DNA of 64,000 nt from Micromonospora profundi (GTDB lineage Bacteria; Actinomycetota; Actinomycetes; Mycobacteriales; Micromonosporaceae). Both the position numbers and the translations under genes were made by a program. Positions 1-64,000 of the stretch are shown piece after piece. The notes under the pieces were generated by a model. It was not told the DNA's origin. It worked only from the letters and a program-made list of their open reading frames with translations, and made no database searches. Location: the NCBI RefSeq assembly GCF_011927785.1, contig NZ_JAATJK010000001.1:2232001-2296000 (forward strand). The letters are read 5' to 3'. Position 1 is the first letter of the stretch. Each line of letters begins with the position of its first letter.

Positions 1-271
1 CTGACCGCGCCTAGCCGGCTTCCGCGCAGCATACGCTCGCCCATGATCGACTTCCCCTCGTTCGTGGTGCTGGTCTTCCGGGTGTAACGGTGGGTTCCCG
101 TCGCCCCATTCCCGCCCGAGGACACCATGCGTCCACAGGTGGGCCGGAACCAAGGGTAGCCGGCCTGGCCGGACACCTGCCCGGCCGTGTTCCGGCGGCG
201 GCGGTGATGGCTGCCACCGGGGATGTTAACCGCCCAGGCACGGCGAAGGTTGCGCCGGGCATCCCCAGCGG
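1..271. other. Left-edge stretch without a convincing gene
   Basis: The first 87 bases of the plus strand are open from the edge to a TAA at 85-87 and could be the last codons of a gene lying mostly outside the window, but the peptide is too short to recognise. The rest, up to the end of the minus-strand coiled-coil gene, shows no start, ribosome binding site or recognisable protein on either strand. Confidence 0.4.
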
Positions 272-1429
272 TCAGCGGGCGGCCTCGCCGGGGGCGGCGG
301 CGCCGAGGCGGGCCAGCGCCACGGCCAGGTCGCTGACCTGGTCACCGAGCTGCGCCACCCGCCGCTGGGCCAGGTCACGGTCGGACTCGGCGGCGTCGAG
401 GCGTACCGACAGGGCGGTGAGCCGGCCCTCGGCGGTGGCGGCGGCCTGCCGGGCGGCGGTCAGCTCGACGGCGAGGGAGTCGCGGTGCGCGACCGTGGCG
501 GCAAGCTCCGCGCGGAGCTGGGCGGCGAGCTCCGCGGCCTCCTGCCGGGCGTCGTCGGCCGCGCGGGCGGCGACCTGGGCGCGGTCGCGGGCCCGGTCGG
601 CCTGCTCGCGGGCGCGGGCCGCGTCGGCGGCCTCGGTGCGGGTCCGGGCGGCGTCGGCGCGGGCCTGGTCGATCTGGCGGCGGACGTCCTGCACCTCGCT
701 CTGCCACCGGCCGGCCCGCTCGGTCGCGTCGGCGGCGGCCCGGGTGGCCCGCTCGATATCGGCGCGCAACCCGTCGCGCTCGACGGTCAGGTCGGCTACG
801 CGCTGCCGCTCGGCGTCGCGGTGCGCCCGCAGGTCCCGCACCTCGGCGCGGGCCTGGTCCCTGTCGTGTTCGGCCTGTACGCGCAGCGCCTCGGCGGCGC
901 TGGCGTCGTGTCGTGCCGCGTCGCGGGCGGCCTCGGCGTGCTGCGCGCGCTCGTCGGCCGCGGTGGCCTGCCGCGTTGCCTGCTCGGCGCGCTGCCGGGC
1001 GTCGTCGGCCTCGGCGATGGCGACGCGGGCCTGCTCCCGGGCGCGTGCGGCGTCGGCCGCGGCGTTCTCGGCGTCGTCGCGGGCCTCGTCGCGTTCGATC
1101 TGGGCGGCGGCGATCTCGGTGGCGGCCTCGGCGTGCGCCTGGGCGAGTTGCCGTTGCACACCCAGCGGGGACAGCTCGGCGTGCAGGGCCTCGGTCAGCG
1201 TCTCGACGATCTGGTCGAGCCGGTCCACCGCCTCCCACGTGCGGGCCACCTGCCCGGGCAGGCCGGGGGCGTTGCGGTGCCGCATCCGGCTGTTGCGGGA
1301 GGCGCGCTGGCACGCCCCGTCGTTGTCCCGGCAGTAGCGGAAGGGGCGACCCGCGCCGACGCGCTGCGGCACCGGCTGTCCACAGTGGGCGCACGGGCGG
1401 GTGTCGGTGGGGGTGGGCTCGGCGTCCAT
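272..1429 (-). CDS. Coiled-coil protein with N-terminal Cys-rich motif
   Basis: 385 residues, function unknown. The N-terminus carries a small metal-binding-like cluster (CAHCGQ at about 13-18, then YC and AC at about 33 and 40), similar in spacing to a zinc ribbon. From about residue 65 to the end the protein is almost entirely a heptad-rich, Ala/Arg/Glu/Asp-rich coiled coil without Pro or Gly breaks, ending in a short hydrophobic segment. Proteins of this layout (zinc-binding head, long coiled-coil tail) include KfrA-like DNA-binding proteins of plasmids, but I cannot show homology. The gene stands alone; the next gene on the same strand (symporter) lies upstream beyond a 34-base gap. The ATG at 1427-1429 opens a frame with strong coding bias throughout. 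Confidence 0.8.
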   Translation of the reverse strand: MDAEPTPTDTRPCAHCGQPVPQRVGAGRPFRYCRDNDGACQRASRNSRMRHRNAPGLPGQVARTWEAVDRLDQIVETLTEALHAELSPLGVQRQLAQAHAEAATEIAAAQIERDEARDDAENAAADAARAREQARVAIAEADDARQRAEQATRQATAADERAQHAEAARDAARHDASAAEALRVQAEHDRDQARAEVRDLRAHRDAERQRVADLTVERDGLRADIERATRAAADATERAGRWQSEVQDVRRQIDQARADAARTRTEAADAARAREQADRARDRAQVAARAADDARQEAAELAAQLRAELAATVAHRDSLAVELTAARQAAATAEGRLTALSVRLDAAESDRDLAQRRVAQLGDQVSDLAVALARLGAAAPGEAAR

Positions 1430-1463
1430 CGAGGTGGCAGTCTAGTGCCGGCCGCCGACGGGG

Positions 1464-2819
1464 TCAGGTCGCGGCCCGGGCCGCCGAGTCCAGGGTGTAG
1501 CGGCGTTGCAGCAGCAACGCGGCGAGCATCGCCACCGCCGGCAGCAGGCCGAAGCCGTAGCGGACCGCCGCGAGCGCCGTGTCCGGCTGCACCGGCGACT
1601 CACCGGCCGTGGAGGCCACGAAACCGCCAACGGCCAGGCACAGCGCGTACGCGTACGGGCCCAGTGCCGCGCCGGTGGCCTCGGTGGCCGTCCACACCCC
1701 CGTGTAGGTGCCGGCGCCGGTGGTGTTGGTGGTGGCGGCGCGGATCACGTCGGGCAGCATCGAGAACGGCAGCAACTGCATGCCGGCGAACGCCACGCCG
1801 AGCACCGCCACGGCACCGATGAGCAGTGGCAGGCCGGCCGGGCGGCCCACCGCCAGCACCAGCGAGCCGACCGCGAACGCGCCCTGCGCGCCCAGCAGAG
1901 CCCGCTGCTTGCCGACCCGGCGGGCCAGGACCAGCCAGGCCGGCGTGACCAGTAGCGCCGGCGCGACGAACGCGGCCACCAGCACCGTGGTCAGGCCGGG
2001 GGCGCGCAGCTCGTACTCGGCGTAGTAGGGCACCCCGGCCAGCACCAGGTGGGTGGTGGTGGACATGGCCAGGTAGGCGGCGACCAGCCAGCGGAACTGC
2101 CTGTCGCGCAGCGCCGTGCGCAACGCCCGCCAGCCGCCGTGCCCCGCCGGGGTGGGGGTCGCCGCGGAGCCGCGCAGGCGGGCGATGCCGGCGACGCCGA
2201 CAAGCATGGCGATCAGCATCCCGACCGCGAGGATCACACCCATCCGCTGGTAGCCGGCGCGGGTCGCGGCGTCGCCGCCGGTGAGCAGCGGGGCCAGCAG
2301 GCCGGAGACCAGGATGCCCAGGGTCAGCACGACCATCCGGAACGCCATCAGCCGGGTGCGTTCGTGGTAGCCGATCCGCAGGTCGGCCGGTGTGGCCAGG
2401 TAGGGGACCTGGTAGGCGGCGAACAGCAGGTTGCCGGCGACGAAGAGCACCGCCACCCAGGCGGCGGCCGACACGCCGGTCAGGCCTCCGGGCACCGCGA
2501 AGAGCGCGGCGAACGCGACAGGCAGGGCGCAGCCGACCAGCAGGAGTCGACGCCGGTCGCCCCGGCGGGTCTGCTCGACGTCGGCGCGGTGACCGATCCA
2601 CGGGTGCAGCAGCACGTCGGCGATCTTCGGCAGCAGCAGCGCCAGGCCGGCGAGCCAGGGTGCGACGGCCAGCACGTCGGTGAGGAAGTAGAGCAGCAGC
2701 AGGCCGGGCACTGTCACCCAGACACCCATGCCGAGCGACCCGACCGCGAAGCCCGTCAGGGGGCCGCGGGGCAGCGTCGCGTCGGTGGCGGCCGCGGGCC
2801 GCCGGTCGAGCCCGGTCAT
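1464..2819 (-). CDS. GPH-type MFS symporter
   Basis: About 451 residues, a 12-helix integral membrane transporter of the MFS. The N-terminal part (FLTDVLAV..., LLLPKIADVLLHPWIGHRAD, then RRR-rich loop) is typical of the glycoside-pentoside-hexuronide:cation symporter branch (MelB-like), where the conserved Asp in helix 2 binds the coupling ion. The start is the ATG at 2817-2819, preceded by AGAGGAAA; a much longer open frame continues upstream but runs across the regulator on the other strand. It is divergent from the TetR gene and shares with it a 48-base intergenic region holding an 18-bp operator, so it is very probably TetR-repressed. Substrate unknown; the linked monooxygenase suggests something other than a simple sugar. 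Confidence 0.85.
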   Translation of the reverse strand: MTGLDRRPAAATDATLPRGPLTGFAVGSLGMGVWVTVPGLLLLYFLTDVLAVAPWLAGLALLLPKIADVLLHPWIGHRADVEQTRRGDRRRLLLVGCALPVAFAALFAVPGGLTGVSAAAWVAVLFVAGNLLFAAYQVPYLATPADLRIGYHERTRLMAFRMVVLTLGILVSGLLAPLLTGGDAATRAGYQRMGVILAVGMLIAMLVGVAGIARLRGSAATPTPAGHGGWRALRTALRDRQFRWLVAAYLAMSTTTHLVLAGVPYYAEYELRAPGLTTVLVAAFVAPALLVTPAWLVLARRVGKQRALLGAQGAFAVGSLVLAVGRPAGLPLLIGAVAVLGVAFAGMQLLPFSMLPDVIRAATTNTTGAGTYTGVWTATEATGAALGPYAYALCLAVGGFVASTAGESPVQPDTALAAVRYGFGLLPAVAMLAALLLQRRYTLDSAARAAT

Positions 2820-2837
2820 GGCCGTTTCCTCTCCGCA

Positions 2838-2855
2838 ATCCAACGGTTGCTGGAT
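2838..2855. promoter_or_regulatory. TetR operator copy 1 (symporter/TetR promoters)
   Basis: Inverted repeat ATCCA-N8-TGGAT (AACGGTTGC-type centre, extended by A/T to 20 bp at 2837-2856) between the divergent symporter and TetR genes. A second element with the same arms, the same 8-base spacing and 14 of 18 identical bases lies immediately before the flavin monooxygenase at 3548-3565. Repetition of the same dyad in two promoters flanking one TetR gene is the basis for calling it the operator. Confidence 0.75.
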
Positions 2856-2867
2856 TCTAGGGGCAGA

Positions 2868-3524
2868 ATGGCGGCCATGACCATGCCCCGACGCCGTCCG
2901 GGTCGGCCCCGACGCGAGGAGACCAGACCGACCCGCGAGGTGGTGCTCACCGCCGCCACCGCGCTGTTCGCCGAGCGCGGCTTCGACGCCGTCGGGCTGC
3001 GGGACGTCGCCGCGGCCGCCGGCGTGGACGTCGCCACTGTCGCGCACCACACGGGTACGAAGGCCGCGCTGTACGACGCCTGCTTCGCCCGGGTGTTCAG
3101 CGCCGAGCGGGACGTGCTCACCGGGGCCGCGCAGCGGGCGCGTGCGGCGCTCGACGCGGGGCCTGACGCGGCGCGGCGGGCGCTGCACGATCTGGTCGAC
3201 GTGTTCGTCGACTTCCTGGAGGACCACCCGGAGACCACAGCGCTGTGGCTGCGCCGCTGGCTGGAACCGCAGCGGCACGCCGAACTGGACCAGCGCTACG
3301 CCGAGCCGCTGTACCGGTTGGTGGCGGAGCTGCTGACCGCCGCGGCGGAGGCCGGCGCGCTGACCGAACCGACCCCGCACGTCACCGTACGCAGCCTGGT
3401 GTGGGCCACCCACGGGCACGTCGTGGCGCTGGCCGCAGGCGCCCCCGGTGCCCGGGAGCGGCGCGAGTTCCGGACGTTCGTGCACCGTCTCCTGGACGGC
3501 CTGTACGGGCCACCGCCCTCTTGA
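2868..3524 (+). CDS. TetR-family transcriptional regulator
   Basis: 218 residues from the ATG at 2868. The N-terminal HTH reads TREVVLTAATALFAERGFD then VGLRDVAAAAGVDVATVAHH, the classic TetR helix-turn-helix, ending in the conserved KAALYDA stretch; the rest is the helical ligand and dimer domain (C-terminal region of the TetR_C type). AGGGG at 2859-2863 is close to the ATG at 2868; in-frame ATGs at 2877 and 2883 are possible alternatives. The gene is divergent from the symporter and followed, after 56 bases, by the monooxygenase; matched operators before both indicate that it represses itself, the symporter and the monooxygenase/SDR operon, and is probably released by their substrate. Confidence 0.9.
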   Translation: MAAMTMPRRRPGRPRREETRPTREVVLTAATALFAERGFDAVGLRDVAAAAGVDVATVAHHTGTKAALYDACFARVFSAERDVLTGAAQRARAALDAGPDAARRALHDLVDVFVDFLEDHPETTALWLRRWLEPQRHAELDQRYAEPLYRLVAELLTAAAEAGALTEPTPHVTVRSLVWATHGHVVALAAGAPGARERREFRTFVHRLLDGLYGPPPS

Positions 3525-3547
3525 CGGGCCGCCCCCACCCGACGATT

Positions 3548-3565
3548 ATCCATCGGACGTTGGAT
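3548..3565. promoter_or_regulatory. TetR operator copy 2 (monooxygenase promoter)
   Basis: ATCCATCGGACGTTGGAT: same ATCCA/TGGAT arms and 8-base spacing as the dyad at 2838-2855. It ends 15 bases before the chosen monooxygenase start, so a bound repressor would block transcription initiation of that operon. Confidence 0.75.
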
Positions 3566-3580
3566 TACATGGGGGCAGCG

Positions 3581-4903
3581 ATGCAGGCACCACCCACTGT
3601 CGCGGTGATCGGCGCCGGCGCGGCCGGCCTCGCCGCCGTCAAGGCACTGCGCGACGCGGCCGTGCCCACCGTGTGTTTCGAGGCCACCGACCAGGTTGGC
3701 GGCCTCTGGGTGTACGGGGCGCCCGACTCACCCGCCTACCGGACGCTGCACCTGAACACCAGCCGTGGCCGCACCGAGTTCGCCGACCACCCGATGCCCG
3801 CCGACTGGCCCGACTACCCCGACCACCGCCGGATCGCCGCCTACCTGGCCGACTACGCCGACCGTTTCGGGTTGCGTGACAGCATCCGCATGCGGCACAC
3901 CGTCGAGCAGGTCACCCGCGACCCCGCCGGCACGTGGACGGTGACCGCGAGCGGGCCGGACGGGCCGGTCGAGATCACCGTCGAGGCGGTGGTCGTCGCC
4001 AACGGCCACAACCGGGTGCCGCGACTGCCCGACCCGCCGTACCCCGGCGAGTGCACCGCCGAGCAGATGCACAGCCACGACTACCGGGGTCCGGAGCAGC
4101 TGGCGGGAAAGCGGGTTCTCGTCGTCGGCGGCGGCAACTCGGCAATGGACATCGCCGTCGACGCCTCGTACGCCGCGCAGCGCACTCTGCTGTCGCTGCG
4201 CCGGGGAGTCTGGGTGGTGCCCAAATACCTGCTGGGCCGCCCCTCGGACACCCTCAACGGAGCGCTGGCCCGCCGGCTGCCGTGGCGACTGCGTCAACGC
4301 ATCAGTCAGACCCTGCTCACCGCCACCGTCGGCAGCCCCTCCCGCTACGGGCTGCCCGCACCCACCCACGGCTTCCTCCAGGACCATCCGACGCTCTCCG
4401 ACGGGCTGCTGTCCCGGCTGACCCACGGCGACGTCGAGGCCCGCCCCGGCGTCGCCGCCCTGCACGGCGACCGGGTCGAGTTCACCGACGGCCGCAGCGA
4501 CCACGTCGACCTGGTCATCTGGTGCACCGGCTACCGGGTGCAGATCCCGTTCCTCGACCCAGCGCTGCTCGGCGGCGGCGCCGACACCTTGGCGCTGTAC
4601 CGGCACGTGTTCCACCCCGACGCTGCCGGCCTGACGTTCGTCGGGCTGATGCAGTCCACCGGCTCTGCGTTCCCCCTCGTCGAGGCTCAGGCCAAGCTGA
4701 TCGCCGCGCACCTGGCCGGCCGGTACGCGCTGCCCGATCCGCAGCGGCAGCGCGCCGCCTGCCGGGCCGAACTGCGCGCCGCGACCGCCCGTTGGGGTCA
4801 GCGTCGCCCGGCCATGCGTGTCGACTTCGACGCGTACCTGGCCGAGCTGACACGTGAGCTGACCTCCGGCGCCCGCCGGGCCGCCTCGGGAGCGGGGCGG
4901 TGA
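3581..4903 (+). CDS. Flavin-containing monooxygenase
   Basis: About 440 residues. The FAD-binding Rossmann motif GAGAAG sits at residues 11-16, a second nucleotide-binding motif (VLVVGGGNSAMD, for NADPH) lies about residue 180, and between them is the FMO-type stretch EQMHSHDYRG, a variant of the family fingerprint FxGxxxHxxxY. Such enzymes use NADPH and O2 to oxygenate N- or S-containing soft nucleophiles or ketones; the exact substrate is not predictable. Start chosen at ATG 3581 because GGGGG (3571-3575) is well spaced for it; an in-frame ATG at 3569 abuts the operator and has no ribosome binding site. The stop overlaps the start of the next gene by 4 bases (GTGA), so the two are translationally coupled. 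Confidence 0.88.
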   Translation: MQAPPTVAVIGAGAAGLAAVKALRDAAVPTVCFEATDQVGGLWVYGAPDSPAYRTLHLNTSRGRTEFADHPMPADWPDYPDHRRIAAYLADYADRFGLRDSIRMRHTVEQVTRDPAGTWTVTASGPDGPVEITVEAVVVANGHNRVPRLPDPPYPGECTAEQMHSHDYRGPEQLAGKRVLVVGGGNSAMDIAVDASYAAQRTLLSLRRGVWVVPKYLLGRPSDTLNGALARRLPWRLRQRISQTLLTATVGSPSRYGLPAPTHGFLQDHPTLSDGLLSRLTHGDVEARPGVAALHGDRVEFTDGRSDHVDLVIWCTGYRVQIPFLDPALLGGGADTLALYRHVFHPDAAGLTFVGLMQSTGSAFPLVEAQAKLIAAHLAGRYALPDPQRQRAACRAELRAATARWGQRRPAMRVDFDAYLAELTRELTSGARRAASGAGR

Positions 4904-5730
4904 CGGGCCGCTCGCTGGCCGGCCGGCGGGTGCTCGTCACCGGGGCGAACGGGACCTTCGGCCGGCACCTGGGAGTCGCGCTGAGCGCCTCCGGCGCACG
5001 GGTCGTCGGGCTCGACCTCCGCCCGCGCCCCGACGACGACGTGCCGGTGCTCGGCTGCGACCTGACCGACCCGGACGCCGTACCCGCCGCGGTGGCCACC
5101 GCTGTCGACCGGCTCGGCGGCCTCGACCTGCTGATCAACAACGCGGGGATCGGTGGTCCCGCCCCTGCCGAACTGCCGCCCGACGAGGTGGTCCGCCAGC
5201 AACTGGAGGTCAACCTGCTCGCCGCCTGGCGGACCACCGCCGCGGCACTGCCCCCACTGATCGCCGCCCGTGGGCGGGTGATCTTCGTGGCCAGCAGGAT
5301 GGCGGTGCTGCCGTTGCCACTGGCCGCCGCGTACGGGGTCAGCAAACGGGCACTCGTCGCGTACGCCGACGCGCTGCGCCACGAGGTCGGCAGCCACGTC
5401 GGCGTGAGCGTCGTCTACCCCAGCATGGTGGCCTCACCGATCCACGACAGCACCGCCGAGGCCGGCCTGTCCCTGCAAGGGGTGTCCCGACCGGAGCCCG
5501 TCGACGGTGTCGTCGCGGCGATCCTGCGTACCGCCACCGCCCGACGGGCACCTCGGGATGTGGCGACCACGAGACGCGGCCGACTCGAGATGGCCGTCGG
5601 CCGGCACGCGCCCGCGCTGGCCGACCGGCTGGTACGGCGTACCCTCGCGGCCCGGCTCGCCGCCGGCGACCTGGACGCCGCGCCGCTGGCCGCCGGGATG
5701 GTCCGCCGCCACCGCGACCCCGAAAGCTGA
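4900..5730 (+). CDS. Short-chain dehydrogenase/reductase
   Basis: 276 residues, classical SDR. Cofactor motif TGANGTFGRHLG near residue 14, NNAG motif (LLINNAGIGG) near 84, catalytic Ser in IFVASRM and the YGVSK motif (Tyr and Lys) near 147-151. It begins with GTG overlapping the monooxygenase stop, with GGAGCGGGG just upstream, so it works in the same pathway: oxygenation followed by (or preceded by) an alcohol/ketone redox step. The C-terminal 40 residues are Arg/Ala-rich and beyond the usual core. Controlled through the operator at 3548. Confidence 0.87.
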   Translation: MTGRSLAGRRVLVTGANGTFGRHLGVALSASGARVVGLDLRPRPDDDVPVLGCDLTDPDAVPAAVATAVDRLGGLDLLINNAGIGGPAPAELPPDEVVRQQLEVNLLAAWRTTAAALPPLIAARGRVIFVASRMAVLPLPLAAAYGVSKRALVAYADALRHEVGSHVGVSVVYPSMVASPIHDSTAEAGLSLQGVSRPEPVDGVVAAILRTATARRAPRDVATTRRGRLEMAVGRHAPALADRLVRRTLAARLAAGDLDAAPLAAGMVRRHRDPES

Positions 5731-5795
5731 CCCTGGTACGGCCGTCGCAGGTGGGCACGCTCGGTCTGTGCCGGCGCTGGCGTGATTGCGGCCGC

Positions 5796-6446
5796 TCAGG
5801 GCGTGGCGACGGCGGCGCGGCTGCGGTCGGCGGCGATGCGCACGGCCAGCGCCGCGAGCGCCGTCCCGGTCACCCAGCGCTGCACCCGCAGCCACAGCGG
5901 CCGGCGGGCGAAGAACCCGGCGAGCGAACCGGCGGTGAGCACGATCAGCGCGTTCATTGTCAGCGCCACGGTGATCTGGGTCAGCCCGAGCAGCAGGCTC
6001 TGCGCCGCCACATGCCCTCGTGTCGGGTCGACGAACTGCGGCAGCAGCGACACGTACAGGATGGCGATCTTGGGGTTGAGCAGGTTGGTGACCAGGCCCA
6101 TGGTGAACAGCCGTCGCGGCCGGTCCGGCGGCAGTGGCGCGGGCGTGAACGGTGACCGCCCGCCGGGGCGGATCGTGCGCCAGGCCAGCCAGAGCAGGTA
6201 GCCGGCCCCGGCGAGCTTCACCACCGCGTACAGCGTCGGCACCAGGACGAAGACGGTGGCCAGCCCGGCGACCGCCGCAGCAAGGTAGACGCCGAAGCCG
6301 GCAGCCACTCCGAGCAGCGAGACCAGCCCGGCCCGGCGGCCCTGCGCCACCGACCGGGAGATCAGGTAGACCATGTTCGGGCCGGGCGTGAGCACCAACC
6401 CCAACCCCACCAACGCGATGCCCAGCACCGCACCCGAGCTCACCAT
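5796..6446 (-). CDS. LysE/RhtB-family exporter
   Basis: 216 residues with about six hydrophobic helices. The N-terminal signature LVLTPGPNMVYLISRSVAQGRRAGL is diagnostic for the LysE/RhtB amino-acid exporter family, and GLVTNLLNPKIAILYVSLLPQF is the second family signature. Start is the ATG at 6444-6446 with a GGGGGG tract just upstream; a longer open frame to 6569 lacks a ribosome binding site. It is convergent with the SDR. Probable role is efflux of an amino acid or related metabolite; specificity unknown. Confidence 0.88.
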   Translation of the reverse strand: MVSSGAVLGIALVGLGLVLTPGPNMVYLISRSVAQGRRAGLVSLLGVAAGFGVYLAAAVAGLATVFVLVPTLYAVVKLAGAGYLLWLAWRTIRPGGRSPFTPAPLPPDRPRRLFTMGLVTNLLNPKIAILYVSLLPQFVDPTRGHVAAQSLLLGLTQITVALTMNALIVLTAGSLAGFFARRPLWLRVQRWVTGTALAALAVRIAADRSRAAVATP

Positions 6447-6679
6447 GACCGTCCCCCCGTTCGCTGATCCACTCCGCACCGACCGTAGACGCGGCCGGCG
6501 TCGGTGGCCCAGAGCCACCTGACCGGTGGTGGCCTGCCGTGTTGAACCGGCCACGGGGGCCGAAACCACCTGGTGGGCGTACGGCGGGAATGGTCGACGG
6601 CCCGGCCGCGCTGACCTGTTGCGAGGCGTGTCGGCGGGCGGACGCGGCGCGTTACGGTGACCGGGGGAGGTGCCGCAAG

Positions 6680-7156
6680 GTGACCGAGGCGTGGGACGCG
6701 GCCGTGGAGGCGCAGATCCGGGGAGCCGTGCAACGCGGCGAGTTCGACGACCTGCCCGGCATGGGCAAGCCGATCCCCGGCAAAGGCGCGCCGTACGACG
6801 AGTCGTGGTGGATCAAGAGTTTCCTGGAGCGTGAGGCGCTGCCGAGCGACCTGCTCCTGCCCACCCCGCTGCAACTGCGCCGCCGCATCGACCAGGTCCC
6901 CGACGAGGTCCGTGACCTGCCCACCGAGCAGTCCGTGCGGGATTTCGTGGGGCAGCTCAACGCGCAGATCGTGGCCTGGCTGCGCAACCCCGAAGGCCCC
7001 CGGGTGGTGGTGCGGCCGGTAAACGCCGAGGCGGTGGTGCACCGCTGGCGCGCCGAGCGCACCCGGCCCGAGATCATTACGCCCGCCGTCGAGCCGGTGA
7101 CCGCCGTCGCGTCGCCGCGCCGCAGCTGGTGGCTGCGCTGGCGCCGCCGGGGCTGA
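6680..7156 (+). CDS. DUF1992 (DnaJ-homologue 28-type) protein
   Basis: 158 residues from GTG 6680. The core AQIRGAVQRGEFDDLPGMGK followed by PIP and later LQLRRRIDQVPDEVRDLP is the DUF1992 / DNAJC28 conserved domain, a small cytoplasmic protein of unknown function (in eukaryotic homologues it is linked to DnaJ and trafficking). An open frame extends upstream to 6539, but a strong GGGGGAGG at 6663-6670 lies 9 bases before GTG 6680 and the domain begins right after it, so the shorter start is preferred. The C-terminus is Arg/Trp-rich (RRSWWLRWRRR), perhaps membrane or nucleic-acid contacting. Confidence 0.82.
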   Translation: MTEAWDAAVEAQIRGAVQRGEFDDLPGMGKPIPGKGAPYDESWWIKSFLEREALPSDLLLPTPLQLRRRIDQVPDEVRDLPTEQSVRDFVGQLNAQIVAWLRNPEGPRVVVRPVNAEAVVHRWRAERTRPEIITPAVEPVTAVASPRRSWWLRWRRRG

Positions 7157-7209
7157 CCCGCGACGGGTGGGGGCATCCCGATCAGGACTCGCGGCGGCAG
7201 ACTGTGCGG

Positions 7210-7752
7210 ATGCTGATCGAGCTGCGGGCGCCAGCCGTCTCCCCGGCGCGAGACCTCGCTCTGCGACCCTGGTGCGCCGACGACCTGGACGCCCTCGTTG
7301 ACGCGTACCGGGATCCGGTGTTGCGGCGGTGGACCCGCCTGCCCGTGACCAACGCCGCCGAGGCGCGGCAGTGGCTGGACCGGGTGCGACGGGACTGGGA
7401 CGACGGCAGCCGGTACAGCTTCGCCGTCCTCCAGGACGACCCGGACGGCCCACGGCTGGTGGCGAACGTGGTGCTCAAGAACGCCACGCCCGACGGCCCG
7501 ACGGCCGAGGTGGGGTACTGGACAGCGGTCTGGGCCCGCGGTCGCGGAATAGCCCCGCGGGCGGTCGTCGCGCTGAGCGGGTGGGCGTTCGACCGGTCTC
7601 CCGGCCTGACCCGCCTCGACCTCATGCACCAGGTGGACAACGTGGCGTCCTGCCGCGTGGCGCAGAAGAGCGGTTACATCTTCCAGGAGGTGCTGCCGGC
7701 CCGGCCACCGTTTCCACTCGACGGTCACCGGCACTCGCTGACCGCCGGCTAG
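7210..7752 (+). CDS. GNAT-family N-acetyltransferase (RimJ-like)
   Basis: 180 residues. The acetyl-CoA loop GYWTAVWARGRGIAPRAVVALSGWAF (about 93-118) and the C-terminal DLMHQVDNVASCRVAQKSGY stretch (family RxHxxN..S..v.ekxGf) place it in the RimJ/RimL branch of GNAT acetyltransferases, which modify N-terminal or side-chain amines. An in-frame GTG lies two codons upstream (7204). Substrate unknown; no operon partner beyond the DUF1992 gene 53 bases upstream. Confidence 0.85.
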   Translation: MLIELRAPAVSPARDLALRPWCADDLDALVDAYRDPVLRRWTRLPVTNAAEARQWLDRVRRDWDDGSRYSFAVLQDDPDGPRLVANVVLKNATPDGPTAEVGYWTAVWARGRGIAPRAVVALSGWAFDRSPGLTRLDLMHQVDNVASCRVAQKSGYIFQEVLPARPPFPLDGHRHSLTAG

Positions 7753-7825
7753 CGGTCAACCACCGCCGCCCGCCATCGCCTCACCGGAGGCCGCACCGCA
7801 GGCGACGGAGCGGCTCGCGGAGTCC

Positions 7826-8701
7826 TCATCGGCCCGCGGTCTCCTTCGGGTAGTGGCGGCGCAGGTTGGCGGCGAGGACGCGGTCGAGCATGCGGTCGGA
7901 GAGCATCGGGCCCAGGCGCATGATCAGCGCGGCGTCCCGGCCGGCGGTGTAGCGGGTGCGCGGTCTACGCGCCGTCACAGCCCTCGCGATGACCCGGGCG
8001 GCGGCGTCGGCGGTCAGCCCTGAAGCAGTGCCCGAGGTCATCAACTTGTTGTTCGCCTGGACGAGGCTGCCGTAGCGCTCGTCCTGCTCCGGCGTCATTT
8101 GGGCAGCCAGGTGGTTCGCCGTCTCGACCCCGCGGGCAGCCATCTCCGTGCGGACGCCGCCGGGCTCGACCACCACCACCTGTACGCCAAGAGAAGCGAC
8201 CTCCCGGCGGAGCGAGTCGCTGACCGCCTCCAGGGCGAACTTGGCGCCGGCGTACGCGCCGTATGTGGCCATGGCGAACTTGCCGCCCACCGAGCTGATG
8301 TTGATGACGCGGCCCTTGCTGCGTAGCAGCGCGGGTAGGAGCGCTTGAGTGACAGCGATGTGGCCGAACAGGTTGACGTCGAACGCCCGCCGCCACTCCG
8401 CCATCGGCAGGACTTCGACTGGGGCGTTCACCTGGACGCCGGCGTTGTTGACGAGCGCGTGCAGTGCGCGGGGGTCATCGGCCACCCGCGCGGCGAGTGC
8501 CTCCACGTGCTCGGACTTGGTGATGTCGAGGATGATCGGCTCGATGCCTGTCGATTGGATGGCGTCAGCGTCACGGTCGCGTCGTACGCCGGCCAGGACG
8601 TGAAATCCCAGGCGAGCCAGTTCGCGGGCGGCTGACGCGCCCACGCCCGTGGAGGCTCCGGTTACGACGATCAACTTGCGATGCTCAGATGACGTTGTCA
8701 T
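7826..8701 (-). CDS. Short-chain dehydrogenase/reductase
   Basis: 291 residues, classical SDR: TGASTGVGASAARELARLG cofactor motif near 15, LVNNAGVQ near 85, INISSVGG catalytic Ser near 136 and YGAYAGAKFA with Tyr/Lys near 149-153. Length and C-terminal extension resemble the oxidoreductases linked to TetR regulators. The ATG at 8699-8701 lies inside a 23-bp perfect palindrome that must be the binding site of the divergent TetR protein. AT-richer and with a less extreme third-position GC than its neighbours, suggesting later acquisition. Function likely oxidation or reduction of a hydrophobic or toxic carbonyl compound. Confidence 0.88.
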   Translation of the reverse strand: MTTSSEHRKLIVVTGASTGVGASAARELARLGFHVLAGVRRDRDADAIQSTGIEPIILDITKSEHVEALAARVADDPRALHALVNNAGVQVNAPVEVLPMAEWRRAFDVNLFGHIAVTQALLPALLRSKGRVINISSVGGKFAMATYGAYAGAKFALEAVSDSLRREVASLGVQVVVVEPGGVRTEMAARGVETANHLAAQMTPEQDERYGSLVQANNKLMTSGTASGLTADAAARVIARAVTARRPRTRYTAGRDAALIMRLGPMLSDRMLDRVLAANLRRHYPKETAGR

Positions 8702-8706
8702 CTGAG
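8684..8706. promoter_or_regulatory. Palindromic operator across the SDR start codon
   Basis: Perfect inverted repeat: arms CTCAGATGAC and GTCATCTGAG separated by GTT. It covers the SDR start codon (8699-8701) and its first codons, so binding would block elongation or initiation of a leaderless or very short-leader transcript. Shares a 16-bp block with the element at 8720-8735. Confidence 0.8.
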
Positions 8707-8719
8707 CTACCGTACCGTT

Positions 8720-8735
8720 TCAGATGACGTTGTCA
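8720..8735. promoter_or_regulatory. Second copy of the TetR operator half
   Basis: TCAGATGACGTTGTCA, identical to 16 bases of the 8684-8706 palindrome and in direct orientation, 17 bases before the TetR start. The right arm is incomplete here, leaving the TGAC-GTT-GTCA core. Likely the autoregulatory site of the TetR gene. Confidence 0.7.
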
Positions 8736-8751
8736 ACATTATGATGGCGTC

Positions 8752-9399
8752 ATGACCACCCGTGCGGAGTCCGCCGCCGCCACCCGTCGCGCTCTGCTCG
8801 ACGCAGCCGCCGAACTCCTCGACCTCGGCGGCCCCGAAGCGGTCACCTTGCGCGAGGTGGGCGCCCGGGCAGGCGTGACCCGGGGAGCGCCGTACCGGCA
8901 TTTCACGGGCAAGGACAGCCTGCTGACCTCCGTCGCGGCCGAAAGCTGGGAACGGATGGGCGACCAGGTGCACGCCCTGCGGACCGACCCGGCCTTGTCA
9001 GCCTCCGAGAAGCTGCGCGGCGCTCTCCGCACCCTCATCGACGTCGGCCGGGAGCAGCCGCACCTGTACCAGGTGTTGTTCAGGCGGCGCGCAAACCTTC
9101 CTGGGCAACTCGGTGACGGGATGGATCGCCTCCGGCGTCAGCTCTGCGGGCCGGAAGGCGACCCGGCCGTGGCCGAACGCGCGGCCGAACGCTTTCAGGG
9201 CGAGTTCCTGGACATCGTCGCCGACCTCGTGGGAAAGCGGAACGCGCGGCGCTACGGTGCCCTGCTGCTGACCAGCGCCCACGGCATCGCGGGAATGGAG
9301 ATCAGCGGCCACCTCGACACAGGCACGTGGCACACCACCGCCGACGAACTCGTCGACACCCTCGTCCGCATGGTCACGGACGCCGGCGAAATGACATAG
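8752..9399 (+). CDS. TetR-family transcriptional regulator
   Basis: 215 residues. N-terminal HTH: AATRRALLDAAAELLDLGGP, then VTLREVGARAGVTRGAPYRHF, with the conserved K-D-S-L-L following; the C-terminal part matches the TetR_C domain found in WHG-type regulators of detoxification genes (LYQVLFRRR segment). It is divergent from an SDR gene with which it shares a 50-base region carrying two copies of one operator, so it represses that SDR and itself. The ligand is presumably the SDR substrate. Confidence 0.9.
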   Translation: MTTRAESAAATRRALLDAAAELLDLGGPEAVTLREVGARAGVTRGAPYRHFTGKDSLLTSVAAESWERMGDQVHALRTDPALSASEKLRGALRTLIDVGREQPHLYQVLFRRRANLPGQLGDGMDRLRRQLCGPEGDPAVAERAAERFQGEFLDIVADLVGKRNARRYGALLLTSAHGIAGMEISGHLDTGTWHTTADELVDTLVRMVTDAGEMT

Positions 9400-9440
9400 C
9401 AACGCCCACGGTCACCGGCACACGCTGACCGCTCCCTGAG

Positions 9441-10016
9441 TCAGTCGACGGCTGCCCGCCAAATCCAGGAGGTGCGCCGTTGCCGTCCCGACAGCTCGCC
9501 GCGTCCGGTCATCCACAGCAGCACGTCCGGTGCGTCGCCGTCCGGCGCGTCCGGGAAGAGCCGCCGCAGCACCAACGCGCTCAGCCCGTGCGGGGGCAGC
9601 CATGGCACGCCCAGCCCAGCGGTGATGTCGTACGTGTGCAGCAGGGTTTCCGCCACGCCCATCGCGGCGAAGCCGGCCGGGTCGCATGGCCCGAAATGCC
9701 AGGCCCGCACGTCCGGCCCGGCGGCGTCGACCGCGGCGGCGAGCAGCCCGGCGCAGGCCCGCACCACGACGAGCACCTCCGCCGGGCTCGCGGTGGGGGA
9801 GACCCGCAGGTCGTACGGGAGGTAGCCGTCCTGCGGAAGGCCGGTGACCTGCCCGGCGTACGCGAGCAGATCGTGCGCGACGTGCGCGGCGGTGGTCCAG
9901 CAGCTCCATGTCAGCGTGCCGGCCGGCACCGACCAGTCGCGCTCCCGCTGCGGGTGCAGCACCCCTGTCATCTCGTCGGCCGCCCGGAGCAGGTCGGCGC
10001 TGGTCACCGCTGACAT
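9441..10016 (-). CDS. Maleylpyruvate isomerase-type / DinB-like protein
   Basis: 191 residues. The N-terminus (LLRAADEMTGVL, WTTAAHVAHDLLAYAGQ) carries the four-helix DinB/MDMPI fold with one of its metal-type His residues (AAHVAHD) and MGVAETLLHTYDIT supplies the second His motif; the C-terminal portion (LLWMTGRGEL) is the small C-terminal domain common in actinobacterial TIGR03083-type proteins. Family members include mycothiol-dependent maleylpyruvate isomerase and many uncharacterised thiol-dependent enzymes. Start at ATG 10014-10016 with AAGGG upstream. No pathway partners next door, so the substrate is unknown. Confidence 0.78.
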   Translation of the reverse strand: MSAVTSADLLRAADEMTGVLHPQRERDWSVPAGTLTWSCWTTAAHVAHDLLAYAGQVTGLPQDGYLPYDLRVSPTASPAEVLVVVRACAGLLAAAVDAAGPDVRAWHFGPCDPAGFAAMGVAETLLHTYDITAGLGVPWLPPHGLSALVLRRLFPDAPDGDAPDVLLWMTGRGELSGRQRRTSWIWRAAVD

Positions 10017-10060
10017 GCGCCGACCCTTGCAGCGGCGCCACGACGACGCAACCGGAATCG

Positions 10061-10570
10061 TCAGCCGGCCGACGGCACGGTGCCGAGGTGTCGCGTCGAA
10101 CCCGCCTCCAGCGCTTCGGCGACACCACGGATCCCGGCGCGGATCATGTCGCCGTAGGCGTCGTCGGGCAGGGCGTCGACGAGCTGACGGGCAGTGGCCA
10201 GATGCTCGCCGGCCGGCCCGACGTGACCCAGCCGCCGGTGTACGTCGGCGAGGTTCAGGTGTAGCGAGGGCAGGAACCCCCGTACCCGCAGGTCGTCGTC
10301 GTGTCGCCGGGCACGCTCGTCGGTGAGGTCGGCGGCTGCGGCCAGCGCGCGTTCGTCCCACACCAGCTCGGCCTCGGCAGTGTCCTGAAGGTCAGCGAGG
10401 TAGTGGGCGAGGGTGCAGCGGTGCAGGGCGTCGCCGGTCGGGCCGATCTCGTCCCACAGCTCGGTGAGCAGGTGGCGGGCCTGCGTCGGCGTACCGGATT
10501 GGCCGAGCTGCACCGCGTCGATGATGCGCGCCATGACGGGATCGGGCGTCGGCTGGTCGTTGTCGTCCAT
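10061..10570 (-). CDS. TPR-like hypothetical protein
   Basis: 169 residues, acidic, soluble and helical. The sequence (ARHLLTELWDEIGPTGDALHR, LADLQDTAEAELVWDERAL, LHLNLADVHRRLGHVGPAGEHLATARQL) looks like two or three degenerate tetratricopeptide hairpins. Actinobacterial genomes hold many such short TPR proteins of unknown role; this one gives no further clue. It lies 45 bases upstream of the DinB-like gene on the same strand and may be co-transcribed. Confidence 0.75.
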   Translation of the reverse strand: MDDNDQPTPDPVMARIIDAVQLGQSGTPTQARHLLTELWDEIGPTGDALHRCTLAHYLADLQDTAEAELVWDERALAAAADLTDERARRHDDDLRVRGFLPSLHLNLADVHRRLGHVGPAGEHLATARQLVDALPDDAYGDMIRAGIRGVAEALEAGSTRHLGTVPSAG

Positions 10571-10665
10571 ACCGCCGATGCTGAGCCCTCGACCGGGTCG
10601 AGGGTCAACGCGCGCTCAGAGGATCGGCGCGCGCTCCGGAGTCGGTCGGGGAATCCGAAAACCGT

Positions 10666-10695
10666 TTGAGCTTGCCCCTCGCCCTCGCATAGGTT
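10666..10695 (+). promoter_or_regulatory. Candidate sigma-70-type promoter of the DUF1062 gene
   Basis: TTGAGC (10666-10671), 18-base spacer, TAGGTT (10690-10695). It would start transcription near 10702 and give a leader of about 170 bases before the DUF1062 start, unusually long for this genome. Prediction by eye only. Confidence 0.4.
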
Positions 10696-10830
10696 GCCGC
10701 CAACCCACCAGTGAGGACATATCGCGTGACCCCGCCCGCTCTGTAGACCTGACACTTTCACGCTCACCGGTAGCCGACCGTGCCGTCGGCTCTTCCGGGC
10801 TGCCCCTGTGCGCCCGGCCATCCAGCGTTC

Positions 10831-10852
10831 GAGGCCGCCTGTGACCGGCCTC
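10831..10852 (+). promoter_or_regulatory. Hairpin in the DUF1062 leader
   Basis: GAGGCCG (10831-10837) pairs with CGGCCTC (10846-10852) and is followed by TTTGTC, 20 bases before the start codon. Could act as an attenuator or as a ribosome-site-proximal structure. The stretch 10571-10872 otherwise contains no gene. Confidence 0.35.
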
Positions 10853-10872
10853 TTTGTCAGGTCTGGAGAGTC

Positions 10873-11433
10873 ATGTCTTCACCACCGCATATCGTGCTGC
10901 CCTGGGTCGTTCGTCGGACCAGGTTGCCCCTGCTGTCGTTGCGCTGCGTGGACTGCCGATCAGAGTCGGCCACCACCGGCCAGGGCAGATTCCGCGTCAA
11001 CGCCAACGGCAAACTGCTGGACGTGTGGCTGCTGGTCCGCTGCGTGACCTGCGATCGCACCAGCAAACTCACAGTGCACGAGCGAACGCCGGTCAGCTCC
11101 TTCGATCCGGACGAACTCGAGGGATACCGCGTCAATGACGCAGACCTTGTTGCGTCCCGGTTGCTGGATCCGCTGCTCGCCCGGCGCTGCCACTTCACCC
11201 TGGACTGGACGGGCGCCTGGCGTCTGGACGTCCCGACCGCAGTGTCCGACGAAGCGTGGCCGATCCGGGTAGCGGTCGCCTTCGAAGATCCCGTGCCGGT
11301 ACGCCCGGAACGGCTCATCGCCCAGGGGCTCGGCCTCAGCAGGAACGACGTACGGCGCAGGGTCAAGTGCGACGTTGCGCTGCACCGGTCCACCAGCGCC
11401 GGGTTCACCTTCACCGTGCTGGCGGGGGACTAG
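10873..11433 (+). CDS. DUF1062 family protein
   Basis: 186 residues. A treble of Cys pairs (LRCVDCRS near 21-27 and LVRCVTCDRTSKLTVHER near 55) forms a probable zinc ribbon, followed by the family hallmark segment PVSSFDPDELEGYRVNDADL and a C-terminal part rich in Leu/Arg (ERLIAQGLGLSRNDVRRRVK, which resembles an S4-like RNA-binding motif). DUF1062 proteins are widespread in Gram-positives and uncharacterised. The ATG at 10873 has GGAG four bases upstream; an open frame with Cys-rich codons extends further up but crosses the leader hairpin. A strong terminator follows. Confidence 0.82.
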   Translation: MSSPPHIVLPWVVRRTRLPLLSLRCVDCRSESATTGQGRFRVNANGKLLDVWLLVRCVTCDRTSKLTVHERTPVSSFDPDELEGYRVNDADLVASRLLDPLLARRCHFTLDWTGAWRLDVPTAVSDEAWPIRVAVAFEDPVPVRPERLIAQGLGLSRNDVRRRVKCDVALHRSTSAGFTFTVLAGD

Positions 11434-11442
11434 CGAGAACCC

Positions 11443-11472
11443 AGCCGGGCGGGCCGTTTGGCCCGCCCGGCT
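11443..11472 (+). terminator. Hairpin terminator after the DUF1062 gene
   Basis: AGCCGGGCGGGCC and its exact complement, 13-bp arms around a GTTT loop, 10 bases after the stop codon. No U-tract, as usual in high-GC actinomycetes. Confidence 0.75.
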
Positions 11473-11542
11473 ACGGGCTCCGCGCGTCACCTGCCCGTCT
11501 TCCCAGGTCTGGGGGTCAGGCGGCGTCGTCGCAGGCGTGGCT

Positions 11543-11885
11543 GCGGACCTGTCCCGCCAGGCCGCCAGGTCGTCCTGAATGCTGCCGATCTTGACCAGTT
11601 GGCGTTCGATCGCGTCACGGCCCAGGGCCAGATGGCCGGGAAGCTTGTCCCCACCGGTGACCTCGTAGATCAGGGCCGCGCCCCTCAACGGGGTCCCCGA
11701 GCTGGGTGTGGTTGGCGGTGTCGCTCCACTCCAGGGTCGCGTGGGCGGAGGTGCCGTCGTAGGCACCGATGCGCTGTGCGGCTGTCGACAGCGAGCTGGC
11801 GTCGAGGAAGTCGGTGCGGAAGACACCAGGCTCCACGGTCAACAACCCACTCGCCGGTCGCCTGATCACCGACTTCCGCGCGCTC
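11543..11885 (-). pseudogene. C-terminal remnant of an SDR, frameshifted
   Basis: Reading leftward from about 11885, one frame gives LTVEPGVFRTDFLDASSLST followed by TSAHATLEWSDTANHTQLGDPV, the C-terminal half of a classical SDR (the VEPGxxRTDF motif after the active site). At about 11687 the match jumps to another frame: RGAALIYEVTGGDKLPGHLA then LGRDAIERQLVKIGSIQDDL. Removing one T near 11687 restores a continuous SDR-like reading. The N-terminal half with cofactor and catalytic motifs is absent; upstream sequence instead resembles a LysR fragment. This is decayed DNA, not a functional gene. Confidence 0.7.
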
Positions 11886-11904
11886 CCCGCCGCCGAGCGC
11901 AACC

Positions 11905-12143
11905 AGGCGCCTGAGGGAGGAACGCGGCGCCGGCGGCGGTGAGCCGGCTGCCCTGGCTGGTGCGCTCCAGCAGGCGTACGCCGAAGGTGTTCTCCAGCCG
12001 TTGGATCTGGCGACTCAACGAGGGTTGGGCCACCCGGAGTTCTTCGGCGCGCGGGCGAAGTTCAGGTGCTCGGCGACGAGAGTGAAGTACCGGACCAGCC
12101 GCAGGTCGAGATCGGGAAGCAGTTTTCGAAGCCTACGCGTCAT
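11905..12143 (-). pseudogene. N-terminal remnant of a LysR regulator, frameshifted
   Basis: From ATG 12141-12143 the frame reads DLDLRLVRYFTLVAEHLNFA, the LysR N-terminus, then breaks. In the next frame the HTH continues: AEELRVAQPSLSRQIQRLEN followed by TFGVRLLERTSQGSRLTAAG, an unmistakable LysR helix-turn-helix. One base is missing around 12045-12050. After about 70 more codons' worth of sequence the match stops and the SDR remnant begins, so the effector-binding domain has been deleted. Region 12144-12274 holds nothing recognisable. Confidence 0.75.
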
Positions 12144-12274
12144 GCACCTGCGGCATAACGACGTGCGGAGCGGGTGCTGGACGGGCGCCCCCGGCCGTTG
12201 CTGTCAGCGGGTGCTGGCGGGATGGGCGGCAGGCGGCCCGCAGCGGGGTTGATGGCGGGTGGGAGCATGATCGC

Positions 12275-12940
12275 ATGGAGATTTTCGAGGACTCCCGCAA
12301 CGTGTCGCGCGACGATCTGGCCGCCTGGCTTCGCCAACTCGCCAGTCAACTGGAATCCGATGGGCGGATCTTCTTCGGCGCCGCAGGCACCGTGCGGGTC
12401 CCCGACGAGGTCGAGTGTGAGTTCGAGATCGAGGACGAGGACGGCGAGCTCTCCGTCGAAATCGAGTTCACCTGGCCCAGCCCGCGGCCGGCTTCCGCCA
12501 ACGCCTCAGAGGACGAAGACGAGGACGCGGAAGAGTCGGAGGACGAAGGCGGGGAGGACGAAGGCGCGGAGGAGTCGGCGGACGAAGACGGCGAGGAGGA
12601 CGAGCCGGCCGCGTCCGCTGTGGAGGTCACCGCCCCGGTCAGCGCGGAATCCCTCGGTGCCGCGCCGGCGGAGGCCGGGACCGCTGCCGCCGAGCAGCCC
12701 GCCACCCCGGCTGAGGATGCCACGCCGGCCGCCGCCGAGCCTGCCGACACCGCAGGCGGGGAAGAAACGACCGACACCGCCAGCGCGGAAGAGCCTGGCG
12801 ACACCGCCGGGGAGGACGAGGCATCTCCCGCCGGCGACGCTGAGAAGCCCACGGGCGAGGAGACTCCCGCCGAGAAGCCTGCGGGCGAGGAGACCGCCAC
12901 CGAGGCAGTCGACGGCGGCCCCGCCGAGCGGACGGCCTGA
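12275..12940 (+). CDS. Amphi-Trp domain protein with long acidic tail
   Basis: 221 residues. Residues 1-68 (MEIFEDSRNVSRDDLAAWLR, then IFFGAAGTVRVPDEVECEFE and LSVEIEFTW) match the amphi-Trp domain (TIGR04354-like), a small alpha/beta domain ending in an amphipathic strand with a Trp, of unknown function. Residues 75-221 are low-complexity, at first Glu/Asp-rich with almost no other residue, later Ala/Glu/Pro/Thr repeats such as EKPTGEETPAEKPAGEETAT. Such a tail is intrinsically disordered and strongly negative. Family members usually stop shortly after the domain, so the tail is the odd part. Monocistronic, followed by a long hairpin terminator. Confidence 0.82.
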   Translation: MEIFEDSRNVSRDDLAAWLRQLASQLESDGRIFFGAAGTVRVPDEVECEFEIEDEDGELSVEIEFTWPSPRPASANASEDEDEDAEESEDEGGEDEGAEESADEDGEEDEPAASAVEVTAPVSAESLGAAPAEAGTAAAEQPATPAEDATPAAAEPADTAGGEETTDTASAEEPGDTAGEDEASPAGDAEKPTGEETPAEKPAGEETATEAVDGGPAERTA

Positions 12941-12955
12941 CCCCAGGTCCCGAGA

Positions 12956-12995
12956 GGTTCTCCGGAGAGCCACACCGCGTGGCCTCCGGAGAACC
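12956..12995 (+). terminator. Hairpin terminator after the amphi-Trp gene
   Basis: GGTTCTCCGGAG pairs exactly with CTCCGGAGAACC, with an inner GCCAC/GTGGC extension separated by a one-base bulge; starts 15 bases after the stop. Confidence 0.75.
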
Positions 12996-13081
12996 AACAC
13001 CGGCCCGTCAAGCAGGCCGCAGTTGCGCCGTCTTTCTGGAATCCGAGCGGTCGCTGCTGCGTACGGCCACCGACGCCGGCC

Positions 13082-13804
13082 TTAACGGAACCGGTCGACG
13101 GTGACAGGGATCATCCCCTGCTGGCGCATCTGCGTTGTCAGGCCGCGCAGCAGTACACCGACCGCTTCATCGCGCTCCCCGAGAAGATCGCAGGCCACGT
13201 CCAGTCCGTAGGCGGCACCCGCAGCGACCCGGCGTAGCTCCCACCGAAAGGCGTCGCCGGAGACCTGACGGCGCACCTCGCCCAAGACGCGCACCTCGGG
13301 ATCCGCCGGGTCTCCGGTGATCGGCATCTGCCACGCTTCGCTGAGTGCCGCGAGGCCGTCCGCGCTCAGCTCGTCGGTGAACAGGATTCGGTAGACGCGC
13401 GTCTCGCGGAACCCTGGCCGGGGCCCGGAATCGCTCAGCCGCAAGGAAGATGGCGGCGGCTGAGCGGGAGAAGCACCGAAGAATGCCCGCACAGCGTCCT
13501 CGTCCGGCAGGTCCGCGCCACACAGGTTCTGATAGAGGGCAGCCGCCGCAGGGCGGCCGACCGGCGTCACCCGCTTGCGCAGCACGGCGTCAACGCGTAT
13601 GCGCCAGCTGGTGGCCGATGCTTCGTACCAGCGGCCCTCCGGTCGGCTCCAGCCACCGCTCACCAAGCCGACGGTGGAGTAGTCCGCCGCGAGCAGGAAC
13701 TCCTCCACCAACAGCCCTTCCGGCACGCCAGCACCGTCGTGCACCACGTAGTAGTGCAGTGTGGGCGAGTCGGCCGTCTGGCGCGTAACCGAAGTCGTCG
13801 TCAC
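13082..13804 (-). CDS. Hypothetical protein
   Basis: 240 residues from GTG 13802-13804 (reads TTTSVTRQTADSPTLHYYVV). No recognised domain. It contains YSTVGLVSGGWSRPEGRWYE, a DLPDEDAVRAFFG segment and a C-terminal helix-rich stretch (CDLLGERDEAVGVLLRGL). Soluble, no signal peptide or membrane segment. Convergent with the amphi-Trp gene and divergent from the PadR gene, whose promoter lies within 145 bases of this start. A longer frame extends to 13990 but would overlap the PadR start region. Function unknown. Confidence 0.7.
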   Translation of the reverse strand: MTTTSVTRQTADSPTLHYYVVHDGAGVPEGLLVEEFLLAADYSTVGLVSGGWSRPEGRWYEASATSWRIRVDAVLRKRVTPVGRPAAAALYQNLCGADLPDEDAVRAFFGASPAQPPPSSLRLSDSGPRPGFRETRVYRILFTDELSADGLAALSEAWQMPITGDPADPEVRVLGEVRRQVSGDAFRWELRRVAAGAAYGLDVACDLLGERDEAVGVLLRGLTTQMRQQGMIPVTVDRFR

Positions 13805-13949
13805 ACGTCGATCTTCGAGCAGGGTGGCGTGCTGCTGCCGTCCGGCGCGCCGAGGTGACCTCGGCACGTCGCCGACCCCAGGGCCCCGGAATCCCAGGCG
13901 AGCGTTGGGAGGTCTGCTGTTATACCTTCGCAGCCGATACATTGAGGGC

Positions 13950-14306
13950 GTGGAGACACCGGTACGCGAACCCACGTTCCTGATCCTCACGGCGTTGGCC
14001 GCGCAGCCGCTGCACGGCTACGCGCTGATCACCGAGGTGGCCCAGCTTTCCGACGGCCGCGTGTCGCTGCGCCCCGGCACGCTCTACGGCGCCCTCGACC
14101 GACTGCTCGACGCGGGGCTGGTCACCGTGGAGCGGGAGGAAGTGGTGGACAGCCGGCTGCGGCGCTACTACCGGCTCACTGAGCAGGGCGGTGACCTGCT
14201 CGCCAGCGAGACCGAGCGGATGCGCCGCAACGTCGAGGCGGCAACCGCGCGGTTGAACGCACGTACCCGTCGAGGTACGCCCCGACTCAGCGGAGGGATC
14301 GCATGA
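13950..14306 (+). CDS. PadR-family transcriptional regulator
   Basis: 118 residues from GTG 13950. The winged helix PTFLILTALAAQPLHGYALI then GTLYGALDRLLDAGLVTVER is the classic PadR HTH (LxxxPxHGYxL ... GTLYxxLxRLexxGLv), and a short C-terminal helix follows. GAGGG ends one base before GTG, too close for a normal Shine-Dalgarno, and TATACC lies 24-29 bases upstream, so a short-leader transcript is possible. The stop overlaps the start of a membrane-protein gene by 4 bases. PadR/membrane-protein pairs like this are common in actinomycetes and are usually autoregulated. Confidence 0.88.
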   Translation: METPVREPTFLILTALAAQPLHGYALITEVAQLSDGRVSLRPGTLYGALDRLLDAGLVTVEREEVVDSRLRRYYRLTEQGGDLLASETERMRRNVEAATARLNARTRRGTPRLSGGIA

Positions 14307-15325
14307 GCGACCTGGAACGCCGCTATCTGCGACTGATCCGGATCTTCTATCCGGCCGGCTACCGCGATACGCGCGGCACCGAGATCGCGGACACGTACCT
14401 CGCACTGTGCCCACCGGACCGGCGGTGGCCTTCGGTAGCCGACGTCGCCGACGTGGCCGGTGGCGGACTACAGCAGCGCCTACGTGCGGTCGGCGCCACC
14501 GGAATCGGCCCCGGCGTGCGGCTGGCCGCGACGCTGGCGTTGGTGACCGCCACGGCTCTCGCCGGTGGTTGGGCCATGCTGGAGGTCAATCCGTGGACGA
14601 CGGCGTGGTTCGGCTTCGAGCAGCACGGCATGTCCGTCTCGCTCGGTCTCGGCGCGTGGGCGGCCTGGCTGCTCGCCGCGGTGGTGTACGTGGTGGCACC
14701 CGGCCGGTGGACCCGCCTGGCGATCGTTCTCGCCCTTGTTCTCACCGTCGCCGTCGTACCGCTTGCCGCCGTCGTCGACCGGCCCCGGCCTCCGCTGTTC
14801 GTGCTCCTCGCCCAGGTCTGCCTCGGATTCGTGGCGCTCGGCGTTCCCGGCCGGCCGCCCTCGTGGATACGGCTGCTGCCCGTCACCGGCGCCGCCGCGG
14901 CTCTGCCCGTAGCGGCGACCGTTGCCCGCAACGGTGGCGACGTGCTTCCCGTGTACTACGGCTGGCCCGCCGGGCAGGTTCTGCCCGGCGCCGGGATGGC
15001 ACTTCTGTTTGTGACGTTGCTCGTGGGTGTACGGCTTGCGGCGCGCAACGACCTTCGTGGTGCCTGGGCGCTGCTGGTGCTGCTCTGTCCGATCGGCATG
15101 CTGTGGCTGCATCCGCTTGCCGAGGAATTCGCCGTCAGCTTCTACGGCGGCGGGCCGAACGCTGACGGGACGACCCTGGCCACAGCCGCGATCATCGTGG
15201 CGGTTTCGGCGGCGATCGTCATGGCGGTTGCGGTGCTTGTCCACCGACGGGTCACCTTCACGCAGGCCGCCGCCGAAGGGCGTACGTCGGCGGACTCCCT
15301 CCCCAGCGACAGCGCGAAGCGGTAG
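14303..15325 (+). CDS. PadR-linked integral membrane protein
   Basis: 340 residues. The N-terminal 60 residues are cytoplasmic (LERRYLRLIRIFYPAGYRDT ... EIADTYLAL, the permease-like N-terminal motif often found downstream of PadR genes), then about seven to eight hydrophobic helices occupy 75-320. ATGA overlap with PadR shows co-translation. No transporter or enzyme motif is visible. PadR neighbours of this kind are thought to act in envelope stress or drug response, but nothing here proves it. Confidence 0.8.
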   Translation: MSDLERRYLRLIRIFYPAGYRDTRGTEIADTYLALCPPDRRWPSVADVADVAGGGLQQRLRAVGATGIGPGVRLAATLALVTATALAGGWAMLEVNPWTTAWFGFEQHGMSVSLGLGAWAAWLLAAVVYVVAPGRWTRLAIVLALVLTVAVVPLAAVVDRPRPPLFVLLAQVCLGFVALGVPGRPPSWIRLLPVTGAAAALPVAATVARNGGDVLPVYYGWPAGQVLPGAGMALLFVTLLVGVRLAARNDLRGAWALLVLLCPIGMLWLHPLAEEFAVSFYGGGPNADGTTLATAAIIVAVSAAIVMAVAVLVHRRVTFTQAAAEGRTSADSLPSDSAKR

Positions 15326-15768
15326 CAGTCTGCCGGCACCGGGCCTGGACACTGCCGCCAGTCAGCCAACGGCCATCTCGCTGAGGCTTGCCCCGGCCAT
15401 CACCTGCCAGCCTTGCGCGGCCGCTCTGGAACAGTCATCGGCTCATTACTAGATTGTCATTAACAGTAATCCATTAATTAACTCCGGCATAACCGGGCAA
15501 AACGTCGAAGCATCATAATGACAGTTATGTGCGCACCGGCGCTGGGGCGCCGACGGCAGTGGCTGTACGGCGGCGCGGACCCCACCGGCTTCCCGATCGG
15601 CGAGTTGCGCGACTCCAACGCTCCGATGCGTCCTGCACCGTCGCCTGGCGTGCCTGCCACTGACAGTGTGCTCGCCATTACCGTGGTTCACGGTGTCGAT
15701 GAGCGGGGAGCTCGTTCGTCGTATCAGTGGACGGGCCGACCGGGCCCCGAGACCAACGGACCTGACAC
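15326..15768. other. 443-base gap with an AT-rich island
   Basis: No convincing gene. Bases 15440-15530 are strikingly AT-rich for this genome (CATTAACAGTAATCCATTAA and similar) and contain TGTCATTA (15455-15462) facing TAATGACA (15516-15523) plus a small dyad CATAA-N6-TTATG (15513-15528). Weak open frames on both strands carry no recognisable protein. It may be a promoter/operator region for the YCII/sigma-factor pair, or the scar of a mobile element. Confidence 0.5.
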
Positions 15769-16125
15769 ATGGCCAAGTACATGCTTCTCATCTACGGCAA
15801 TGAGCAGGAGTGGGCCGCCATGACTGCCGAGGAGACCCAGCGGCTGGATGACGGCCACGCCGCTTTTGTCGCGGCAGCCGGCTCAGCGGTGCTGAGCAGT
15901 CACCAGCTGGAGCCGGGCGCGACGGCGACGACCCTGCACGGCGATCTGGCCGGCCGGGCCACCCCGACCGACGGACCGTTCCTGGAGACCAAGGAGGGGC
16001 TCGGCGGTTACTACGTGGTGGAGGCCTCCGACCTGGACCGCGCGCTCGCGCTCGCGCAGCTGCTTCCCGAGCTGAAGATGGCGCACTGCGCGGTCGAGGT
16101 CCGGCCCCTCGTGGACGTGGGCTGA
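15769..16125 (+). CDS. YCII-related (DGPF) protein
   Basis: 118 residues: MAKYMLLIYGNEQEWAAM at the start and TPTDGPFLETKEGLGGYYVV with the DGPF motif, then the AHCAVEVRPL C-terminus. This is the YCII-like domain of the DGPF group, a small dimeric alpha/beta barrel. It precedes, by 41 bases, the gene for an ECF42-type sigma factor; DGPF proteins are the conserved genomic partner of that sigma group and often also its target. The molecular activity is unknown. Confidence 0.9.
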   Translation: MAKYMLLIYGNEQEWAAMTAEETQRLDDGHAAFVAAAGSAVLSSHQLEPGATATTLHGDLAGRATPTDGPFLETKEGLGGYYVVEASDLDRALALAQLLPELKMAHCAVEVRPLVDVG

Positions 16126-16166
16126 GCGCTGGGGACACCTCGGCGGCGTCACGGGGCGTCGCCGAG

Positions 16167-17393
16167 GTGGTCGCGCGGGCACACCGGGCAGAATGGGCCG
16201 CGGTGCTGGCAGCGACTGTGCACTACACCCGTGACCTGGACCTGGCCGAGGAGTGCGTGCAGGACGCGTACGCCCAGGCGTTGCAGACGTGGGGCCGCAG
16301 GACCCCCGTGCCGGCCCGGCCCGGCGCGTGGCTGACAAGCGTGGCGCGCAACCGTGCCCTGGACCGGATGCGCCGCGCCTCGGTGTTGCGGCGTGCCCTG
16401 CCGTTGCTCGTAGTGGACGAGGCGGTGCCTGGTCCGGAGGAAGGTGTCGAGGCGCCGGTCGACGACGACCGACTGCGTCTGATCTTCACCTGTTGTCACC
16501 CGGCGTTGTCGCGCGACGCCCAGGTGGCCCTCACGTTGCGGCTGCTGTGTGGTCTGTCCACCGTCGAGGTCGCCCGGGCGTTCCTCGTCCAGGAGACGAC
16601 AATGGCGGCTCGGATCACCCGGGCCAAGAAGAAGATCAGCGCCGCCCGGATCCCGTACCGGGTGCCGGCACGGGAGGAGCTTCCTGAGCGGGTCGACGCG
16701 GTGCTCGAGGTGTTGCACCTGGTCTTCACCACCGGGCACGCCGCGCCGGTCGGCGAGTCACTGATCCGCCGTGACCTGGTCGACGGCGCCATCGGGTTGG
16801 CCCGGGTGATGCATGTGCTGTTGCCGCAGAACGGTGAGGTGGCCGGCCTGCTGGCGCTGATGCTGCTCATCGATTCCCGGCGGGAGACCCGGGTGGGCGC
16901 GGATGGGCGCCTGCTGCTGCTCGCCGAGCAGGACCGCAGCCGGTGGGACACCGACCAGATCAACGAAGGTGTCGCCCTGCTGGTGGAGTCGCTGCGTCGG
17001 CAGCCGCCCGGCCGGTACGCCGTACAAGCGGCGATCGCCGCTGTGCACGCCGAGTCGCCGAGCTGGGCGGACACGGACTGGGCTGAGATCGTCGCGTTGT
17101 ACGACGTGCTGCGCTCGCTGTGGCCGTCGCCGGTCGTGGACCTCAACCGGGCGGTGGCGCTCGGTATGCGTGACGGGCCGGAGGCCGGCCTCGCCGCCCT
17201 CGAACCGTTGCTCGACGTGCCGGCCATGGCCACCTACGGCTATCTCAGCGCCGCCCGCGCGGACTTCCTGCGACGCCTCCAGCGCTGGGCCGAGGCCGAG
17301 GCGGCGTACGAGGAGGCGCTCGCACTGACGGGCAACGAGGTGGAGCGTGCCTTCCTCGCCGGTCGTCTCAGGGAGATCCGAGATCACGTCTGA
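16167..17393 (+). CDS. ECF42-type RNA polymerase sigma factor
   Basis: 408 residues, about twice the size of an ordinary ECF sigma. Region 2 is at about 5-70 (AEECVQDAYAQALQTWGRR, LTSVARNRALDRMRR) and region 4 at about 110-165 (LRLLCGLSTVEVARAFLVQE, AARITRAKKKI). The following ~240 residues form the helical, TPR-like DUF6596 domain (VDAVLEVLHLVFTTGH, VDLNRAVALGMRDGPEAGLA, RADFLRRLQRWAEAEAAYEE). In this group there is no separate anti-sigma factor and the C-terminal domain is required for activity. GTG 16167 is the first usable start. Transcribed with the DGPF protein. Confidence 0.9.
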   Translation: MVARAHRAEWAAVLAATVHYTRDLDLAEECVQDAYAQALQTWGRRTPVPARPGAWLTSVARNRALDRMRRASVLRRALPLLVVDEAVPGPEEGVEAPVDDDRLRLIFTCCHPALSRDAQVALTLRLLCGLSTVEVARAFLVQETTMAARITRAKKKISAARIPYRVPAREELPERVDAVLEVLHLVFTTGHAAPVGESLIRRDLVDGAIGLARVMHVLLPQNGEVAGLLALMLLIDSRRETRVGADGRLLLLAEQDRSRWDTDQINEGVALLVESLRRQPPGRYAVQAAIAAVHAESPSWADTDWAEIVALYDVLRSLWPSPVVDLNRAVALGMRDGPEAGLAALEPLLDVPAMATYGYLSAARADFLRRLQRWAEAEAAYEEALALTGNEVERAFLAGRLREIRDHV

Positions 17394-17475
17394 GGGCTGC
17401 CTGTCCGAAAGACGTTTCCGTCGTTCGTCATCCCGGTGTCAGGCACGATGACGAAGCGTTAGAGGAGAGCAGGGT

Positions 17476-18702
17476 ATGCAGACGCCGCCAAGTCGAGCCA
17501 CGATCCGAGCACGCTGGGCTGTCACGGCGGTGTTCGGGATCAACGGGCTGCTGATCGCCAGCCTGGCGGTGCGGACGCCCTCGTTGAAGATCGACCTCGG
17601 GCTGACACCTGGGCAACTGGGTCTGCTGTCCGCGATGTTCGGCATCGCGGCCGTGATCATGATGCAGACCGTCGGCAACGTCGTGGCCCGTACCGGCAGC
17701 AGGGTAATCGTGCAGGGCACCACAGTGGTGCTGCCGTTGCTGTTGGTGGGGGTCGGCGTGGCGCCCGACCTGTGGTGGCAGATCCTGGTGCACCTCGCGT
17801 TCGGCGCGGTGCACGGCATGCTCGACGTGACGATGAACGCGCACGCGGTGGCCGTACAGCAGCGGTTGAGCCGGCCGATCATGAACGGTTGCCATGCGGC
17901 GTGGAGCATCGGCGCGGTTGCCGGCGCGCTGCTCGGAGCGGGCGCGGCGCACATCGGGATGTCCCGTACCGTGCACTACCTGTTGCTGGCGGGGGTGCTG
18001 ATCCCGCTGTCGGCCGTCTGCGGTCGGATGTTGCTGCCGGCCGCCGCGGATCGCGGGACCGACGCGACGCCGGTCGGTGTCCGCGCCGGCTGGCGGGCCG
18101 GGTGGAGCCTGCGCGTGGTGCTGTTCGGCGTGATGGGCGCGATCGTGCTGACCGTCGAGGCCGGGGTGGCCGACTGGAGCGGTGTCTACCTGCACGAAAC
18201 CCTACGCGCGTCGCTGGGTGCGGCCGGCATGGGTTACGTGCTGTTCGCGATCTTCCAGACAGCGGGCCGGCTGGTCGGTGACCGCCTCCAGGAGCGGACG
18301 TCGGCGACGCGGCTGCTCCAGGTCGGCACATCCGTCGCTGCGGTGGGTGTGGCCGTGGCCCTGGCAAGTCCGTGGCCGGCGCTGTCCATTGCCGGGTTCG
18401 CGCTTGTGGGCGCTGGACTGGCCACCCCCTTGCCCGTGTTGTTCGGTGTCGTGGGCAGCCTGGGTGCTGACAGCGCCGGCCCTGGCGCGGCCATTGTGGT
18501 CGCCCGGTTCACCACCCTTACCTACACCGGCATCCTGCTCGCGCCTGCGGTGATCGGCTGGTTCGCCGACCATGTCGGCCTGCGTTGGACCTTGGCCGCG
18601 CTGGTGCCGCTGCTCCTCGCGGTCGCCCTGGTCGCGGGTCGGGCGACGAGTAACCGCGTACGCCCCACGAGCGGGCGCGCAGACGCGAAGATCCCCGTGT
18701 AG
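17476..18702 (+). CDS. MFS transporter (YbjJ-like)
   Basis: 408 residues, 12 predicted helices. The sequence FGINGLLIASLAVRTPSLKI at the start, GAVHGMLDVTMNAHAVAVQQ in helices 4-5 and GCHAAWSIGAVAGALLGAGA match the YbjJ/inner-membrane MFS group related to fucose/sugar permeases, which often act as exporters. GGAGAG precedes the ATG by seven bases. No specific regulator adjacent; substrate unknown. An alternative is a general efflux pump. Confidence 0.87.
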   Translation: MQTPPSRATIRARWAVTAVFGINGLLIASLAVRTPSLKIDLGLTPGQLGLLSAMFGIAAVIMMQTVGNVVARTGSRVIVQGTTVVLPLLLVGVGVAPDLWWQILVHLAFGAVHGMLDVTMNAHAVAVQQRLSRPIMNGCHAAWSIGAVAGALLGAGAAHIGMSRTVHYLLLAGVLIPLSAVCGRMLLPAAADRGTDATPVGVRAGWRAGWSLRVVLFGVMGAIVLTVEAGVADWSGVYLHETLRASLGAAGMGYVLFAIFQTAGRLVGDRLQERTSATRLLQVGTSVAAVGVAVALASPWPALSIAGFALVGAGLATPLPVLFGVVGSLGADSAGPGAAIVVARFTTLTYTGILLAPAVIGWFADHVGLRWTLAALVPLLLAVALVAGRATSNRVRPTSGRADAKIPV

Positions 18703-18729
18703 AGGGGGTCGACGGTACCGCGGAACAGG

Positions 18730-20286
18730 TCAGCCGGTGCGGCGTACCTCGGTGTCCCAGATCTGCGCCCACGGACGCCGCAGCCCTCGGCACACGTAGA
18801 TCGGGCCACCGTTCTCGTCGTTGTCGACCTCGACCCGCTGGTCCACCCGCCCGGCGAGCGCGCACGCGTCGAACCAGGCGGTCAGCGGATCGGGGCGCTC
18901 CCAGCCCACGGCGATCACCACGTCGGCCTCGGCGGGTGGCCTGCCGAAGTCGACCATGCTGTTGTGCCCGGAGTAGGCGACGGGCAGGCCACGGGCCGGG
19001 CCGTACCGGGCCACCGCGCCGGCCTCGCCGTAGTTGCCGGTGAGGATGACCGCCCGCGCACGCTCCTCCGGCGGCAGCCCACGGTGGACGGCGGCGAGCG
19101 AGTCGGCGAACGCTGGCCAGCCGATGGTCTCACCAGCGTCGTAGTTGACGTCCACCACGAACGCGGGCAGCCGCTCGGCGGGCAGCACCGGCAGCAGCAG
19201 CACGATGCTGGGCAGGAGGAACAGCGGCACACCTGCCGCGAGCAGCCCTCGACGCAGCCAGACGGACCCATGCGACGCCCAGGCGGTGGTCACCACCGCG
19301 CCGACGGCGGTGAGGACCAGCATCAACGGCGCGTCGTAGTAGCCCTTGCCGCCGGCGACCAGCACGACGACGACCACTACCAACCAGGACCAACCCACCG
19401 CCCGGTACGCCCGCCACTGCGGCCGGCGCAGCAGCGCGACGAAGCCGGCGATCCAGATCGGTACGGCGTACGGGCTGATGATGACGAAATGGAGGATGAA
19501 CGCGTCGAGGCGGCCGCTGTAGGAGCTGTCGCCGTCGGCGATGGAGGCTGCCACACCGAGTTGCGGGAACCCGTGTACGGCCTGCCAGATCAGGTTCGGT
19601 GCGGCCAGCAGTGCGGCGATCCCGGCGGCGAGCACCCACCGGTCACGCAGCAGCCGACGTGGCCCGGCGATGGCCACCCCGGCGATCAGACCCACGGCCA
19701 GCAGCGCGGGCAGCACCTTGTTGAGCATGCCCACGCCGAGCGCCAGCCCGATGCCGAGCGCCCAACGGGTGTCTCCGGTGCGCAGTAACCGCACCACGCA
19801 CCATGCTGCCGCCAGCCAGACCAGTAGGTCGACGGTAGTGGTGCTGAGCAGGTGCCCGTTGGCGAGCACGATGCCGGACAGTGCGGCCAGCACCGCGGCG
19901 AAGGTCTGCGCGGCTCGGCCGGCGCCCAACTCGCGGGCGATGGCGGCGACCAGCAGCACCGCGCCGCCGGCCATCATCGCCGAGGGCGTCCGCAGCACCA
20001 CCAGGTTGTCCGGGGCGATCATGTCCAGCAGGCGGGCCAGCGCTGGGACCAGTGGACCCTGATCGACGTAGCCCCAGTCCAGGTGGCGGCCGGCGAGCAG
20101 GAAGTAGAGCTCGTCGCGGTGATAGCCGTAGCGGCCGGCGAGCAGCAGCAGCGTCACGCTGGTGATCGCGGCCACCACGACCGGGCCGACGGCACGCGGG
20201 CCGGGCTCCGGTGACACCTCCGGCCGCGCCGACCGCTCCGGCGGGTGCGGTCGGGCCGTGTCGACGGCGGGCTCGCTCACCTGCAC
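18730..20286 (-). CDS. GT39-type membrane glycosyltransferase
   Basis: 518 residues starting with GTG (20284-20286). After ~35 soluble residues the protein has 8-10 hydrophobic helices. GYHRDELYFLLAGRHLDWGY contains the Asp-Glu pair of the first extracytoplasmic loop of family-39 (PMT/ArnT-like) transferases, and VDQGPLVPALARLLDMIAPD follows as in that group. The C-terminal ~150 residues form an extracytoplasmic domain (ILTGNYGEAGAVARYGPARG, VVIAVGWERPDPL). Members transfer sugars from polyprenyl phosphate to proteins, lipids or glycans outside the membrane; the acceptor is unknown. Divergent from the aldo/keto reductase. Confidence 0.85.
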   Translation of the reverse strand: MQVSEPAVDTARPHPPERSARPEVSPEPGPRAVGPVVVAAITSVTLLLLAGRYGYHRDELYFLLAGRHLDWGYVDQGPLVPALARLLDMIAPDNLVVLRTPSAMMAGGAVLLVAAIARELGAGRAAQTFAAVLAALSGIVLANGHLLSTTTVDLLVWLAAAWCVVRLLRTGDTRWALGIGLALGVGMLNKVLPALLAVGLIAGVAIAGPRRLLRDRWVLAAGIAALLAAPNLIWQAVHGFPQLGVAASIADGDSSYSGRLDAFILHFVIISPYAVPIWIAGFVALLRRPQWRAYRAVGWSWLVVVVVVLVAGGKGYYDAPLMLVLTAVGAVVTTAWASHGSVWLRRGLLAAGVPLFLLPSIVLLLPVLPAERLPAFVVDVNYDAGETIGWPAFADSLAAVHRGLPPEERARAVILTGNYGEAGAVARYGPARGLPVAYSGHNSMVDFGRPPAEADVVIAVGWERPDPLTAWFDACALAGRVDQRVEVDNDENGGPIYVCRGLRRPWAQIWDTEVRRTG

Positions 20287-20393
20287 ATCATCCCCCGCGA
20301 CGTGCCCGCGCGGGTGCCCGCGCGCTTCGGCCGGTCGGCGCGTGCGCGCGACAGGTGCGAAGATCGGCTTGTTCCACGAACTGGAAGGACGAC

Positions 20394-21425
20394 ATGCGTT
20401 ATCGCACTCTGGGTGCCACCGGCACCGTTGTCTCGACCCTGTGCCTGGGCACCATGACCTTCGGTGCCGAAACCGACGAGGCGGGCAGCTTCGCCCAGCT
20501 GGACCGGTTCGTCGAGGCCGGCGGCACGTTCATCGACACCGCCGACGTCTACTCCGCCGGCACCTCCGAGGAGATCGTCGGCCGTTGGCTGCGTGCACGG
20601 TCCGATGTGCGGGATCGCCTGGTCATCGCCACGAAGGGCCGGTTTCCGATGGGCCCCGGCGCGAACGACGCCGGCCTGTCCCGCGTCCACCTCACCAGGG
20701 CGCTGGAGGCCAGCCTGCGGCGGCTCGGCGTCGAGGCCGTCGACCTCTACCAGGCGCACGCCTGGGACCCGCTGACTCCGCTGCCGGAGACGCTGCGCTT
20801 CTTCGACGACGCCGTCAGCGCCGGCAAGATCCGCTATGCGGGGGTCAGCAACTTCACGGGGTGGCAGTTGCAGAAGGCCGCGCTGCTCACCCAGCACCTC
20901 AACCTCACCCCGATCGTGACCCTGCAACCGCAGTACAACCTGCTGGCCCGGGAGATCGAGTTCGAGCTGGTGCCGGTCTGCGAGAACGAAGGCATCGGCA
21001 TCCTGCCGTGGTCGCCGCTGGGCGGTGGCTGGTTGACCGGCAAGTACCAGCGCGACAGCACGCCCACCGGCGCGACCCGCCTGGGCGAGAATCCGGAGCG
21101 CGGCGTCGAGGCGTACGCCGGTCGCAACGCCGACGAGCGCACCTGGCGGGTACTCGACGCGGTGGGTCAGGTCGCCGGGGAGCGCGGTGTGTCGATGTCG
21201 GCGGTGGCGTTGGCCTGGTTGGCGGCGCGTCCGGCGGTCACCTCGGTGATCCTCGGTGCGCGGACCATCGAACAGCTCGACGACAACCTGACCGCCGCCG
21301 ACCTGACCCTCGACGCCGAGCAGACGCGACTGCTGGACGAGGCGAGCGCCCCGCTTGTGGGCGACTACCCGTACGGCGCCGCCGGTGTGCGCCAGCGCGG
21401 TCGGGACCTGCCGACCGTGTCATGA
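20394..21425 (+). CDS. Aldo/keto reductase
   Basis: 343 residues, (beta/alpha)8 NADPH enzyme. The catalytic tetrad is visible: Asp48 and Tyr53 in IDTADVYSAGTSEE, Lys81 in VIATKGRF, His122 in LYQAHAWDP. The C-terminal cofactor region VTSVILGARTIEQLDDNL is standard for the YajO/YghZ-like group. GGAAGGA precedes the ATG. It overlaps the next gene by ATGA. Physiological substrate unknown; such enzymes reduce aldehydes and ketones. Confidence 0.92.
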   Translation: MRYRTLGATGTVVSTLCLGTMTFGAETDEAGSFAQLDRFVEAGGTFIDTADVYSAGTSEEIVGRWLRARSDVRDRLVIATKGRFPMGPGANDAGLSRVHLTRALEASLRRLGVEAVDLYQAHAWDPLTPLPETLRFFDDAVSAGKIRYAGVSNFTGWQLQKAALLTQHLNLTPIVTLQPQYNLLAREIEFELVPVCENEGIGILPWSPLGGGWLTGKYQRDSTPTGATRLGENPERGVEAYAGRNADERTWRVLDAVGQVAGERGVSMSAVALAWLAARPAVTSVILGARTIEQLDDNLTAADLTLDAEQTRLLDEASAPLVGDYPYGAAGVRQRGRDLPTVS

Positions 21426-21928
21426 CGTCGTTTCCCGAGCCCACCGACCCGGCCGGCGGCCGTGCCGAGGTGTTCCTGACCTACCTGGACTACTTCCGGG
21501 AGTCCGTCGTGGCGAAGGTGTCCGCGCTGGCGGAGCCGGAGCTGTGGCGGAGCCGCCTGCCGTCGGGGTGGACGCCGTTGGAGCTGCTCACGCACCTGCG
21601 TCACGTCGAGCTGCGCTGGATCGAGTGGGGTTTCCAGGGCCGGGACGTCGCCGAGCCGTGGGGCGACCGCCGTGGGGACCGCTGGTACGTCGCCCCGGAG
21701 GAGACCTGCGCGGATCTGGTGGCGGCGCTGCGGGCGCAGGGCGCGCACACCACTGCTGTGGTGACGGCGCACGACCTGGCGGAGATCGGCGCGCCGGGGC
21801 CGCGCTGGAACGGCGCGGGCCCGGCGTCGCTGGAGCGGGTGCTGTTCCACCTGGTCCAGGAGTACGCCCGCCACCTCGGCCACCTCGACGTGGTCGCGGA
21901 ACTCGCGGGCGGCCCGACCGGCGAGTGA
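21422..21928 (+). CDS. DinB/DUF664 family protein
   Basis: 168 residues forming a four-helix DinB-type fold: YLDYFRESVVAKVSALAEPE, LELLTHLRHVELRWIEWGFQ (first metal His), then FHLVQEYARHLGHLDVVAEL (second and third His). This is the DUF664 group, putative metal- and thiol-dependent transferases. It begins inside the stop codon of the aldo/keto reductase (ATGA), so the two are co-translated, although the functional connection is unclear. Confidence 0.87.
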   Translation: MTSFPEPTDPAGGRAEVFLTYLDYFRESVVAKVSALAEPELWRSRLPSGWTPLELLTHLRHVELRWIEWGFQGRDVAEPWGDRRGDRWYVAPEETCADLVAALRAQGAHTTAVVTAHDLAEIGAPGPRWNGAGPASLERVLFHLVQEYARHLGHLDVVAELAGGPTGE

Positions 21929-21952
21929 GCCCGTCAACTCCATGATGGGCGA

Positions 21953-22555
21953 ATGCCGCTGCTCGTCGCACCCGCCCTGCCCGTCGGGAGCCTCAGCGCT
22001 CAAGAGCAACCCCACCTTCCGGTACGCCCCGGGCTGATGCTGCGGCCGTGGCGCGACGATGACGCCACGGCCGTGCGGGCCGCCTTCGACTCTCCGGCGA
22101 TCCAGCGGTGGCACGTCCGTCGCCTGGACGGTGACGACGAGGCGCGGGCGTGGACTGCGCAGTGGGCGCGACGTTGGCGCGACGAGACGGACGCGAGCTG
22201 GGCGATCGTCGACGCCGACGACCGTCTGGTCGGTCAGGTGGGGTTGCGGGGTGTGCTGCTGACCGAGGCGTCGGCGCAGGTGTCGTACTGGGTGGTGCCC
22301 GCCGCGCGTGGTCGGGGCATCGCCACCGGTGCGCTGCTCGCACTGGCCTGGTGGGGCTTCGCGCGGGCTGGCCTGCACCGGCTGTCGCTCGAGCACTCGA
22401 CCGCCAACGCGGCGTCGTGCCGGGTGGCCACCCAGGCCGGCTTCACCGTGGAGGGCGTACTGCGTGAGTCTGTTCGCCACGCTGACGGGTGGCACGACAT
22501 GCACCTGCATGCACGGCTGGCTTCGCAGCCGAAAACGGCAGCATCGGGGACATGA
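21953..22555 (+). CDS. GNAT-family N-acetyltransferase
   Basis: 200 residues. Acetyl-CoA motif VSYWVVPAARGRGIATGALL near 105-125, RimJ-type C-terminus (LEHSTANAASCRVATQAGFT). N-terminal extension of about 25 residues precedes the domain, so a downstream ATG (22036, MLRPWRDDD) is a possible alternative start. Sits between the DinB and DUF2087 genes on one strand; no target can be named. Confidence 0.85.
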   Translation: MPLLVAPALPVGSLSAQEQPHLPVRPGLMLRPWRDDDATAVRAAFDSPAIQRWHVRRLDGDDEARAWTAQWARRWRDETDASWAIVDADDRLVGQVGLRGVLLTEASAQVSYWVVPAARGRGIATGALLALAWWGFARAGLHRLSLEHSTANAASCRVATQAGFTVEGVLRESVRHADGWHDMHLHARLASQPKTAASGT

Positions 22556-22619
22556 CCGGTGCCCGGGGCGCCGGAAATTGCGTGGCTGTCGACGTACCGC
22601 CGATGGGAGGGTGACCGGC

Positions 22620-23135
22620 GTGACTGCGCATGCTCTGGCCGGGGCCCTGGCCGACGACGGACGGCGACGGATCTTCGCGGCGATCGTGCTGGGTGCGACA
22701 AGCGCGACCGCCGTCGCGCAGCGGACCGGCCTTGCGGCACGGGTGGTGCTCACCGGGGTCCGCCGGCTGACCGACGCGGGCCTCGTGACCGGCGCGGACG
22801 GCGCGCTCACTGTCGACGAGGCGTCGTTGCGGGCTGCGGCGCGCGACAGCCGCCCGGCCGACGAGGCCGAACCGGGCGGCGACCCGGTGCTGCGGACCTT
22901 CCTGCGTGGAGACGTCCTGGTGGGCCTACCGGCGCAGCGGGGCCGGCGGCGGGTGCTGCTGGCACACATCGCGGAACGCTCGTTCGAGCCGGGCGCACGC
23001 TATCCCGAGCGGGCCGTGGACGAGGCACTCAAGCCGTGGTGCGCCGCCGGAGGGTCGGATCACGCGACGCTGCGCCGGTATCTGATCGATGAGCAGTTGC
23101 TCACCCGCGAGCACGGCGTCTACCAGCGGCTCTGA
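22620..23135 (+). CDS. DUF2087 domain protein
   Basis: 171 residues. The N-terminal half (DDGRRRIFAAIVLGATSATA, GLAARVVLTGVRRLTDAGLV) is an ArsR-like winged helix; the C-terminal part (DVLVGLPAQRGRRRVLLAHI, YPERAVDEALKPWCAAGGSD, LRRYLIDEQLLTRE) is the DUF2087 domain, which resembles a second winged helix. Likely a small regulator. Start GTG 22620: GGGAGG at 22605-22610 is 9 bases upstream, whereas the in-frame GTG at 22611 directly abuts it. An unrelated longer frame from 22308 overlaps the GNAT gene and is rejected. Confidence 0.8.
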   Translation: MTAHALAGALADDGRRRIFAAIVLGATSATAVAQRTGLAARVVLTGVRRLTDAGLVTGADGALTVDEASLRAAARDSRPADEAEPGGDPVLRTFLRGDVLVGLPAQRGRRRVLLAHIAERSFEPGARYPERAVDEALKPWCAAGGSDHATLRRYLIDEQLLTREHGVYQRL

Positions 23136-23194
23136 TCGTCCTTGCGCCCCGGCAGCCGTCGAAATGCCGTTGACCGGGCGGTGATGATCGGCAG

Positions 23195-23689
23195 ATGATC
23201 ACCACCGCCGAATCAACCTGGCTGACCAGCATCTGCCGACCCGATCATCCCGACGCTGTCCTGCTGCTGCGGGAATACATGACGGAGATGGTGGTGCGCT
23301 ACTACGGCCGTCCGGATCGACCCGGCGAGGTCGACGCGGCGTTGGCCGAGTTGCCCAGCGACGACCTGACCTCCCCGGGCGGGCTGCTGCTTGTCGCTCA
23401 CCACGGCGCGGACCTGGCCGGCTGCGCCGGGCTGCGCTGGCAGTCGGGCTGGGCCGAGTTGACCCGGGTGTACGTCCGTCCGGCGCATCGTGGCGCTGGT
23501 GGGGGAGCGGTGCTGCTGGCGGCCGCGGAGCAGCGGGCGCGCTCGGCCGGGGCCGACCGCATTCGGCTCGACACCCGCTCCGACCTGGTCGAGGCCCGCG
23601 CCCTGTACGCCCGGCACGGCTACGTCGAGATCCCCGCGTACTCGCGGGGCCCGTACGCCGAGCACTGGTTTGAAAAACCGCTGGAGTGA
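23195..23689 (+). CDS. GNAT-family N-acetyltransferase
   Basis: 164 residues. The motif LTRVYVRPAHRGAGGGAVLL near 85-105 is the acetyl-CoA loop, and RLDTRSDLVEARALYARHGY is the characteristic GNAT C-terminal stretch (a/l-y-x-x-x-G-Y/F). The N-terminus is helical. No adjacent target. Function: acetylation of a small molecule or amino group, unspecified. Confidence 0.86.
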   Translation: MITTAESTWLTSICRPDHPDAVLLLREYMTEMVVRYYGRPDRPGEVDAALAELPSDDLTSPGGLLLVAHHGADLAGCAGLRWQSGWAELTRVYVRPAHRGAGGGAVLLAAAEQRARSAGADRIRLDTRSDLVEARALYARHGYVEIPAYSRGPYAEHWFEKPLE

Positions 23690-23733
23690 GCAGTTGACGA
23701 CTGCCGCAGGACGCGGTAAATAAGAAGAGGAAG

Positions 23734-23752
23734 TTGAGTCACCTCGACTCAA
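23734..23752. promoter_or_regulatory. HAIR element (HspR site) before hsp20
   Basis: TTGAGT-N7-ACTCAA, matching the HspR-associated inverted repeat CTTGAGT-N7-ACTCAAG in all but the two outermost bases. Located 34 bases before the Hsp20 start. HspR represses heat-shock genes in Streptomyces and mycobacteria and binds exactly this dyad. Confidence 0.9.
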
Positions 23753-23785
23753 CTCAACACCTTCGGCCAGGAGAACCGAGGAGGC

Positions 23786-24217
23786 ATGACAATGTTGATG
23801 CGTACCGACCCGTTCCGCGAGATCGACCGGCTCGCCGAGCAGTTCTTCGGTACGGCAGCCCGTCCCGCGGCGATGCACCTGGACGCCTACCGCGACGGCG
23901 ACTACTTCTACGCGGCGTTCGACCTGCCCGGCGTCGACCCGGACAGCATCGACTGCACAGTCGAGCGCAACGTCCTCACCGTCCGCGCCGAGCGGCGCCG
24001 GCCCGCCGGCGACGGCGTCGAACTGGTCGCCGCCGAACGCCCGATGGGAACGTTCACCCGGCAGTTGTTCCTGGGCGACACCCTGGACACCGACAAGCTG
24101 GAGGCCGGCTACGAGAACGGGGTGCTGACGCTGCGCATCCCGGTCGCCGAGCGCGCCAAGCCCCGCCGCGTGACCATCAAGGCCAACGGCGACGCGCGAC
24201 GCCAGATCAACGCCTGA
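23786..24217 (+). CDS. Hsp20 small heat-shock protein
   Basis: 143 residues. The alpha-crystallin domain is at about 32-125: AYRDGDYFYAAFDLPGVDPD, then TVERNVLTVRAERR and the family hallmark AGYENGVLTLRIPVAE (AxxxNGVL). ATP-independent holdase chaperone forming oligomers in the cytoplasm. GAGGAGG directly precedes the ATG at 23786 (an alternative ATG at 23792 starts MLMRTDPF). A HAIR element upstream indicates repression by HspR, with induction on heat shock; a strong hairpin terminator follows. Confidence 0.93.
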   Translation: MTMLMRTDPFREIDRLAEQFFGTAARPAAMHLDAYRDGDYFYAAFDLPGVDPDSIDCTVERNVLTVRAERRRPAGDGVELVAAERPMGTFTRQLFLGDTLDTDKLEAGYENGVLTLRIPVAERAKPRRVTIKANGDARRQINA

Positions 24218-24236
24218 CAGACATCGCGCCAGCCGC

Positions 24237-24269
24237 GGCGGCCGGCACCTGGTTCAGGTGCCGGCCGCC
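24237..24269 (+). terminator. Hairpin terminator after hsp20
   Basis: Perfect 15-bp stem (arm GGCGGCCGGCACCTG) with a GTT loop, 20 bases after the stop codon. Confidence 0.8.
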
Positions 24270-24322
24270 GGCTGTCGTGCGCGGGCGGGCATGGGAGAGG
24301 TGAGCGTTGTCGGCGCGCCTTC

Positions 24323-25357
24323 ATGGCAATCCCATCCACCGCTGAGAAGCTTTTTCACATGGTGTCTTCCGACGCTCCGGCGCTCACCCGCCCTACCGCC
24401 CGACGGGCGCTGCCCAGCGCGCCCGTCGACGTCACCGAGGCGTGGCTGCGTAACCGCCGACTGTCCGAACACACCCGCGACGCCTACCGACGCGACGTCA
24501 CCGGCTGGCTGCGCTGGTGCGCCGGCCGTGACCTCGACCCGCTGCGGGTCTCGTTCCTGCACATCAACGAGTACGCGCGCGAGCTGGAGTCCACGGTCGT
24601 GGCCCGCAGCGGCCGCCCACTGACCCCGGCGACGGTGGCACGGCGGCTCTCCGCGCTGTCCAGCTGGTACGACTTCCTCGTCAAACTCGGCGGGGTGCCG
24701 GCCAATCCGGTCTCCGGCGTGGACCGGCCCCGCGTCGACCGGGACCACTCCGCCACCATCGGCCTGAGCGCCGACGAGGTCGACGCCCTGCTCAGTGCCG
24801 CCGACGCGGACACCGGCCCGACCGCCGTGCGCAACCGTGCGGCGATCGCACTCCTGGCCGACCTGGGCCTGCGGGTCGGGGAGCTGGTCTCGCTGGACCT
24901 CACCGACCTGGGCACCGAACGCGGGCACCGCAGCGTGCGCTTCGTCGGCAAGGGCGGCAAGCAGCGCCGCCGCGCCCTCACCCCCGGCACCGGGTACGCG
25001 GTGGACGCGTACCTGGCCCAGCGGGCCGCCGCCGCCGGGGTGCCGGTGACGCAGCTGACCGGGCCTCTGCTGGTCACCGCCAGCGGCGCCCGGCTGGACC
25101 GGCACTCGGTGTTCCGGATCGTCCGCCGGCTCGCCCGCGCCGCCGGCATTCCGGCCTGGGCTCGGCTGTCCCCACACTCGCTGCGGCACGCCTTCGCCAC
25201 CACCGCCCGATCCGAGGGCGTCCCCCTGGAGGACGTGCAGGACGCGATGGGTCACGCCGACCCGCGTACCACCCGCCGCTACGATCGGGACCGGCACAAC
25301 CTCGACCGCGACCCGGCGTACGCGGTGTGGGCGGCGCGCTCCCGCCGCCGCGCCTGA
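24323..25357 (+). CDS. Tyrosine recombinase (XerC/D-like integrase)
   Basis: 344 residues. N-terminal SAM-like core-binding domain at about 35-125 (VTEAWLRNRRLSEHTRDAYR), then the catalytic domain with all expected residues: Arg184 (LGLRVGEL), Lys210 (VGKGGKQ), His285-x-x-Arg288 (SPHSLRHAF), His311 (MGHAD) and Tyr320 (TRRYDRD). It should be active. M13 (24359) has a better placed purine-rich site (GAGAAG) than the ATG at 24323, so the true start may be there. No tRNA, excisionase, relaxase or flanking repeat was seen around it, so it is either a stand-alone chromosomal recombinase or the relic of an integrated element. Confidence 0.9.
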   Translation: MAIPSTAEKLFHMVSSDAPALTRPTARRALPSAPVDVTEAWLRNRRLSEHTRDAYRRDVTGWLRWCAGRDLDPLRVSFLHINEYARELESTVVARSGRPLTPATVARRLSALSSWYDFLVKLGGVPANPVSGVDRPRVDRDHSATIGLSADEVDALLSAADADTGPTAVRNRAAIALLADLGLRVGELVSLDLTDLGTERGHRSVRFVGKGGKQRRRALTPGTGYAVDAYLAQRAAAAGVPVTQLTGPLLVTASGARLDRHSVFRIVRRLARAAGIPAWARLSPHSLRHAFATTARSEGVPLEDVQDAMGHADPRTTRRYDRDRHNLDRDPAYAVWAARSRRRA

Positions 25358-25360
25358 CGG

Positions 25361-26530
25361 TCACGTGTCGAGCGGCCACACCGTCACCCGGGCGTCCGTC
25401 TCGCGGCAGATCAACCGGGGTCCGGCACGCCGACAGTCCGTCACCCCCGACGGGAGGACGCCGCGTACCCGAGGGCCGTCCCGACCGACTGTGGCCACCA
25501 GGACGCGGTGGCCGTCCGCCGCCGGCTGGAGCAGCACCAAGGCGTCGGTGCCACCTCGCGAGCCCGCCACGGTGTGCCATCGCGTCCCGGCCGGCCACAC
25601 CCAACTCCGTGTCCCCGTGGCCGGGTCGAGCGCCCACCGGCCGTGCCGGTCCTGCGCGCAGACCAGCTCCTGGCAGTTGCGCGGTGTCAGCTCGCCGCGC
25701 GGCACCGGAACCTCCCAACGCCGCGTCAGGCCCGGCAGGTCGTAAGCGGTCACGGCCGCCGCCGTGCCGGTCGGGTGGCGCAACACCAGGTGACCGCCGA
25801 TGGCCTGCGGATTGTCCGGGCCGAAGTCGGCCGGCGGCAGCGATCCCTGCCCGTGTACGACGCCGTCGCGGGCGTCGAGCAGCCGCACCAGGCCGTCGTC
25901 CTGCACCACGAGTACTCGCGCGGGTGGGCCGGGCAGCACCTGCACCACGGCTGTGGACGGCACCGACATTGACCAGCGGGTGGCCCCGGAGGTCAGGTCG
26001 ACACCCCGCACCGCCCCCTCGACCCGACGCCCCGGTTCCGACGCGCTGCGGACCTCGCTCACCGCCACCGCCGCGTCGCCGGCCGCGTACATGCGCTCGG
26101 CTCGCCGCCACAGCGGCTTCCCGTCGCGCATCGACCGGGCGGCGGTCGCCAGCACCTGACGCGCCTGGTCGCGCTCGGTGAGCAGCAGCACGTCACCGGC
26201 GGCCTGCGCGGACCAGCCCGCGGCGTCCGGCACGGCAACCCGCCATCGTGGCGGGCGGTGCGGTGCCGTCGCGTCGTACGCGCTCACTGTCGGCGGGCCG
26301 GCATCCGGATCGACGACCAGCAGCAGCTCACCGGCGACGAGCAGGGTGGAGCGGCCGGGCACCGGCGGCCCCGCCTGAGACGGCAGGCGCGCCGGCGCGG
26401 TGGATCCGCCGAGCAGCGCGCACACCGCCAGCACCAGCGCCACCCGCCCGGGTCGCGACGGCGCAGCCGGGGGTCGTTCATCCTGGGCGGGCGCTCCCCT
26501 TGACTCGCCCAGGTCGATCAGGACATCCAC
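25361..26530 (-). CDS. PQQ-type beta-propeller exported protein
   Basis: 389 residues from GTG 26528-26530 with GGAGG nine bases upstream. After ~28 residues there is one hydrophobic segment (VALVLAVCALLGGS) consistent with a signal peptide or anchor, possibly with a lipobox-like Cys. The remainder has repeated blades with W/G/L-rich strands (LLLVVDPDAGPPTVSAYDAT, VRGVDLTSGATRWSMSVPST, RWALDPATGTRSWVWPAGTR), typical of PQQ-like beta propellers. Cysteine pairs near the C-terminus (QELVCAQD, VTDCRRAGPRLICRE) suggest disulfides outside the membrane. It sits 30 bases downstream of the acyl-CoA dehydrogenase gene on the same strand. Function unknown, probably a surface scaffold. Confidence 0.75.
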   Translation of the reverse strand: MDVLIDLGESRGAPAQDERPPAAPSRPGRVALVLAVCALLGGSTAPARLPSQAGPPVPGRSTLLVAGELLLVVDPDAGPPTVSAYDATAPHRPPRWRVAVPDAAGWSAQAAGDVLLLTERDQARQVLATAARSMRDGKPLWRRAERMYAAGDAAVAVSEVRSASEPGRRVEGAVRGVDLTSGATRWSMSVPSTAVVQVLPGPPARVLVVQDDGLVRLLDARDGVVHGQGSLPPADFGPDNPQAIGGHLVLRHPTGTAAAVTAYDLPGLTRRWEVPVPRGELTPRNCQELVCAQDRHGRWALDPATGTRSWVWPAGTRWHTVAGSRGGTDALVLLQPAADGHRVLVATVGRDGPRVRGVLPSGVTDCRRAGPRLICRETDARVTVWPLDT

Positions 26531-26559
26531 CGGCCGTCACCTCCGCTCCCGTCGACCGG

Positions 26560-28263
<1,704 letters not shown>

Positions 28264-28411
28264 CGGTCGGCTCCCTGGCACTGCTCGGGGGGATGTGCGC
28301 CGACGGTAGACGATCCGTGGCCGCCGCGAACAGGGCACAGCCGCGCACCGGACGGACCCAGTTTCCGACTTGTCCCGAATTGAGGGACGGTGTTCTCTAC
28401 GGTCGTTAATC

Positions 28412-28870
28412 GTGGGTGCCGGCCAGCCGTGGAGCCGACCGGCCCGGCGGCACCGCCCGATGCGCACCGGGCTGGCGGTCGTCGGGTTCGGCGTGGCGCT
28501 GTGCTGCGTCGGGGTGGCCGGGCTGGGCGTGTGGAACCTGCAAACCGTGCGTCAGGCCGCCGGCCCGATCCGGGAGACCGCCGACGGGTTCCTCAACGAG
28601 GTGACCCTCGGCGACAGCGACAAGGCGTACGAGCGGCTGTGCTCCGACGCGCGCAGCAAGTGGAGCCCGATCGGCTTCACCAGTTGGGTGCGTACGCCCC
28701 CGATGGTCACCGACTACGAGATCACCGACGTGTCGGTGGCCACCCGCAGCGGACGCCCACAGGGCACTGTGACGGTGAAGCTGACCCGCGACGGCGGGCT
28801 CAACGAGGAACGTCGCCTGCCGGTGGTCCGCGAGAGCGGCGGCTGGCGGGTGTGCGGCGACCCCTTCTAG
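28412..28870 (+). CDS. Membrane-anchored DUF4878-like protein
   Basis: 152 residues from GTG 28412 (alternative ATG at 28460). One N-terminal hydrophobic helix (LAVVGFGVALCCVGVAGLGV) anchors the protein; the outer domain (GFLNEVTLGDSDKAYERLCS, WSPIGFTSWVRTPPM, TVKLTRDGGLNEERRLPVVR, GGWRVCGDPF) is an NTF2/cystatin-like fold of the DUF4878 type with two Cys that could bridge. Such actinobacterial exported domains are uncharacterised. Overlaps the convergent gene at its 3' end by 4 bases. Confidence 0.75.
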   Translation: MGAGQPWSRPARRHRPMRTGLAVVGFGVALCCVGVAGLGVWNLQTVRQAAGPIRETADGFLNEVTLGDSDKAYERLCSDARSKWSPIGFTSWVRTPPMVTDYEITDVSVATRSGRPQGTVTVKLTRDGGLNEERRLPVVRESGGWRVCGDPF

Positions 28871-29526
28871 CGCGGTGTGTCGTCGTCGGCGTCCGTGCCA
28901 CGCCCATCGGGAGAACCGTCGCCGGGGAGATCCACCTCGATGGTCATCTCACCGGCGTCGGTGGAATCGAGGCCATCAGCGGGGTCATCCACCTGCTCTA
29001 CCGTCTGCTCACTCCCCCCGCCCAGCGGCCGTTGATGCTCCGGGTCGCCATCGGGTTCGGCGTTCTCAAGCGCTTCCTGCTCTTTCTTTCGCTGCTGCGT
29101 ACGCTGCACCATCCCCCTGATGGGCTCCGCCACCGCGTCCAACAGCCTGTTCTCCGTCGCCTGCACGTTGACGACGCTGGCCGCCGCTACGACCAACGCC
29201 CCGACGGATGCTTTCACGGTGTCGACCACAGAGTGTGCGCCTCGCGTCCGCTCGGCCTGCGCCGCCTCGGCGGTCGCCGCCCGTTCCTCGGCCCGGTCCG
29301 GCTGCTCCGCCGTCTCCGCCCAGGTGTCGGGACGCTCAGCGTGGGACCCCTCGCCCTGCTCGGGTGACGGGTCCGCCCGGTCACGATCCTCGCCCTGCTC
29401 GGGCGGCGGGTCCGCCCGGTCACGATCCTCGCCCTGCTCGGTGCTCTCCGACCGTCGCGTATCGCGGCGGTCGTCATCGTCTGGCCGTTCGGCCGCGTGC
29501 TGCGGGCCGTCCCAGCGTGGACTCAC
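28867..29526 (-). CDS. Acidic repeat protein of the HerA/VirD4-like locus
   Basis: 219 residues from GTG 29524-29526, beginning 3 bases after the stop of the ATPase gene upstream, so it belongs to that operon. The N-terminal third is highly charged and contains two and a half perfect 13-residue repeats (EQGEDRDRADPPP). A central segment (VVDTVKASVGALVVAAASVV) is weakly hydrophobic and might be an amphipathic or membrane-associated helix; a basic stretch (GMVQRTQQRKKEQEALENAE) follows and the C-terminus is acidic. No recognised domain. Its role must be tied to the two ATPase-like proteins; it could be an accessory or adaptor. Confidence 0.65.
   Translation of the reverse strand: MSPRWDGPQHAAERPDDDDRRDTRRSESTEQGEDRDRADPPPEQGEDRDRADPSPEQGEGSHAERPDTWAETAEQPDRAEERAATAEAAQAERTRGAHSVVDTVKASVGALVVAAASVVNVQATENRLLDAVAEPIRGMVQRTQQRKKEQEALENAEPDGDPEHQRPLGGGSEQTVEQVDDPADGLDSTDAGEMTIEVDLPGDGSPDGRGTDADDDTPR
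29352..29441. repeat. 39-bp tandem repeat inside the acidic protein gene
   Basis: Two complete 39-base units (29352-29390, 29391-29429) plus 12 bases of a third, beginning CGCCCTGCTCGGG; units differ at only two or three positions. They encode the EQGEDRDRADP repeat and keep frame, so copy number can change without a frameshift. Confidence 0.85.
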
Positions 29527-29529
29527 CGA

Positions 29530-32523
29530 TCACACCTTTCTGTCGTACGCGCCGTTGGCGAGGACCCGCATCGGCCACCGGCAGGCCGCGAAGTGGGTGT
29601 CGACGGCCTCGGCGAGGCGGTCGGGCCAGGACGGGGTGTCGTACTCCGTGCCGACGGCCGTCTCGATCAGCGACGGCATACGGGACCCGAAGGCCACTGC
29701 CCGGCAGGCTTCCCGGTCCCGCTGGTCGATGTCGAACAGTTCCGAGACCACTGCGAGCTGCTCGGTCACGGTACGGCCCGGGATCTCCACGCCGTACCGT
29801 CGCACCTGCTCGGAGGCTCGCGCAGAGCCTTCGGGGCGGGCTGCCTCGGCCCGCAGGTCGTCGCGCAGCACCACCCAGCGGTACCGGTGCGCCAGGAAAT
29901 CCGGTTCCTGCTCCGCGCAGCGCCCGCCGCCGAACGCCGTCCAGTGCAGCGAGTCGACCACATGCCGCACCAGCTCGTCCGGGTCGCAGCCTGTCGACAG
30001 GTGCGCGGACCGGACGGCGACGGCGCCGTCGACAGCGTGCGAGAGAGCGCACTCGCGCAGCCGTACCGGCACCATCCGCAGAACCTGGATCAGTTCCGCG
30101 CGGATGGCAGGGGTGGGCCAGCCGGTGAGGTGCCCCAGCACCGCCAGTTCGCCCCAGAGCCTCAGCCAGGGCAGGTCCGCCAGCAGCAGTTGCGCCCGGC
30201 GCATGTCCCGCAGGGTGCAGGGCTCGGCCAGGCAGGCAGTGCCGCAACTGGCGCTGCGACGCCCGATGATCTCCGACAGATCGGCGGTGGCAGCCCGCGC
30301 GGTCGTCTCACGGTCGGTGCCGTCCGGCACGCGGACGAGCACCGGGTGGTCCATGCCGTCGGTGAAGACCGCGCCGACACCGGGCGGCAGCGTCACGACG
30401 AATTCCGACTGGCGCTGGGTGAGGTTGACAGTCGCGCCGACGGCGTCCCGGTCGTCGCGCGCGGGCAACCGGTGGATGACCTTCACGGCGGTGTTCTTGA
30501 CGACGTCCGGGGCGATCTTCTCCGGGATCTGCTCGGCGATCACCAAGCCCTCACCGTACGCGCGGATCTCCGCCAGCAGCCCGGCGAACAGCTCCACCGC
30601 GTGCGCGGCCGGGCCAGGGCGGTCGGCGCGCCGCAACAGCCGGTGCGCCTCCTCGATGACGCTCAGGTGTCGCAGGACCACCCCGGCGTCGCGGTCCTCC
30701 CGGCGGTCGCGCACCCGCAGGTACTCGGTCACCTGGATGAGCAGGGCACCGATGAGGAACGCCTTGTCCCGGTCGTCGCCGACGTCCTCGATCTCGAAGA
30801 CGACGTTCGAGTCGAGCAGGCGCGCGACGTCGATGGGGTGGCCGCCCTCGAAGAAACCGCCGGTCGTACCCAGCCGCAGGCTGCCCAGCCTGACCCGGAT
30901 GAACCCGCGGACGTTGTCGGTGACCTCGCGGCCGTACCCGATCTGGCCCACCACCTCCTCCGCCGCCTGTTGCAGGTCACCGAGGGTCGGATAGCGCGGG
31001 CGGTGCCCGGGTAGCCGCGGTTCACCAAGGGCCAGGTCCCACCCGAGTTGTTCGTACGACAGCGCCAGGGCGGCCCCGAGCACCTGGGGGAAGGGCTCGT
31101 CCGCGTCGAAGGCGGCGAGGAACAGGGCACGGACGAGGTCCGCGTGGGTCTGCAACGGGAAGCCCGGCACCGGTCGCAGCGGGTTGAACCCCGCCGGCGG
31201 CGCCGTACCCTCGCCGGGGCGGACCACGACGACGCCCGCCCCCGGCAGCCGGTTGGCCATCCGCCGGTACTCGGCCTTCGCGGGCTCGATCACCAGCCAG
31301 GGCAGCCCTGCGGCGGTGGCCTGTTCGAGCAGGTGCCGGATGGTCTGCGACTTGCCGGCCCCGGTCGCGCCGCAGACGAAGGTGTGCCGGTTGAGGCTGG
31401 TCATCGGCAGCCGCAACGGGTCACCCACTGTGCCGTGCCGGTCGAGCACAGCGCCGATCGCCAGCGACTCGGCACGGACCGGAGGTGGCTGCCGGTCCGT
31501 ACCGGCGGCGACCACTGCCGGTGGCTGCTGCCGGACCTCGCCGGCGGTCGTCTCCGGGGTGACGTCGAACTCCGACCGTACGGTCAGGCGCACTCCGGGC
31601 ACCTCCTCCGTCGGGGCGACGGCCAGGGCGGCGACGAGCGGGGAGCTGCCGAGAAACGAGCCACCCGGGCCGGCGGGCGCTGCCGGTTCGTCGGCCCGGG
31701 TGGCCAGTCCGGTCCGGCCGAGCAGGTCGGTCAGGTCGCCGCGCTCGCGGGTGGGTGCCAGCGCGTAGGGCAGGCCGTGCAGGTCTGCCGACGCGCAGAG
31801 CAGGCCCGCAACGGCGGCGGCGGCTCCCGGCGTGGTACCCGCGGCCAACAGGTGGATCCGCCACCATCCGAGCGTCTCAGCGGCGGCCAACTCCCGGTGC
31901 CGGCGCCGGAGCCGCAGGGCGCGTACGGCCTGTGTGGGCGACGAACCTCGGGCCGTGGCGTCGCGTTCCTGAACGGCGAGATGCCGGGCCTGCTCCGCCA
32001 CCTCGTCGGCGGGGACCGGGTCGGCGAGCAGCAGCCAGGCGAAGGCGTCCTGCCAGGCGCCGAGCAGGCAGTCGTCGAGGCGGGGGCGTAGGTCGATGCG
32101 CGGATCCCGGTCGTCCCGCTCCTCGATCAAGCCGTCTGTCATCCCGACGATCCGTGTCCAGCAGGGCAGTGCATCGAGCATCGCGGTCACGCCTCCGGCG
32201 GGGTAGGCCACGCCGACCGAGCCCGCGAAGAGGCTGGACCGGCGCCGACCGGCACCTGAGGCTTCGACACCGCCGCCGGTGAAGACGTGGACGCCGTTCT
32301 GCGCGTTCGGCCGGCACCAGCCGACGACGACCGGGCCGCTGCCGCCACTCACGGCACCCGCGTGGTACGCGGCCACGACGGCGGCCAACCGCTGTCGGCG
32401 CCCCGGATCACCGCGTACCTGGTCCATCTGCGGGGGCACTCGTGGCAGCTCCACGATCCGGTGTGCCGGCATGGTGTCGAGCCAGCCGCGTAGGGTCCGC
32501 CGGGGGTCGCCCGGAGACGTCAC
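29530..32523 (-). CDS. HerA/VirB4-like ATPase
   Basis: 997 residues from GTG 32521-32523, which overlaps the upstream stop as GTGA; GGAGG is 7 bases before it (the in-frame ATG six bases earlier is too close). An N-terminal ~370-residue domain of unknown type is followed by a canonical HerA/FtsK-type ATPase: Walker A CGATGAGKSQTIRHL near 385-392, Walker B HLSVIEEAHRLL near 620 and the sensor/Gln motif GLVIAEQIPEKIAPDVVKNT near 660. After residue ~730 comes a ~270-residue C-terminal domain with a Cys cluster (SCGTACLAEPC). The overall plan (large N-domain, RecA-type motor) is like VirB4/TraC or HerA DNA pumps. Encoded with a VirD4-like protein and an acidic repeat protein. Confidence 0.8.
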   Translation of the reverse strand: MTSPGDPRRTLRGWLDTMPAHRIVELPRVPPQMDQVRGDPGRRQRLAAVVAAYHAGAVSGGSGPVVVGWCRPNAQNGVHVFTGGGVEASGAGRRRSSLFAGSVGVAYPAGGVTAMLDALPCWTRIVGMTDGLIEERDDRDPRIDLRPRLDDCLLGAWQDAFAWLLLADPVPADEVAEQARHLAVQERDATARGSSPTQAVRALRLRRRHRELAAAETLGWWRIHLLAAGTTPGAAAAVAGLLCASADLHGLPYALAPTRERGDLTDLLGRTGLATRADEPAAPAGPGGSFLGSSPLVAALAVAPTEEVPGVRLTVRSEFDVTPETTAGEVRQQPPAVVAAGTDRQPPPVRAESLAIGAVLDRHGTVGDPLRLPMTSLNRHTFVCGATGAGKSQTIRHLLEQATAAGLPWLVIEPAKAEYRRMANRLPGAGVVVVRPGEGTAPPAGFNPLRPVPGFPLQTHADLVRALFLAAFDADEPFPQVLGAALALSYEQLGWDLALGEPRLPGHRPRYPTLGDLQQAAEEVVGQIGYGREVTDNVRGFIRVRLGSLRLGTTGGFFEGGHPIDVARLLDSNVVFEIEDVGDDRDKAFLIGALLIQVTEYLRVRDRREDRDAGVVLRHLSVIEEAHRLLRRADRPGPAAHAVELFAGLLAEIRAYGEGLVIAEQIPEKIAPDVVKNTAVKVIHRLPARDDRDAVGATVNLTQRQSEFVVTLPPGVGAVFTDGMDHPVLVRVPDGTDRETTARAATADLSEIIGRRSASCGTACLAEPCTLRDMRRAQLLLADLPWLRLWGELAVLGHLTGWPTPAIRAELIQVLRMVPVRLRECALSHAVDGAVAVRSAHLSTGCDPDELVRHVVDSLHWTAFGGGRCAEQEPDFLAHRYRWVVLRDDLRAEAARPEGSARASEQVRRYGVEIPGRTVTEQLAVVSELFDIDQRDREACRAVAFGSRMPSLIETAVGTEYDTPSWPDRLAEAVDTHFAACRWPMRVLANGAYDRKV

Positions 32524-34421
32524 CGCCATTCCTCCGGGTAGCGCTGATCGGCCCAGTTCGACTCGTCGTAGGCGGGGTGCGATTGGCCGGGCAGGGTGCG
32601 CGGCGGCTCACCGGACGGCTGGACCGCGGCCTGCGACGGATGCGGGAGAGGCAGATCCGGCAGGGGATTGGTGGTGACCCGGGGGAGGGAGACGATGTCC
32701 GGGTTGCACTCCACGCTGCGTACCGACAGTCTCCCCGTGCCCTGCGTGACCTCGATCAACGCGTAGTCCGGCAGGTCCTGAAGAGTCCGTGGCTCGACCA
32801 CGTACTCGTAGGACCGTTGTTCACTCTGGGACTCGTTCCAGTTCCCGGAGTCGGCGACCGTCCTGGTGTGGGTCCAGTTCCGGCCGACGCTGACGCTCCT
32901 CGGCCCGGGGCCACTGCTGATCTGGTCGGAGAATCCGAGGGTGTTGCCCTGGGAGTGGGTCTGGCTGCCGCCGAGCGTACGGGTGAGTTGGCTGAGGCGG
33001 AACGTGTGTTGCCTGCCGATGAAGTCGGCGGCACGCGCGGACTCCTCGTGGTTGCTCAGGCGCATGAACGCCACCACGTCCCCGCCCACGGCGCGAACCG
33101 CCGAGTCCCGCAGATGACGGAACATCACCACGAGTCGGACTCCGCGGCGTATGCACATGTCGCTCAGCCGGTCGATGTGCCGGTGGTTGAGGTCGTCCGC
33201 GCCGGCGATGACCAACGGGCCGACGAACGGCTCCGGCGAGACGAGCCGCTGGATCAACCCCTGCAACACCAGTTCCTTGAGCAACTCCTCCCGGACGTTG
33301 TGCGCGGTGTTCTCGTAGACGAGGCAGGTCAGCCCGGGTTTGCCCAGATCGTGCTGGTCCTCTCTCCGGCCGGTCGCGGTGAACAGGTCGCGCAGCGGGC
33401 GCAGGTGGGATTCGATCCGCCGCAGGTTCAGGTGGGTCTGGCGCCGGAACTCGTCGGAGAAGAGCGCGTCGCCGATGTGCTCCCGCTCGGCCTCGCTCAG
33501 CTCGGGGAAGTCGCCCGGCTCGTCGAGCAGGACGCTTACCGCCGCGGCGATCCTGGGGATCGTGACGTCCTCGCCAAGTGCCCGGCAGACGCTCGACAGG
33601 ATGCGGTCGTCCTGGGCGCGGTCGGCCCGCCGCCCGGCGGGGGCGTCACCGTGCATCGCCTCGACGAGGCTGTCGACCAGGCCCTGTCCGTCTGCCTCGG
33701 ACAGCAGCGTGGTCTCGCCCACCTGATCGGGCAGGCGGATGGCGGTGACGTCGATCGAGGCCGCTCTGGCCAGCCAGACGAGTTCGTGGCAGGTGGGCTC
33801 GCCGGAGAAGTCCACGAGGGTCATCGCGCCCGTGGTCCGGAGCATCGAGGTGCCCATGACGGTCAGCAGGGCCTCCCAGCCCCAGGCGCTGCCACCGACG
33901 ATGTCGACCCGGCGGGTCGTCGGCGGCATGAGGGCGGCGCCCCATTCGAGATAACTGTCGACCCGCCTCCGCTCCGCGGCGTCGAACTGCGCGCGGCGCT
34001 CCTCCCAATCCGCGCACTCGGCCTCGTAGAGTCGCGACTGCCGCTCGCGCTCCCGCACCGGCCCGTCTTCGGCGGCGCGGCTGTTGAACCAGCTCAGCAA
34101 GGCGCCACCGATCATCACCGCGAGCCCCAGCAGGATGATCACACCAAGATCGGAGGTCGGCCCCTGACCGATGATCCCGAGACAGAGAAGAACCACCATC
34201 ACGCCGAAGCCGATGCTCACCCATTTCCGCATGCGGCGCCACTTGTCCACGCTCGCCGTCGCGGCGTTGAAGTAGACACCGTCGCCTACCTGTCCGGGCA
34301 CCGGGTACGGCTCGGGGAAGCGGTGGCAGTAGAGGTGCCTGTCGCGGAAGACCCAGCCGAGGCGTTCCCCCTCGACGAAGAGAAAGTCCAGGTACGCCGA
34401 TCCGTCTGCGGAATCGCTCAT
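32520..34421 (-). CDS. VirD4/TraG-like membrane protein with lost P-loop
   Basis: 633 residues. Two hydrophobic helices at about 67-85 and 92-112 anchor it, as in coupling proteins. Residues 172-186 (VDIVGGSAWGWEALL) sit where a Walker A should be but have no Lys-Ser/Thr. A Walker B-like strand survives (GPLVIAGADDL, 401-411), followed by RRGVRLVVMFRHLRDSAVRA and AFMRLSNHEESARAADFIGR, which resemble the C-terminal motor half of VirD4/TraG proteins, and PDYALIEVTQGTGRL near 551-565. Hence an inactive or non-canonical coupling ATPase. First gene of a three-gene operon. Assignment to the family is by eye and moderately sure. Confidence 0.65.
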   Translation of the reverse strand: MSDSADGSAYLDFLFVEGERLGWVFRDRHLYCHRFPEPYPVPGQVGDGVYFNAATASVDKWRRMRKWVSIGFGVMVVLLCLGIIGQGPTSDLGVIILLGLAVMIGGALLSWFNSRAAEDGPVRERERQSRLYEAECADWEERRAQFDAAERRRVDSYLEWGAALMPPTTRRVDIVGGSAWGWEALLTVMGTSMLRTTGAMTLVDFSGEPTCHELVWLARAASIDVTAIRLPDQVGETTLLSEADGQGLVDSLVEAMHGDAPAGRRADRAQDDRILSSVCRALGEDVTIPRIAAAVSVLLDEPGDFPELSEAEREHIGDALFSDEFRRQTHLNLRRIESHLRPLRDLFTATGRREDQHDLGKPGLTCLVYENTAHNVREELLKELVLQGLIQRLVSPEPFVGPLVIAGADDLNHRHIDRLSDMCIRRGVRLVVMFRHLRDSAVRAVGGDVVAFMRLSNHEESARAADFIGRQHTFRLSQLTRTLGGSQTHSQGNTLGFSDQISSGPGPRSVSVGRNWTHTRTVADSGNWNESQSEQRSYEYVVEPRTLQDLPDYALIEVTQGTGRLSVRSVECNPDIVSLPRVTTNPLPDLPLPHPSQAAVQPSGEPPRTLPGQSHPAYDESNWADQRYPEEWR

Positions 34422-34516
34422 CGTTCACCCCGTGTGGTGACGTGTGGATCACAGCAGTATCGCGGACCGATCAATCAATGACCATCGTTCTCTTGGGTGC
34501 ACCCGACGAGGGCGGT

Positions 34517-35230
34517 CTACACGCGCGGGCCGAGGTCGCCGGTGCGGTGGTGCCGCCGGCAGAGCACCTGGTAGCGCACGTCGGCGGTGGCCGCTGTGTC
34601 GCCGATGACGACCTGCGCGCCCTCGCGGACCACCTGCCCGTCGACGACCCGGGCGTTGAGCAGGCCCTCCCGGCCGCACCAGCAGAGCACCTCGACCTGG
34701 ATGCGGGCCACCTCGTCGGCCAGTTCGAACAGCCGCTGCGCGGCAGGGAACAGGCAGGACCGGAAGTCGGTGGCCAGGCCGAACGCGAACACGTCCACGT
34801 CGTAGCTGTCGACGAGTTCGGCCATCTGCTCGACGTGCTCGACGGAGTAGAGGCCGGCCTCGTCGCAGATCAGGTAGTCGACGCGTACCCCGTCGGCCCA
34901 GCGGCCCCGCACGAGTGCCCGCAGGTCCAGGTCGTCGGTGACCTCGATGGCCTCGTGGGCCAGGCCGATGCGGGTGGTGACCTGCGGGCCCAGCGAGCGG
35001 TCGATGCGGGTGGTGACCAGCCCTCGGCGTCCCTGCCGGGCGTGGTTGTAGTTCATCTGCAACGCCATCGTGGACTTGCCGCAGTCCATCGGCCCCCAGA
35101 AGAACTTCAGCGCCGCGGCGTGCAGGGGACGCCCGTCGGACCCGCTCGCCGCCGCGCACCCGGCCGCGTGGTTCGGGCCGGCGTGCGGGTGGGCCAGGCA
35201 GGTGGGGGCGGTGGCGGCGTCGTCGGTCAC
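34517..35230 (-). CDS. tdk: Thymidine kinase
   Basis: 237 residues. ATP-binding P-loop FFWGPMDCGKSTMALQMNYN at about 44-62, the Asp-Glu Walker B DYLICDEAGLYS, and a C-terminal zinc-binding set (CWCGR ... VLCRRHH). Type II (cytosolic TK1-like) thymidine kinase, phosphorylating thymidine to dTMP in the salvage pathway. The first ~35 residues (APTCLAHPHAGPNHAAGCAA) are an unusual His/Cys-rich extension; an alternative start near LHAAALKFF would give a normal length. Faces the left end of the HerA locus without sharing a promoter region obviously. Confidence 0.9.
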   Translation of the reverse strand: MTDDAATAPTCLAHPHAGPNHAAGCAAASGSDGRPLHAAALKFFWGPMDCGKSTMALQMNYNHARQGRRGLVTTRIDRSLGPQVTTRIGLAHEAIEVTDDLDLRALVRGRWADGVRVDYLICDEAGLYSVEHVEQMAELVDSYDVDVFAFGLATDFRSCLFPAAQRLFELADEVARIQVEVLCWCGREGLLNARVVDGQVVREGAQVVIGDTAATADVRYQVLCRRHHRTGDLGPRV

Positions 35231-35244
35231 GGTCGGGCAGCCTA

Positions 35245-35280
35245 GCCCATCGGCCGACCTGGATAGGTCGGCCGATGGGC
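35245..35280 (-). terminator. Hairpin terminator after the UMF1-type transporter
   Basis: Perfect 16-bp stem (arm GCCCATCGGCCGACCT) with GGAT loop, 8 bases beyond the transporter stop and 15 bases before the thymidine kinase start on the same strand; it insulates the two genes. Confidence 0.8.
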
Positions 35281-35287
35281 GGCGTGC

Positions 35288-36679
35288 TCAGAGCACCCGG
35301 GGCGGCGTGTTTCCGGCGGCGATGATGGCCCGGCGCATCGGTACGGCGAGGAGCAGCAGGAACCCGACCACGAAGAAGATCAGCAGGGAGACCAGACCCA
35401 CCCGGTAGGAGGCGGTGAGCTGGAACACCAGGCCGAACGCGAGCGGGCCGAGCCAGCTGGTGCCCTTGTCGCTGATCTCGTAGAACCCGTAGTACTCGCC
35501 CTCCTTGCCGGCGGGGATGAGCTGGCTGAACAGCGACCGGCTCAGCGCCTGGCTGCCGCCGAGAACAAGGCCGATGGCGGCACCGAGGATCATGAACGGC
35601 ACCGGCGCCTCGGCGGGCAGCCGGAACGCGGCGAGGATCACCACGGTCCAGAGCACCAGGCTGAGCAGCACTGTCTTCCAGGCGCCGATGCGCTTGGCAA
35701 GCGCGCCCAGTGTCAACGCGCCGCCGAAGGCGAGGAACTGCACGAGCAGGATCGTGATGATCAGCGTGCTCTGCTCCAGCCGCAGCTCCTCGGTGCCGTA
35801 CTGGCTGGCCAGGGTGATGACGGTCTGGATGCCGTCGTTGAAGACGAGGAAGGCGAGCAGGAAGTACAGCGTCAGCGGGTACGCCTTGATCTCCCGCATG
35901 GTGCGCCCGAGCTGCCGGAACCCGTCGATGAGCACGTTGCCGCCGCCGGCCAGTGCCGCGACGCTGGGGCGCTCGCGCAACCAGCGCAGCGGCACCAGCG
36001 TGAACAGCGCCCACCACACCCCGGCGGACACGATCGACCAGCGGGCCAGGTCCAGGGTGCGTTGCGGGTCGTCGCCCTTGTCGAGCAGGGTGATCGCGAC
36101 GAGGTTGAGGGCCAGCAGCAGACCGCCGCCGAGGTAGCCCAGGGCCCAGCCGCGGCTGGAGATGCCGTCGCGTTCGTCGGGGCCGCCGAGCTGCGGCAGG
36201 AACGAGTTGTAGACAACGATGGCCGCGCCGAAGGAGATGTTGGCGATCAGGAACAGCGCACCGCCGAGCAGGTAGCGGTCGCCGGTCACGAAGGCCATCA
36301 GGATGGTCGCGCCGGCGCCGGTGAACGCGGCCCCACCGAGCAGCCGCTTCTTGTGCGCCGACCGGTCGGCGATCGCCCCGATGACCGGCAGCACGAACAC
36401 CGTGAGAAACACCGACAGCGAGATCAGGTACGGGTAGTAGGACCCGGCAGCGACCTTGATGCCCAACGGGTAGACGTACCCGTTGCAGGTGTCGGCGCCC
36501 AACTCGCAGCCGGCGGCCAGCTCGGCGACGGTGGTCAGGAACGGGCCGAGGAACACGGTGATGACAGTGGTCTGGAACGCGGAGTTCGCCCAGTCGTAGA
36601 TGTACCAGCCGCTGCGCTCGCGGCGGGTGCTCGCCGGGGGCGGGGTGTCGTCCACCGTGGGGGTCACGGTTTCGGCCAT
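35288..36679 (-). CDS. UMF1/Atg22-family MFS transporter
   Basis: 463 residues with about 12 helices. YIYDWANSAFQTTVITVFLG at the N-terminus and FLPQLGGPDERDGISSRGWA followed by GYLGGGLLLALNL are the signatures of the UMF1 (Atg22-like) branch of MFS, and SLFSQLIPAGKEGEYYGFYE is the third. Yeast Atg22 exports amino acids from the vacuole; bacterial members are uncharacterised permeases. AAGGACC lies before the ATG at 36677-36679. Followed 17 bases downstream on the opposite... on the same strand by its terminator; its upstream neighbour is the GDPD gene, 17 bases away, so the two may form an operon. Confidence 0.88.
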   Translation of the reverse strand: MAETVTPTVDDTPPPASTRRERSGWYIYDWANSAFQTTVITVFLGPFLTTVAELAAGCELGADTCNGYVYPLGIKVAAGSYYPYLISLSVFLTVFVLPVIGAIADRSAHKKRLLGGAAFTGAGATILMAFVTGDRYLLGGALFLIANISFGAAIVVYNSFLPQLGGPDERDGISSRGWALGYLGGGLLLALNLVAITLLDKGDDPQRTLDLARWSIVSAGVWWALFTLVPLRWLRERPSVAALAGGGNVLIDGFRQLGRTMREIKAYPLTLYFLLAFLVFNDGIQTVITLASQYGTEELRLEQSTLIITILLVQFLAFGGALTLGALAKRIGAWKTVLLSLVLWTVVILAAFRLPAEAPVPFMILGAAIGLVLGGSQALSRSLFSQLIPAGKEGEYYGFYEISDKGTSWLGPLAFGLVFQLTASYRVGLVSLLIFFVVGFLLLLAVPMRRAIIAAGNTPPRVL

Positions 36680-36696
36680 CGGGGGTCCTTCGACGA

Positions 36697-37464
36697 TCAG
36701 GCGGCCCAGTGGCCGCGGCTGCGGTAGACGTCGCGCAGCAGGCCGACGTGATCGGTCATGATGCCATCCACACCACGATCAAGTAAGTCGTGCATCTGGG
36801 CAGGTTCGTCGATCGTCCAGACGTGCACCTGAAGGCCGAGACGGTGGCAGTAGTCAAGGAATCGGCGGTCCACCACTGGCACCCGTCCGTAGCGTGGTGG
36901 CACCTGCGCGGCGACCACCGACTCGGGCAGGCGCAGCGGGCGGCCGTGCAGTGAGGCGAGGCGCAGTCGGGCCACTGCGCGCATGCCCAGGCCGGTGGCC
37001 ACCCGCCCCTCGGTGAGCGCGCGCAGCCGGGCCAGCCGGGCGTCGCTGAACGAGGCGAGCAGCACCCGGTCGTTGGCGCCGGCCCGGGCCACGGTGGCCA
37101 CCGTCGGCTCGACGCCGCCGTCGGCCTTCACGTCGATGTTGAAGCGGACCTGCGGCCAGGCACCCAGGACCTCGTCGAGCCGGGGTACGACGGCGGCGCC
37201 GCCGACGCGTACCGAGGCGAGGTCGGCCCAGCTCAGGTCGGCGATGCGCCCCGACTCACCGGTGACCCGTCGCAACGTCGGGTCGTGGAAGATCACCGCG
37301 ACTCCGTCGGCGGTGGCGTGCACGTCGGTCTCCACGTACCGGTAGCCCAGTCCGATGGCGCGGGCGAACGCCTCGGTGGTGTTCTCGTCGCCCTCGGCGG
37401 CGCCGCCACGGTGGGCGAACGCCAGCGGCCCTGGCGCGTCGAGGTAGCCGGGTCGGGTCAGCAC
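36697..37464 (-). CDS. Glycerophosphodiester phosphodiesterase
   Basis: 255 residues from GTG 37462-37464. The GDPD motif AFAHRGGAAEGDENTTEAFA with catalytic His, the metal-binding pair ETDVHATADGVAVIFHDPTL (Glu, Asp, His) and the later NIDVKADG and VHVWTIDEPAQMHDLLDRGV are all present, so it should be an active TIM-barrel hydrolase of glycerophosphodiesters, giving glycerol-3-phosphate. No signal peptide: cytoplasmic. No Shine-Dalgarno is visible but CATACT lies 6-11 bases upstream, fitting a leaderless transcript. It reads on into the UMF1 transporter gene 17 bases downstream. Confidence 0.9.
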   Translation of the reverse strand: MLTRPGYLDAPGPLAFAHRGGAAEGDENTTEAFARAIGLGYRYVETDVHATADGVAVIFHDPTLRRVTGESGRIADLSWADLASVRVGGAAVVPRLDEVLGAWPQVRFNIDVKADGGVEPTVATVARAGANDRVLLASFSDARLARLRALTEGRVATGLGMRAVARLRLASLHGRPLRLPESVVAAQVPPRYGRVPVVDRRFLDYCHRLGLQVHVWTIDEPAQMHDLLDRGVDGIMTDHVGLLRDVYRSRGHWAA

Positions 37465-37546
37465 GCGACGCAGTATGCCTGCCGCCGGTGGACCACGGGT
37501 GGCCTGCCGGCGACGATCGCCGCAACGATGCACAGGCGAAATCGGG

Positions 37547-37576
37547 TTGCCGCAGCGCGAGGGCGGACACTAGATT
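37547..37576 (+). promoter_or_regulatory. Candidate sigma-70-type promoter of the nitroreductase-hemerythrin gene
   Basis: TTGCCG (37547-37552), 18-base spacer, TAGATT (37571-37576). Would give a leader of about 215 bases. The gap 37465-37796 holds no gene, only this promoter and two hairpins. Confidence 0.5.
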
Positions 37577-37644
37577 CGGCGCCGTGACTGCCGGGTCGGC
37601 CATTGGCCACAAACGGACAGGGCACCCGGCGGGCGAGTGACCCC

Positions 37645-37667
37645 CGGGCGGGCCCGAGGCCCGCCCG
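37645..37667 (+). promoter_or_regulatory. Leader hairpin 1
   Basis: CGGGCGGGCC pairs perfectly with GGCCCGCCCG around a CGA loop. It lies within the predicted leader of the nitroreductase-hemerythrin gene and could be an attenuating terminator. Confidence 0.5.
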
Positions 37668-37750
37668 TCTCCGCCCTTCCTCCGTGCTCGGGTTCGCGCT
37701 CACGCGTCGTGTCGTCACCGCCGCGTGGCCGGCCATTCCTGTCTGCCCGT

Positions 37751-37776
37751 GCTCGCCGCGCCGTGTCGCGGCGAGC
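37751..37776 (+). promoter_or_regulatory. Leader hairpin 2
   Basis: GCTCGCCGCG pairs perfectly with CGCGGCGAGC around CCGTGT, ending 20 bases before the start codon and just ahead of the GGGAG ribosome binding site. The position resembles that of the DUF1062 leader hairpin. Confidence 0.5.
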
Positions 37777-37796
37777 CCCTGTTTCCTGGGAGTCAC

Positions 37797-38633
37797 GTGC
37801 CACACAGCTTCAATGACGACATCATCGCGGAGTTCCGCGCCAACGGCGGCCGCGTCGGCGGTTGGTTCGAGAACGCCCGCCTGCTGCTGCTCACCACCAC
37901 CGGGGCGCGTACCGGCGCCCCGCACACCACCCCGCTGGGCTATCTGCCCGACGGCGGGGAGCGGGTCCTGGTCATCGCGTCCGCCGGTGGGGCGCCACGT
38001 GACCCGCAGTGGTTCCGCAACCTGCTGGCCGATCCGCAGGTCACTGTGGAGGACGGGGTCTTCACCTATCGCGCCAGAGCCGACGTGCTGACCGGGGCCG
38101 AACGGGACGCCGTCTTCGCCCGGGCGGTGGCGGCCGACCCCGGTTGGGGCGAGTACCAGGACCGGGCGGGGCGCGCGCTGCCGGTGGTGGCGCTGGAGCC
38201 GCTGCCGGGTCCGCCGACCCCTCCACCAGGCCCGCCGGGTACGGCGCTGATCGCCGTGCACGACGCGTTCCGGCGGGAACTCGCGCTGATCCAGCAGGAG
38301 GTCGACAGGGCCGGGCCGCACGTCGGCGCGCAACTGCGGGTGAACTGCCTGAGCCTGTGCGAGGGACTGCACGGCCACCATGAGCGCGAGGATGCCGGCC
38401 TGTTCGCCTGGCTCGCCGACCAGCGGCCCGACCTGGCCGCCGTGCTGGCCCGGCTCGCCGACGAGCACCGGGCGGTGGCGGCGGCGCTTGACGAATTGCG
38501 CATTGTCCTGGGTACGCCACAGCCGGACCGGGAGGTGCTGCGCCGCGAGGTGGCCCGGCTCACCGACCAGGTACGGGCGCACCTGGCGTACGAGGAGGAG
38601 CAGCTCGTGCCGCTGCTGAACGCCGCCGCCTGA
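37797..38633 (+). CDS. Deazaflavin-type nitroreductase fused to hemerythrin-like domain
   Basis: 278 residues from GTG 37797 (GGGAG four bases upstream). Residues 1-135 (LLLTTTGARTGAPHTTPLGY, DPQWFRNLLADPQVTVEDGV) are the split-barrel domain of F420H2-dependent nitroreductases such as Ddn. A Pro-rich linker (PLPGPPTPPPGPPG) joins a four-helix hemerythrin-like domain at about 155-275 with the expected His/Glu ligands: VHDAFRREL, CEGLHGHHEREDAGLF, DEHRAVAAAL, RAHLAYEEEQLVPLL. The second domain would carry a di-iron centre sensing or binding O2, NO or iron. The fusion suggests redox coupling between F420 and an iron site. Preceded by an unusually long leader with two hairpins. Confidence 0.88.
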   Translation: MPHSFNDDIIAEFRANGGRVGGWFENARLLLLTTTGARTGAPHTTPLGYLPDGGERVLVIASAGGAPRDPQWFRNLLADPQVTVEDGVFTYRARADVLTGAERDAVFARAVAADPGWGEYQDRAGRALPVVALEPLPGPPTPPPGPPGTALIAVHDAFRRELALIQQEVDRAGPHVGAQLRVNCLSLCEGLHGHHEREDAGLFAWLADQRPDLAAVLARLADEHRAVAAALDELRIVLGTPQPDREVLRREVARLTDQVRAHLAYEEEQLVPLLNAAA

Positions 38634-38644
38634 CGCGTACCGGT

Positions 38645-38672
38645 CGGGCTGGCCCTGAGGTGGGTCAGCCCG
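38645..38672. terminator. Hairpin between convergent genes
   Basis: CGGGCTG (38645-38651) pairs with CAGCCCG (38666-38672). It lies after the nitroreductase stop and overlaps the stop of the convergent acyltransferase, so it could serve both directions. Confidence 0.5.
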
Positions 38673-39438
38673 GCCGTCGGCGGTGTACGCGGCTGGTGTC
38701 GCTCGGGCGCCCCGGGTCCACGTACCGGGGCGTGTCGGGCTCGTCGGGGCGCAGCGGGGCGAGGGCATCGGTGAGCGCGTCGATGATCCGGTCGGTGGCC
38801 CGGCGGGCTGCTCCGGGGTCGGAGGCGTTGACCTCGCCCAGGTCGACGGGTTCGCCGAAGTGCACGCGGATCACCGGGCGGCGCCGTATCAGGCGGGCCA
38901 GGCCGCGCAGCATCCCCCGGGGAGCCCGGTAGGGCAGCACCTCGTGGGCGCCCCACTGGGCGACAGGGATGACAGGTGCGCCGCAGTCCAGGGCGAGGCG
39001 GGCGGCGCCGGTCTTGCCCCGTTCGGGCCACATGCCCGGGTCCAGGCCGATGCGCCCCTCCGGGTAGATGAGGATCACCGATCCGGCGGCGACGGCTGTG
39101 GTGGCGGCGTCGAGTGCCCGGTGCACGGCGCTGGTGCCCCGGTCGACCCTGATGTGGCCGGCGTGGCGCATGAGGGTGCCGACCACAGGGGCGCGGAACA
39201 GGCCGGCGGTGGCCATGACGCGGGGGGAGATGCCGCGGATCTGGCAGGCGGCGACCAGCGCCACCGGGTCGAAGGGGCTGATGTGGTTGGCGGCCAGCAC
39301 CAGCGGCCCTCGACGCAGGTGCGCCGGGACGTCGCCGGTGACCTCCAGGCGGGCCACCAGGGCGACCACGGCCCGGGCCAGCAGCTGGGCGCCGCGCCAG
39401 ATCAACGGCGGCTGCCAGGGGGAGTGTGCGGTGTTCAT
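38665..39438 (-). CDS. 1-acyl-sn-glycerol-3-phosphate acyltransferase-like
   Basis: 257 residues. PlsC motifs are clear: block I LVLAANHISPFDPVALVAAC (variant of NHxxxxD) and block III IYPEGRIGLDPGMWPERGKT, followed by GAARLALDCGAPVIPVAQWG. No N-terminal membrane helix, although the first 35 residues are amphipathic. Likely transfers an acyl chain to lysophosphatidic acid or a related acceptor in membrane lipid synthesis. Start ATG 39436-39438; C-terminus is Arg/Pro-rich and unstructured. Convergent with the nitroreductase fusion. Confidence 0.88.
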   Translation of the reverse strand: MNTAHSPWQPPLIWRGAQLLARAVVALVARLEVTGDVPAHLRRGPLVLAANHISPFDPVALVAACQIRGISPRVMATAGLFRAPVVGTLMRHAGHIRVDRGTSAVHRALDAATTAVAAGSVILIYPEGRIGLDPGMWPERGKTGAARLALDCGAPVIPVAQWGAHEVLPYRAPRGMLRGLARLIRRRPVIRVHFGEPVDLGEVNASDPGAARRATDRIIDALTDALAPLRPDEPDTPRYVDPGRPSDTSRVHRRRPG

Positions 39439-39635
39439 CAGCGCGCCATCGTCGCACGCGGCGGTGGGGCCGCGAGGGCGGGTCGGCCGGTTGATCACGC
39501 CGGGCGTCCGGGCCGAAGGGGCTGGGCGGCACACCGGCCGGGTGGGCCGGGCGGCCGGGGTGATCAGGGTCATTGGTCCCGGGCCGGTTCGGGCCCCCCG
39601 GCCCTGCCTCTTTCGCTACGACGAGCAGTAGTATC

Positions 39636-39652
39636 TACTACGTCTCGTAGTA
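39636..39652. promoter_or_regulatory. BlaI/MecI-like operator before cydA
   Basis: Perfect dyad TACTACG-TCT-CGTAGTA, 20 bases before the chosen cydA start. A second, imperfect CTAC-N8-GTAG dyad lies just upstream (39615-39630). The TACTAC/GTAGTA arms are those of BlaI/MecI/CopY-type repressors. Such a repressor gene is not in this window. Confidence 0.65.
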
Positions 39653-39672
39653 TGAATAGCTGGGGGTTTCAG

Positions 39673-41088
39673 GTGGACGCGTTGGACGTCGCCCGGTGGC
39701 AGTTCGGTGTCACCACCGTCTACCACTTTCTCTTCGTGCCGCTGACCATCGGGTTGTCAGTGCTGGTAGCGATCCTCCAGACGATGTGGCACCGCACCGG
39801 CAACGAGCGCTACCTCAAGCTCACCAAGTTCTACGGCAAGCTGTTCCTGATCAACTTTGCGATGGGTGTGGTCACCGGCATCGTGCAGGAGTTCCAGTTC
39901 GGCATGAACTGGAGCGACTACTCCCGCTTCGTCGGCGACATCTTCGGCGCGCCCCTGGCCATCGAGGCGCTCGTCGCCTTCTTCCTCGAATCCACGTTCA
40001 TCGGCTTGTGGATCTTCGGCTGGGACCGGCTGCCCAAGCGCCTGCACCTGGCAAGCATCTGGGCCGCCGCGATCGGCACCAACCTCAGCGCGTACTTCAT
40101 TCTCGCGGCGAACTCGTTCATGCAGAACCCGGTCGGCTTCCGACTCAACCCGGAGACCGGCCGCGCCGAACTGACCGACTTCGTGGCGGTGCTGACGAAC
40201 AAGGTCGCACTGATCACCTTCCCGCACACGCTTGCCGGCTCGTTCCTTGTCGCCGGCTCGCTTGTCGTGGCCGTCGGCCTGTACCACGTGATCCGCAACC
40301 GGGACTCCGCCGACACCGGCGCGTACCGCTTCGCCACGAAGTTCGGCTCCTGGGTGGTCCTGGTGTCCTCCGCCGTCGTCGTGATCACCGGCGACATCCA
40401 GGGCAAGATCATGACTCAGGTGCAGCCGATGAAGATGGCCGCCGCCGAGGGCCTCTACACCACCGAGAGCCCCGCCTCGTTCTCCGTGCTCACGATCGGC
40501 AGCCTCGACGGCAGCCGCGAGGTGTTCGCCCTCAAGATCCCGTACCTGCTGTCGTACCTGGGCACCGGCGACCCGAACGGCACCGTGCACGGCATCAACG
40601 ACCTCCAGGCCCAGTACACGGCCCAGTACGGCGCCGGCAGCTACACCCCGATCATCCCGATCACCTACTGGAGCTTCCGCTTCATGATCGCCTTCGGGTT
40701 GGCCGCCGCCGCCATCGCACTCGTCGTGCTCTGGAGCCAGCGCAAGGGCCGTACGCCCAGCAGCAAGTGGCTGCTGCGCGCCGGGCTTGCCATGCCGGTG
40801 CTGCCGCTGCTCGCCAACTCCTTCGGCTGGATCTTCACCGAGATGGGCCGCCAGCCGTGGATCGTCTTCGGCGAGATGCTCACCCGCGACGGAGTGTCCC
40901 GCAGCGTCTCGCTGGGCGAGGTGTTGACCTCGTTCACCGCCTTCACGCTGATCTACGCCACCCTCGCCGTGATCGAGGTCAAGCTGCTGCTGCGCTACGC
41001 CAAGGCCGGCGTGCCCGACGTCAGCGAACAGCCCCCCATCGACGACACCCACGACGACGCCGAGCGTCCGCTCGCCTTCGCCTACTGA
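39673..41088 (+). CDS. cydA: Cytochrome bd ubiquinol oxidase subunit I
   Basis: About 471 residues. DALDVARWQFGVTTVYHFLF carries the first heme-ligand His; FAMGVVTGIVQEFQFGMNWS and FFLESTFIGLWIFGWDRLPK are conserved helices with the Glu of the heme b595/d site; the quinol loop is short, and GRQPWIV near the end of that loop is diagnostic. Member of the short-Q-loop group usual in actinobacteria. The GTG at 39673 with GGGGG upstream gives the usual CydA N-terminus (DALDVARWQF); an ATG at 39652 would add seven residues but overlaps the operator. Terminal oxidase with high O2 affinity, induced under low oxygen or cytochrome stress. cydB follows after 15 bases. Confidence 0.95.
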   Translation: MDALDVARWQFGVTTVYHFLFVPLTIGLSVLVAILQTMWHRTGNERYLKLTKFYGKLFLINFAMGVVTGIVQEFQFGMNWSDYSRFVGDIFGAPLAIEALVAFFLESTFIGLWIFGWDRLPKRLHLASIWAAAIGTNLSAYFILAANSFMQNPVGFRLNPETGRAELTDFVAVLTNKVALITFPHTLAGSFLVAGSLVVAVGLYHVIRNRDSADTGAYRFATKFGSWVVLVSSAVVVITGDIQGKIMTQVQPMKMAAAEGLYTTESPASFSVLTIGSLDGSREVFALKIPYLLSYLGTGDPNGTVHGINDLQAQYTAQYGAGSYTPIIPITYWSFRFMIAFGLAAAAIALVVLWSQRKGRTPSSKWLLRAGLAMPVLPLLANSFGWIFTEMGRQPWIVFGEMLTRDGVSRSVSLGEVLTSFTAFTLIYATLAVIEVKLLLRYAKAGVPDVSEQPPIDDTHDDAERPLAFAY

Positions 41089-41103
41089 TCCCGGAGCCCC
41101 ATC

Positions 41104-42102
41104 GTGGACCTCACCACCATCTGGTTTCTCCTCGTCGCCGTGCTGTTCACCGGCTATTTCATCCTGGAGGGCTTCGACTTCGGCGTCGGCATGCTGCTGC
41201 CGGTGCTCGGCCGCAACGACCGCGAACGCCGCGTCATGATCAACACGATCGGGCCGGTCTGGGACGGCAACGAGGTGTGGCTGATCACCGCAGGCGGCGC
41301 CATGTTCGCCGCCTTCCCGGAGTGGTACGCCACCCTCTTCTCCGGCTTCTACCTGCCGCTGCTGCTGATCCTGCTGGCCCTCATCGCCCGGGGCGTGGCC
41401 TTCGAATACCGGCACAAGCGCCCCGAGGCGTCCTGGAAGCGCCGCTGGGACACCGCCATCTTCGTCGGCTCACTGCTGCCGGCGATCCTGTGGGGCGTCG
41501 CGTTCGCCAACATCCTGCGCGGCGTGCCGCTGGACGCCGACCACGAGTACGTCGGCGGCCTGTTCAACCTGCTCAACCCGTACGCCCTACTCGGTGGCGC
41601 GACCACCCTCGCGTTGTTCCTCACCCACGGCGCGGTGTTCATCGCCCTGAAGACCACGGGCGACATCCGAGAGCGCGCTGGCGCCCTCGCCGTGCGCCTG
41701 GGCGTCGGCACCGCAGTGCTCGCGGTGGGCTTCCTGACCTGGACGCTCAGCATCCGCTCCAGCCCCGCCGCCGTCGTGCTCGCCGTCGGCGCGGCCGTCG
41801 CCCTGCTCGGTGGTCTCGCCGCCGCCAAGGTACGCCGGGAGGGCTGGGCGTTCACCGGCACCGCCGTGGCGATCGGCCTGGCGGTGGCCACCCTGTTCGC
41901 CGCGCTGTTCCCGAACGTCATGCCGTCCACGTTGGACGTGGCGGGCACCCTGACCACCACCAACGCGGCCTCCACCCCGTACACCCTGAAGATCATGACC
42001 TGGGTGGCGGTGATCTTCACCCCGATCGTGCTGGCCTACCAGGGCTGGACGTACTGGGTGTTCCGCAAGCGCATCGGCGTGGGCAACATCCCGCAGCACT
42101 GA
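41104..42102 (+). CDS. cydB: Cytochrome bd ubiquinol oxidase subunit II
   Basis: 332 residues, GTG start. TIWFLLVAVLFTGYFILEGF then DFGVGMLLPVLGRNDRERRV followed by MINTIGPVWDGNEVWLITAG are canonical CydB signatures, with eight or nine helices. Partner of CydA; forms the quinol-oxidising heterodimer in the membrane. In most actinobacteria the exporter genes cydD/cydC follow; here a methyltransferase on the opposite strand follows instead, separated by a 28-base palindrome. Confidence 0.95.
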   Translation: MDLTTIWFLLVAVLFTGYFILEGFDFGVGMLLPVLGRNDRERRVMINTIGPVWDGNEVWLITAGGAMFAAFPEWYATLFSGFYLPLLLILLALIARGVAFEYRHKRPEASWKRRWDTAIFVGSLLPAILWGVAFANILRGVPLDADHEYVGGLFNLLNPYALLGGATTLALFLTHGAVFIALKTTGDIRERAGALAVRLGVGTAVLAVGFLTWTLSIRSSPAAVVLAVGAAVALLGGLAAAKVRREGWAFTGTAVAIGLAVATLFAALFPNVMPSTLDVAGTLTTTNAASTPYTLKIMTWVAVIFTPIVLAYQGWTYWVFRKRIGVGNIPQH

Positions 42103-42113
42103 GGGACGTGGCC

Positions 42114-42141
42114 CTGACCGACCGCCGCGGCGGTCGGTCAG
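42114..42141. terminator. 28-bp perfect palindrome between cydB and methyltransferase
   Basis: CTGACCGACCGCCG followed by its exact complement, with GTGGC/GCCAC flanks extending the pairing. Starts 12 bases after cydB and contains the methyltransferase stop codon. Probable bidirectional terminator. Confidence 0.75.
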
Positions 42142-42884
42142 GCCACGAGCAGGCGAAGGCCGAGCTCCGCCGCGTCGAGGCCGACGAGGTCGCTGTTGCG
42201 TTCGGTCCACCGCCCGGAGGCGAGGTCCGCCCGGAGGCTGCGCACCGCCCGGTCCTCGGCCTCCGGGCCGACTCTGGCCCAGAGCGACAGCCCTCGGCGT
42301 ACGCGATCGTCCAGATACGCCTCGGGCCGGCGCCAGTACGCCTCGAAGAGACCGTCGGCGCAGTCCCACGGGATGAGCACCGGCTCGATGCGGGCGCCGA
42401 TCGAGCGGGCCTGCTCGGCCAGCGATGGTCGGCCGGCGACGAGGTTCGCGGCTTCGGGCAGGTAGTCGCGGGTGAGCCAGAACCGACGGTGCCATCCGGC
42501 GGCGCTGTCGTCGTGCGTGAACACCACCACCCGCCGGGCCACCCGCCGCATCTCGCATAGCCCGGCGATCGGGTCCGGCCAGTGGTGCACTGTGGAGACA
42601 GCCATCGCGGCGTCGAAGGACTGATCCTCGAACGGAAGGTTCGCCGCGACGGCGGCCACGCACGGCGGCGCGTCCACGGGGCGCTGTGCCCGCATGAGCG
42701 CCGACGGTTCCACAGCGGTGACGTCGCGATCGGTGGGCTCGTAGGAGCCGGTGCCGGCGCCGACGTTCAGAACGGTCCGCGCGTCGCCGAGCGCCGCCCA
42801 GAGCCTCGCGGCGATCCGCGGGTCGGTGCGCCGCGTCACTGTGTACGTGGCGCCGATGGTGTCGTACAACTGCCCGCTGGCCAT
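42138..42884 (-). CDS. Class I SAM-dependent methyltransferase
   Basis: 248 residues from ATG 42882-42884, which has a strong AGGAGAGGT upstream; a longer frame to 42911 has none. SAM-binding motif VLNVGAGTGSYEPTDRDVTA with the acidic VEPSALM, then FDAAMAVSTVHHWPDPIAGL (motif III-IV of the UbiE/Methyltransf_11 type). The protein ends with a dimer-like helical region (LSLWARVGPEAEDRAVR). Substrate unknown. A GTATCG-GGT-CGATAC dyad at 42915-42929 lies just upstream and may be an operator. Confidence 0.86.
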   Translation of the reverse strand: MASGQLYDTIGATYTVTRRTDPRIAARLWAALGDARTVLNVGAGTGSYEPTDRDVTAVEPSALMRAQRPVDAPPCVAAVAANLPFEDQSFDAAMAVSTVHHWPDPIAGLCEMRRVARRVVVFTHDDSAAGWHRRFWLTRDYLPEAANLVAGRPSLAEQARSIGARIEPVLIPWDCADGLFEAYWRRPEAYLDDRVRRGLSLWARVGPEAEDRAVRSLRADLASGRWTERNSDLVGLDAAELGLRLLVA

Positions 42885-42914
42885 GTCGTCACCTCTCCTG
42901 AGTGTCGGCACGAT

Positions 42915-42929
42915 GTATCGGGTCGATAC
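42915..42929. promoter_or_regulatory. Dyad upstream of the methyltransferase
   Basis: GTATCG-GGT-CGATAC, perfect 6-bp arms, 31 bases before the start. TetR-type operators often look like this but no regulator gene is adjacent. Confidence 0.45.
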
Positions 42930-42981
42930 GTCGGAACGCTATGTCCTGAGGTGTCGGGCCGCAAGCCCCTGCGCGTCCGCT

Positions 42982-43013
42982 CTCCTGCGTGGCCGTTCTC
43001 CTGCGTGGCCGTT
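42982..43013. repeat. 16-bp direct tandem repeat in intergenic DNA
   Basis: CTCCTGCGTGGCCGTT twice in a row, with a partial third copy after. Between the methyltransferase and the acetyltransferase; no gene. Possibly slippage product. Confidence 0.8.
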
Positions 43014-43126
43014 CTCGCGTGGGCGCGTGCCGGCCTGCTCGGATGCGCGTCGCGCTGGCCGGAGGGTGACCGCTACCCGGCCGAAAATGAGCGGCCGGCG
43101 ACGGGCCGTCCCGCTACGGTGTGCCG

Positions 43127-44320
43127 ATGCCCGCCACCGTTCACGTCCGCGAACTCACCGTCGACGACCTCGACGACGCCTGGGCGCTGGGCTGCCTCGC
43201 GTTCGGCTCCGATCCGCAGCAACGCCATCCGCGCACCACGGTCGACGTGCCCGGCATGACCCGCTACGGCGCGTTCGACGACAACGGCCGGCTCGTCGGC
43301 AAGGCCGTCGACCTGCACCACGACCAGTGGTGGGGTGGGCGGGCAGTATCGGCCGCCGACGTGGGCGGGGTGGCCGTCGCCCCCGAGGCCCGGGGCAGGG
43401 GAGCGGCCCGCGCGATGCTCACCGCACTGCTTCGCGGCGCCAACGAGCGCGGTGCGGCACTGAGCGCCCTGTATCCCACAGTCGCCGCCCCGTACCGCGC
43501 CTGTGGCTGGGAAGCGGCAGGCGTGCTGCGTACCCTCGATGTGGCAACCGCCGCGCTGCCCCGGCACCGGCCGGATCCCCGGCTCACCGTCCGCGCCGGC
43601 ACTCCCGCGGACCTGCCCGCCGTCACCGCCCTGTACGAGCGGGTCAGCCGGTACCGCAACGGGATGCTCACGCGCCGGGGCGAGCTGTTCGACGTCTCCG
43701 CCGCCGACGGCGGTCTGCCCGGCGACGCGCTCACCCTCGTCGAGGACGGCGGCGACCTGGTTGGCTACGCCAGCTGGGAGCGGGGCCATGGCTACGACGC
43801 CAACTCCGTGCTCACCGTCGACGAGGCTCTGGCCGTGACCCCCGAGGCCGCCCGGGAACTCGTCGGCGTGCTCGGCAGTTGGGCAAGCGTCGCGCCCACC
43901 CTGCGGCTGTGTCTCCTCGACGGCGACGCCGTCAGCACCCACCTGCCGCTGGAGTCGGCCCGCGAACACAAGCGGAACCTGTGGATGCACAGGCCGGTGG
44001 ACGTCGCCCGGGCGGTGAGCGCACGTGGCTGGCCCGCCCACACCCGGGGTGCTGTCGACTTCACCCTCGCCGACCCGCTCGCCGAGTGGAACACCGGCAC
44101 CTGGCGGTTGACAGTCGCCGACGGCGCAGCCGAGCTGACCCGGGTCGGCGGCGACCCGGACCTGCACCTGGACGTACGGGGCTTCGCCCTGCTCTACGCC
44201 GGCGCCGCCCGCGCCCGCGCGGTCGCCGAGGCGGGCCTGCTGCACGCCACAGGTGTACGACCCGACGCCCTGGACCTGCTGGGCGCCGGCGGCCCGGCGC
44301 AGATGCTCGACTACTTCTAG
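43127..44320 (+). CDS. Eis-like GNAT acetyltransferase
   Basis: 397 residues. N-terminal GNAT domain with VGGVAVAPEARGRGAARAML, a second GNAT-like fold (PADLPAVTALYERVSRYRNG) and a C-terminal SCP2-like domain (ADPLAEWNTGTWRLTVADGA, DLHLDVRGFALLYAGAARAR), the three-domain plan of Eis (enhanced intracellular survival) proteins that acetylate aminoglycosides at several positions or protein lysines. TACGGT at 43115-43120, 6 bases before the ATG, fits a leaderless promoter. Its last codons overlap the convergent reductase gene by 4 bases. Confidence 0.9.
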   Translation: MPATVHVRELTVDDLDDAWALGCLAFGSDPQQRHPRTTVDVPGMTRYGAFDDNGRLVGKAVDLHHDQWWGGRAVSAADVGGVAVAPEARGRGAARAMLTALLRGANERGAALSALYPTVAAPYRACGWEAAGVLRTLDVATAALPRHRPDPRLTVRAGTPADLPAVTALYERVSRYRNGMLTRRGELFDVSAADGGLPGDALTLVEDGGDLVGYASWERGHGYDANSVLTVDEALAVTPEAARELVGVLGSWASVAPTLRLCLLDGDAVSTHLPLESAREHKRNLWMHRPVDVARAVSARGWPAHTRGAVDFTLADPLAEWNTGTWRLTVADGAAELTRVGGDPDLHLDVRGFALLYAGAARARAVAEAGLLHATGVRPDALDLLGAGGPAQMLDYF

Positions 44321-44943
44321 ACGAAGGCGGTGACGCCCTCGTATTCCCCCACCGGGGCGGCGCCGACATGCTGGTACTCAAGCAGGAGCAGGCCGTTCGC
44401 CGTCGCCTCATGGTGAACGAGTCGGAGGCCGACCGGTGTGCTCGGGTGGTCGAGCAACCGCCGCCCGGAGCCGGTCACGGTGGGGGCGACGGCGAGTCGG
44501 AGTGTGTCGACGAGGCCGGCGGACAACAGTGCCCTGCCGAGTCGTGTACTGCCGTGGATCTGGAGTTCTCGTCCCGGCTGTGCCTTGAGCCTCCCAACGG
44601 TCTCGATCGGGTCGCCGCGGAGCACGGTCGTGGGGTGCCAACTACCCTGCGTGATGGTGTTGGACACAACGTACTTCGGGAGTGAGTTCATCCGTTCGGT
44701 GAAGGGGTCGTTCGGGTCGGTGATCTGCGGCCAGTCGCGGGCGAACGCCTCGTAGGTCCGACGCCCCAGCAGCAGACCGTCGGCGAGATCGAGCCAGTCG
44801 GAGGTGCATTGGACGAACACCGTATCGAGGTAGGGCACGAGCCAGCCGCCCCGGGTGAAGTCGTCGCTCGTGTCCTCGGTCGGCGAGCCGGGACCCTGGC
44901 TGACCCCGTCGAGGGTGACGAACTCGGTGAGGGAGATCTTCAT
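44317..44943 (-). CDS. Dihydrofolate reductase family (RibD C-terminal-like) protein
   Basis: 208 residues. KISLTEFVTLDGVSQGPGSP then TYEAFARDWPQITDPNDPFT and LVDTLRLAVAPTVTGSGRRL match the RibD_C/DHFR-like fold, an NADPH-dependent reductase. Third gene of an ArsR/SRPBCC/reductase operon; it starts by ATGA overlap with the SRPBCC gene. In similar loci the trio is a common actinomycete set of unknown physiological role, repressed by the ArsR protein. Confidence 0.88.
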   Translation of the reverse strand: MKISLTEFVTLDGVSQGPGSPTEDTSDDFTRGGWLVPYLDTVFVQCTSDWLDLADGLLLGRRTYEAFARDWPQITDPNDPFTERMNSLPKYVVSNTITQGSWHPTTVLRGDPIETVGRLKAQPGRELQIHGSTRLGRALLSAGLVDTLRLAVAPTVTGSGRRLLDHPSTPVGLRLVHHEATANGLLLLEYQHVGAAPVGEYEGVTAFV

Positions 44944-45416
44944 CGGGTGACCTGATTTTCGGCGATGTCGGCGAGTTGTGTGGCGACCGAGCCCCAGCCG
45001 TCCGCGAAGCCGAGTTCCTCGTGCCGGGCGCGCGCGGCGGAATCACCGTGGCGGACACAGATCCGGTAGTCCGTGCCGTCGGCATGATCGCTGAATGTGA
45101 TCTCGGCGGTCATGCGGACCGGGATGGTGTTCGCCGGGCGCCAGGCGCTGTCGATCGCGTTGGTGAACACGATCCGGTCGAGTTCGTCGACCACAAGGAA
45201 TGTCGCGTCGAGGTGTGGGACGAACTCCACCCCGTCGTCGCTCATCCGGGTCACGAACGCGCCACCGGGCCGGACCTCCAAGCGGTCGACGCGGCAACGG
45301 GCCGGAGCCGGAACCCACCATTTTTCGAAGCGGGACGGGTCGGTCCACGCGCTCCACACGGCAGCGCGGGGGGCGCGGATGACCCGCTCCAGGGTCAGGT
45401 CCAGCTCGGGATTCAC
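44940..45416 (-). CDS. SRPBCC/AHSA1-family protein
   Basis: 158 residues. LERVIRAPRAAVWSAWTDPS then FEKWWVPAPARC and the C-terminal CVRHGDSAARARHEELGFAD followed by GWGSVATQLA match the AHSA1-like START/SRPBCC fold with a hydrophobic cavity. ATGA overlaps join it to the ArsR gene upstream and the reductase downstream. Ligand unknown. Confidence 0.9.
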   Translation of the reverse strand: MNPELDLTLERVIRAPRAAVWSAWTDPSRFEKWWVPAPARCRVDRLEVRPGGAFVTRMSDDGVEFVPHLDATFLVVDELDRIVFTNAIDSAWRPANTIPVRMTAEITFSDHADGTDYRICVRHGDSAARARHEELGFADGWGSVATQLADIAENQVTR

Positions 45417-45751
45417 TGTTGGTTCTCCTTGAGATCGGTAACGAGGCGTTCGAGGCGATCGGTGCGCCCTTCCCAGATCCGGCGCTGCTCTGCCATCCAG
45501 TCGTCGACGACGGCGAGGCCCTCGCGGTTGAGCACACAGGTGCGCACCCGGCCGGACTTGACCGTGCGGATCAGCCCGCTGGCCTCGAGCATCCGTACGT
45601 GCTTCATGAATGAGGGAAGGGTCATCGGAAACTCGCGGGCGAGTTCGCCGACACTCGTCGGACCGCGGCCGAGGCGTCGAATGACCCCACGCCGGGTCGG
45701 GTCGGCGAGGGCGACGAACACGCCGTCCTGCCGTGCCGAATACTGTGCCAT
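45413..45751 (-). CDS. ArsR-family transcriptional regulator
   Basis: 112 residues from ATG 45749-45751. Winged helix: ALADPTRRGVIRRLGRGPTS, VGELAREFPMTLPSFMKHVR and MLEASGLIRTVKSGRVRTCV. The HTH is of the kind that pairs with AHSA1 proteins; no Cys pair for metals, so a small-molecule or no-ligand regulator. A 29-base dyad (45755-45783) begins four bases before its start codon and is surely its autoregulatory operator. A second ATG exists at 45775 (MPQTTLSRM) but would lie inside that dyad. Confidence 0.9.
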   Translation of the reverse strand: MAQYSARQDGVFVALADPTRRGVIRRLGRGPTSVGELAREFPMTLPSFMKHVRMLEASGLIRTVKSGRVRTCVLNREGLAVVDDWMAEQRRIWEGRTDRLERLVTDLKENQQ

Positions 45752-45754
45752 GCG

Positions 45755-45783
45755 GCTAAGTGTTGTCTGCGGCAAAACTTAGC
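45755..45783. promoter_or_regulatory. ArsR operator
   Basis: GCTAAGTGTTG-N7-CAAAACTTAGC: 11-base arms with one mismatch, immediately upstream of the ArsR start. Controls the ArsR/SRPBCC/reductase operon. The gap 45784-45987 holds nothing recognisable. Confidence 0.8.
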
Positions 45784-45987
45784 GCAAGGGCAAAGTATTC
45801 GGCGCCCCCGGGGGATAGCCGAGTAGGGGCGCGACCGACTGCGGCGACCACGACTGGCACAACGCGGACGGCATGGCGGAACACTGTTGTCGCTGCGTGG
45901 TCGGCCGCCGGCCGTACGACCCGGCCCATTCCGGTTCGACGGGCTGAGGTCGGGCGACTCGCCCGATGGTGGAGGGTGACCCGCCGG

Positions 45988-46434
45988 TCAGGCCGGGGTT
46001 GCCGCCAGGTCGGCGTTCGCCCGCTGGGTGACCAGGGTGAGGACCCGGGCGACCGTGCTCGCCTCGTCGGCCGGGATGTCCCCGTAGAGCCGAGCGGTGA
46101 TGTCAGCGACGGCGGCGGAGACGCGGCGCTGGGTGGCGTGGCCGGTGTCGGTGAGCCGCACGCGCGGGTCCTCGGCGTCGCTCTCGTCGAGGCGCGCGAG
46201 GCCAGCGTCGAGCAGGCCCGCGATCACCTCGTGCACCGCCGATTTGTCGATCTTGAGGGTGCTGGTGATCCGGTGCGCGATCCGCGTGCGCTCGACGGCG
46301 CCGTCGGCGAGGACGTTGAGCGCGAGCACCTGCCCGAAGGTGAGCCCGAGCGGGGCGACGGCTCGCTCCAGCAGGGCCCGGGTGGCGTAGTGGGCCTGGC
46401 CGATGACCTGCCCGGTGAGGGTGGGAGTGGACAT
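45988..46434 (-). CDS. MarR-family transcriptional regulator
   Basis: 148 residues from ATG 46432-46434 (GAAGGAGG six bases upstream). Winged helix: LTFGQVLALNVLADGAVERT, AHRITSTLKIDKSAVHEVIA, GLLDAGLARLDESDAEDPRV. MarR proteins bind palindromes as dimers. It is divergent from a second MarR gene, and both promoters lie in 96 bases that contain three inverted half-sites of AACGTTGG. No transporter or enzyme is adjacent, so the regulated genes other than the pair itself are unknown. Confidence 0.9.
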   Translation of the reverse strand: MSTPTLTGQVIGQAHYATRALLERAVAPLGLTFGQVLALNVLADGAVERTRIAHRITSTLKIDKSAVHEVIAGLLDAGLARLDESDAEDPRVRLTDTGHATQRRVSAAVADITARLYGDIPADEASTVARVLTLVTQRANADLAATPA

Positions 46435-46448
46435 GACGCCTCCTTCGA

Positions 46449-46484
46449 AACGTTGGCAGGCCCAACGTTGGCTGCCCCAACGTA
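46449..46484. promoter_or_regulatory. MarR operator array
   Basis: AACGTTGG-N5-CCAACGTT (46449-46469, perfect 8-bp arms), overlapped by a second dyad AACGTTGG-N5-CCAACGTA (46464-46484). Three half-sites at equal spacing between the two divergent MarR genes. Confidence 0.8.
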
Positions 46485-46530
46485 ACACGCATCGTGGGTC
46501 GCACCAACGATTGCTGTTAGGCTGCCGCCC

Positions 46531-46983
46531 ATGGAGTCCAGCTCCCCACAGGCGCCCGCCGGGCTACGCACCACCCCGAGCTGGCTGCTCAGTCAGACCG
46601 CCGGCCACGCCGCCCGCCTCGTCGCCGCAGGCTTCGCCGCGTACGACCTGCGCGGCTACCACTTCCGGCTGCTCGCCGCGCTGGCCGAGGGTGGCCCCGC
46701 CAGCCAGGCCGACCTCGGCCGGCGCTGCGCCATCGACCGCAGCGACGTCGTGGCAGCCATCAACGAGCTGGCCGGTCGGGGGCTCGTCGTCCGCGCCCCC
46801 GACCCGGCCGACCGTCGCCGCAACGTCATCAGCCTCACCGCCGCCGGCGCCGACCAGGCCCGCCAGTTGGCAGACACCGTCGGCAGTGTCCAGGACGACC
46901 TGCTCGCACCGCTGTCCGAAAGCGAGCGAACGCAGTTGACGCGCCTGCTCACCCGGCTGCTGGAGCACCACAGCCAGCGCTGA
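46531..46983 (+). CDS. MarR-family transcriptional regulator
   Basis: 150 residues. Winged helix: LRGYHFRLLAALAEGGPASQ, ADLGRRCAIDRSDVVAAINE, LAGRGLVVRAPDPADRRRNV. C-terminal dimer helices follow. Divergent from another MarR gene and sharing its operator array, so the two could repress one another or form heterodimers. Followed after 6 bases by a convergent hypothetical gene. Confidence 0.9.
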   Translation: MESSSPQAPAGLRTTPSWLLSQTAGHAARLVAAGFAAYDLRGYHFRLLAALAEGGPASQADLGRRCAIDRSDVVAAINELAGRGLVVRAPDPADRRRNVISLTAAGADQARQLADTVGSVQDDLLAPLSESERTQLTRLLTRLLEHHSQR

Positions 46984-46989
46984 CCCGCC

Positions 46990-47676
46990 TCAGCGGGCCT
47001 CGCGCAGCTCCGCCAACCGTGCCTCGATCTCGGCCAACTCGGCGCGCAGTTTCTCGGCCTGCTGCTCGGCCTCGGCCCGCTCGGTGCCGAGGATCTGCTC
47101 CACCGCCTCCTGCACACCGGGCACGTCGACGAGCGCCACCATCTTCAGCGCCTCTGCCGGCTTCACCACGTACGGCTTCGCGAGCGCCTTGCTGCCCTGC
47201 TGCGCGGCGACAGTCCACTCGCCGTCGGCGTACGCCAGCGTCACAGTGAGCCCCGCCGGGCCCTTCGGTTTGGTCGCCTTGACCGTCCGCCGTGCCGGCG
47301 GCTTCTCCACCTGTTCCACCTTCGGCTCCTCCCGCCGCTGCGCCGGCACCCGCGGCGTGTCCAACACGAACTCCGGCTCCGGTGCCGCAGAGGGCTCCGG
47401 CGTCGGCGGTTCCGGCTTCGGCTCGACAACCCGACGACCGGCGCCCTTGGGGGCGATCGCCAGGTCGGCGGGGGAGAACGGCAACTCGTCGCGGCCGAAG
47501 CGCACCACCACGAACTCGTCGGACACCTCCGGGTCGGTCAGCTCGACGACCTGGCCCACCTGGCCGGCGATCTGGCCCGCCGAGGCGGTGAACACCACCC
47601 GCGGTTTACGCCCGGCCGCCAACGCATCCCGCAGGCTCTGCACCTCGTCAGTGGACAAACCCTGGCCGGCATCCAT
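46990..47676 (-). CDS. Conserved actinobacterial hypothetical (DUF6319-like)
   Basis: 228 residues from ATG 47674-47676 with AGAGGG six bases upstream. N-terminal ~75 residues (LSTDEVQSLRDALAAGRKPR, VVELTDPEVSDEFVVVRFGR) look like a compact beta-rich domain; a Pro/Glu-rich linker (about 80-125) leads to a C-terminal domain (GLTVTLAYADGEWTVAAQQG, LAKPYVVKPAEALKMVALVD) and a coiled-coil tail. I believe this is the actinobacterial DUF6319 family, but from memory only. Function unknown. Confidence 0.7.
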   Translation of the reverse strand: MDAGQGLSTDEVQSLRDALAAGRKPRVVFTASAGQIAGQVGQVVELTDPEVSDEFVVVRFGRDELPFSPADLAIAPKGAGRRVVEPKPEPPTPEPSAAPEPEFVLDTPRVPAQRREEPKVEQVEKPPARRTVKATKPKGPAGLTVTLAYADGEWTVAAQQGSKALAKPYVVKPAEALKMVALVDVPGVQEAVEQILGTERAEAEQQAEKLRAELAEIEARLAELREAR

Positions 47677-47759
47677 CGCAACCCTCTTCCGTACACCTGT
47701 TTGATTGGTGTCTTGATACCAGCCCGCTGCGACAGCCGCCGCACGGGGCTCGCGCCCGT

Positions 47760-48221
47760 TCAGCCGCCCAGCGCCCGTAGTGCCCGATCGGCGTGGTCGT
47801 TCATGCTGACCTCGCTGTGGATCACCTCGATGATCCGCCGGTCCGTGCCGATGACGAACGTCATCCGCTTGGTGCTCAGCGGACCCAGCGGCAGCCGCCG
47901 CCGCACCCCGAACCGCCCCGCGACAGTCCCGTCCACGTCGGACAACAGCGGATAGTCGAAATCGTGCAGCGTGGAGAACTCCGCCTGCTTCTCCACGGTG
48001 TCGCGGCTGATGCCCACCCGCGTCGCGCCCACCGCCGCGAACGCCGCAGCCAGGTCCCGGAAGTGGCAGCTCTCGGCCGTGCAGCCACGGGTCATGGCCG
48101 CCGGGTAGAAGAACAGCACCACCGGACCGGTCGCCAGGAACTCCGACAACCGCCGTGGTGTCCCCGTCTCGTCCGGCAGCTCGAAGTCCTCCACCACGTC
48201 GCCGACAGTCACACCCGCCAC
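47760..48221 (-). CDS. bcp: Peroxiredoxin (BCP/PrxQ type)
   Basis: 153 residues from GTG 48219-48221 (GGAGG upstream). FYPAAMTRGCTAESCHFRDL contains the peroxidatic Cys in the T-x-x-C motif and a resolving Cys five residues on (C-x4-C), the PrxQ/BCP arrangement with an intramolecular disulfide. GVRRRLPLGPLSTKRMTFVI and the Trp-free C-terminus fit the thiol peroxidase fold. Reduces hydroperoxides using thioredoxin or mycothiol-linked donors in the cytoplasm. Short intergenic spacing to the patatin-like gene upstream. Confidence 0.9.
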   Translation of the reverse strand: MAGVTVGDVVEDFELPDETGTPRRLSEFLATGPVVLFFYPAAMTRGCTAESCHFRDLAAAFAAVGATRVGISRDTVEKQAEFSTLHDFDYPLLSDVDGTVAGRFGVRRRLPLGPLSTKRMTFVIGTDRRIIEVIHSEVSMNDHADRALRALGG

Positions 48222-48267
48222 CGCGCACCTCCGCTCGTCAGTCGGGACAGGCGGTGAGCGTAAGCGA

Positions 48268-49101
48268 TCACGCCCACAGCGCCGCCACCTCATCCGCGAG
48301 CGCAGCGGCCTGCGCCCGGCCGGCCCGCGCCGATCCGGCCCGACGCGCCGGATCCAGCACGTTGCGGCCGATCGCCTTACGCGCGCCCCCGTCCGGTGTC
48401 ACCACCAGTACCCGCGACCCGGCCTGCCGCAACTCCGCCACGTGCGCCGACAGCCGGGGCATCGGGCCGAACGCCACCGACGTCGGCGCGATCACCAGCA
48501 CCCGCCGCGCGCCGGACGCCAGGTCCGCGTTCACTGCCGAGCGCATCCCGCCGTCGATGTAGCGGCGTGCGCCGATCGTCACCGGCGGCCACACCCCGGG
48601 CACCGCGCAACTGGCCCCGACCGCGTCCACCAGCGACACTGCGCTGTCGCCGTCGAACACCACGAACTCGCCCGAGGCGGCGTCCACGGCGGTCACCAGC
48701 AACCGTCGCGCCGGCCACTCCCGCACCGGCAGCCGGGCCTCGATGACCGCGCGGCGCGAGGCCTCCGACGGGGTACGCGCCGCCACCGCCATCGCCCCGA
48801 TCCGCGCCCGTGACCGCACCGCGTCCCGGGTCCGCCCGCCGGCCCACACCAGCTGTGCCAGCGTCATGAACCCCAGCCGTGCCGGCCGCTCGCCCGACGG
48901 CGGCGTCAACTGCTCGGCGTACAACTGCTCCAGGGGCAGCCCTGAGCACACCTGCGCGCCCACCACCGAACCCGCCGACGTGCCCACCACCAGATCCGCC
49001 TCGGAGACGTCCACGCCCCGCTCGGCCAGCCCGGCCAGCAGCCCCAGCTCCCAGGCCACGCCGGTCACCCCGCCACCACCGAGCACCAATGCCCGCTCCA
49101 T
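48268..49101 (-). CDS. Patatin-like phospholipase
   Basis: 277 residues. Oxyanion loop VLGGGGVTGVAWELGLLAGL (GGGGxxG), nucleophile elbow VVGTSAGSVVG with catalytic Ser, and the catalytic Asp in IDGGMRSAVNADLA (DGG). A serine-aspartate dyad hydrolase of acyl esters in lipids, cytoplasmic, of the small actinobacterial patatin type. Located upstream of the peroxiredoxin on the same strand and divergent from the SDR. Confidence 0.92.
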   Translation of the reverse strand: MERALVLGGGGVTGVAWELGLLAGLAERGVDVSEADLVVGTSAGSVVGAQVCSGLPLEQLYAEQLTPPSGERPARLGFMTLAQLVWAGGRTRDAVRSRARIGAMAVAARTPSEASRRAVIEARLPVREWPARRLLVTAVDAASGEFVVFDGDSAVSLVDAVGASCAVPGVWPPVTIGARRYIDGGMRSAVNADLASGARRVLVIAPTSVAFGPMPRLSAHVAELRQAGSRVLVVTPDGGARKAIGRNVLDPARRAGSARAGRAQAAALADEVAALWA

Positions 49102-49188
49102 GTGACTCTCCTCTCGACGACCGGCCCGCGTCGGTCACGGTAGCGTCGGCGCGACCGGTACGCGGCCCAGGAGACCAGCGGAGGCACC

Positions 49189-49917
49189 ATGGCACCCGTC
49201 ACCGTCATCACCGGCGGCGGCCGGGGCATCGGCGCGGCCACCGCCCGCCGCCTCGCCGCTGCCGGGCACCACGTCGCGCTGTGCTACCTCCGCGACCACG
49301 CCGCCGCCGAGACGGTCGTGGCCGACCTGCGGGCCACCGGCGTCTCAGCCGTCGCGGTGTGCGCCGACACCACCGACCCCGACCAGGTCGACGAGCTGTT
49401 CACCGCCGCCGCGCGGCTCGGCCCGCTCACCGGCCTGGTCAACAACGCCGGTGTCACGAGCCCCATCGGGCCGTTCACCGAGCTGCGCGTCGAGGACCTG
49501 CGCCGCGTCGTCGACGTCAACCTCATCGGGTACGTCCTCTGTGCCCAGCAGGCGGCCCGCCGGATGACCGACGGTGGGGCCATCGTCAACGTGTCCTCCG
49601 CGGCGGCGACCCTCGGCGGCCCCGGCGAGTACGTGCACTACGCCGCGGCCAAGGGCGCCACCGACACCCTCACCGTCGGCCTGGCCAAGGAACTCGCCCC
49701 ACGTGGCATCCGGGTCAACGCCGTCGCTCCGGGCATCGTGCGCACCGACATCCACGCCGTCTCCGGGGTGCCCGACCGTCCCGACCGGGCGGCCGGCCGC
49801 ATCCCGCTGGGCCGGGCCGGCGAACCCGACGAGGTCGCCGCCGCCATCGCGTGGCTGCTCGGTCCGGACGCCTCGTACACCACCGGCACTGTGTTGCGCG
49901 TCGCCGGCGGTCTCTGA
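49189..49917 (+). CDS. SDR oxidoreductase (FabG-like)
   Basis: 242 residues. TVITGGGRGIGAATARRLAA (cofactor), LTGLVNNAGVTSPIGPFTEL, IVNVSSAAATLGGPGEYVHY with Tyr, then AAAKGATDTLTVGLAKELAP with Lys, and VRTDIHAVSGVPDRPDR. The full Ser-Tyr-Lys set is there, NADP(H)-dependent 3-oxoacyl-reductase-like fold. Start ATG is preceded by GGAGG (nine bases). Substrate unknown; could be a general ketoreductase. Confidence 0.9.
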   Translation: MAPVTVITGGGRGIGAATARRLAAAGHHVALCYLRDHAAAETVVADLRATGVSAVAVCADTTDPDQVDELFTAAARLGPLTGLVNNAGVTSPIGPFTELRVEDLRRVVDVNLIGYVLCAQQAARRMTDGGAIVNVSSAAATLGGPGEYVHYAAAKGATDTLTVGLAKELAPRGIRVNAVAPGIVRTDIHAVSGVPDRPDRAAGRIPLGRAGEPDEVAAAIAWLLGPDASYTTGTVLRVAGGL

Positions 49918-50048
49918 CCCCGACGGGTCCGTCGCCCCCTCGTGCGGCGCGCTGCCAGGGGACTCGTGCGCGGCGGCTCGACAGCATCGGTCAGACTCGG
50001 TCGTACCCCGCGACACCCCCGTACCCCTTCGTCCGATGGTTGGAGCGC

Positions 50049-50354
50049 ATGTCCCACACCCTCCTCGTCTGGTTGGTCGGCGGCGTCCTGCTGGTGGGCG
50101 CCGGGCTCGCGACGACACTGGCCCCCGCCCGGCGGGCACGGGACCGCAAGCGGCGGACCGCCTGGTCGGCCGCCCGCGCGGCCATCGACAGCGCGGCCAT
50201 CAGCCGGGACGCGGCGCCGAACCCAGTGCCGGCGGCCGAGCACCTGCTGGCCCGCGCCGAGCTGATCGCCGCCGCACGCGGCGGGGTTTCCGCCGCCCGG
50301 ACGGCGGAACACCAGGCCCAGCAGGCCGACCGGTTGTGGCGGGGGCACCCGTGA
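50049..50354 (+). CDS. Small membrane protein, operon with two membrane proteins
   Basis: 101 residues. One N-terminal hydrophobic helix (LLVWLVGGVLLVGAGLATTL) and a basic, Ala-rich helical tail (SAARAAIDSAAISRDAAPNP, HLLARAELIAAARGGVSAAR). No recognised domain. The stop overlaps the next start as GTGA, and that gene overlaps the third the same way, so the three form one translationally coupled unit of unknown function. Confidence 0.75.
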   Translation: MSHTLLVWLVGGVLLVGAGLATTLAPARRARDRKRRTAWSAARAAIDSAAISRDAAPNPVPAAEHLLARAELIAAARGGVSAARTAEHQAQQADRLWRGHP

Positions 50355-51709
50355 CGGCCCGCCGGTCGCGCCGCTACGAGGCGCTGCGCTGGGTGCTCCT
50401 GGGCATCGCCGTGGTCGTCCTGGTGATCTTCCTGGGTGCCCAGCAGCAGCACGGCGCCGACGTCAGCTACGGTCGGTCGCCGGCCGAATCGGTGACGGCC
50501 CCGAAGGGGCCGGCTCCCCAGGCGGCCGATCCGACCGTGCCGTCGGTGGAGGAGATGACGGCGCTGGTGGACGCCAGCCCCGTGGTGCGGTTGCCCGGCT
50601 CGATCGCAGGGTGGGACGAGCAGCAGGTCCGTGAGGTGGCCGGCGACTTCCCGGTCCGCATCCTGGTCGCGCCGCCCTGGCTCGACGAGGACGAACAACG
50701 CCGGGTACGCGACGTGGAGAACGCCACCATCACGGTGATCGGCACCGAGGTGTCCGGCGACATCTACCGGGCCGTACCCGATGACCTGCCGAGTTGGCGT
50801 GCGCACTTCGCCACCGCCGACGTGACGGGCTCGCTTGTGGCACTGATCGCCGGGATGCGGGAGGTGCCTACCCCGGCCGACCACGACGTGCTGCGCTGGC
50901 GCGAGCCGAGCGGTCCGGAGTTGGCGGCCGTCGCCGCCGACCTGCGGACCAAGGGCCTGCACGCCGCCGCGGGAGCGAGTCTCACCGCGGTGCCGGGCAA
51001 GGCCGCGAAGACCGCGTTCCCGGACGGCGCCCTGTACGTGGCGCTTCCGCCGCAGCCGTTCGGAGAACCCCTGCCCCGCTTCGGGCCGGCCCTGACCGGC
51101 CTGTTCCCGGATACCCCGATCATCGTGATGTACGGCAACTGGATCGAATACCACGGCCCGGCGGCGGATTTCGCCGAGGTGGCCGGGGCGAGCTTCTACG
51201 GCCACTTCGCCGACCGGATCAGCCAGTACGACTATTCGCAGGACCACGTGCTGGCGGTCTACCTGAACCGGGTCACCGACATTCGCTACGCGGGGCTGTT
51301 CGACCGTCCGCTGCCGTACCGGCCGGTCGACCCGCTGCGGGTGGCGCTGCCCGCGCTGCCGTGGCTGTTCGCGGGCTGCGTGGCGATGTTCCTGGCCCTG
51401 TCGGTCCGGTCGCTGCGCCGGTCGAACGGCACGGGGATCCGGCGGGGCAACGGAGCGCCGGCCCGGCTGGCCGGTCTCACGGCGCTCGCCGTCGAGATGT
51501 CCCTGCTGACCGACGCGCGCAGCAACCCGGCGTTGACAAGGGGCATCGTCAAGCTCCAAGCGGCGCGTGCCGCGTTGGACGAGGAGTTGCCGGAGCACCA
51601 CGTGCTGTCGTTGTTGAAGGAGGCGGCCGACGAACTGGACGACAGCGCCCGAACGTCGGGCCTGATCAGTTACCGGCCGGAGCTCTACCTACAGGGCAGG
51701 TTGTCGTGA
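50351..51709 (+). CDS. Large two-pass membrane protein, unknown
   Basis: 452 residues. TM1 at about 13-31 (WVLLGIAVVVLVIFLGAQQQ) and TM2 near 345-365 (ALPWLFAGCVAMFLALSVRS), leaving a ~310-residue extracytoplasmic domain. That domain has two similar halves: one about 80-165 (VRILVAPPWLDEDEQRRVRD) and one about 190-280, each with strand-helix alternation, and contains PIIVMYGNWIEYHGPAADFA. The C-terminal ~85 residues are cytoplasmic and helical (RGIVKLQAARAALDEELPEH). No homologous family recognised. Coupled to its neighbours by GTGA overlaps. Confidence 0.75.
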   Translation: MTARRSRRYEALRWVLLGIAVVVLVIFLGAQQQHGADVSYGRSPAESVTAPKGPAPQAADPTVPSVEEMTALVDASPVVRLPGSIAGWDEQQVREVAGDFPVRILVAPPWLDEDEQRRVRDVENATITVIGTEVSGDIYRAVPDDLPSWRAHFATADVTGSLVALIAGMREVPTPADHDVLRWREPSGPELAAVAADLRTKGLHAAAGASLTAVPGKAAKTAFPDGALYVALPPQPFGEPLPRFGPALTGLFPDTPIIVMYGNWIEYHGPAADFAEVAGASFYGHFADRISQYDYSQDHVLAVYLNRVTDIRYAGLFDRPLPYRPVDPLRVALPALPWLFAGCVAMFLALSVRSLRRSNGTGIRRGNGAPARLAGLTALAVEMSLLTDARSNPALTRGIVKLQAARAALDEELPEHHVLSLLKEAADELDDSARTSGLISYRPELYLQGRLS

Positions 51710-52620
51710 AGAAGTCGCTCGGTGCTCTGGCAAGCACGTCCTTCGGTCTCGCCGTGCTTGCCTGCCTGGTGCTTGCCGGTTGGGCACTGTGGACCGGCGG
51801 GGTGCTCGACGGTCCGGCCGCCCGCCAGGTCCGCACGTCCTCCGTCTACGCGGCACCAGGTGTCGACCTGGACCGGGCCGCGGCCGAACGGATCATCGGC
51901 AACCGCCGCCTTGTCGTGCTGCTGCTGGAGCCGGGCGCCGACCTGCGGAAGGGCTGCCGCCAGGTCGTGCGAGCCGCCGACGGGAACGTCGTGCTGGTGC
52001 TGAGCCGCGACGGCGATGACTACGACACGTGGGGCTGCGCGCTGCTGCCCGGGCGCGACGACGAGAACTTCGGCCGGGCCGCCGTGGCGGAGTCGATCAT
52101 CGGCCGGGGCATCGACAATTTTGTCGACCGCCCGTTGGACGCGCTGAAGGTCATCACCGTCAATTACGACCTGTTGGTGAAGGCCGGCACCGTGCCCGAC
52201 GGCACGCGCACGATCAGCCCGTCGCTGCCGCGTTTCCTGCTCGCGGGGGCGGCGATCGTGGCCGTCGTCATCGGCTCGACCACGCTCTATGTGGCGGGTC
52301 GCCGGGCGGGCAGGCTCGCAGCCGTCCGCCGGCGCCGCCGCGACGAGCACGCCGACGCCCGTAGCGCGCTGGGCGCCGGCGCGGCCGTGCTGGCTCAGCA
52401 GATCATCGACCTCGACAAGCGGTACGCGGCGACGCGCCGCCGCAGAGGTGTCACGGGAGCCGAGGAGGACTTCGGCAGGCGGTACCTGGCGCTGACGTCG
52501 GACTACGCCGGGTTGCTCGACCGCATCGAGACGGTCGACGCGGGCGACGACGCAGCCGTACGCCAACTCGTCGATCATGTCGACGCGCTGAGCCGGCGGG
52601 CGGCGCAGGCAAGTCGGTGA
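51706..52620 (+). CDS. Two-pass membrane protein with an extracytoplasmic TPM-like domain
   Basis: 304 residues. TM1 at about 12-32 (FGLAVLACLVLAGWALWTGG), extracytoplasmic part at 35-178 (ERIIGNRRLVVLLLEPGADL, VVLVLSRDGDDYDTWGCALL, RGIDNFVDRPLDALKVITVN), TM2 at about 182-202 (FLLAGAAIVAVVIGSTTLYV) and a C-terminal helical cytoplasmic tail. The middle domain is weakly reminiscent of TPM domains but lacks a clear metal set; two Cys may form a disulfide. Same topology as the preceding 452-residue protein, so they probably form a complex. Confidence 0.75.
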   Translation: MKKSLGALASTSFGLAVLACLVLAGWALWTGGVLDGPAARQVRTSSVYAAPGVDLDRAAAERIIGNRRLVVLLLEPGADLRKGCRQVVRAADGNVVLVLSRDGDDYDTWGCALLPGRDDENFGRAAVAESIIGRGIDNFVDRPLDALKVITVNYDLLVKAGTVPDGTRTISPSLPRFLLAGAAIVAVVIGSTTLYVAGRRAGRLAAVRRRRRDEHADARSALGAGAAVLAQQIIDLDKRYAATRRRRGVTGAEEDFGRRYLALTSDYAGLLDRIETVDAGDDAAVRQLVDHVDALSRRAAQASR

Positions 52621-52639
52621 CGGTGACTTCCGGCCGGCT

Positions 52640-53539
52640 TCACGACCCGGCCGGCTCGGCCCGCCACACCCAGTTGCGCCGCTCGTACAGCGGTGTGAGG
52701 CCGACCCGGAGCATGTTGGAAAGCGACGGGTTGGACGAGCCCGGGTCGGGTCGGCCGGTCTCGGAGACGACCCACAGGCAGCCGGCCCGCGCCGCGGCGG
52801 CCGCCCGGGCCGTCAGCAGCGCCGACTGCGCGCCGCGACCCCTGTGGCTCGGCACTGTCGCCCCGGTGTTGAGCGAGGCCACCGTGCCGTGGACGAACAG
52901 GTTGGCGGCGGCGACCATCTCGTCGCCGTCCCAGGCGGCGTACGGGTGGAAGCGCGGGTCGCGCACGGCGCCGGCGAGCATCGGCCCGAGGTGCTGCTCG
53001 GGCATGCCGAAGCAGCGCAGCACCACCGACGCCCACTGACCGTGCAGGTCCGGAGGCACTGGGCCGACCCGCAGGTCGGTGCGGCCGGGTCGGAGCGTGT
53101 CGATCTCGGCGGCGAGCTTCACCCAGGTGCTGCCGCCGGTGATGTTCTCCCGCGCGCAGATGTCGTCCCAGTCCGCCGGTAGCAGGTCGGGGGCGATCTG
53201 GAGGACGGCGGCGGGTGTCGCCTCGGCGCGGTAGAAGTCGCACACCGCGGCGATGAGGTCGGCGGTGACCGGCTCGTCGACGCCGAACCCGAGCGCCTTG
53301 CTCCAGTAGCCGGTGGGGTCGTGTCGCATGGACAGCACCACCCCGCCGCCCATCCGGGTGGCCGTCATGCCGAGCGCGGCCCGGACGTCGGTGGGCGCCC
53401 CCGCCTCGTACTGGAACATGAACTCGGCTTCGGTCTGTTCGGCGAGCGCGAGCATCGTCTGGTCGGCTGTCACGGGGGACCAGACTGCCACGGCGGTGGT
53501 GCCGCCGGCGGGCGGGTGGTGCCACAACTGCCTGGTCAC
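52640..53539 (-). CDS. GNAT-family N-acetyltransferase
   Basis: 299 residues, of which the last ~130 (PYAAWDGDEMVAAANLFVHG, then VPSHRGRGAQSALLTARAAA and AGCLWVVSETGRPDPGSSNP) carry the GNAT core with an acetyl-CoA loop HRGRGAQ. The N-terminal ~150 residues form a degenerate second GNAT-like fold (AEFMFQYEAGAPTDVRAALG). Convergent with the membrane-protein operon; 54 bases separate its start from the IclR-type element of the catabolic cluster. Substrate unknown. Confidence 0.85.
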   Translation of the reverse strand: MTRQLWHHPPAGGTTAVAVWSPVTADQTMLALAEQTEAEFMFQYEAGAPTDVRAALGMTATRMGGGVVLSMRHDPTGYWSKALGFGVDEPVTADLIAAVCDFYRAEATPAAVLQIAPDLLPADWDDICARENITGGSTWVKLAAEIDTLRPGRTDLRVGPVPPDLHGQWASVVLRCFGMPEQHLGPMLAGAVRDPRFHPYAAWDGDEMVAAANLFVHGTVASLNTGATVPSHRGRGAQSALLTARAAAAARAGCLWVVSETGRPDPGSSNPSLSNMLRVGLTPLYERRNWVWRAEPAGS

Positions 53540-53593
53540 TGGGTGCGAGCCGTCGGCCGCAATGGGTTGACCGACCCCACCGCAGCCCCTATC

Positions 53594-53630
53594 GTTCCAG
53601 TACGTAGAACGGCGTACGGCTCAGTCGAAC
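53594..53630. promoter_or_regulatory. Cluster operator copy 1 (before the isomerase/FAD oxygenase unit)
   Basis: 37-base element starting GTTCC-N7-AGAACG and ending CGAAC, 25 of 37 bases identical to the element at 57287-57323. Contains the dyad GTTC-N9-GAAC. Lies 15 bases before the first start codon. Binding by the IclR protein at 55713 is inferred from genome context. Confidence 0.7.
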
Positions 53631-53645
53631 GATTTGGCGGTTGTA

Positions 53646-54437
53646 ATGGTCGAGGCAGCTCTGGGCATCATTGTTCCACCCGCCAACCCCACTGTTGAGC
53701 CGGAACTCCGTCGCCTGCTGCCGGCGCGGGTCCGCTACCACGTCGCCCGGCTGCCTGTCGTGAACGGCTCACTCGCGCAGCGGCTGGACCGCTACGCCGA
53801 ACTGCTGCCGGACACCGCCGCCACGCTCGACGGCCTCGACCTGCGCGCCACCTACGTCGCCTGCACCGGCTGCTACTACCGGCCGGGTCGCGGCGACGTG
53901 CACCGCACCGACAAGGCGGCGAGCGAGCGGCTCGGCGCACCGGTGTTCGGGGCGGCGAACGCGGTCCGGCAGGTGCTCGACCGCCTCGCGGTCCGGTCAC
54001 TGACCCTGATCTCGCCGTACCCGGACTGGCTCACCGAGCAGGCGGCGGCATTCTGGCGCGCGAACGGCCGCAGCGTCGGCACGCCGGTACCGGTGCCCGG
54101 CACCGGCGCCATCTACGACCTCAGCTCGACCACCGTCCGCGACACCGTGCGGCAGACCCTGCGCTCGCTCGCCGACGACGGTTTCCCGCCCGGGCACGCG
54201 GTGCTGCTGACCGGGACGGGCGCACCCAGCCTGGACGTCCTCGACGAGGTCCTGCCGCAGACACCCGTCCCGGTGCTGTCGTCCAACCTCGCCGGCGCCT
54301 GGCAGTTGCTGGAGACCGCCGGAATCACCCACCTGGCGGGCGAATCACCCAGCCCGGCGTTGCGGCACCTGGCCGCCACCCTGACTCAATCCCCCTCGAC
54401 CGGAATCGTCGGCGTTGTCGCCGGCGGGAAGGAGTGA
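53646..54437 (+). CDS. Maleate isomerase / arylmalonate decarboxylase-like enzyme
   Basis: 263 residues of the Asp/Glu racemase superfamily. GIIVPPANPTVEPELRRLLP is the N-terminal signature of the maleate isomerase and arylmalonate decarboxylase branch. The first active-site loop has Cys73 (ATYVACTGCYYRPG). The second, normally SCTxLxTLDVI in two-Cys isomerases, reads LLTGTGAPSLDVLDEVLP, so Gly190 stands where the second Cys should be. Two-Cys members isomerise or racemise; one-Cys members decarboxylate. Bacterial AMDase keeps the second Cys and has Gly at the first: here it is the reverse. A decarboxylase or lyase is therefore likelier than a maleate isomerase. First gene of the IclR-controlled cluster, overlapping nothing but coupled to the FAD enzyme. 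Confidence 0.82.
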   Translation: MVEAALGIIVPPANPTVEPELRRLLPARVRYHVARLPVVNGSLAQRLDRYAELLPDTAATLDGLDLRATYVACTGCYYRPGRGDVHRTDKAASERLGAPVFGAANAVRQVLDRLAVRSLTLISPYPDWLTEQAAAFWRANGRSVGTPVPVPGTGAIYDLSSTTVRDTVRQTLRSLADDGFPPGHAVLLTGTGAPSLDVLDEVLPQTPVPVLSSNLAGAWQLLETAGITHLAGESPSPALRHLAATLTQSPSTGIVGVVAGGKE

Positions 54438-54439
54438 AC

Positions 54440-55639
54440 GTGGCGTCCACCAGTCACGCCGTGCAAGCCCCAGTCGTCGTTCTCGGTGGCGGGCCGGTGG
54501 GCATGGTGACGGCCCTCGCCCTGGCCCGCCGGGACATCCCGGTGATCGTTCTCGAACGTGGCCCGGACGAGGTGCGGTCGGAGTGGCGCGGCTCCACCGT
54601 TCACCCCCCGACGACCGAACTGCTCGACGAGCTCGACCTGGCCGCCCCGCTGCTCAAGGAGGCGGTCCGGGTACACCGGCTGGACTACCGCGACCTGGAG
54701 CTGACCGAGTCCGCCTGCTTCTCCTACGAGGCGCTCGAAGGTGAGACCCGGTATCCGTTCCGGTTGCAGTACGAGCAGTACAAGCTGGTCCGGCTGCTGC
54801 GCCGCGCGGTCGCCGAGACACCGAACGTGGACATCCGGTTCGGGCACGACGTGGTCGGCCTGCGTCAGGACGACACGCATGTCGAGTTGGACGTGACTGT
54901 CGACGGCGCCCCGAGCGTGGTGAGCGCCCAGTGGGTGGTGGCCGCCGACGGCGCGCACAGCACCGCCCGCAAACTGCTCGACGTTCCGTTCCCCGGCTTC
55001 ACGTACCCGACGCTGAGCCTTGTGGTGGCCACCCCGTTCCGCTTCGAGGACGCGGTGCCCGATCTCGGCGCGGTCGGCTACTGGTCCGGCCCGAAGGGCC
55101 GCTTCTCGCTGATCAGGACCCCCGACATCTGGCGTGCGGCGCTGTCGACGGGCACCGGCGTCGACGACGAGCCCCCGTCCGGCACGCACCCGGCCTTCCT
55201 GGCCGCCGTGGACCTGCTGCTGGGGGGCACGCCCGACGCCCGCGAGTTGCCGCTGAGCCAGCACCAGACCTACCGCAGCCACCAGCGGCTCGCGGAGTCC
55301 TTCCGGATCGGCCGGGTGCTGCTGGCCGGCGACGCCGCCCACCTGAGCAGCACCACCGGCGGCATGGGTCTGAACTCGGGCATCCACGACGCGGTGGCGG
55401 TCGCCATCGCGCTGGCCGAGCCGGACCCGGACACGGCCACCAGTGAGTACGCGCAACGTCGCAGGTCGATCGCCGAGCGCTTCGTCCAGCCGACCACGAC
55501 GGAGAACCGCACCTCGGCCGACGGTGTCGAACTGGCCGGTCGCCGCGAGCGGCTGCTGCGCCTGCGGGCGCTCGCCGACAACCCCGAGGACGCCCGAAAC
55601 TACCTCCGCCGTGTCAGTATGCTCGGGATCCAGCACTAG
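54440..55639 (+). CDS. FAD-dependent monooxygenase (aromatic hydroxylase)
   Basis: About 399 residues, PHBH fold. FAD motif VVLGGGPVGMVTALALARRD at the N-terminus, the WVVAADGAHSTARKLL stretch (DG motif) in the middle and RVLLAGDAAHLSSTTGGMGL (GD motif) near 290. Such enzymes hydroxylate or open electron-rich aromatic or heteroaromatic acids with NAD(P)H and O2; MHPCO and 6-hydroxynicotinate 3-monooxygenase are relatives. Of the GTGs at 54434 and 54440, the second is better spaced from AAGGAG; the first would overlap the upstream stop. Coupled to the isomerase-like gene. Confidence 0.9.
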   Translation: MASTSHAVQAPVVVLGGGPVGMVTALALARRDIPVIVLERGPDEVRSEWRGSTVHPPTTELLDELDLAAPLLKEAVRVHRLDYRDLELTESACFSYEALEGETRYPFRLQYEQYKLVRLLRRAVAETPNVDIRFGHDVVGLRQDDTHVELDVTVDGAPSVVSAQWVVAADGAHSTARKLLDVPFPGFTYPTLSLVVATPFRFEDAVPDLGAVGYWSGPKGRFSLIRTPDIWRAALSTGTGVDDEPPSGTHPAFLAAVDLLLGGTPDARELPLSQHQTYRSHQRLAESFRIGRVLLAGDAAHLSSTTGGMGLNSGIHDAVAVAIALAEPDPDTATSEYAQRRRSIAERFVQPTTTENRTSADGVELAGRRERLLRLRALADNPEDARNYLRRVSMLGIQH

Positions 55640-55692
55640 ACGTCGGGCGTTCATCACAGCCAGATCGGTCAACCGCTGGCGTCGTTCCTATG

Positions 55693-55706
55693 CACCTCGA
55701 GAGGTG
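55693..55706 (+). promoter_or_regulatory. Palindrome covering the IclR ribosome binding site
   Basis: CACCTC-GA-GAGGTG, 6-bp arms, seven bases before the IclR ATG. The right arm is the Shine-Dalgarno, so folding could hide it, or it could be a small operator. Confidence 0.5.
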
Positions 55707-55712
55707 ATCTGA

Positions 55713-56642
55713 ATGGGGATCAGCGTGCCGACGTCCGAGTCGGAGGACGGTCATCGCTACACGACGAGCGGCCTGGGTCGCGCCCTGGCCGTGATCGACC
55801 TCCTCGCCGAACGCAGCCCGGAGATGATCGGGGTGTCGACTGTCGCCCGGGTCCTGAACCTGCCCAAGGCGGTGGCCCACCGCATCCTCAAGGAGCTGAC
55901 GGCCAACCAGTTCGTCACGTTCGACGAGGGCACCCGGCGCTACCGACTCGGGCCGGGCGCCCTCGCGGTCGGGCTGGCCGCCCTGCGCGCCATCGACGTG
56001 CAGGCGATCACCAACCGGCACATGCGGCGGTTGGTGGAGGCCACGGGGGAGACGGCGACCCTGTCGATGCGGCAGGGGTGGGTGCGGGTCTACACCGACC
56101 AGGTGCTCTCGCCGCACGAGATCCGGATGTCGGTCACGCTCGGTTCCCGCCATTCGCTTGTCGCCGGGTCGTCGTCCAAGGCGATCCTGGCGGCGCTGCC
56201 CGATTCCGAGATCGCCGAATACCTGGCCACCCATGAGCTGGTATCGGTCACCGCGGCCACCATCACGTCCGTCGAGCAGCTCTGGGCCGATCTGCGGGAG
56301 ATCCGTGAGCTGGGCTACGCGGTGAGCCGGGGCGAGCGGCAGGCCGGCGCGGTGAGTGTGGCCGCGCCGATCCGGCTGGCTTCCGGCGAGGTCTACGGGT
56401 CGTTGTCACTGTGCGGCCCTCAGGACCGTTTCTCGGCGCAGCTGCTTGTCGAGTACGGCGACCTGGTGGCCGACGCGGCCCGCCAGGTCAGCGCCGAGCT
56501 GGGCTACCAGCCCTCCGCGACGCAGGACGCCCCGGAGCCGGAGCCGGTGGAGCGCAAGCGTGCGCCCCGGCGTCAGGCGACGCGGTCGCTCGCGGACCAC
56601 GCCGCGACCAGTTCGGCCGAGGTCGTCGTCTCGCAGAAGTAG
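55713..56642 (+). CDS. IclR-family transcriptional regulator
   Basis: 309 residues. N-terminal winged helix GLGRALAVIDLLAERSPEMI, GVSTVARVLNLPKAVAHRIL then KELTANQFVTFDEGTRRYRL, and the IclR effector domain from ~90 to 270 (LSMRQGWVRVYTDQVLSPHE, AGSSSKAILAALPDSEIAEY, LREIRELGYAVSRGERQAGA). A ~35-residue basic, Pro-rich tail is beyond the usual 250-260 length. It lies between the FAD oxygenase and the transporter unit; matching 37-base elements before both support it as the cluster's regulator. Its 3' end overlaps the convergent hydrolase gene by 70 bases. Confidence 0.9.
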   Translation: MGISVPTSESEDGHRYTTSGLGRALAVIDLLAERSPEMIGVSTVARVLNLPKAVAHRILKELTANQFVTFDEGTRRYRLGPGALAVGLAALRAIDVQAITNRHMRRLVEATGETATLSMRQGWVRVYTDQVLSPHEIRMSVTLGSRHSLVAGSSSKAILAALPDSEIAEYLATHELVSVTAATITSVEQLWADLREIRELGYAVSRGERQAGAVSVAAPIRLASGEVYGSLSLCGPQDRFSAQLLVEYGDLVADAARQVSAELGYQPSATQDAPEPEPVERKRAPRRQATRSLADHAATSSAEVVVSQK

Positions 56643-57193
56643 AAGCCCAGGTTGCGGATCGCCGCCTCGGCGAGGTCCGCGCGGGTCCAGCCGACCAGGT
56701 CGGTCGGCATCGTGGCGGCCAGGTCTGCCATGTACGCGTCGCGGATGGTGGAGTCCACGCAGACGTTGGCGGCCGTCCCGACCGCTACCACGTGGTCACG
56801 TCCGTGCGCGCGAAGCAGGTTGTGCAGTGGCGTGCCCACGAACGCGCTGTAGCGCGTCTTCTCCAGGTGGCAGTCGCCCGGCTCGGGGCGCAGACCCTCG
56901 GCGAGTTCGGCGCCCCAGGAGCCGGCGGCGCAGACACTGAGCGGGCTGCGGCCCATCGCCTCGGCGCGGGCCCGCCGGGCCGGTGAAACGAGCTGCTCGT
57001 GGGCGGCCTGCCGCACCCAGATGACCAGGCATCCCGCGGCCCGCGCCCGGTCGAGGAAGCCCGGCAGCCGGCGGGCCAGCTCGGTGTTCACGCCGACGTC
57101 TGCGCCGAGCTTCGCCATGGCCCCGGTGGGGGAGCAGAAGTCGTTCTGCATGTCGATGACCAGCACCGCTGTGCGCTGCGGCAGGTGTTCCAT
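56573..57193 (-). CDS. Isochorismatase-like cysteine hydrolase
   Basis: 206 residues. The catalytic triad is present: Asp14 (LVIDMQNDF), Lys112 (LEKTRYSAF) and Cys145 (TAANVCVDSTI), so it should hydrolyse an amide such as N-carbamoyl, nicotinamide or maleamic-acid-type substrates. The family includes N-carbamoylsarcosine amidase and maleamate amidohydrolase NicF. Sits opposite the rest of the cluster and shares the promoter region with the ABC transporter. GGAGA lies before the ATG at 57191-57193. A role in amide removal from a ring-cleavage product is an inference. Confidence 0.88.
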   Translation of the reverse strand: MEHLPQRTAVLVIDMQNDFCSPTGAMAKLGADVGVNTELARRLPGFLDRARAAGCLVIWVRQAAHEQLVSPARRARAEAMGRSPLSVCAAGSWGAELAEGLRPEPGDCHLEKTRYSAFVGTPLHNLLRAHGRDHVVAVGTAANVCVDSTIRDAYMADLAATMPTDLVGWTRADLAEAAIRNLGFYFCETTTSAELVAAWSASDRVA

Positions 57194-57286
57194 GGGCGTT
57201 TCTCCGGAGTTGGGCGATTAGTAGGGAACTAGTCGTATGGAGTCGGGCCCTGCGGACCATTGACCTCGCCGCCGAACATAGCTTAC

Positions 57287-57323
57287 GTTCCCTCCAACAG
57301 AACGCCGTACTGCACAAGCGAAC
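57287..57323. promoter_or_regulatory. Cluster operator copy 2 (before the ABC transporter unit)
   Basis: Same 37-base design as 53594-53630: GTTCC-N7-AGAACG ... CGTAC ... CGAAC. Lies 94 bases from the start of the isochorismatase-like gene and 46 bases from the ABC ATPase, so may serve both directions. Confidence 0.7.
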
Positions 57324-57368
57324 AAACCCGCGTTGAATTTCACGGACCGGCCGGTGACAGGGGTACCC

Positions 57369-58166
57369 ATGAGTGCGATCAAAGTGGAGGGCGTCAGCAA
57401 GGTCTTCGCCGGCGCCGGTGGCCAGTCGATGCTCGCGCTGAGCGACGTCTCACTCGACATCGCCGACGGTGAGTTCGTGGTGCTGTTGGGCCCCTCCGGC
57501 TGCGGCAAGACCACACTGCTGCGGATCATCGGTCAGCTGGAGAGCCCGACCGTGGGGCGGGTGCGAATCGACCACGGCGACCGGCAGGAGAACGCCGACC
57601 GCCCGCTGGGCTTCGTCTTCCAGGAAGCCACGCTGATGCCGTGGCGGTCGACGGGCGCCAACGTCGCCCTGCCGCTGGAGATGGCCGGCGTGGGCCGCCG
57701 GGAGCGCGAGGAGAAGGTCCGCGAGATGCTGGCCCTCGTCGGGCTGCCCGAAGCGGCGAACAAGCTCCCGCACCAGCTCTCGGGCGGTATGCGGCAGCGG
57801 GTCTCCATCGCCCGGGCGCTCGCGCACGACCCCCAGGTGCTGCTCATGGACGAGCCGTTCGGCGCCCTGGACGCGCAGACCCGCGACATGATGAACGCCG
57901 AGTTGCAGCGCATCTGGCTGGAGAACCGCAAGACTGTCGTCTTCGTGACGCACTCCGTCTCCGAGGCCGTCTTCCTGGCCGACCGCATCGTGATGCTGGG
58001 GACCAAGCCCGGTCACATCCACTCCATCACCGAGGTGACGCTGCCGCGTCCGCGCACCCTCGCGATGACCGAGTCCGCCGAGTTCCGCTCCCTCGCGACC
58101 GAGCTGCGCCGCCAGATCGGCGAGGTGCAGCAGGACAACGACATTCGACCCGCCGTCTCGGCCTGA
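57369..58166 (+). CDS. ABC transporter ATP-binding protein (NitT/TauT type)
   Basis: 265 residues. Walker A LLGPSGCGKTTLLRIIGQLE, Q-loop VFQEATLMPWRS, signature LSGGMRQRVSIARALAHDP, Walker B VLLMDEPFGALDAQTRDMM and the switch His in VVFVTHSVSEAV. Group of SsuB/TauB/NrtD ATPases that power uptake of sulfonates, nitrate, taurine, thiamine precursors and aromatic compounds. AGGGG precedes the ATG. First gene of the transport and ThDP-enzyme operon, followed 21 bases later by the permease. Confidence 0.93.
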   Translation: MSAIKVEGVSKVFAGAGGQSMLALSDVSLDIADGEFVVLLGPSGCGKTTLLRIIGQLESPTVGRVRIDHGDRQENADRPLGFVFQEATLMPWRSTGANVALPLEMAGVGRREREEKVREMLALVGLPEAANKLPHQLSGGMRQRVSIARALAHDPQVLLMDEPFGALDAQTRDMMNAELQRIWLENRKTVVFVTHSVSEAVFLADRIVMLGTKPGHIHSITEVTLPRPRTLAMTESAEFRSLATELRRQIGEVQQDNDIRPAVSA

Positions 58167-58187
58167 TCAGCAACTGAGGTGTCGCAC

Positions 58188-59060
58188 GTGACCACTACAG
58201 ATCAGCGCCACCCGGCGCCGACGTCGCCCACCGCGGAACAGCTACGCCCCCCGCCGCTGACGCTGTCGCAGCGACTGCGCAACAACCGCTGGCTGTCCTT
58301 CTACACCAGCCCTCTGCTCATCGCGCTGTTCCTGGTCGCCTGGAAGGTCTACGTCGAGGTCACGGACCTGTCCCGGTTCGTGCTCCCGGCGCCGGAGGCG
58401 GTGTTCAAGTCCTTCATCGAGCAGATCACCGACCCGTTCGTGTGGCAGACCCACATCTGGACGACCTTCTACGAGGTCATCATGGGTCTGGCGCTGGCCA
58501 TCGTCCTGGGCGTCGGGCTCGGCCTGATGATCGGCAAGTCGCCGCTGTTCGACCGCATCGCCCGGCCGTTCATCGTGGCCACCCAGGTGGTGCCGAAGGT
58601 CGCGCTGGTCCCGCTGTTCATCCTCTGGCTGGGCTTCGGCCCGTCGTCCAAGGTGGTCATGGCGGCGCTGCTGGCGTTCTTCCCGCTGCTCATCAACACC
58701 TCGTTCGGCGTCCGTTCGGTTCCGAGCTCGATGCACGACCTGATGACGACGCTGAAGGCGTCCCGCTGGGAGCGGTTCTGGCGGGCCGACCTGCCGTACA
58801 CGATGCCGTTCATCCTGGCCGGCATGGAGCTTGCGGTCGTCCAGGCGACCATCGGCGCGATCGTCGGTGAGTACCTCGGCGGTGACAAGGGCCTCGGCCG
58901 GTACGCCGTCAACCTCCAGAACGGCCTACAGGTCGACAAACTGTTCGGCGCGATCCTGATCATGGCGTTGTTCGGCTTCACCCTCTACAGCATCGTGACC
59001 GGCGCCCGCCGGTTGCTGATCCCCTGGCACGAGTCCGTGCAGCCACGCCGTACCCCCTGA
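58188..59060 (+). CDS. ABC transporter permease (NitT/TauT type)
   Basis: About 290 residues from GTG 58188, well spaced from GAGG at 58176-58179 (an in-frame GTG at 58179 also exists). Six helices; TFYEVIMGLALAIVLGVGLG and the EAA-like coupling loop LMTTLKASRWERFWRADLPY, characteristic of the SsuC/TauC permeases. A single permease homodimer is expected in this type, so the set with ATPase and binding protein is complete. Confidence 0.92.
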   Translation: MTTTDQRHPAPTSPTAEQLRPPPLTLSQRLRNNRWLSFYTSPLLIALFLVAWKVYVEVTDLSRFVLPAPEAVFKSFIEQITDPFVWQTHIWTTFYEVIMGLALAIVLGVGLGLMIGKSPLFDRIARPFIVATQVVPKVALVPLFILWLGFGPSSKVVMAALLAFFPLLINTSFGVRSVPSSMHDLMTTLKASRWERFWRADLPYTMPFILAGMELAVVQATIGAIVGEYLGGDKGLGRYAVNLQNGLQVDKLFGAILIMALFGFTLYSIVTGARRLLIPWHESVQPRRTP

Positions 59061-59179
59061 CAGGTCCGCTCCTCCCACACCCGATCCCTGGTCGGCGCCG
59101 CGACGCGGCGCGGGCAGGTCACGCCTTGCCTTTCTCCGTCGCACACCTTCATCCCCCTCCTCCGCACCGGGAGATCTTC

Positions 59180-60253
59180 ATGAGAAACGACCGTTCCATT
59201 GGCGCGCCGGTCTCGCGGCGTTCGTTCCTTCGGGCCAGCACCACCGCCGGGCTTCTGCTGCCCACCGCCGGTGGCATGACCCTGCTGCTCACCGGCTGTG
59301 GCGGCGACGACGACAAGGTCAACGCCGACGGCAGCCTCAACGGCTCGTACATGACCGCCTCCGGCATGACGCTGAGCTTCGTGGAGACGATGGTCGCCAA
59401 GGAGCGCGGCTTCTTCTCCGAGTTCGGCCTCGCCCTGGACATCAAGGGTGGGCAGGGCACCGCCACCGCCATCCAGGCGGTGCTGGGTGGCTCGGCCGAC
59501 CTGACCCGGGCCAACGGCATCAACGCGATCATCGCGGTGGCCAACGAGGACGCGCCGTTCGTCAGCATCGCCAGCGTGCGGCAGAAGTCGCAGTTCGAGG
59601 TGGTGTCCCTGCCGAACAAGCCGATCCGCAACCCCGCCGAGCTGGCCGGACGCACCTGCGGCATCGTCTCCACCGGTGGCGCCACCGAGAACCTGCTCGA
59701 CGTCATGCTGATCAACGCGGGGGTCAACCCCAAGTCGGTGAAGCGTCCGGTCACCGGTGTCGGCACCGCCGCGTACGAGTTGGCCCGCAAAGGCGACGTG
59801 GACGCGTGGATCTGCGTCAACACCGACCGGGCCACCATCCAGAAGGACGTCGGCGAGGTCGTCTTCTTCAGCACCGACGACTTCGCACCGATGCCGTCGG
59901 ACTCGTACAACACCAGCGCCAAGATGGTCGAGTCGGGCAGCGACATGCCGGTGAAGTTCCTCGCCGGCGTGCTCAAGGCCATCGACTACGCCAGCAAGGA
60001 AGCGAACTGGGATCAGGTCATCAACGACCTGCGCAAGTACAACCCGGAGGCCGACCCGGCCCAGGCCCGTGCCGAGCTGCCACTGCTGGTGGAGAGCTGG
60101 CTGGCTGCCGGCCCGGACAAGGCCCTGGAGATGAACGAGCAGACCTGGCTCAAGGGTCAGGAGAGCCTCGTCAAGGCCAAGCTGGTGAAGTCCGCGGCGC
60201 CGATCGACAAACTGATCAACCGCAGCTACCTCGAGCGCGCGAGGAACCTGTGA
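59180..60253 (+). CDS. ABC transporter substrate-binding lipoprotein (Tat-exported)
   Basis: 357 residues. Twin-arginine motif SRRSFLR at 12-18 and lipobox LLTGC with Cys40: exported folded and lipid-anchored. The mature part is NMT1/ThiY/SsuA-like (MTLSFVETMVAKERGFFSEF, GLALDIKGGQGTATAIQAVL, GSADLTRANGINAIIAVANE), including CGIVSTGGATENLLDVMLIN. Binds the imported ligand for the ABC transporter. GGGAG precedes the ATG. Coupled by GTGA to the ThDP enzyme gene. The ligand is likely an aromatic or small carboxylate given the adjacent enzymes; not provable from sequence. Confidence 0.92.
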   Translation: MRNDRSIGAPVSRRSFLRASTTAGLLLPTAGGMTLLLTGCGGDDDKVNADGSLNGSYMTASGMTLSFVETMVAKERGFFSEFGLALDIKGGQGTATAIQAVLGGSADLTRANGINAIIAVANEDAPFVSIASVRQKSQFEVVSLPNKPIRNPAELAGRTCGIVSTGGATENLLDVMLINAGVNPKSVKRPVTGVGTAAYELARKGDVDAWICVNTDRATIQKDVGEVVFFSTDDFAPMPSDSYNTSAKMVESGSDMPVKFLAGVLKAIDYASKEANWDQVINDLRKYNPEADPAQARAELPLLVESWLAAGPDKALEMNEQTWLKGQESLVKAKLVKSAAPIDKLINRSYLERARNL

Positions 60254-61983
60254 CCGGCGGCCCGGCCGCCGCAAGCGCCGCCTCCGCGGTCCTGGCGGCG
60301 GCCGCGGCCAGCGGTGTGCGACGGCTGTGGTTCAACAGCGGCTCCGAGCTGACCTCGTTCCAGGAGGCCAGCGCGCAGGCCCGGCACCAGGGCGAGCCGA
60401 CCCCCCAGATCATCACCTGCCCCCACGAACACGTCGCCCTCACCGCGGCGATGGGCGAGACGATGGTCACGGGCCAGCCCTCCATGACCGCTGCCCACGC
60501 CGACCTCGGCCTGCTGCACCACGGCGGCGCCATCCACAACGCCATGTGGGGCGACCACCCCATCATGATCATGTCGGGCTATCCGCCCACCCGCGCCGAG
60601 TCGCGCAACTCGCCGGTGTTCTGGAAGCAGCAGCGCTGGGACCAGGGCTCGATCGTGCGGCAGTACGTCAAGTGGGACTACAAGCTGTCCGCCCTCGACG
60701 ACGCCGCCCTGGTGGTGGCGCGTGGCTTCCAGGTCGCCCTCGCGCCCCGGCGCGGCCCCGTCTACCTGGCGATGCCCGAAGAGGTGGGCCGGCACCCGAT
60801 CCCGGTCGGCAACCCGGTCCCCAGCGCCCAACGGCTCGGCATCCCGACCCTGGGACCGGGCGACCACGGTGTGGTCAGCGAGGTGGCCCGCCGCCTCACG
60901 ACCGCCCGACGGCCCGTCATCGTCACCGACCGCGTCGGCGTCAACCCGCACGCCGTGACGTTGCTGGCCGAGTTGGCCGACACCCTCGGCGTGGAGGTAC
61001 GCGCCACCCGCTACCGGATGAACCTGCCCGACGACAACCCGTGGCACACCACCGCGCCACTGGACGAGTTCGACGTCATCGTCGTGCTGGACCATCCGGT
61101 GCCGTGGATGCCCGCCGTGGAACGTCCCCACGAGGACGCGTGGATCGGCTGGGCCGGACCCGACCCGATCGAGGGTCGCGTCCCGCTGTACGAGCTGCGC
61201 GCCGACGCGCGTACCACCGCCGACCCGGCGGCGTTCCTCGCCGCCGTGCTGGCCGAGGTCGGCGCGGCCGGACCGGGCGACGCCGACGCCGTACGCCGGC
61301 GGCGGCAACGGCCGCCGGCCGCCGCGCCGCGACCTGCCGGTGGCAACGCGGCGGTCTCCGGTGCTCCCACGCCCGCGCTGATCGCCGCGGCCCTGGACCG
61401 GCACCTGCGCCCCGACGACCTGCTGACCTGGGAGGTGTTCGACACCGCGCCGGTTCGCCGGACGAAGCCGGGAACCCTCTTCGAGAAGGGCGGGTCCAGC
61501 CTCGGCTGGTCGGTGGCGGCGGCCACCGGCGCCAGCATGGCCGCCGGCGGCGCGCACGCCGTGGCGGTCACCGGCGACGGCTCGTACCTGTTCGGCTCGC
61601 CGGACTCGTGCCTGTGGTTGCAGCAGCAGCACGACGCGCCGGTGGTCACCGTGGTGGTCAACAACGGCGGCTACCGCACCGGCACGACCACCCTTGCCGC
61701 GCACTACCCGGACGGCCTGGCCGTCACCGAACCCACTGTGCTCGGCGGCCACCTCACCCCGTCGCCGGACTTCGCGGCGCACGCCCGCTCGCAGGGCTGC
61801 TACGGGGAGCAGGTGGTGCGGGCGGCCGACCTCACCGCGGCCCTGGACCGGGCCCGTACGGCGGTGGCGCGCGACCGCGTCCCGGCCGTGCTGGACGTCT
61901 GGGTGCCCGAGCATCTCACCGGGTCGATGGACCCGGCACGCCGGGCACGCCCGGCTCACGACGAAGGGAACACCGATGGCTGA
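60250..61983 (+). CDS. Thiamine diphosphate-dependent enzyme, uncharacterised subgroup
   Basis: 577 residues from GTG 60250. Three ThDP domains: the PYR domain with conserved Glu60 (CPHEHVALTAAMGETMVTGQ), central domain (RRPVIVTDRVGVNPHAVTLL), and PP domain with AVTGDGSYLFGSPDSCLWLQ ending in the Mg/ThDP NN motif (471-472). The N-terminal FNSGSELTSFQEASAQ and the AHADLGLLHHGGAIHNAMWG region belong to a poorly studied subgroup labelled only thiamine pyrophosphate-requiring protein. Family chemistry is decarboxylation or carboligation of 2-oxo acids (as in benzoylformate decarboxylase). Together with the aldehyde dehydrogenase it could turn a 2-oxo acid into an acid via an aldehyde. Overlaps the next gene by 8 bases. 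Confidence 0.9.
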   Translation: MTGGPAAASAASAVLAAAAASGVRRLWFNSGSELTSFQEASAQARHQGEPTPQIITCPHEHVALTAAMGETMVTGQPSMTAAHADLGLLHHGGAIHNAMWGDHPIMIMSGYPPTRAESRNSPVFWKQQRWDQGSIVRQYVKWDYKLSALDDAALVVARGFQVALAPRRGPVYLAMPEEVGRHPIPVGNPVPSAQRLGIPTLGPGDHGVVSEVARRLTTARRPVIVTDRVGVNPHAVTLLAELADTLGVEVRATRYRMNLPDDNPWHTTAPLDEFDVIVVLDHPVPWMPAVERPHEDAWIGWAGPDPIEGRVPLYELRADARTTADPAAFLAAVLAEVGAAGPGDADAVRRRRQRPPAAAPRPAGGNAAVSGAPTPALIAAALDRHLRPDDLLTWEVFDTAPVRRTKPGTLFEKGGSSLGWSVAAATGASMAAGGAHAVAVTGDGSYLFGSPDSCLWLQQQHDAPVVTVVVNNGGYRTGTTTLAAHYPDGLAVTEPTVLGGHLTPSPDFAAHARSQGCYGEQVVRAADLTAALDRARTAVARDRVPAVLDVWVPEHLTGSMDPARRARPAHDEGNTDG

Positions 61984-63400
61984 TGTCGTTTCGCCTATCG
62001 ACGGCCGGGTCCTGACCCACATCGCGCCCGCCTCGCCTGCCGAGGTGGACGCCGCCGTCCGGGAGGCGCGTGCCGCCCAGCCGGCGTGGGCCCGCCGCAC
62101 CGGCAGCGACCGTGGCCGGATCCTGCACGCGGTCGCCGACCTCATCGAGGCCCGCATCGACGAGCTGGCCGAGACCGAGACCCGCAACACCGGCAAGATC
62201 CTCAGCGACACCCGCCGGGAGGCGATCCGGGCCGCCAACAGCTTCCGCTACTACGCCGGCTGGGCCGAGCAGGTACGGGGCGAGACCATCCCGGTCGGTC
62301 CGGAGTACCACACCTACACGGTGCCCGAGCCGCACGGCGTCGTCGCCGGTGTCATCCCGTGGAACGTGCCGTTCTTCTTCGCGGTTAAGAAGATCGCCCC
62401 GGCGCTCGCCTTCGGCAACGCCTGCGTGCTCAAGCCGGCCGAGGAGACGCCGTTGACGGCCCTGCGGCTGGCCGGCCTGCTGGCCGAGGCGGGCGTGCCC
62501 GACGGGCTGGTACGGGTGCTGCCCGGTGGCCGGGAGACCGGCGTGGCACTGGTGTCGCACCCGGACGTCGACCTGATCGTGTTCACCGGCCACCACGACA
62601 CCGGCAAGGCGATCGCCCGGTCGGCGGCGGCCAACCTGACCCCGGTGGCGCTGGAGCTGGGGGGCAAGTCGCCGCAGGTCCTCTTCCCCGACGCCGACCT
62701 GGACCAGGCCGTAGACGCAGTGGTGCTGGGCGTATTCGCCTCCTGCGGGCAGATGTGCATCGCCGGCTCCCGGCTGGTCCTGCACGAGTCGATCTACGAC
62801 GACGTGCTGGACCGGGTGGCCGAGCGGGTGCGGTCACTGCGGGTGGGCGACCCGTTCGACGCCGAGACGGACCTGGGTCCGCAGATCACCGCCGTGCAGC
62901 GGGACAAGACGGCGGCGTTCATCGCCGAGTCCAGCGGCGTGGGTCGGCTTGTCGCGCAGGCCACGCTGCCGGACACCGAGCGGCTGCGCAACGGCTTCTA
63001 CGTGGCGCCGACGGTGTTCGACAGGTTGGACGACAACGCCCGCCTGCTGCGCGAGGAGGTGTTCGGGCCGGTCCTCGCGGTGTCGTCCTTCCGCGACGAC
63101 GCCGACGCGCTGCGGCTGGCCAACGACACTGAGTTCGGCCTGGCTGCGGGCATCTGGACCGCCGACATCGCCCGCGCACACCGGTTCGCCGGGCAGGTGC
63201 GGGCGGGCACGGTGTGGATCAACACCTACCGGGTGATGTCCGACCTGGTGCCGTTCGGCGGTGTCGGCCTGTCCGGGTACGGCCGCGAGAACGGCACCGA
63301 GGCGGCCCGGCTCTACCTGCGCTCGAAGTCGGTGTGGACCTCGCTGACCGGCGGCACCCCGCAGGGGTACGGCATGGGAGGCGCTGGTGCGGCAGGCTGA
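61976..63400 (+). CDS. Aldehyde dehydrogenase
   Basis: 474 residues. NAD(P)+-dependent class 3-fold ALDH with Asn130 (IPWNVPF), Lys153 (LKPAEETPLTALRLAG), Glu227 (LELGGKSPQ) and catalytic Cys261 (CGQMCIAGSR). FTGHHDTGKAI replaces the more usual FTGSTxxG, a small change near the cofactor site. Likely oxidises the aldehyde produced by the ThDP enzyme. Overlaps the preceding gene by 8 bases and the following by 14, so translationally linked. Confidence 0.93.
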   Translation: MADVVSPIDGRVLTHIAPASPAEVDAAVREARAAQPAWARRTGSDRGRILHAVADLIEARIDELAETETRNTGKILSDTRREAIRAANSFRYYAGWAEQVRGETIPVGPEYHTYTVPEPHGVVAGVIPWNVPFFFAVKKIAPALAFGNACVLKPAEETPLTALRLAGLLAEAGVPDGLVRVLPGGRETGVALVSHPDVDLIVFTGHHDTGKAIARSAAANLTPVALELGGKSPQVLFPDADLDQAVDAVVLGVFASCGQMCIAGSRLVLHESIYDDVLDRVAERVRSLRVGDPFDAETDLGPQITAVQRDKTAAFIAESSGVGRLVAQATLPDTERLRNGFYVAPTVFDRLDDNARLLREEVFGPVLAVSSFRDDADALRLANDTEFGLAAGIWTADIARAHRFAGQVRAGTVWINTYRVMSDLVPFGGVGLSGYGRENGTEAARLYLRSKSVWTSLTGGTPQGYGMGGAGAAG

Positions 63401-64000
63401 CCGCCCGACCGGGTCACCGGTCGACGCGCCAGCCGACGAGAGAGGCCGCGGCGGTCTCGCGCTACTGCGGGACCGCCGCTTCGGCCCGTACTTCTTCGGG
63501 TCGCTGGCGTCGAACACCGGCACGTGGTTCCAGAACGTCGCGGCGATCCTGACGATCTACGCGCTGACCCGCTCGGCGTTCATGGTGGGTCTGGTCACCG
63601 CCCTGCAGTTCGCCATGCAGTTGGTCCTCGCCCCGGTGATCGGGGCGTTGGCCGACCGTGTCGACCGGCGGCGGCTGATCATCGTGGGGCAGACGCTCGG
63701 CGGTTCCGCCGCGGCGGTGCTCGCGCTGCTGGCTTTCCTGGACGCGTTGAACCCGGGGCTGCTGCTCACGTTCATCGGGTTGTCCGGGGTGGGTCAGGCG
63801 ATCACCGGTCCGGCCGCGCAGGCGTTGGTGCCCAATATCGTGGGCCGCGCCGACGTGCCGCAGGCGATCGCCCTGCACTCGCTGACGTTCAACCTGTCGC
63901 GGGCCATCGGCCCGGTGGCCGGGGCGGCCACGTACGCGGTGGCCGGCGCCGGTACGGCGTTCGCCGTCAACGCCGCAAGCTTCCTGGCGTTCGCGCTGGC
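63387..64000 (+). CDS. MFS transporter, truncated by the right edge
   Basis: The first 204 codons from GTG 63387 (GGGAGG five bases upstream) are visible; the rest lies outside. RFGPYFFGSLASNTGTWFQN then VAAILTIYALTRSAFMVGLV, LAPVIGALADRVDRRRLIIV match the MFS_3 (enterobactin exporter EntS-like) group. Overlaps the aldehyde dehydrogenase by 14 bases, so it is part of the cluster. Could export a toxic intermediate or take up the substrate. Confidence 0.88.
   Translation, partial: MRQADRPTGSPVDAPADERGRGGLALLRDRRFGPYFFGSLASNTGTWFQNVAAILTIYALTRSAFMVGLVTALQFAMQLVLAPVIGALADRVDRRRLIIVGQTLGGSAAAVLALLAFLDALNPGLLLTFIGLSGVGQAITGPAAQALVPNIVGRADVPQAIALHSLTFNLSRAIGPVAGAATYAVAGAGTAFAVNAASFLAFAL

Follow-up and report, generated by a model that had tools for sequence, protein, structure and literature searches.

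A putative IclR-linked regulon of about 22 kb in Micromonospora profundi for the import and breakdown of an N-heterocyclic organic acid

Introduction

Partial parallels to the locus analysed here are found in several described systems. Maleate isomerases and two-base racemases of the superfamily that contains arylmalonate decarboxylase (AMDase) require both of their active-site cysteines. In the nicotinate pathway, NicD is an alpha/beta hydrolase, and the usual hydratase of itaconate/mesaconate-type CoA pathways is of the MaoC type. The residues listed as defining AMDase in Table 4 of PMC4996985 are P14, P15, Y126, G74, C188, T75, S76 and G189 and, for the hydrophobic pocket, L40, V43, Y48, V156 and M159.

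Our window is a stretch of 64,000 nucleotides, the last part of which carries a set of catabolic-type genes (Table 1). No described pathway for this gene set was found in searches of an open-access library, and in this respect the original prediction that it matches no nameable pathway holds. Our preferred reading, which we put slightly above even, is a 22-kb regulon for taking up and degrading an organic acid whose N-heterocycle is of the cyclic ureide or imide type.

Table 1. Positions of the genes and regulatory sites (window numbering).
Feature	Position	Strand	Evidence
Promoter-like TTGACC-17-TATCGT, before operon 1	53567..53595	+	sequence; TTGACC kept in 5/5 aligned sequences, own included
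Operator 1, GAACGGCGTACGGCTCAGTCGAAC	53607..53630	+	40 nt from TTGACC start
AMD, Amdase-fold PF17645, TGTG clade; Cys73; Gly190 at AMDase C188 position	53646..54437	+	profile, alignment, predicted structure
FMO, group-A FAD monooxygenase	54434..55639	+	GGGPVG, ADG and GDAAH motifs; profile; solved relatives
IclR-family regulator, candidate binder of both operators	55713..56642	+	family profile matches; co-occurrence with operator
ISO, isochorismatase-fold amidohydrolase, RutB-like below cut-off	56573..57193	-	profile; Asp and Cys motifs
Promoter-like TTGACC-17-TTACGT, before operon 2	57260..57288	+	sequence and alignment
Operator 2, GAACGCCGTACTGCACAAGCGAAC	57300..57323	+	40 nt from TTGACC start
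ABC importer ATPase	57333..58166	+	profile; ATG 57369 possible alternative start
ABC importer permease, SsuC/TauC type	58179..59060	+	profile
SBP, substrate-binding lipoprotein, NMT1/THI5 fold	59180..60253	+	profile; twin-arginine SRRSFL and lipobox LLTGC
TPP, ThDP enzyme, PRK08327-like	60250..61983	+	N-terminal Glu (HEHVA), GDG...NN motif
ALDH, aldehyde dehydrogenase	61976..63400	+	profile; catalytic Cys and Glu motifs
MFS transporter, MFS_3 family	63387..64000 in window, on to about 64658	+	profile; exporter-like relatives

Results

Extent and conservation of the cluster

All the gene classes originally proposed were located (Amdase-family protein, FAD monooxygenase, IclR, isochorismatase, ABC importer, ThDP enzyme, ALDH and MFS), and the tight coupling claimed for them is seen in overlaps of 4 to 14 bases at four junctions (AMD/FMO, SBP/TPP, TPP/ALDH and ALDH/MFS). 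The unit runs past the window edge at 64000 to about 75708 and in whole comprises about 21 genes over approximately 22 kb, 10 in the window and 11 conserved genes beyond it: CaiB (a CoA-transferase), Cyc (a cyclase), PrpD (MmgE/PrpD family), HYD (hydantoinase/allantoinase-like), CitE (a CitE-like lyase), ApbE, a flavin reductase, two alpha/beta hydrolases (ABH1 and ABH2), a luciferase-like monooxygenase (LLM) and GntR on the minus strand. Outside annotated plasmids the gene calls are choices among open frames, and some starts, such as that of PrpD, are wrong.

The 10 window genes are colinear at 73-95% identity in three of the seven other loci fetched (L023-L025; L031 and L025 are one contig). 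They are also colinear in M. gifhornensis (L030). Because of this colinearity in four relatives, a chance arrangement can be dismissed. An AMD relative is present without the 10-gene set in L026-L029, one of which is from the same genus. The 11 outer genes are colinear in three genomes (G193, G295 and G216) at 74-95% identity. The cluster is rare, being found in only 7 of the 151 genus genomes.

A shared operator and the IclR regulator

The operator pattern has two matches in the window, compared with 0.01 expected by chance. In all five genomes aligned, the operator lies 40 or 41 nt from the start of TTGACC. Exactly those 7 of the 151 genus genomes that have an AMD orthologue carry the operator pair. 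Sites with 0-1 mismatch all lie within 25 kb of HYD (25/25). Eight of these 25 come from the four genomes used to derive the pattern, and the number is higher if the remainder include M. gifhornensis. With 2 mismatches, two of eight sites are near HYD and six are elsewhere, and with 3 mismatches the count near HYD is 0 of 24. A site inside 25 kb accompanies 20 of the 22 loci with HYD identity of at least 74%, and none of the 12 loci at 68-71%. The two close HYD loci lacking a site are in M. marina (G181) and G952. In M. marina, both an IclR (58%) and the lower block are present; the best site in this genome, with 4 mismatches compared with 5-7 in only 10 shuffles, is not claimed as an operator. 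A third operator upstream of CaiB was considered and rejected, its 6 mismatches being the same as in shuffles (5-7). The window's own genome also has a second Cyc-PrpD-HYD set, which carries no operator.

The regulator was surveyed in 30 chosen genomes. These were the 7 that carry the site pair, 12 picked for their good sites from the 35 further genomes with a match, G181 and 10 unmatched genomes. An IclR relative at E 1e-60 is present in all 19 chosen operator-bearing genomes and in none of the 10 chosen without the site. In the 12 operator-bearing genomes outside the 7, this relative is 10.9-12.2 kb from the operator, and CaiB-Cyc-PrpD-HYD-CitE come after it in all five loci read. One operator at the target promoters, co-occurring with its regulator, is the pattern of an IclR regulon, and we infer that IclR binds the shared operator. 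The earlier proposal of a single co-regulated, IclR-linked cluster for import and breakdown is supported.

In some other genomes the operator, the IclR relative and CaiB-Cyc-PrpD-HYD-CitE occur with a different upper module. We read this as one lower pathway that may be fed by interchangeable upper modules. Since the lower module and IclR are common to genomes whose upper modules differ, IclR probably senses an intermediate of the lower pathway.

The AMD protein and its pairing with FMO

AMD shares the fold, the family (PF17645, 47 bits) and the VPP motif (positions 10-12) of the Bordetella AMDase, and its SPY (123-125) contains the carboxylate-binding Tyr (Y125). Equivalents of P14, P15 and Y126 are therefore present, and of the two Pro in VPP, P11 alone is invariant in 52 relatives. 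At the catalytic and dioxyanion-hole positions AMD differs: G74 is replaced by Cys73 and C188 by Gly190, while the dioxyanion hole T75, S76 and G189 becomes T74, G75 and T191. Against the arylmalonate decarboxylase model NF052327 the score is 52.8 bits, under the cut-off of 225, and the enzymes compared all score under the curated cut-offs of the NCBIfam models listed for them. The structure predicted for AMD has a pLDDT of 93.2 and a pTM of 0.90. Among solved structures, the top matches to AMD are AMDase chains, the first of which has Cys at the 74 equivalent and Ser at 188 and is presumably the engineered G74C/C188S variant. With maleate cis-trans isomerase (NicE type) and EutA, AMD shares the superfamily, the first Cys and the Asn in its VPPANP loop; unlike them, it has no second Cys, this position being Gly in all 80 loci compared.

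The original prediction called AMD a one-Cys isomerase. This name is unsupported because the Cys in question, position 73, is not conserved across the family: it is Cys in 46 of the 80 loci and another residue in 34, which may not be independent, as a single change on the tree accounts for them (support 70/18). The Bosea homologue has Leu73. Patterns derived from A1 were used to find the loci, of which the best-scoring 80 out of 211 were kept; the set is hence biased to the TGTG clade, although positions 73 and 190 are outside these patterns. Assignment of AMD as a true AMDase or a maleate isomerase was rejected on the defining residues. Members of the clade carry the database names arylmalonate decarboxylase, maleate isomerase or EutA, labels that the residue comparisons fail to support. 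In M. marina and M. sonchi, the TGTG copies have canonical two-Cys copies as neighbours.

AMD is most often accompanied by FMO, which adjoins it in 50 of the 80 loci; HYD is present in 17, PrpD in 12 and ISO in 14. The controls for these neighbour counts are 20 stretches of one genome, while the AMD loci come from many, and the Mantel test responds to common descent in addition to linkage. FMO itself matches PF01494 at 180 bits and has the group-A motifs GGGPVG (18), ADG (171) and GDAAH (299), and its nearest solved relatives are PnpA and HspB. We tentatively propose, at somewhat less than even confidence, that TGTG-clade AMD and FMO form a conserved two-enzyme unit over Actinomycetota and Pseudomonadota, in which a fold working without the catalytic cysteines of its superfamily would probably isomerise, decarboxylate or ring-open the unstable FMO product. 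On this proposal the pair would be one upper module among several that can be exchanged on a common IclR-controlled cyclic-amide pathway. The clade questions the assumption that the Asp/Glu-racemase fold needs cysteine chemistry.

The same neighbour counts weigh on a hydantoin-type utilisation, in which AMD would be the racemase, HYD the hydantoinase and ISO the carbamoylase, with the remaining genes serving side-chain metabolism. The three folds fit this classic trio, HYD adjoins AMD in L060 and L067, and a small protein family near HYD in 5 of 25 clustered loci has one member that scores 31.1 bits against the racemase-fold family PF01177 (cut-off 31). We nevertheless consider it quite improbable, given a single Cys in AMD and none in many of its relatives where a two-base racemase needs two, and a preference of AMD for FMO rather than HYD.

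The ThDP enzyme and the lower block

TPP matches PF02775 and PF02776 and has the catalytic Glu and the GDG-NN motif of ThDP-dependent enzymes. It scores 422.5 bits against the uncharacterised PRK08327 group (cut-off 456) and 102 bits against the benzoylformate decarboxylase model NF005485, below its cut-off of 493. HYD is allantoinase/hydantoinase-like, with 229.5 bits against TIGR03178, below the equivalog cut-off of 357.85, and has H64, H66, K156, H216, H274 and D347 in the motif positions of a cyclic amidohydrolase, which we take to be metal ligands.

The absence of ring cleavage and of a deformylase had also been claimed. The former is unsupported because the window truncates the unit, the outer half of which holds LLM with the flavin reductase and two ring-hydrolase families; with these further conserved genes, candidates for ring opening exist as judged by family. 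The latter cannot stand either, because NicD has the alpha/beta hydrolase fold and two such proteins lie just outside the window.

A mandelate-like route for a homocyclic aromatic acid must be weighed at this point. In such a route the ThDP decarboxylase and ALDH would trim the side chain, FMO would hydroxylate the ring and the nitrogen enzymes would act on an amide substituent only. The solved relatives nearest TPP are indeed benzoylformate decarboxylases, though the similarity is weak (71 bits), and PnpA, nearest to FMO, is a p-nitrophenol monooxygenase. A Neorhizobium plasmid groups LLM, alpha/beta hydrolases, two ThDP enzymes, an alpha-hydroxy acid oxidase and SSADH about 11 kb from a gentisate dioxygenase. 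On the other hand, no ring-cleavage dioxygenase was recognised in the family matches of the 21 genes, and the route offers no role for HYD and Cyc, which rank with the best-conserved genes of the unit. We therefore regard this route as unlikely.

Discussion

According to the reading we favour, the N-heterocyclic acid regulon, IclR would control two main promoters via one operator, with AMD-FMO-IclR as operon 1 and the importer, TPP, ALDH, MFS and onwards as operon 2, from which ISO is divergent. The NMT1-type lipoprotein would capture the solute and the ABC system import it. The upper module, which begins with FMO, often paired with AMD, continues with TPP and ALDH and has LLM, the flavin reductase and the hydrolases further down, may oxidise and trim the ring and side chain; here a 2-oxo acid would be split by the ThDP enzyme, and ALDH would oxidise the resulting aldehyde. 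HYD and Cyc could then hydrolyse ring C-N bonds and ISO free an amide or carbamoyl nitrogen. Finally, CaiB would form a CoA ester, PrpD would hydrate/dehydrate or epimerise it, and CitE would cleave it to central metabolites. Gene content, conservation, the shared operator with its co-occurrence with IclR and the lower block, and the AMD-FMO pairing are observed; the reactions, their order and the extent of the operon 2 transcript are proposed.

For the substrate class, our best inference is an N-heterocycle of the cyclic ureide or imide kind. The first suggestion, an aromatic or N-heteroaromatic acid, may also be right, and its nitrogen-containing half is the likelier given the lower block. 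Several points count against our reading. Non-heterocyclic substrates are also used by members of the amidohydrolase, isochorismatase, PrpD and CaiB families, and the enzymes compared score below their curated cut-offs. The AMD-FMO pair is frequently found without the lower block, as the HYD, PrpD and ISO counts among the AMD loci indicate. The second Cyc-PrpD-HYD set without an operator, the two close HYD loci that lack a site and the six two-mismatch sites away from HYD also speak against it.

The locus might instead be a specialised-metabolite locus or a detoxification island, with IclR and the importer serving a signal molecule. The exporter-like relatives of the MFS transporter, a tyrosine recombinase gene 1.4-4.4 kb beyond GntR in all four genomes, and the AMD relatives that adjoin ligase/aminotransferase sets on Rhodococcus plasmids point this way. 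PKS, NRPS and ligase domains were not recognised in the unit, and catabolic loci are typically equipped with an ABC importer, a CoA-transferase, a CitE-type lyase and an ALDH under an IclR operator, so we consider a non-catabolic role very improbable. Least probable of the alternatives is a histamine/imidazoleacetate-like route with FMO acting like the imidazoleacetate monooxygenase HinF. Alphaproteobacterial FMO-AMD loci with a class III aminotransferase, ALDH and an ABC importer resemble hinC/hinD as described in PMC8231116 and PMC6467879, yet the cluster in the window has no recognised aminotransferase, and HinL is an enamine deaminase and HinG and HinH are amidases by annotation, none of AMDase fold.

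The cluster provides a testable regulon made up of an operator, a regulator and about 21 genes; the literature searched names no substrate for the breakdown route that it would encode. It may also show how one lower pathway is reused with different upper modules.

When compared with known systems, the nicotinate and mandelate parallels first drawn stand as likeness of families and fail as pathway identity, TPP being nearer PRK08327 than benzoylformate decarboxylase; both assignments were set aside. Like the nic pathway, the cluster has an FAD monooxygenase, an isochorismatase-fold hydrolase and an isomerase-fold protein, and its alpha/beta hydrolases could include a NicD-type enzyme. Unlike that pathway, it has another transporter and lower pathway, and no NicX (2,5-dihydroxypyridine dioxygenase) appears in the family matches of the 21 genes. 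The Rut pyrimidine pathway likewise combines in one unit a hydrolase of the isochorismatase fold (RutB is the best match here), a flavin reductase, an alpha/beta hydrolase and a luciferase-like monooxygenase; the scores are below cut-off for RutB (114 of 378 bits), RutF (58 of 255) and RutD (44 of 239), and RutA is not among the matches listed. With the itaconate/mesaconate-type CoA pathway, the cluster shares a CoA-transferase III (CaiB) and a C-C lyase (RipC/CitE), the RipC match of 150 bits being under the cut-off of 375, and has a PrpD-family protein in place of the MaoC-type hydratase.

Gene content and extent of the unit

The reading that we hold, at slightly better than even confidence, is an IclR-controlled regulon for import and breakdown, in which a variable upper module feeds a lower block. 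Family searches in the own genome (6.93 Mb, one contig) confirmed all gene classes of the original prediction. The ten genes are ordered as Amdase-fold protein (TGTG clade, AMD), FAD monooxygenase (FMO), IclR, isochorismatase-fold hydrolase (ISO, opposite strand), ABC ATPase, permease, binding lipoprotein (SBP), ThDP enzyme (TPP), aldehyde dehydrogenase (ALDH) and MFS transporter. The tight coupling noted earlier is supported by overlaps of four gene pairs, which point to translational coupling at AMD/FMO, SBP/TPP, TPP/ALDH and ALDH/MFS. The ten genes are colinear in three fetched loci (L023, L024, L025; 73-95% identity) and unchanged in order in M. gifhornensis (L030), and the set is absent from the other four loci fetched. 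The left flank is common to L024, L025 and L030, while L022 and L023 each have their own. The IclR and ISO genes are convergent, with 3' ends overlapping by 70 bases at 56573-56642 in the window, and L023-L025 also show a convergent overlap.

The unit runs on past the window edge in the own contig (L110). The reported absence of ring cleavage is not supported for the unit: because the window truncates it, the candidates, namely a luciferase-like monooxygenase (LLM) with reductase, a hydantoinase/allantoinase-like protein (HYD) and a cyclase (Cyc), lie just outside. The order of the 11 genes beyond MFS is kept in three relatives (G193, G295, G216; 74-95% identity), and gene content past GntR varies between the four genomes. 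All four carry a gene for a tyrosine recombinase (Phage_integrase, 83 bits; 82-93%) at 1.4-4.4 kb beyond GntR. Here it lies at window-equivalent 80133 onwards (L110 17133-17999), the intervening genes differ between genomes, and it may be either a housekeeping flank or an island marker.

Coordinates of the features of the unit (L110 number + 63000 = window number)
Feature	Window	L110	Remark
Operator 1	53607-53630		before AMD
AMD/FMO overlap	54434-54437
Operator 2	57300-57323		before ABC operon
SBP/TPP overlap	60250-60253
TPP/ALDH overlap	61976-61983
ALDH/MFS overlap	63387-63400
MFS end		1655
CaiB		1757-2953
Cyc (PF04199)		2985-3836
MmgE/PrpD		3832-5247
HYD		5292-6755
CitE/RipC-like		6755-7627
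ApbE		7760-8623
Flavin reductase		8607-9119
ABH1		9149-9994
ABH2		9994-10737
LLM		10737-11945
GntR		12708-11959	other strand

Operator and shared lower block

In the alignment of relatives, two promoters are each followed by a copy of a single 24-base element. Each copy in the window is spaced 40 nt from where a TTGACC box begins, and 17 nt separate that box from a TATCGT or TTACGT. At the ABC promoter all five genomes compared show this 40-nt spacing; at the AMD promoter it is 40 nt in 2 of them and 41 nt in 3. The pattern GAACGGCGTACKGCWCANNCGAAC, with at most 3 mismatches, matched twice in the window against 0.01 expected, and at least once in 42 of the 151 genus genomes. An AMD orthologue is present in 7 of the 151, and exactly those 7 have a site pair about 3.7 kb apart. 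In the same 151 genomes, a site lies within 25 kb of HYD in 20 of 22 loci at 74% identity or more and in 0 of 12 at 68-71%. Among 57 sites, those near HYD are 25/25 at 0-1 mismatch (8 from the four pattern-source genomes, the other 17 independent of the pattern unless M. gifhornensis is among them), 2/8 at 2 mismatches and 0/24 at 3 mismatches. This split marks the element as a regulatory signature and the 3-mismatch matches as background. The two close HYD loci without a site, including M. marina, which has none at up to 3 mismatches, count against this rule.

Eight genomes with sites outside an AMD cluster were read. In all eight a long open frame begins near the site and a related ABC importer follows (ATPase 46-50%). 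One of these loci, L198, was classified by profile. It encodes a flavoprotein of OYE type, which scored 575 bits with the mycofactocin OYE_2 model (cut-off 793), a protein with a methyltransferase domain, a small one that matched no family and a binding protein of NMT1 type. The methyltransferase-type protein shares 62% identity with a Dactylosporangium roseum protein from an AMD-FMO-Cyc-PrpD-methyltransferase-ALDH set, which links the OYE and AMD-FMO upper modules. All 12 site-bearing genomes tested outside the AMD cluster have an IclR (59-66% identity) at a distance of 10.9-12.2 kb from the site, whereas none of the 10 genomes chosen for having no site yielded one at E 1e-60. Downstream of IclR, all five loci read carry the CoA-transferase CaiB (79-80%), Cyc (71-73%), PrpD (69-71%), HYD (75-77%) and the CitE-like lyase (53-58%).

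M. marina and M. sonchi hold these five lower-block genes (61-81%) with IclR (56-59%), two Amdase-fold proteins and a different ABC importer, and in a further genus of this family a single contig carries HYD (71%), CaiB (75%), Cyc (59%), PrpD (52%), TPP (48%) and importer subunits (56-57%). Class-wide, HYD at E 1e-120 occurs in 25/394 genomes and 17/137 genera. Near HYD in 19 class loci, excluding the own genome's second copy, were CaiB (17), PrpD (18), Cyc (14), CitE (12) and IclR (11), each 0/20 in control stretches. In R. gordoniae the lower block stands with HyuA/HyuB and an amidase. We regard the regulon with its shared lower block as highly probable. A second Cyc-PrpD-HYD set of the own genome lies outside the window (G000:C1:602575-604023; L153 10076-11524; HYD 69% identical); it has no operator, which counts against the regulon reading.

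The AMD protein and its partners

The original prediction spoke of a one-Cys isomerase, a description that fails for the family. Among the best 80 of 211 AMD loci matched in the genome scan, all 80 have Gly, within a TGTG motif, at the position of AMDase C188 (the second Cys of maleate isomerase); at the first position 46 have Cys and 34 another residue (18 Leu, 7 Met, 3 Ile, 3 Ser, 2 Val, 1 Phe). Cys73 may thus still function in the actinomycete branch, but it cannot be a requirement throughout the family. By record title, all 34 are Pseudomonadota, and they may derive from a single change on the tree (support 70/18; 83 rows, being the 80 loci and three Micromonospora copies with Cys). Among 52 relatives, no variation is seen at N14, E20, R46, Y50, T74, Y78, Y125, W128, T130, Y157, G190-T191-G192, W219 and a few other positions. 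In the predicted model, which has high confidence (pLDDT 93.2), both Cys-equivalent positions stand two residues past a strand end (E68-71, E184-188), as would be expected of two half-sites. In the relative G295, the AMD gene (L024 12336-13121) has an in-frame TAG 13 residues ahead of where it normally ends; the final residues are therefore dispensable or lost there. L095 and L100 each encode a TGTG-clade protein and, directly after it, a maleate isomerase-like protein with the canonical two Cys; such neighbours lend themselves to a comparison of the two chemistries.

An FMO lies within 3.5 kb of AMD in 50 of these best 80 loci (25/46 with Cys, 25/34 without), and a looser neighbourhood count gave 52/80 against 1/20 control stretches. 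AMD and FMO distances are correlated (r 0.762; 0/2000 permutations as high; 35 dereplicated pairs), which shows shared inheritance and not function. HYD is near AMD-FMO in only 17/80 AMD loci, which counts against the regulon reading.

In Streptomyces and relatives (L104, L093, L103, L108; L029 and L082 in part), the neighbours of the pair are another gene of racemase fold (PF01177; 57.5 bits for L104) and genes that by eye resemble hemB, hemA and hemL, of which the hemL-like one is assigned by Pfam to the class III aminotransferases. A role of the pair in biosynthesis is possible there. On Rhodococcus plasmids L115 and L116 (13986-17182), an AMD gene of the TGTG clade adjoins two LLM genes and a RimK-ligase/aminotransferase set that two species have in common; no FMO lies within 3.5 kb of it.

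Substrate and comparison with known systems

As C-N hydrolases of three folds occur in one regulon and hydantoinase partners occur in relatives, we consider a cyclic ureide or imide likelier than a plain aromatic acid; substrate and order of steps are what we infer from the genes. The enzymes tested score below the curated cut-offs of their listed models, which counts against this reading.

Among solved structures, AMD best matches an AMDase chain whose residues 74 and 188 are Cys and Ser; natural AMD resembles this arrangement, which we take to be that of the engineered inverse-selectivity variant. A true AMDase was rejected, as AMD departs from the published AMDase criteria (PMC4996985). TPP keeps the ThDP motifs and is nearest to PRK08327. 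On a Neorhizobium plasmid, LLM, alpha/beta hydrolases and SSADH are accompanied by a PRK08327 protein that exceeds the model cut-off (658 bits), which links these types independently. Plasmid p4 of Pukyongiella litopenaei (L174 6387-20556) has flavin reductase-HyuA-HyuB-ABH-LLM-ABH-ABC importer-LysR between two Tn3-family transposases; this looks like a mobile catabolic unit, and it links the LLM unit with a hydantoinase/oxoprolinase. Finally, a Shinella plasmid combines acnA, cyclic amidohydrolase, isochorismatase, ALDH, FMO, AMD and an NMT1-type importer, the same functions as the window cluster in a different phylum.
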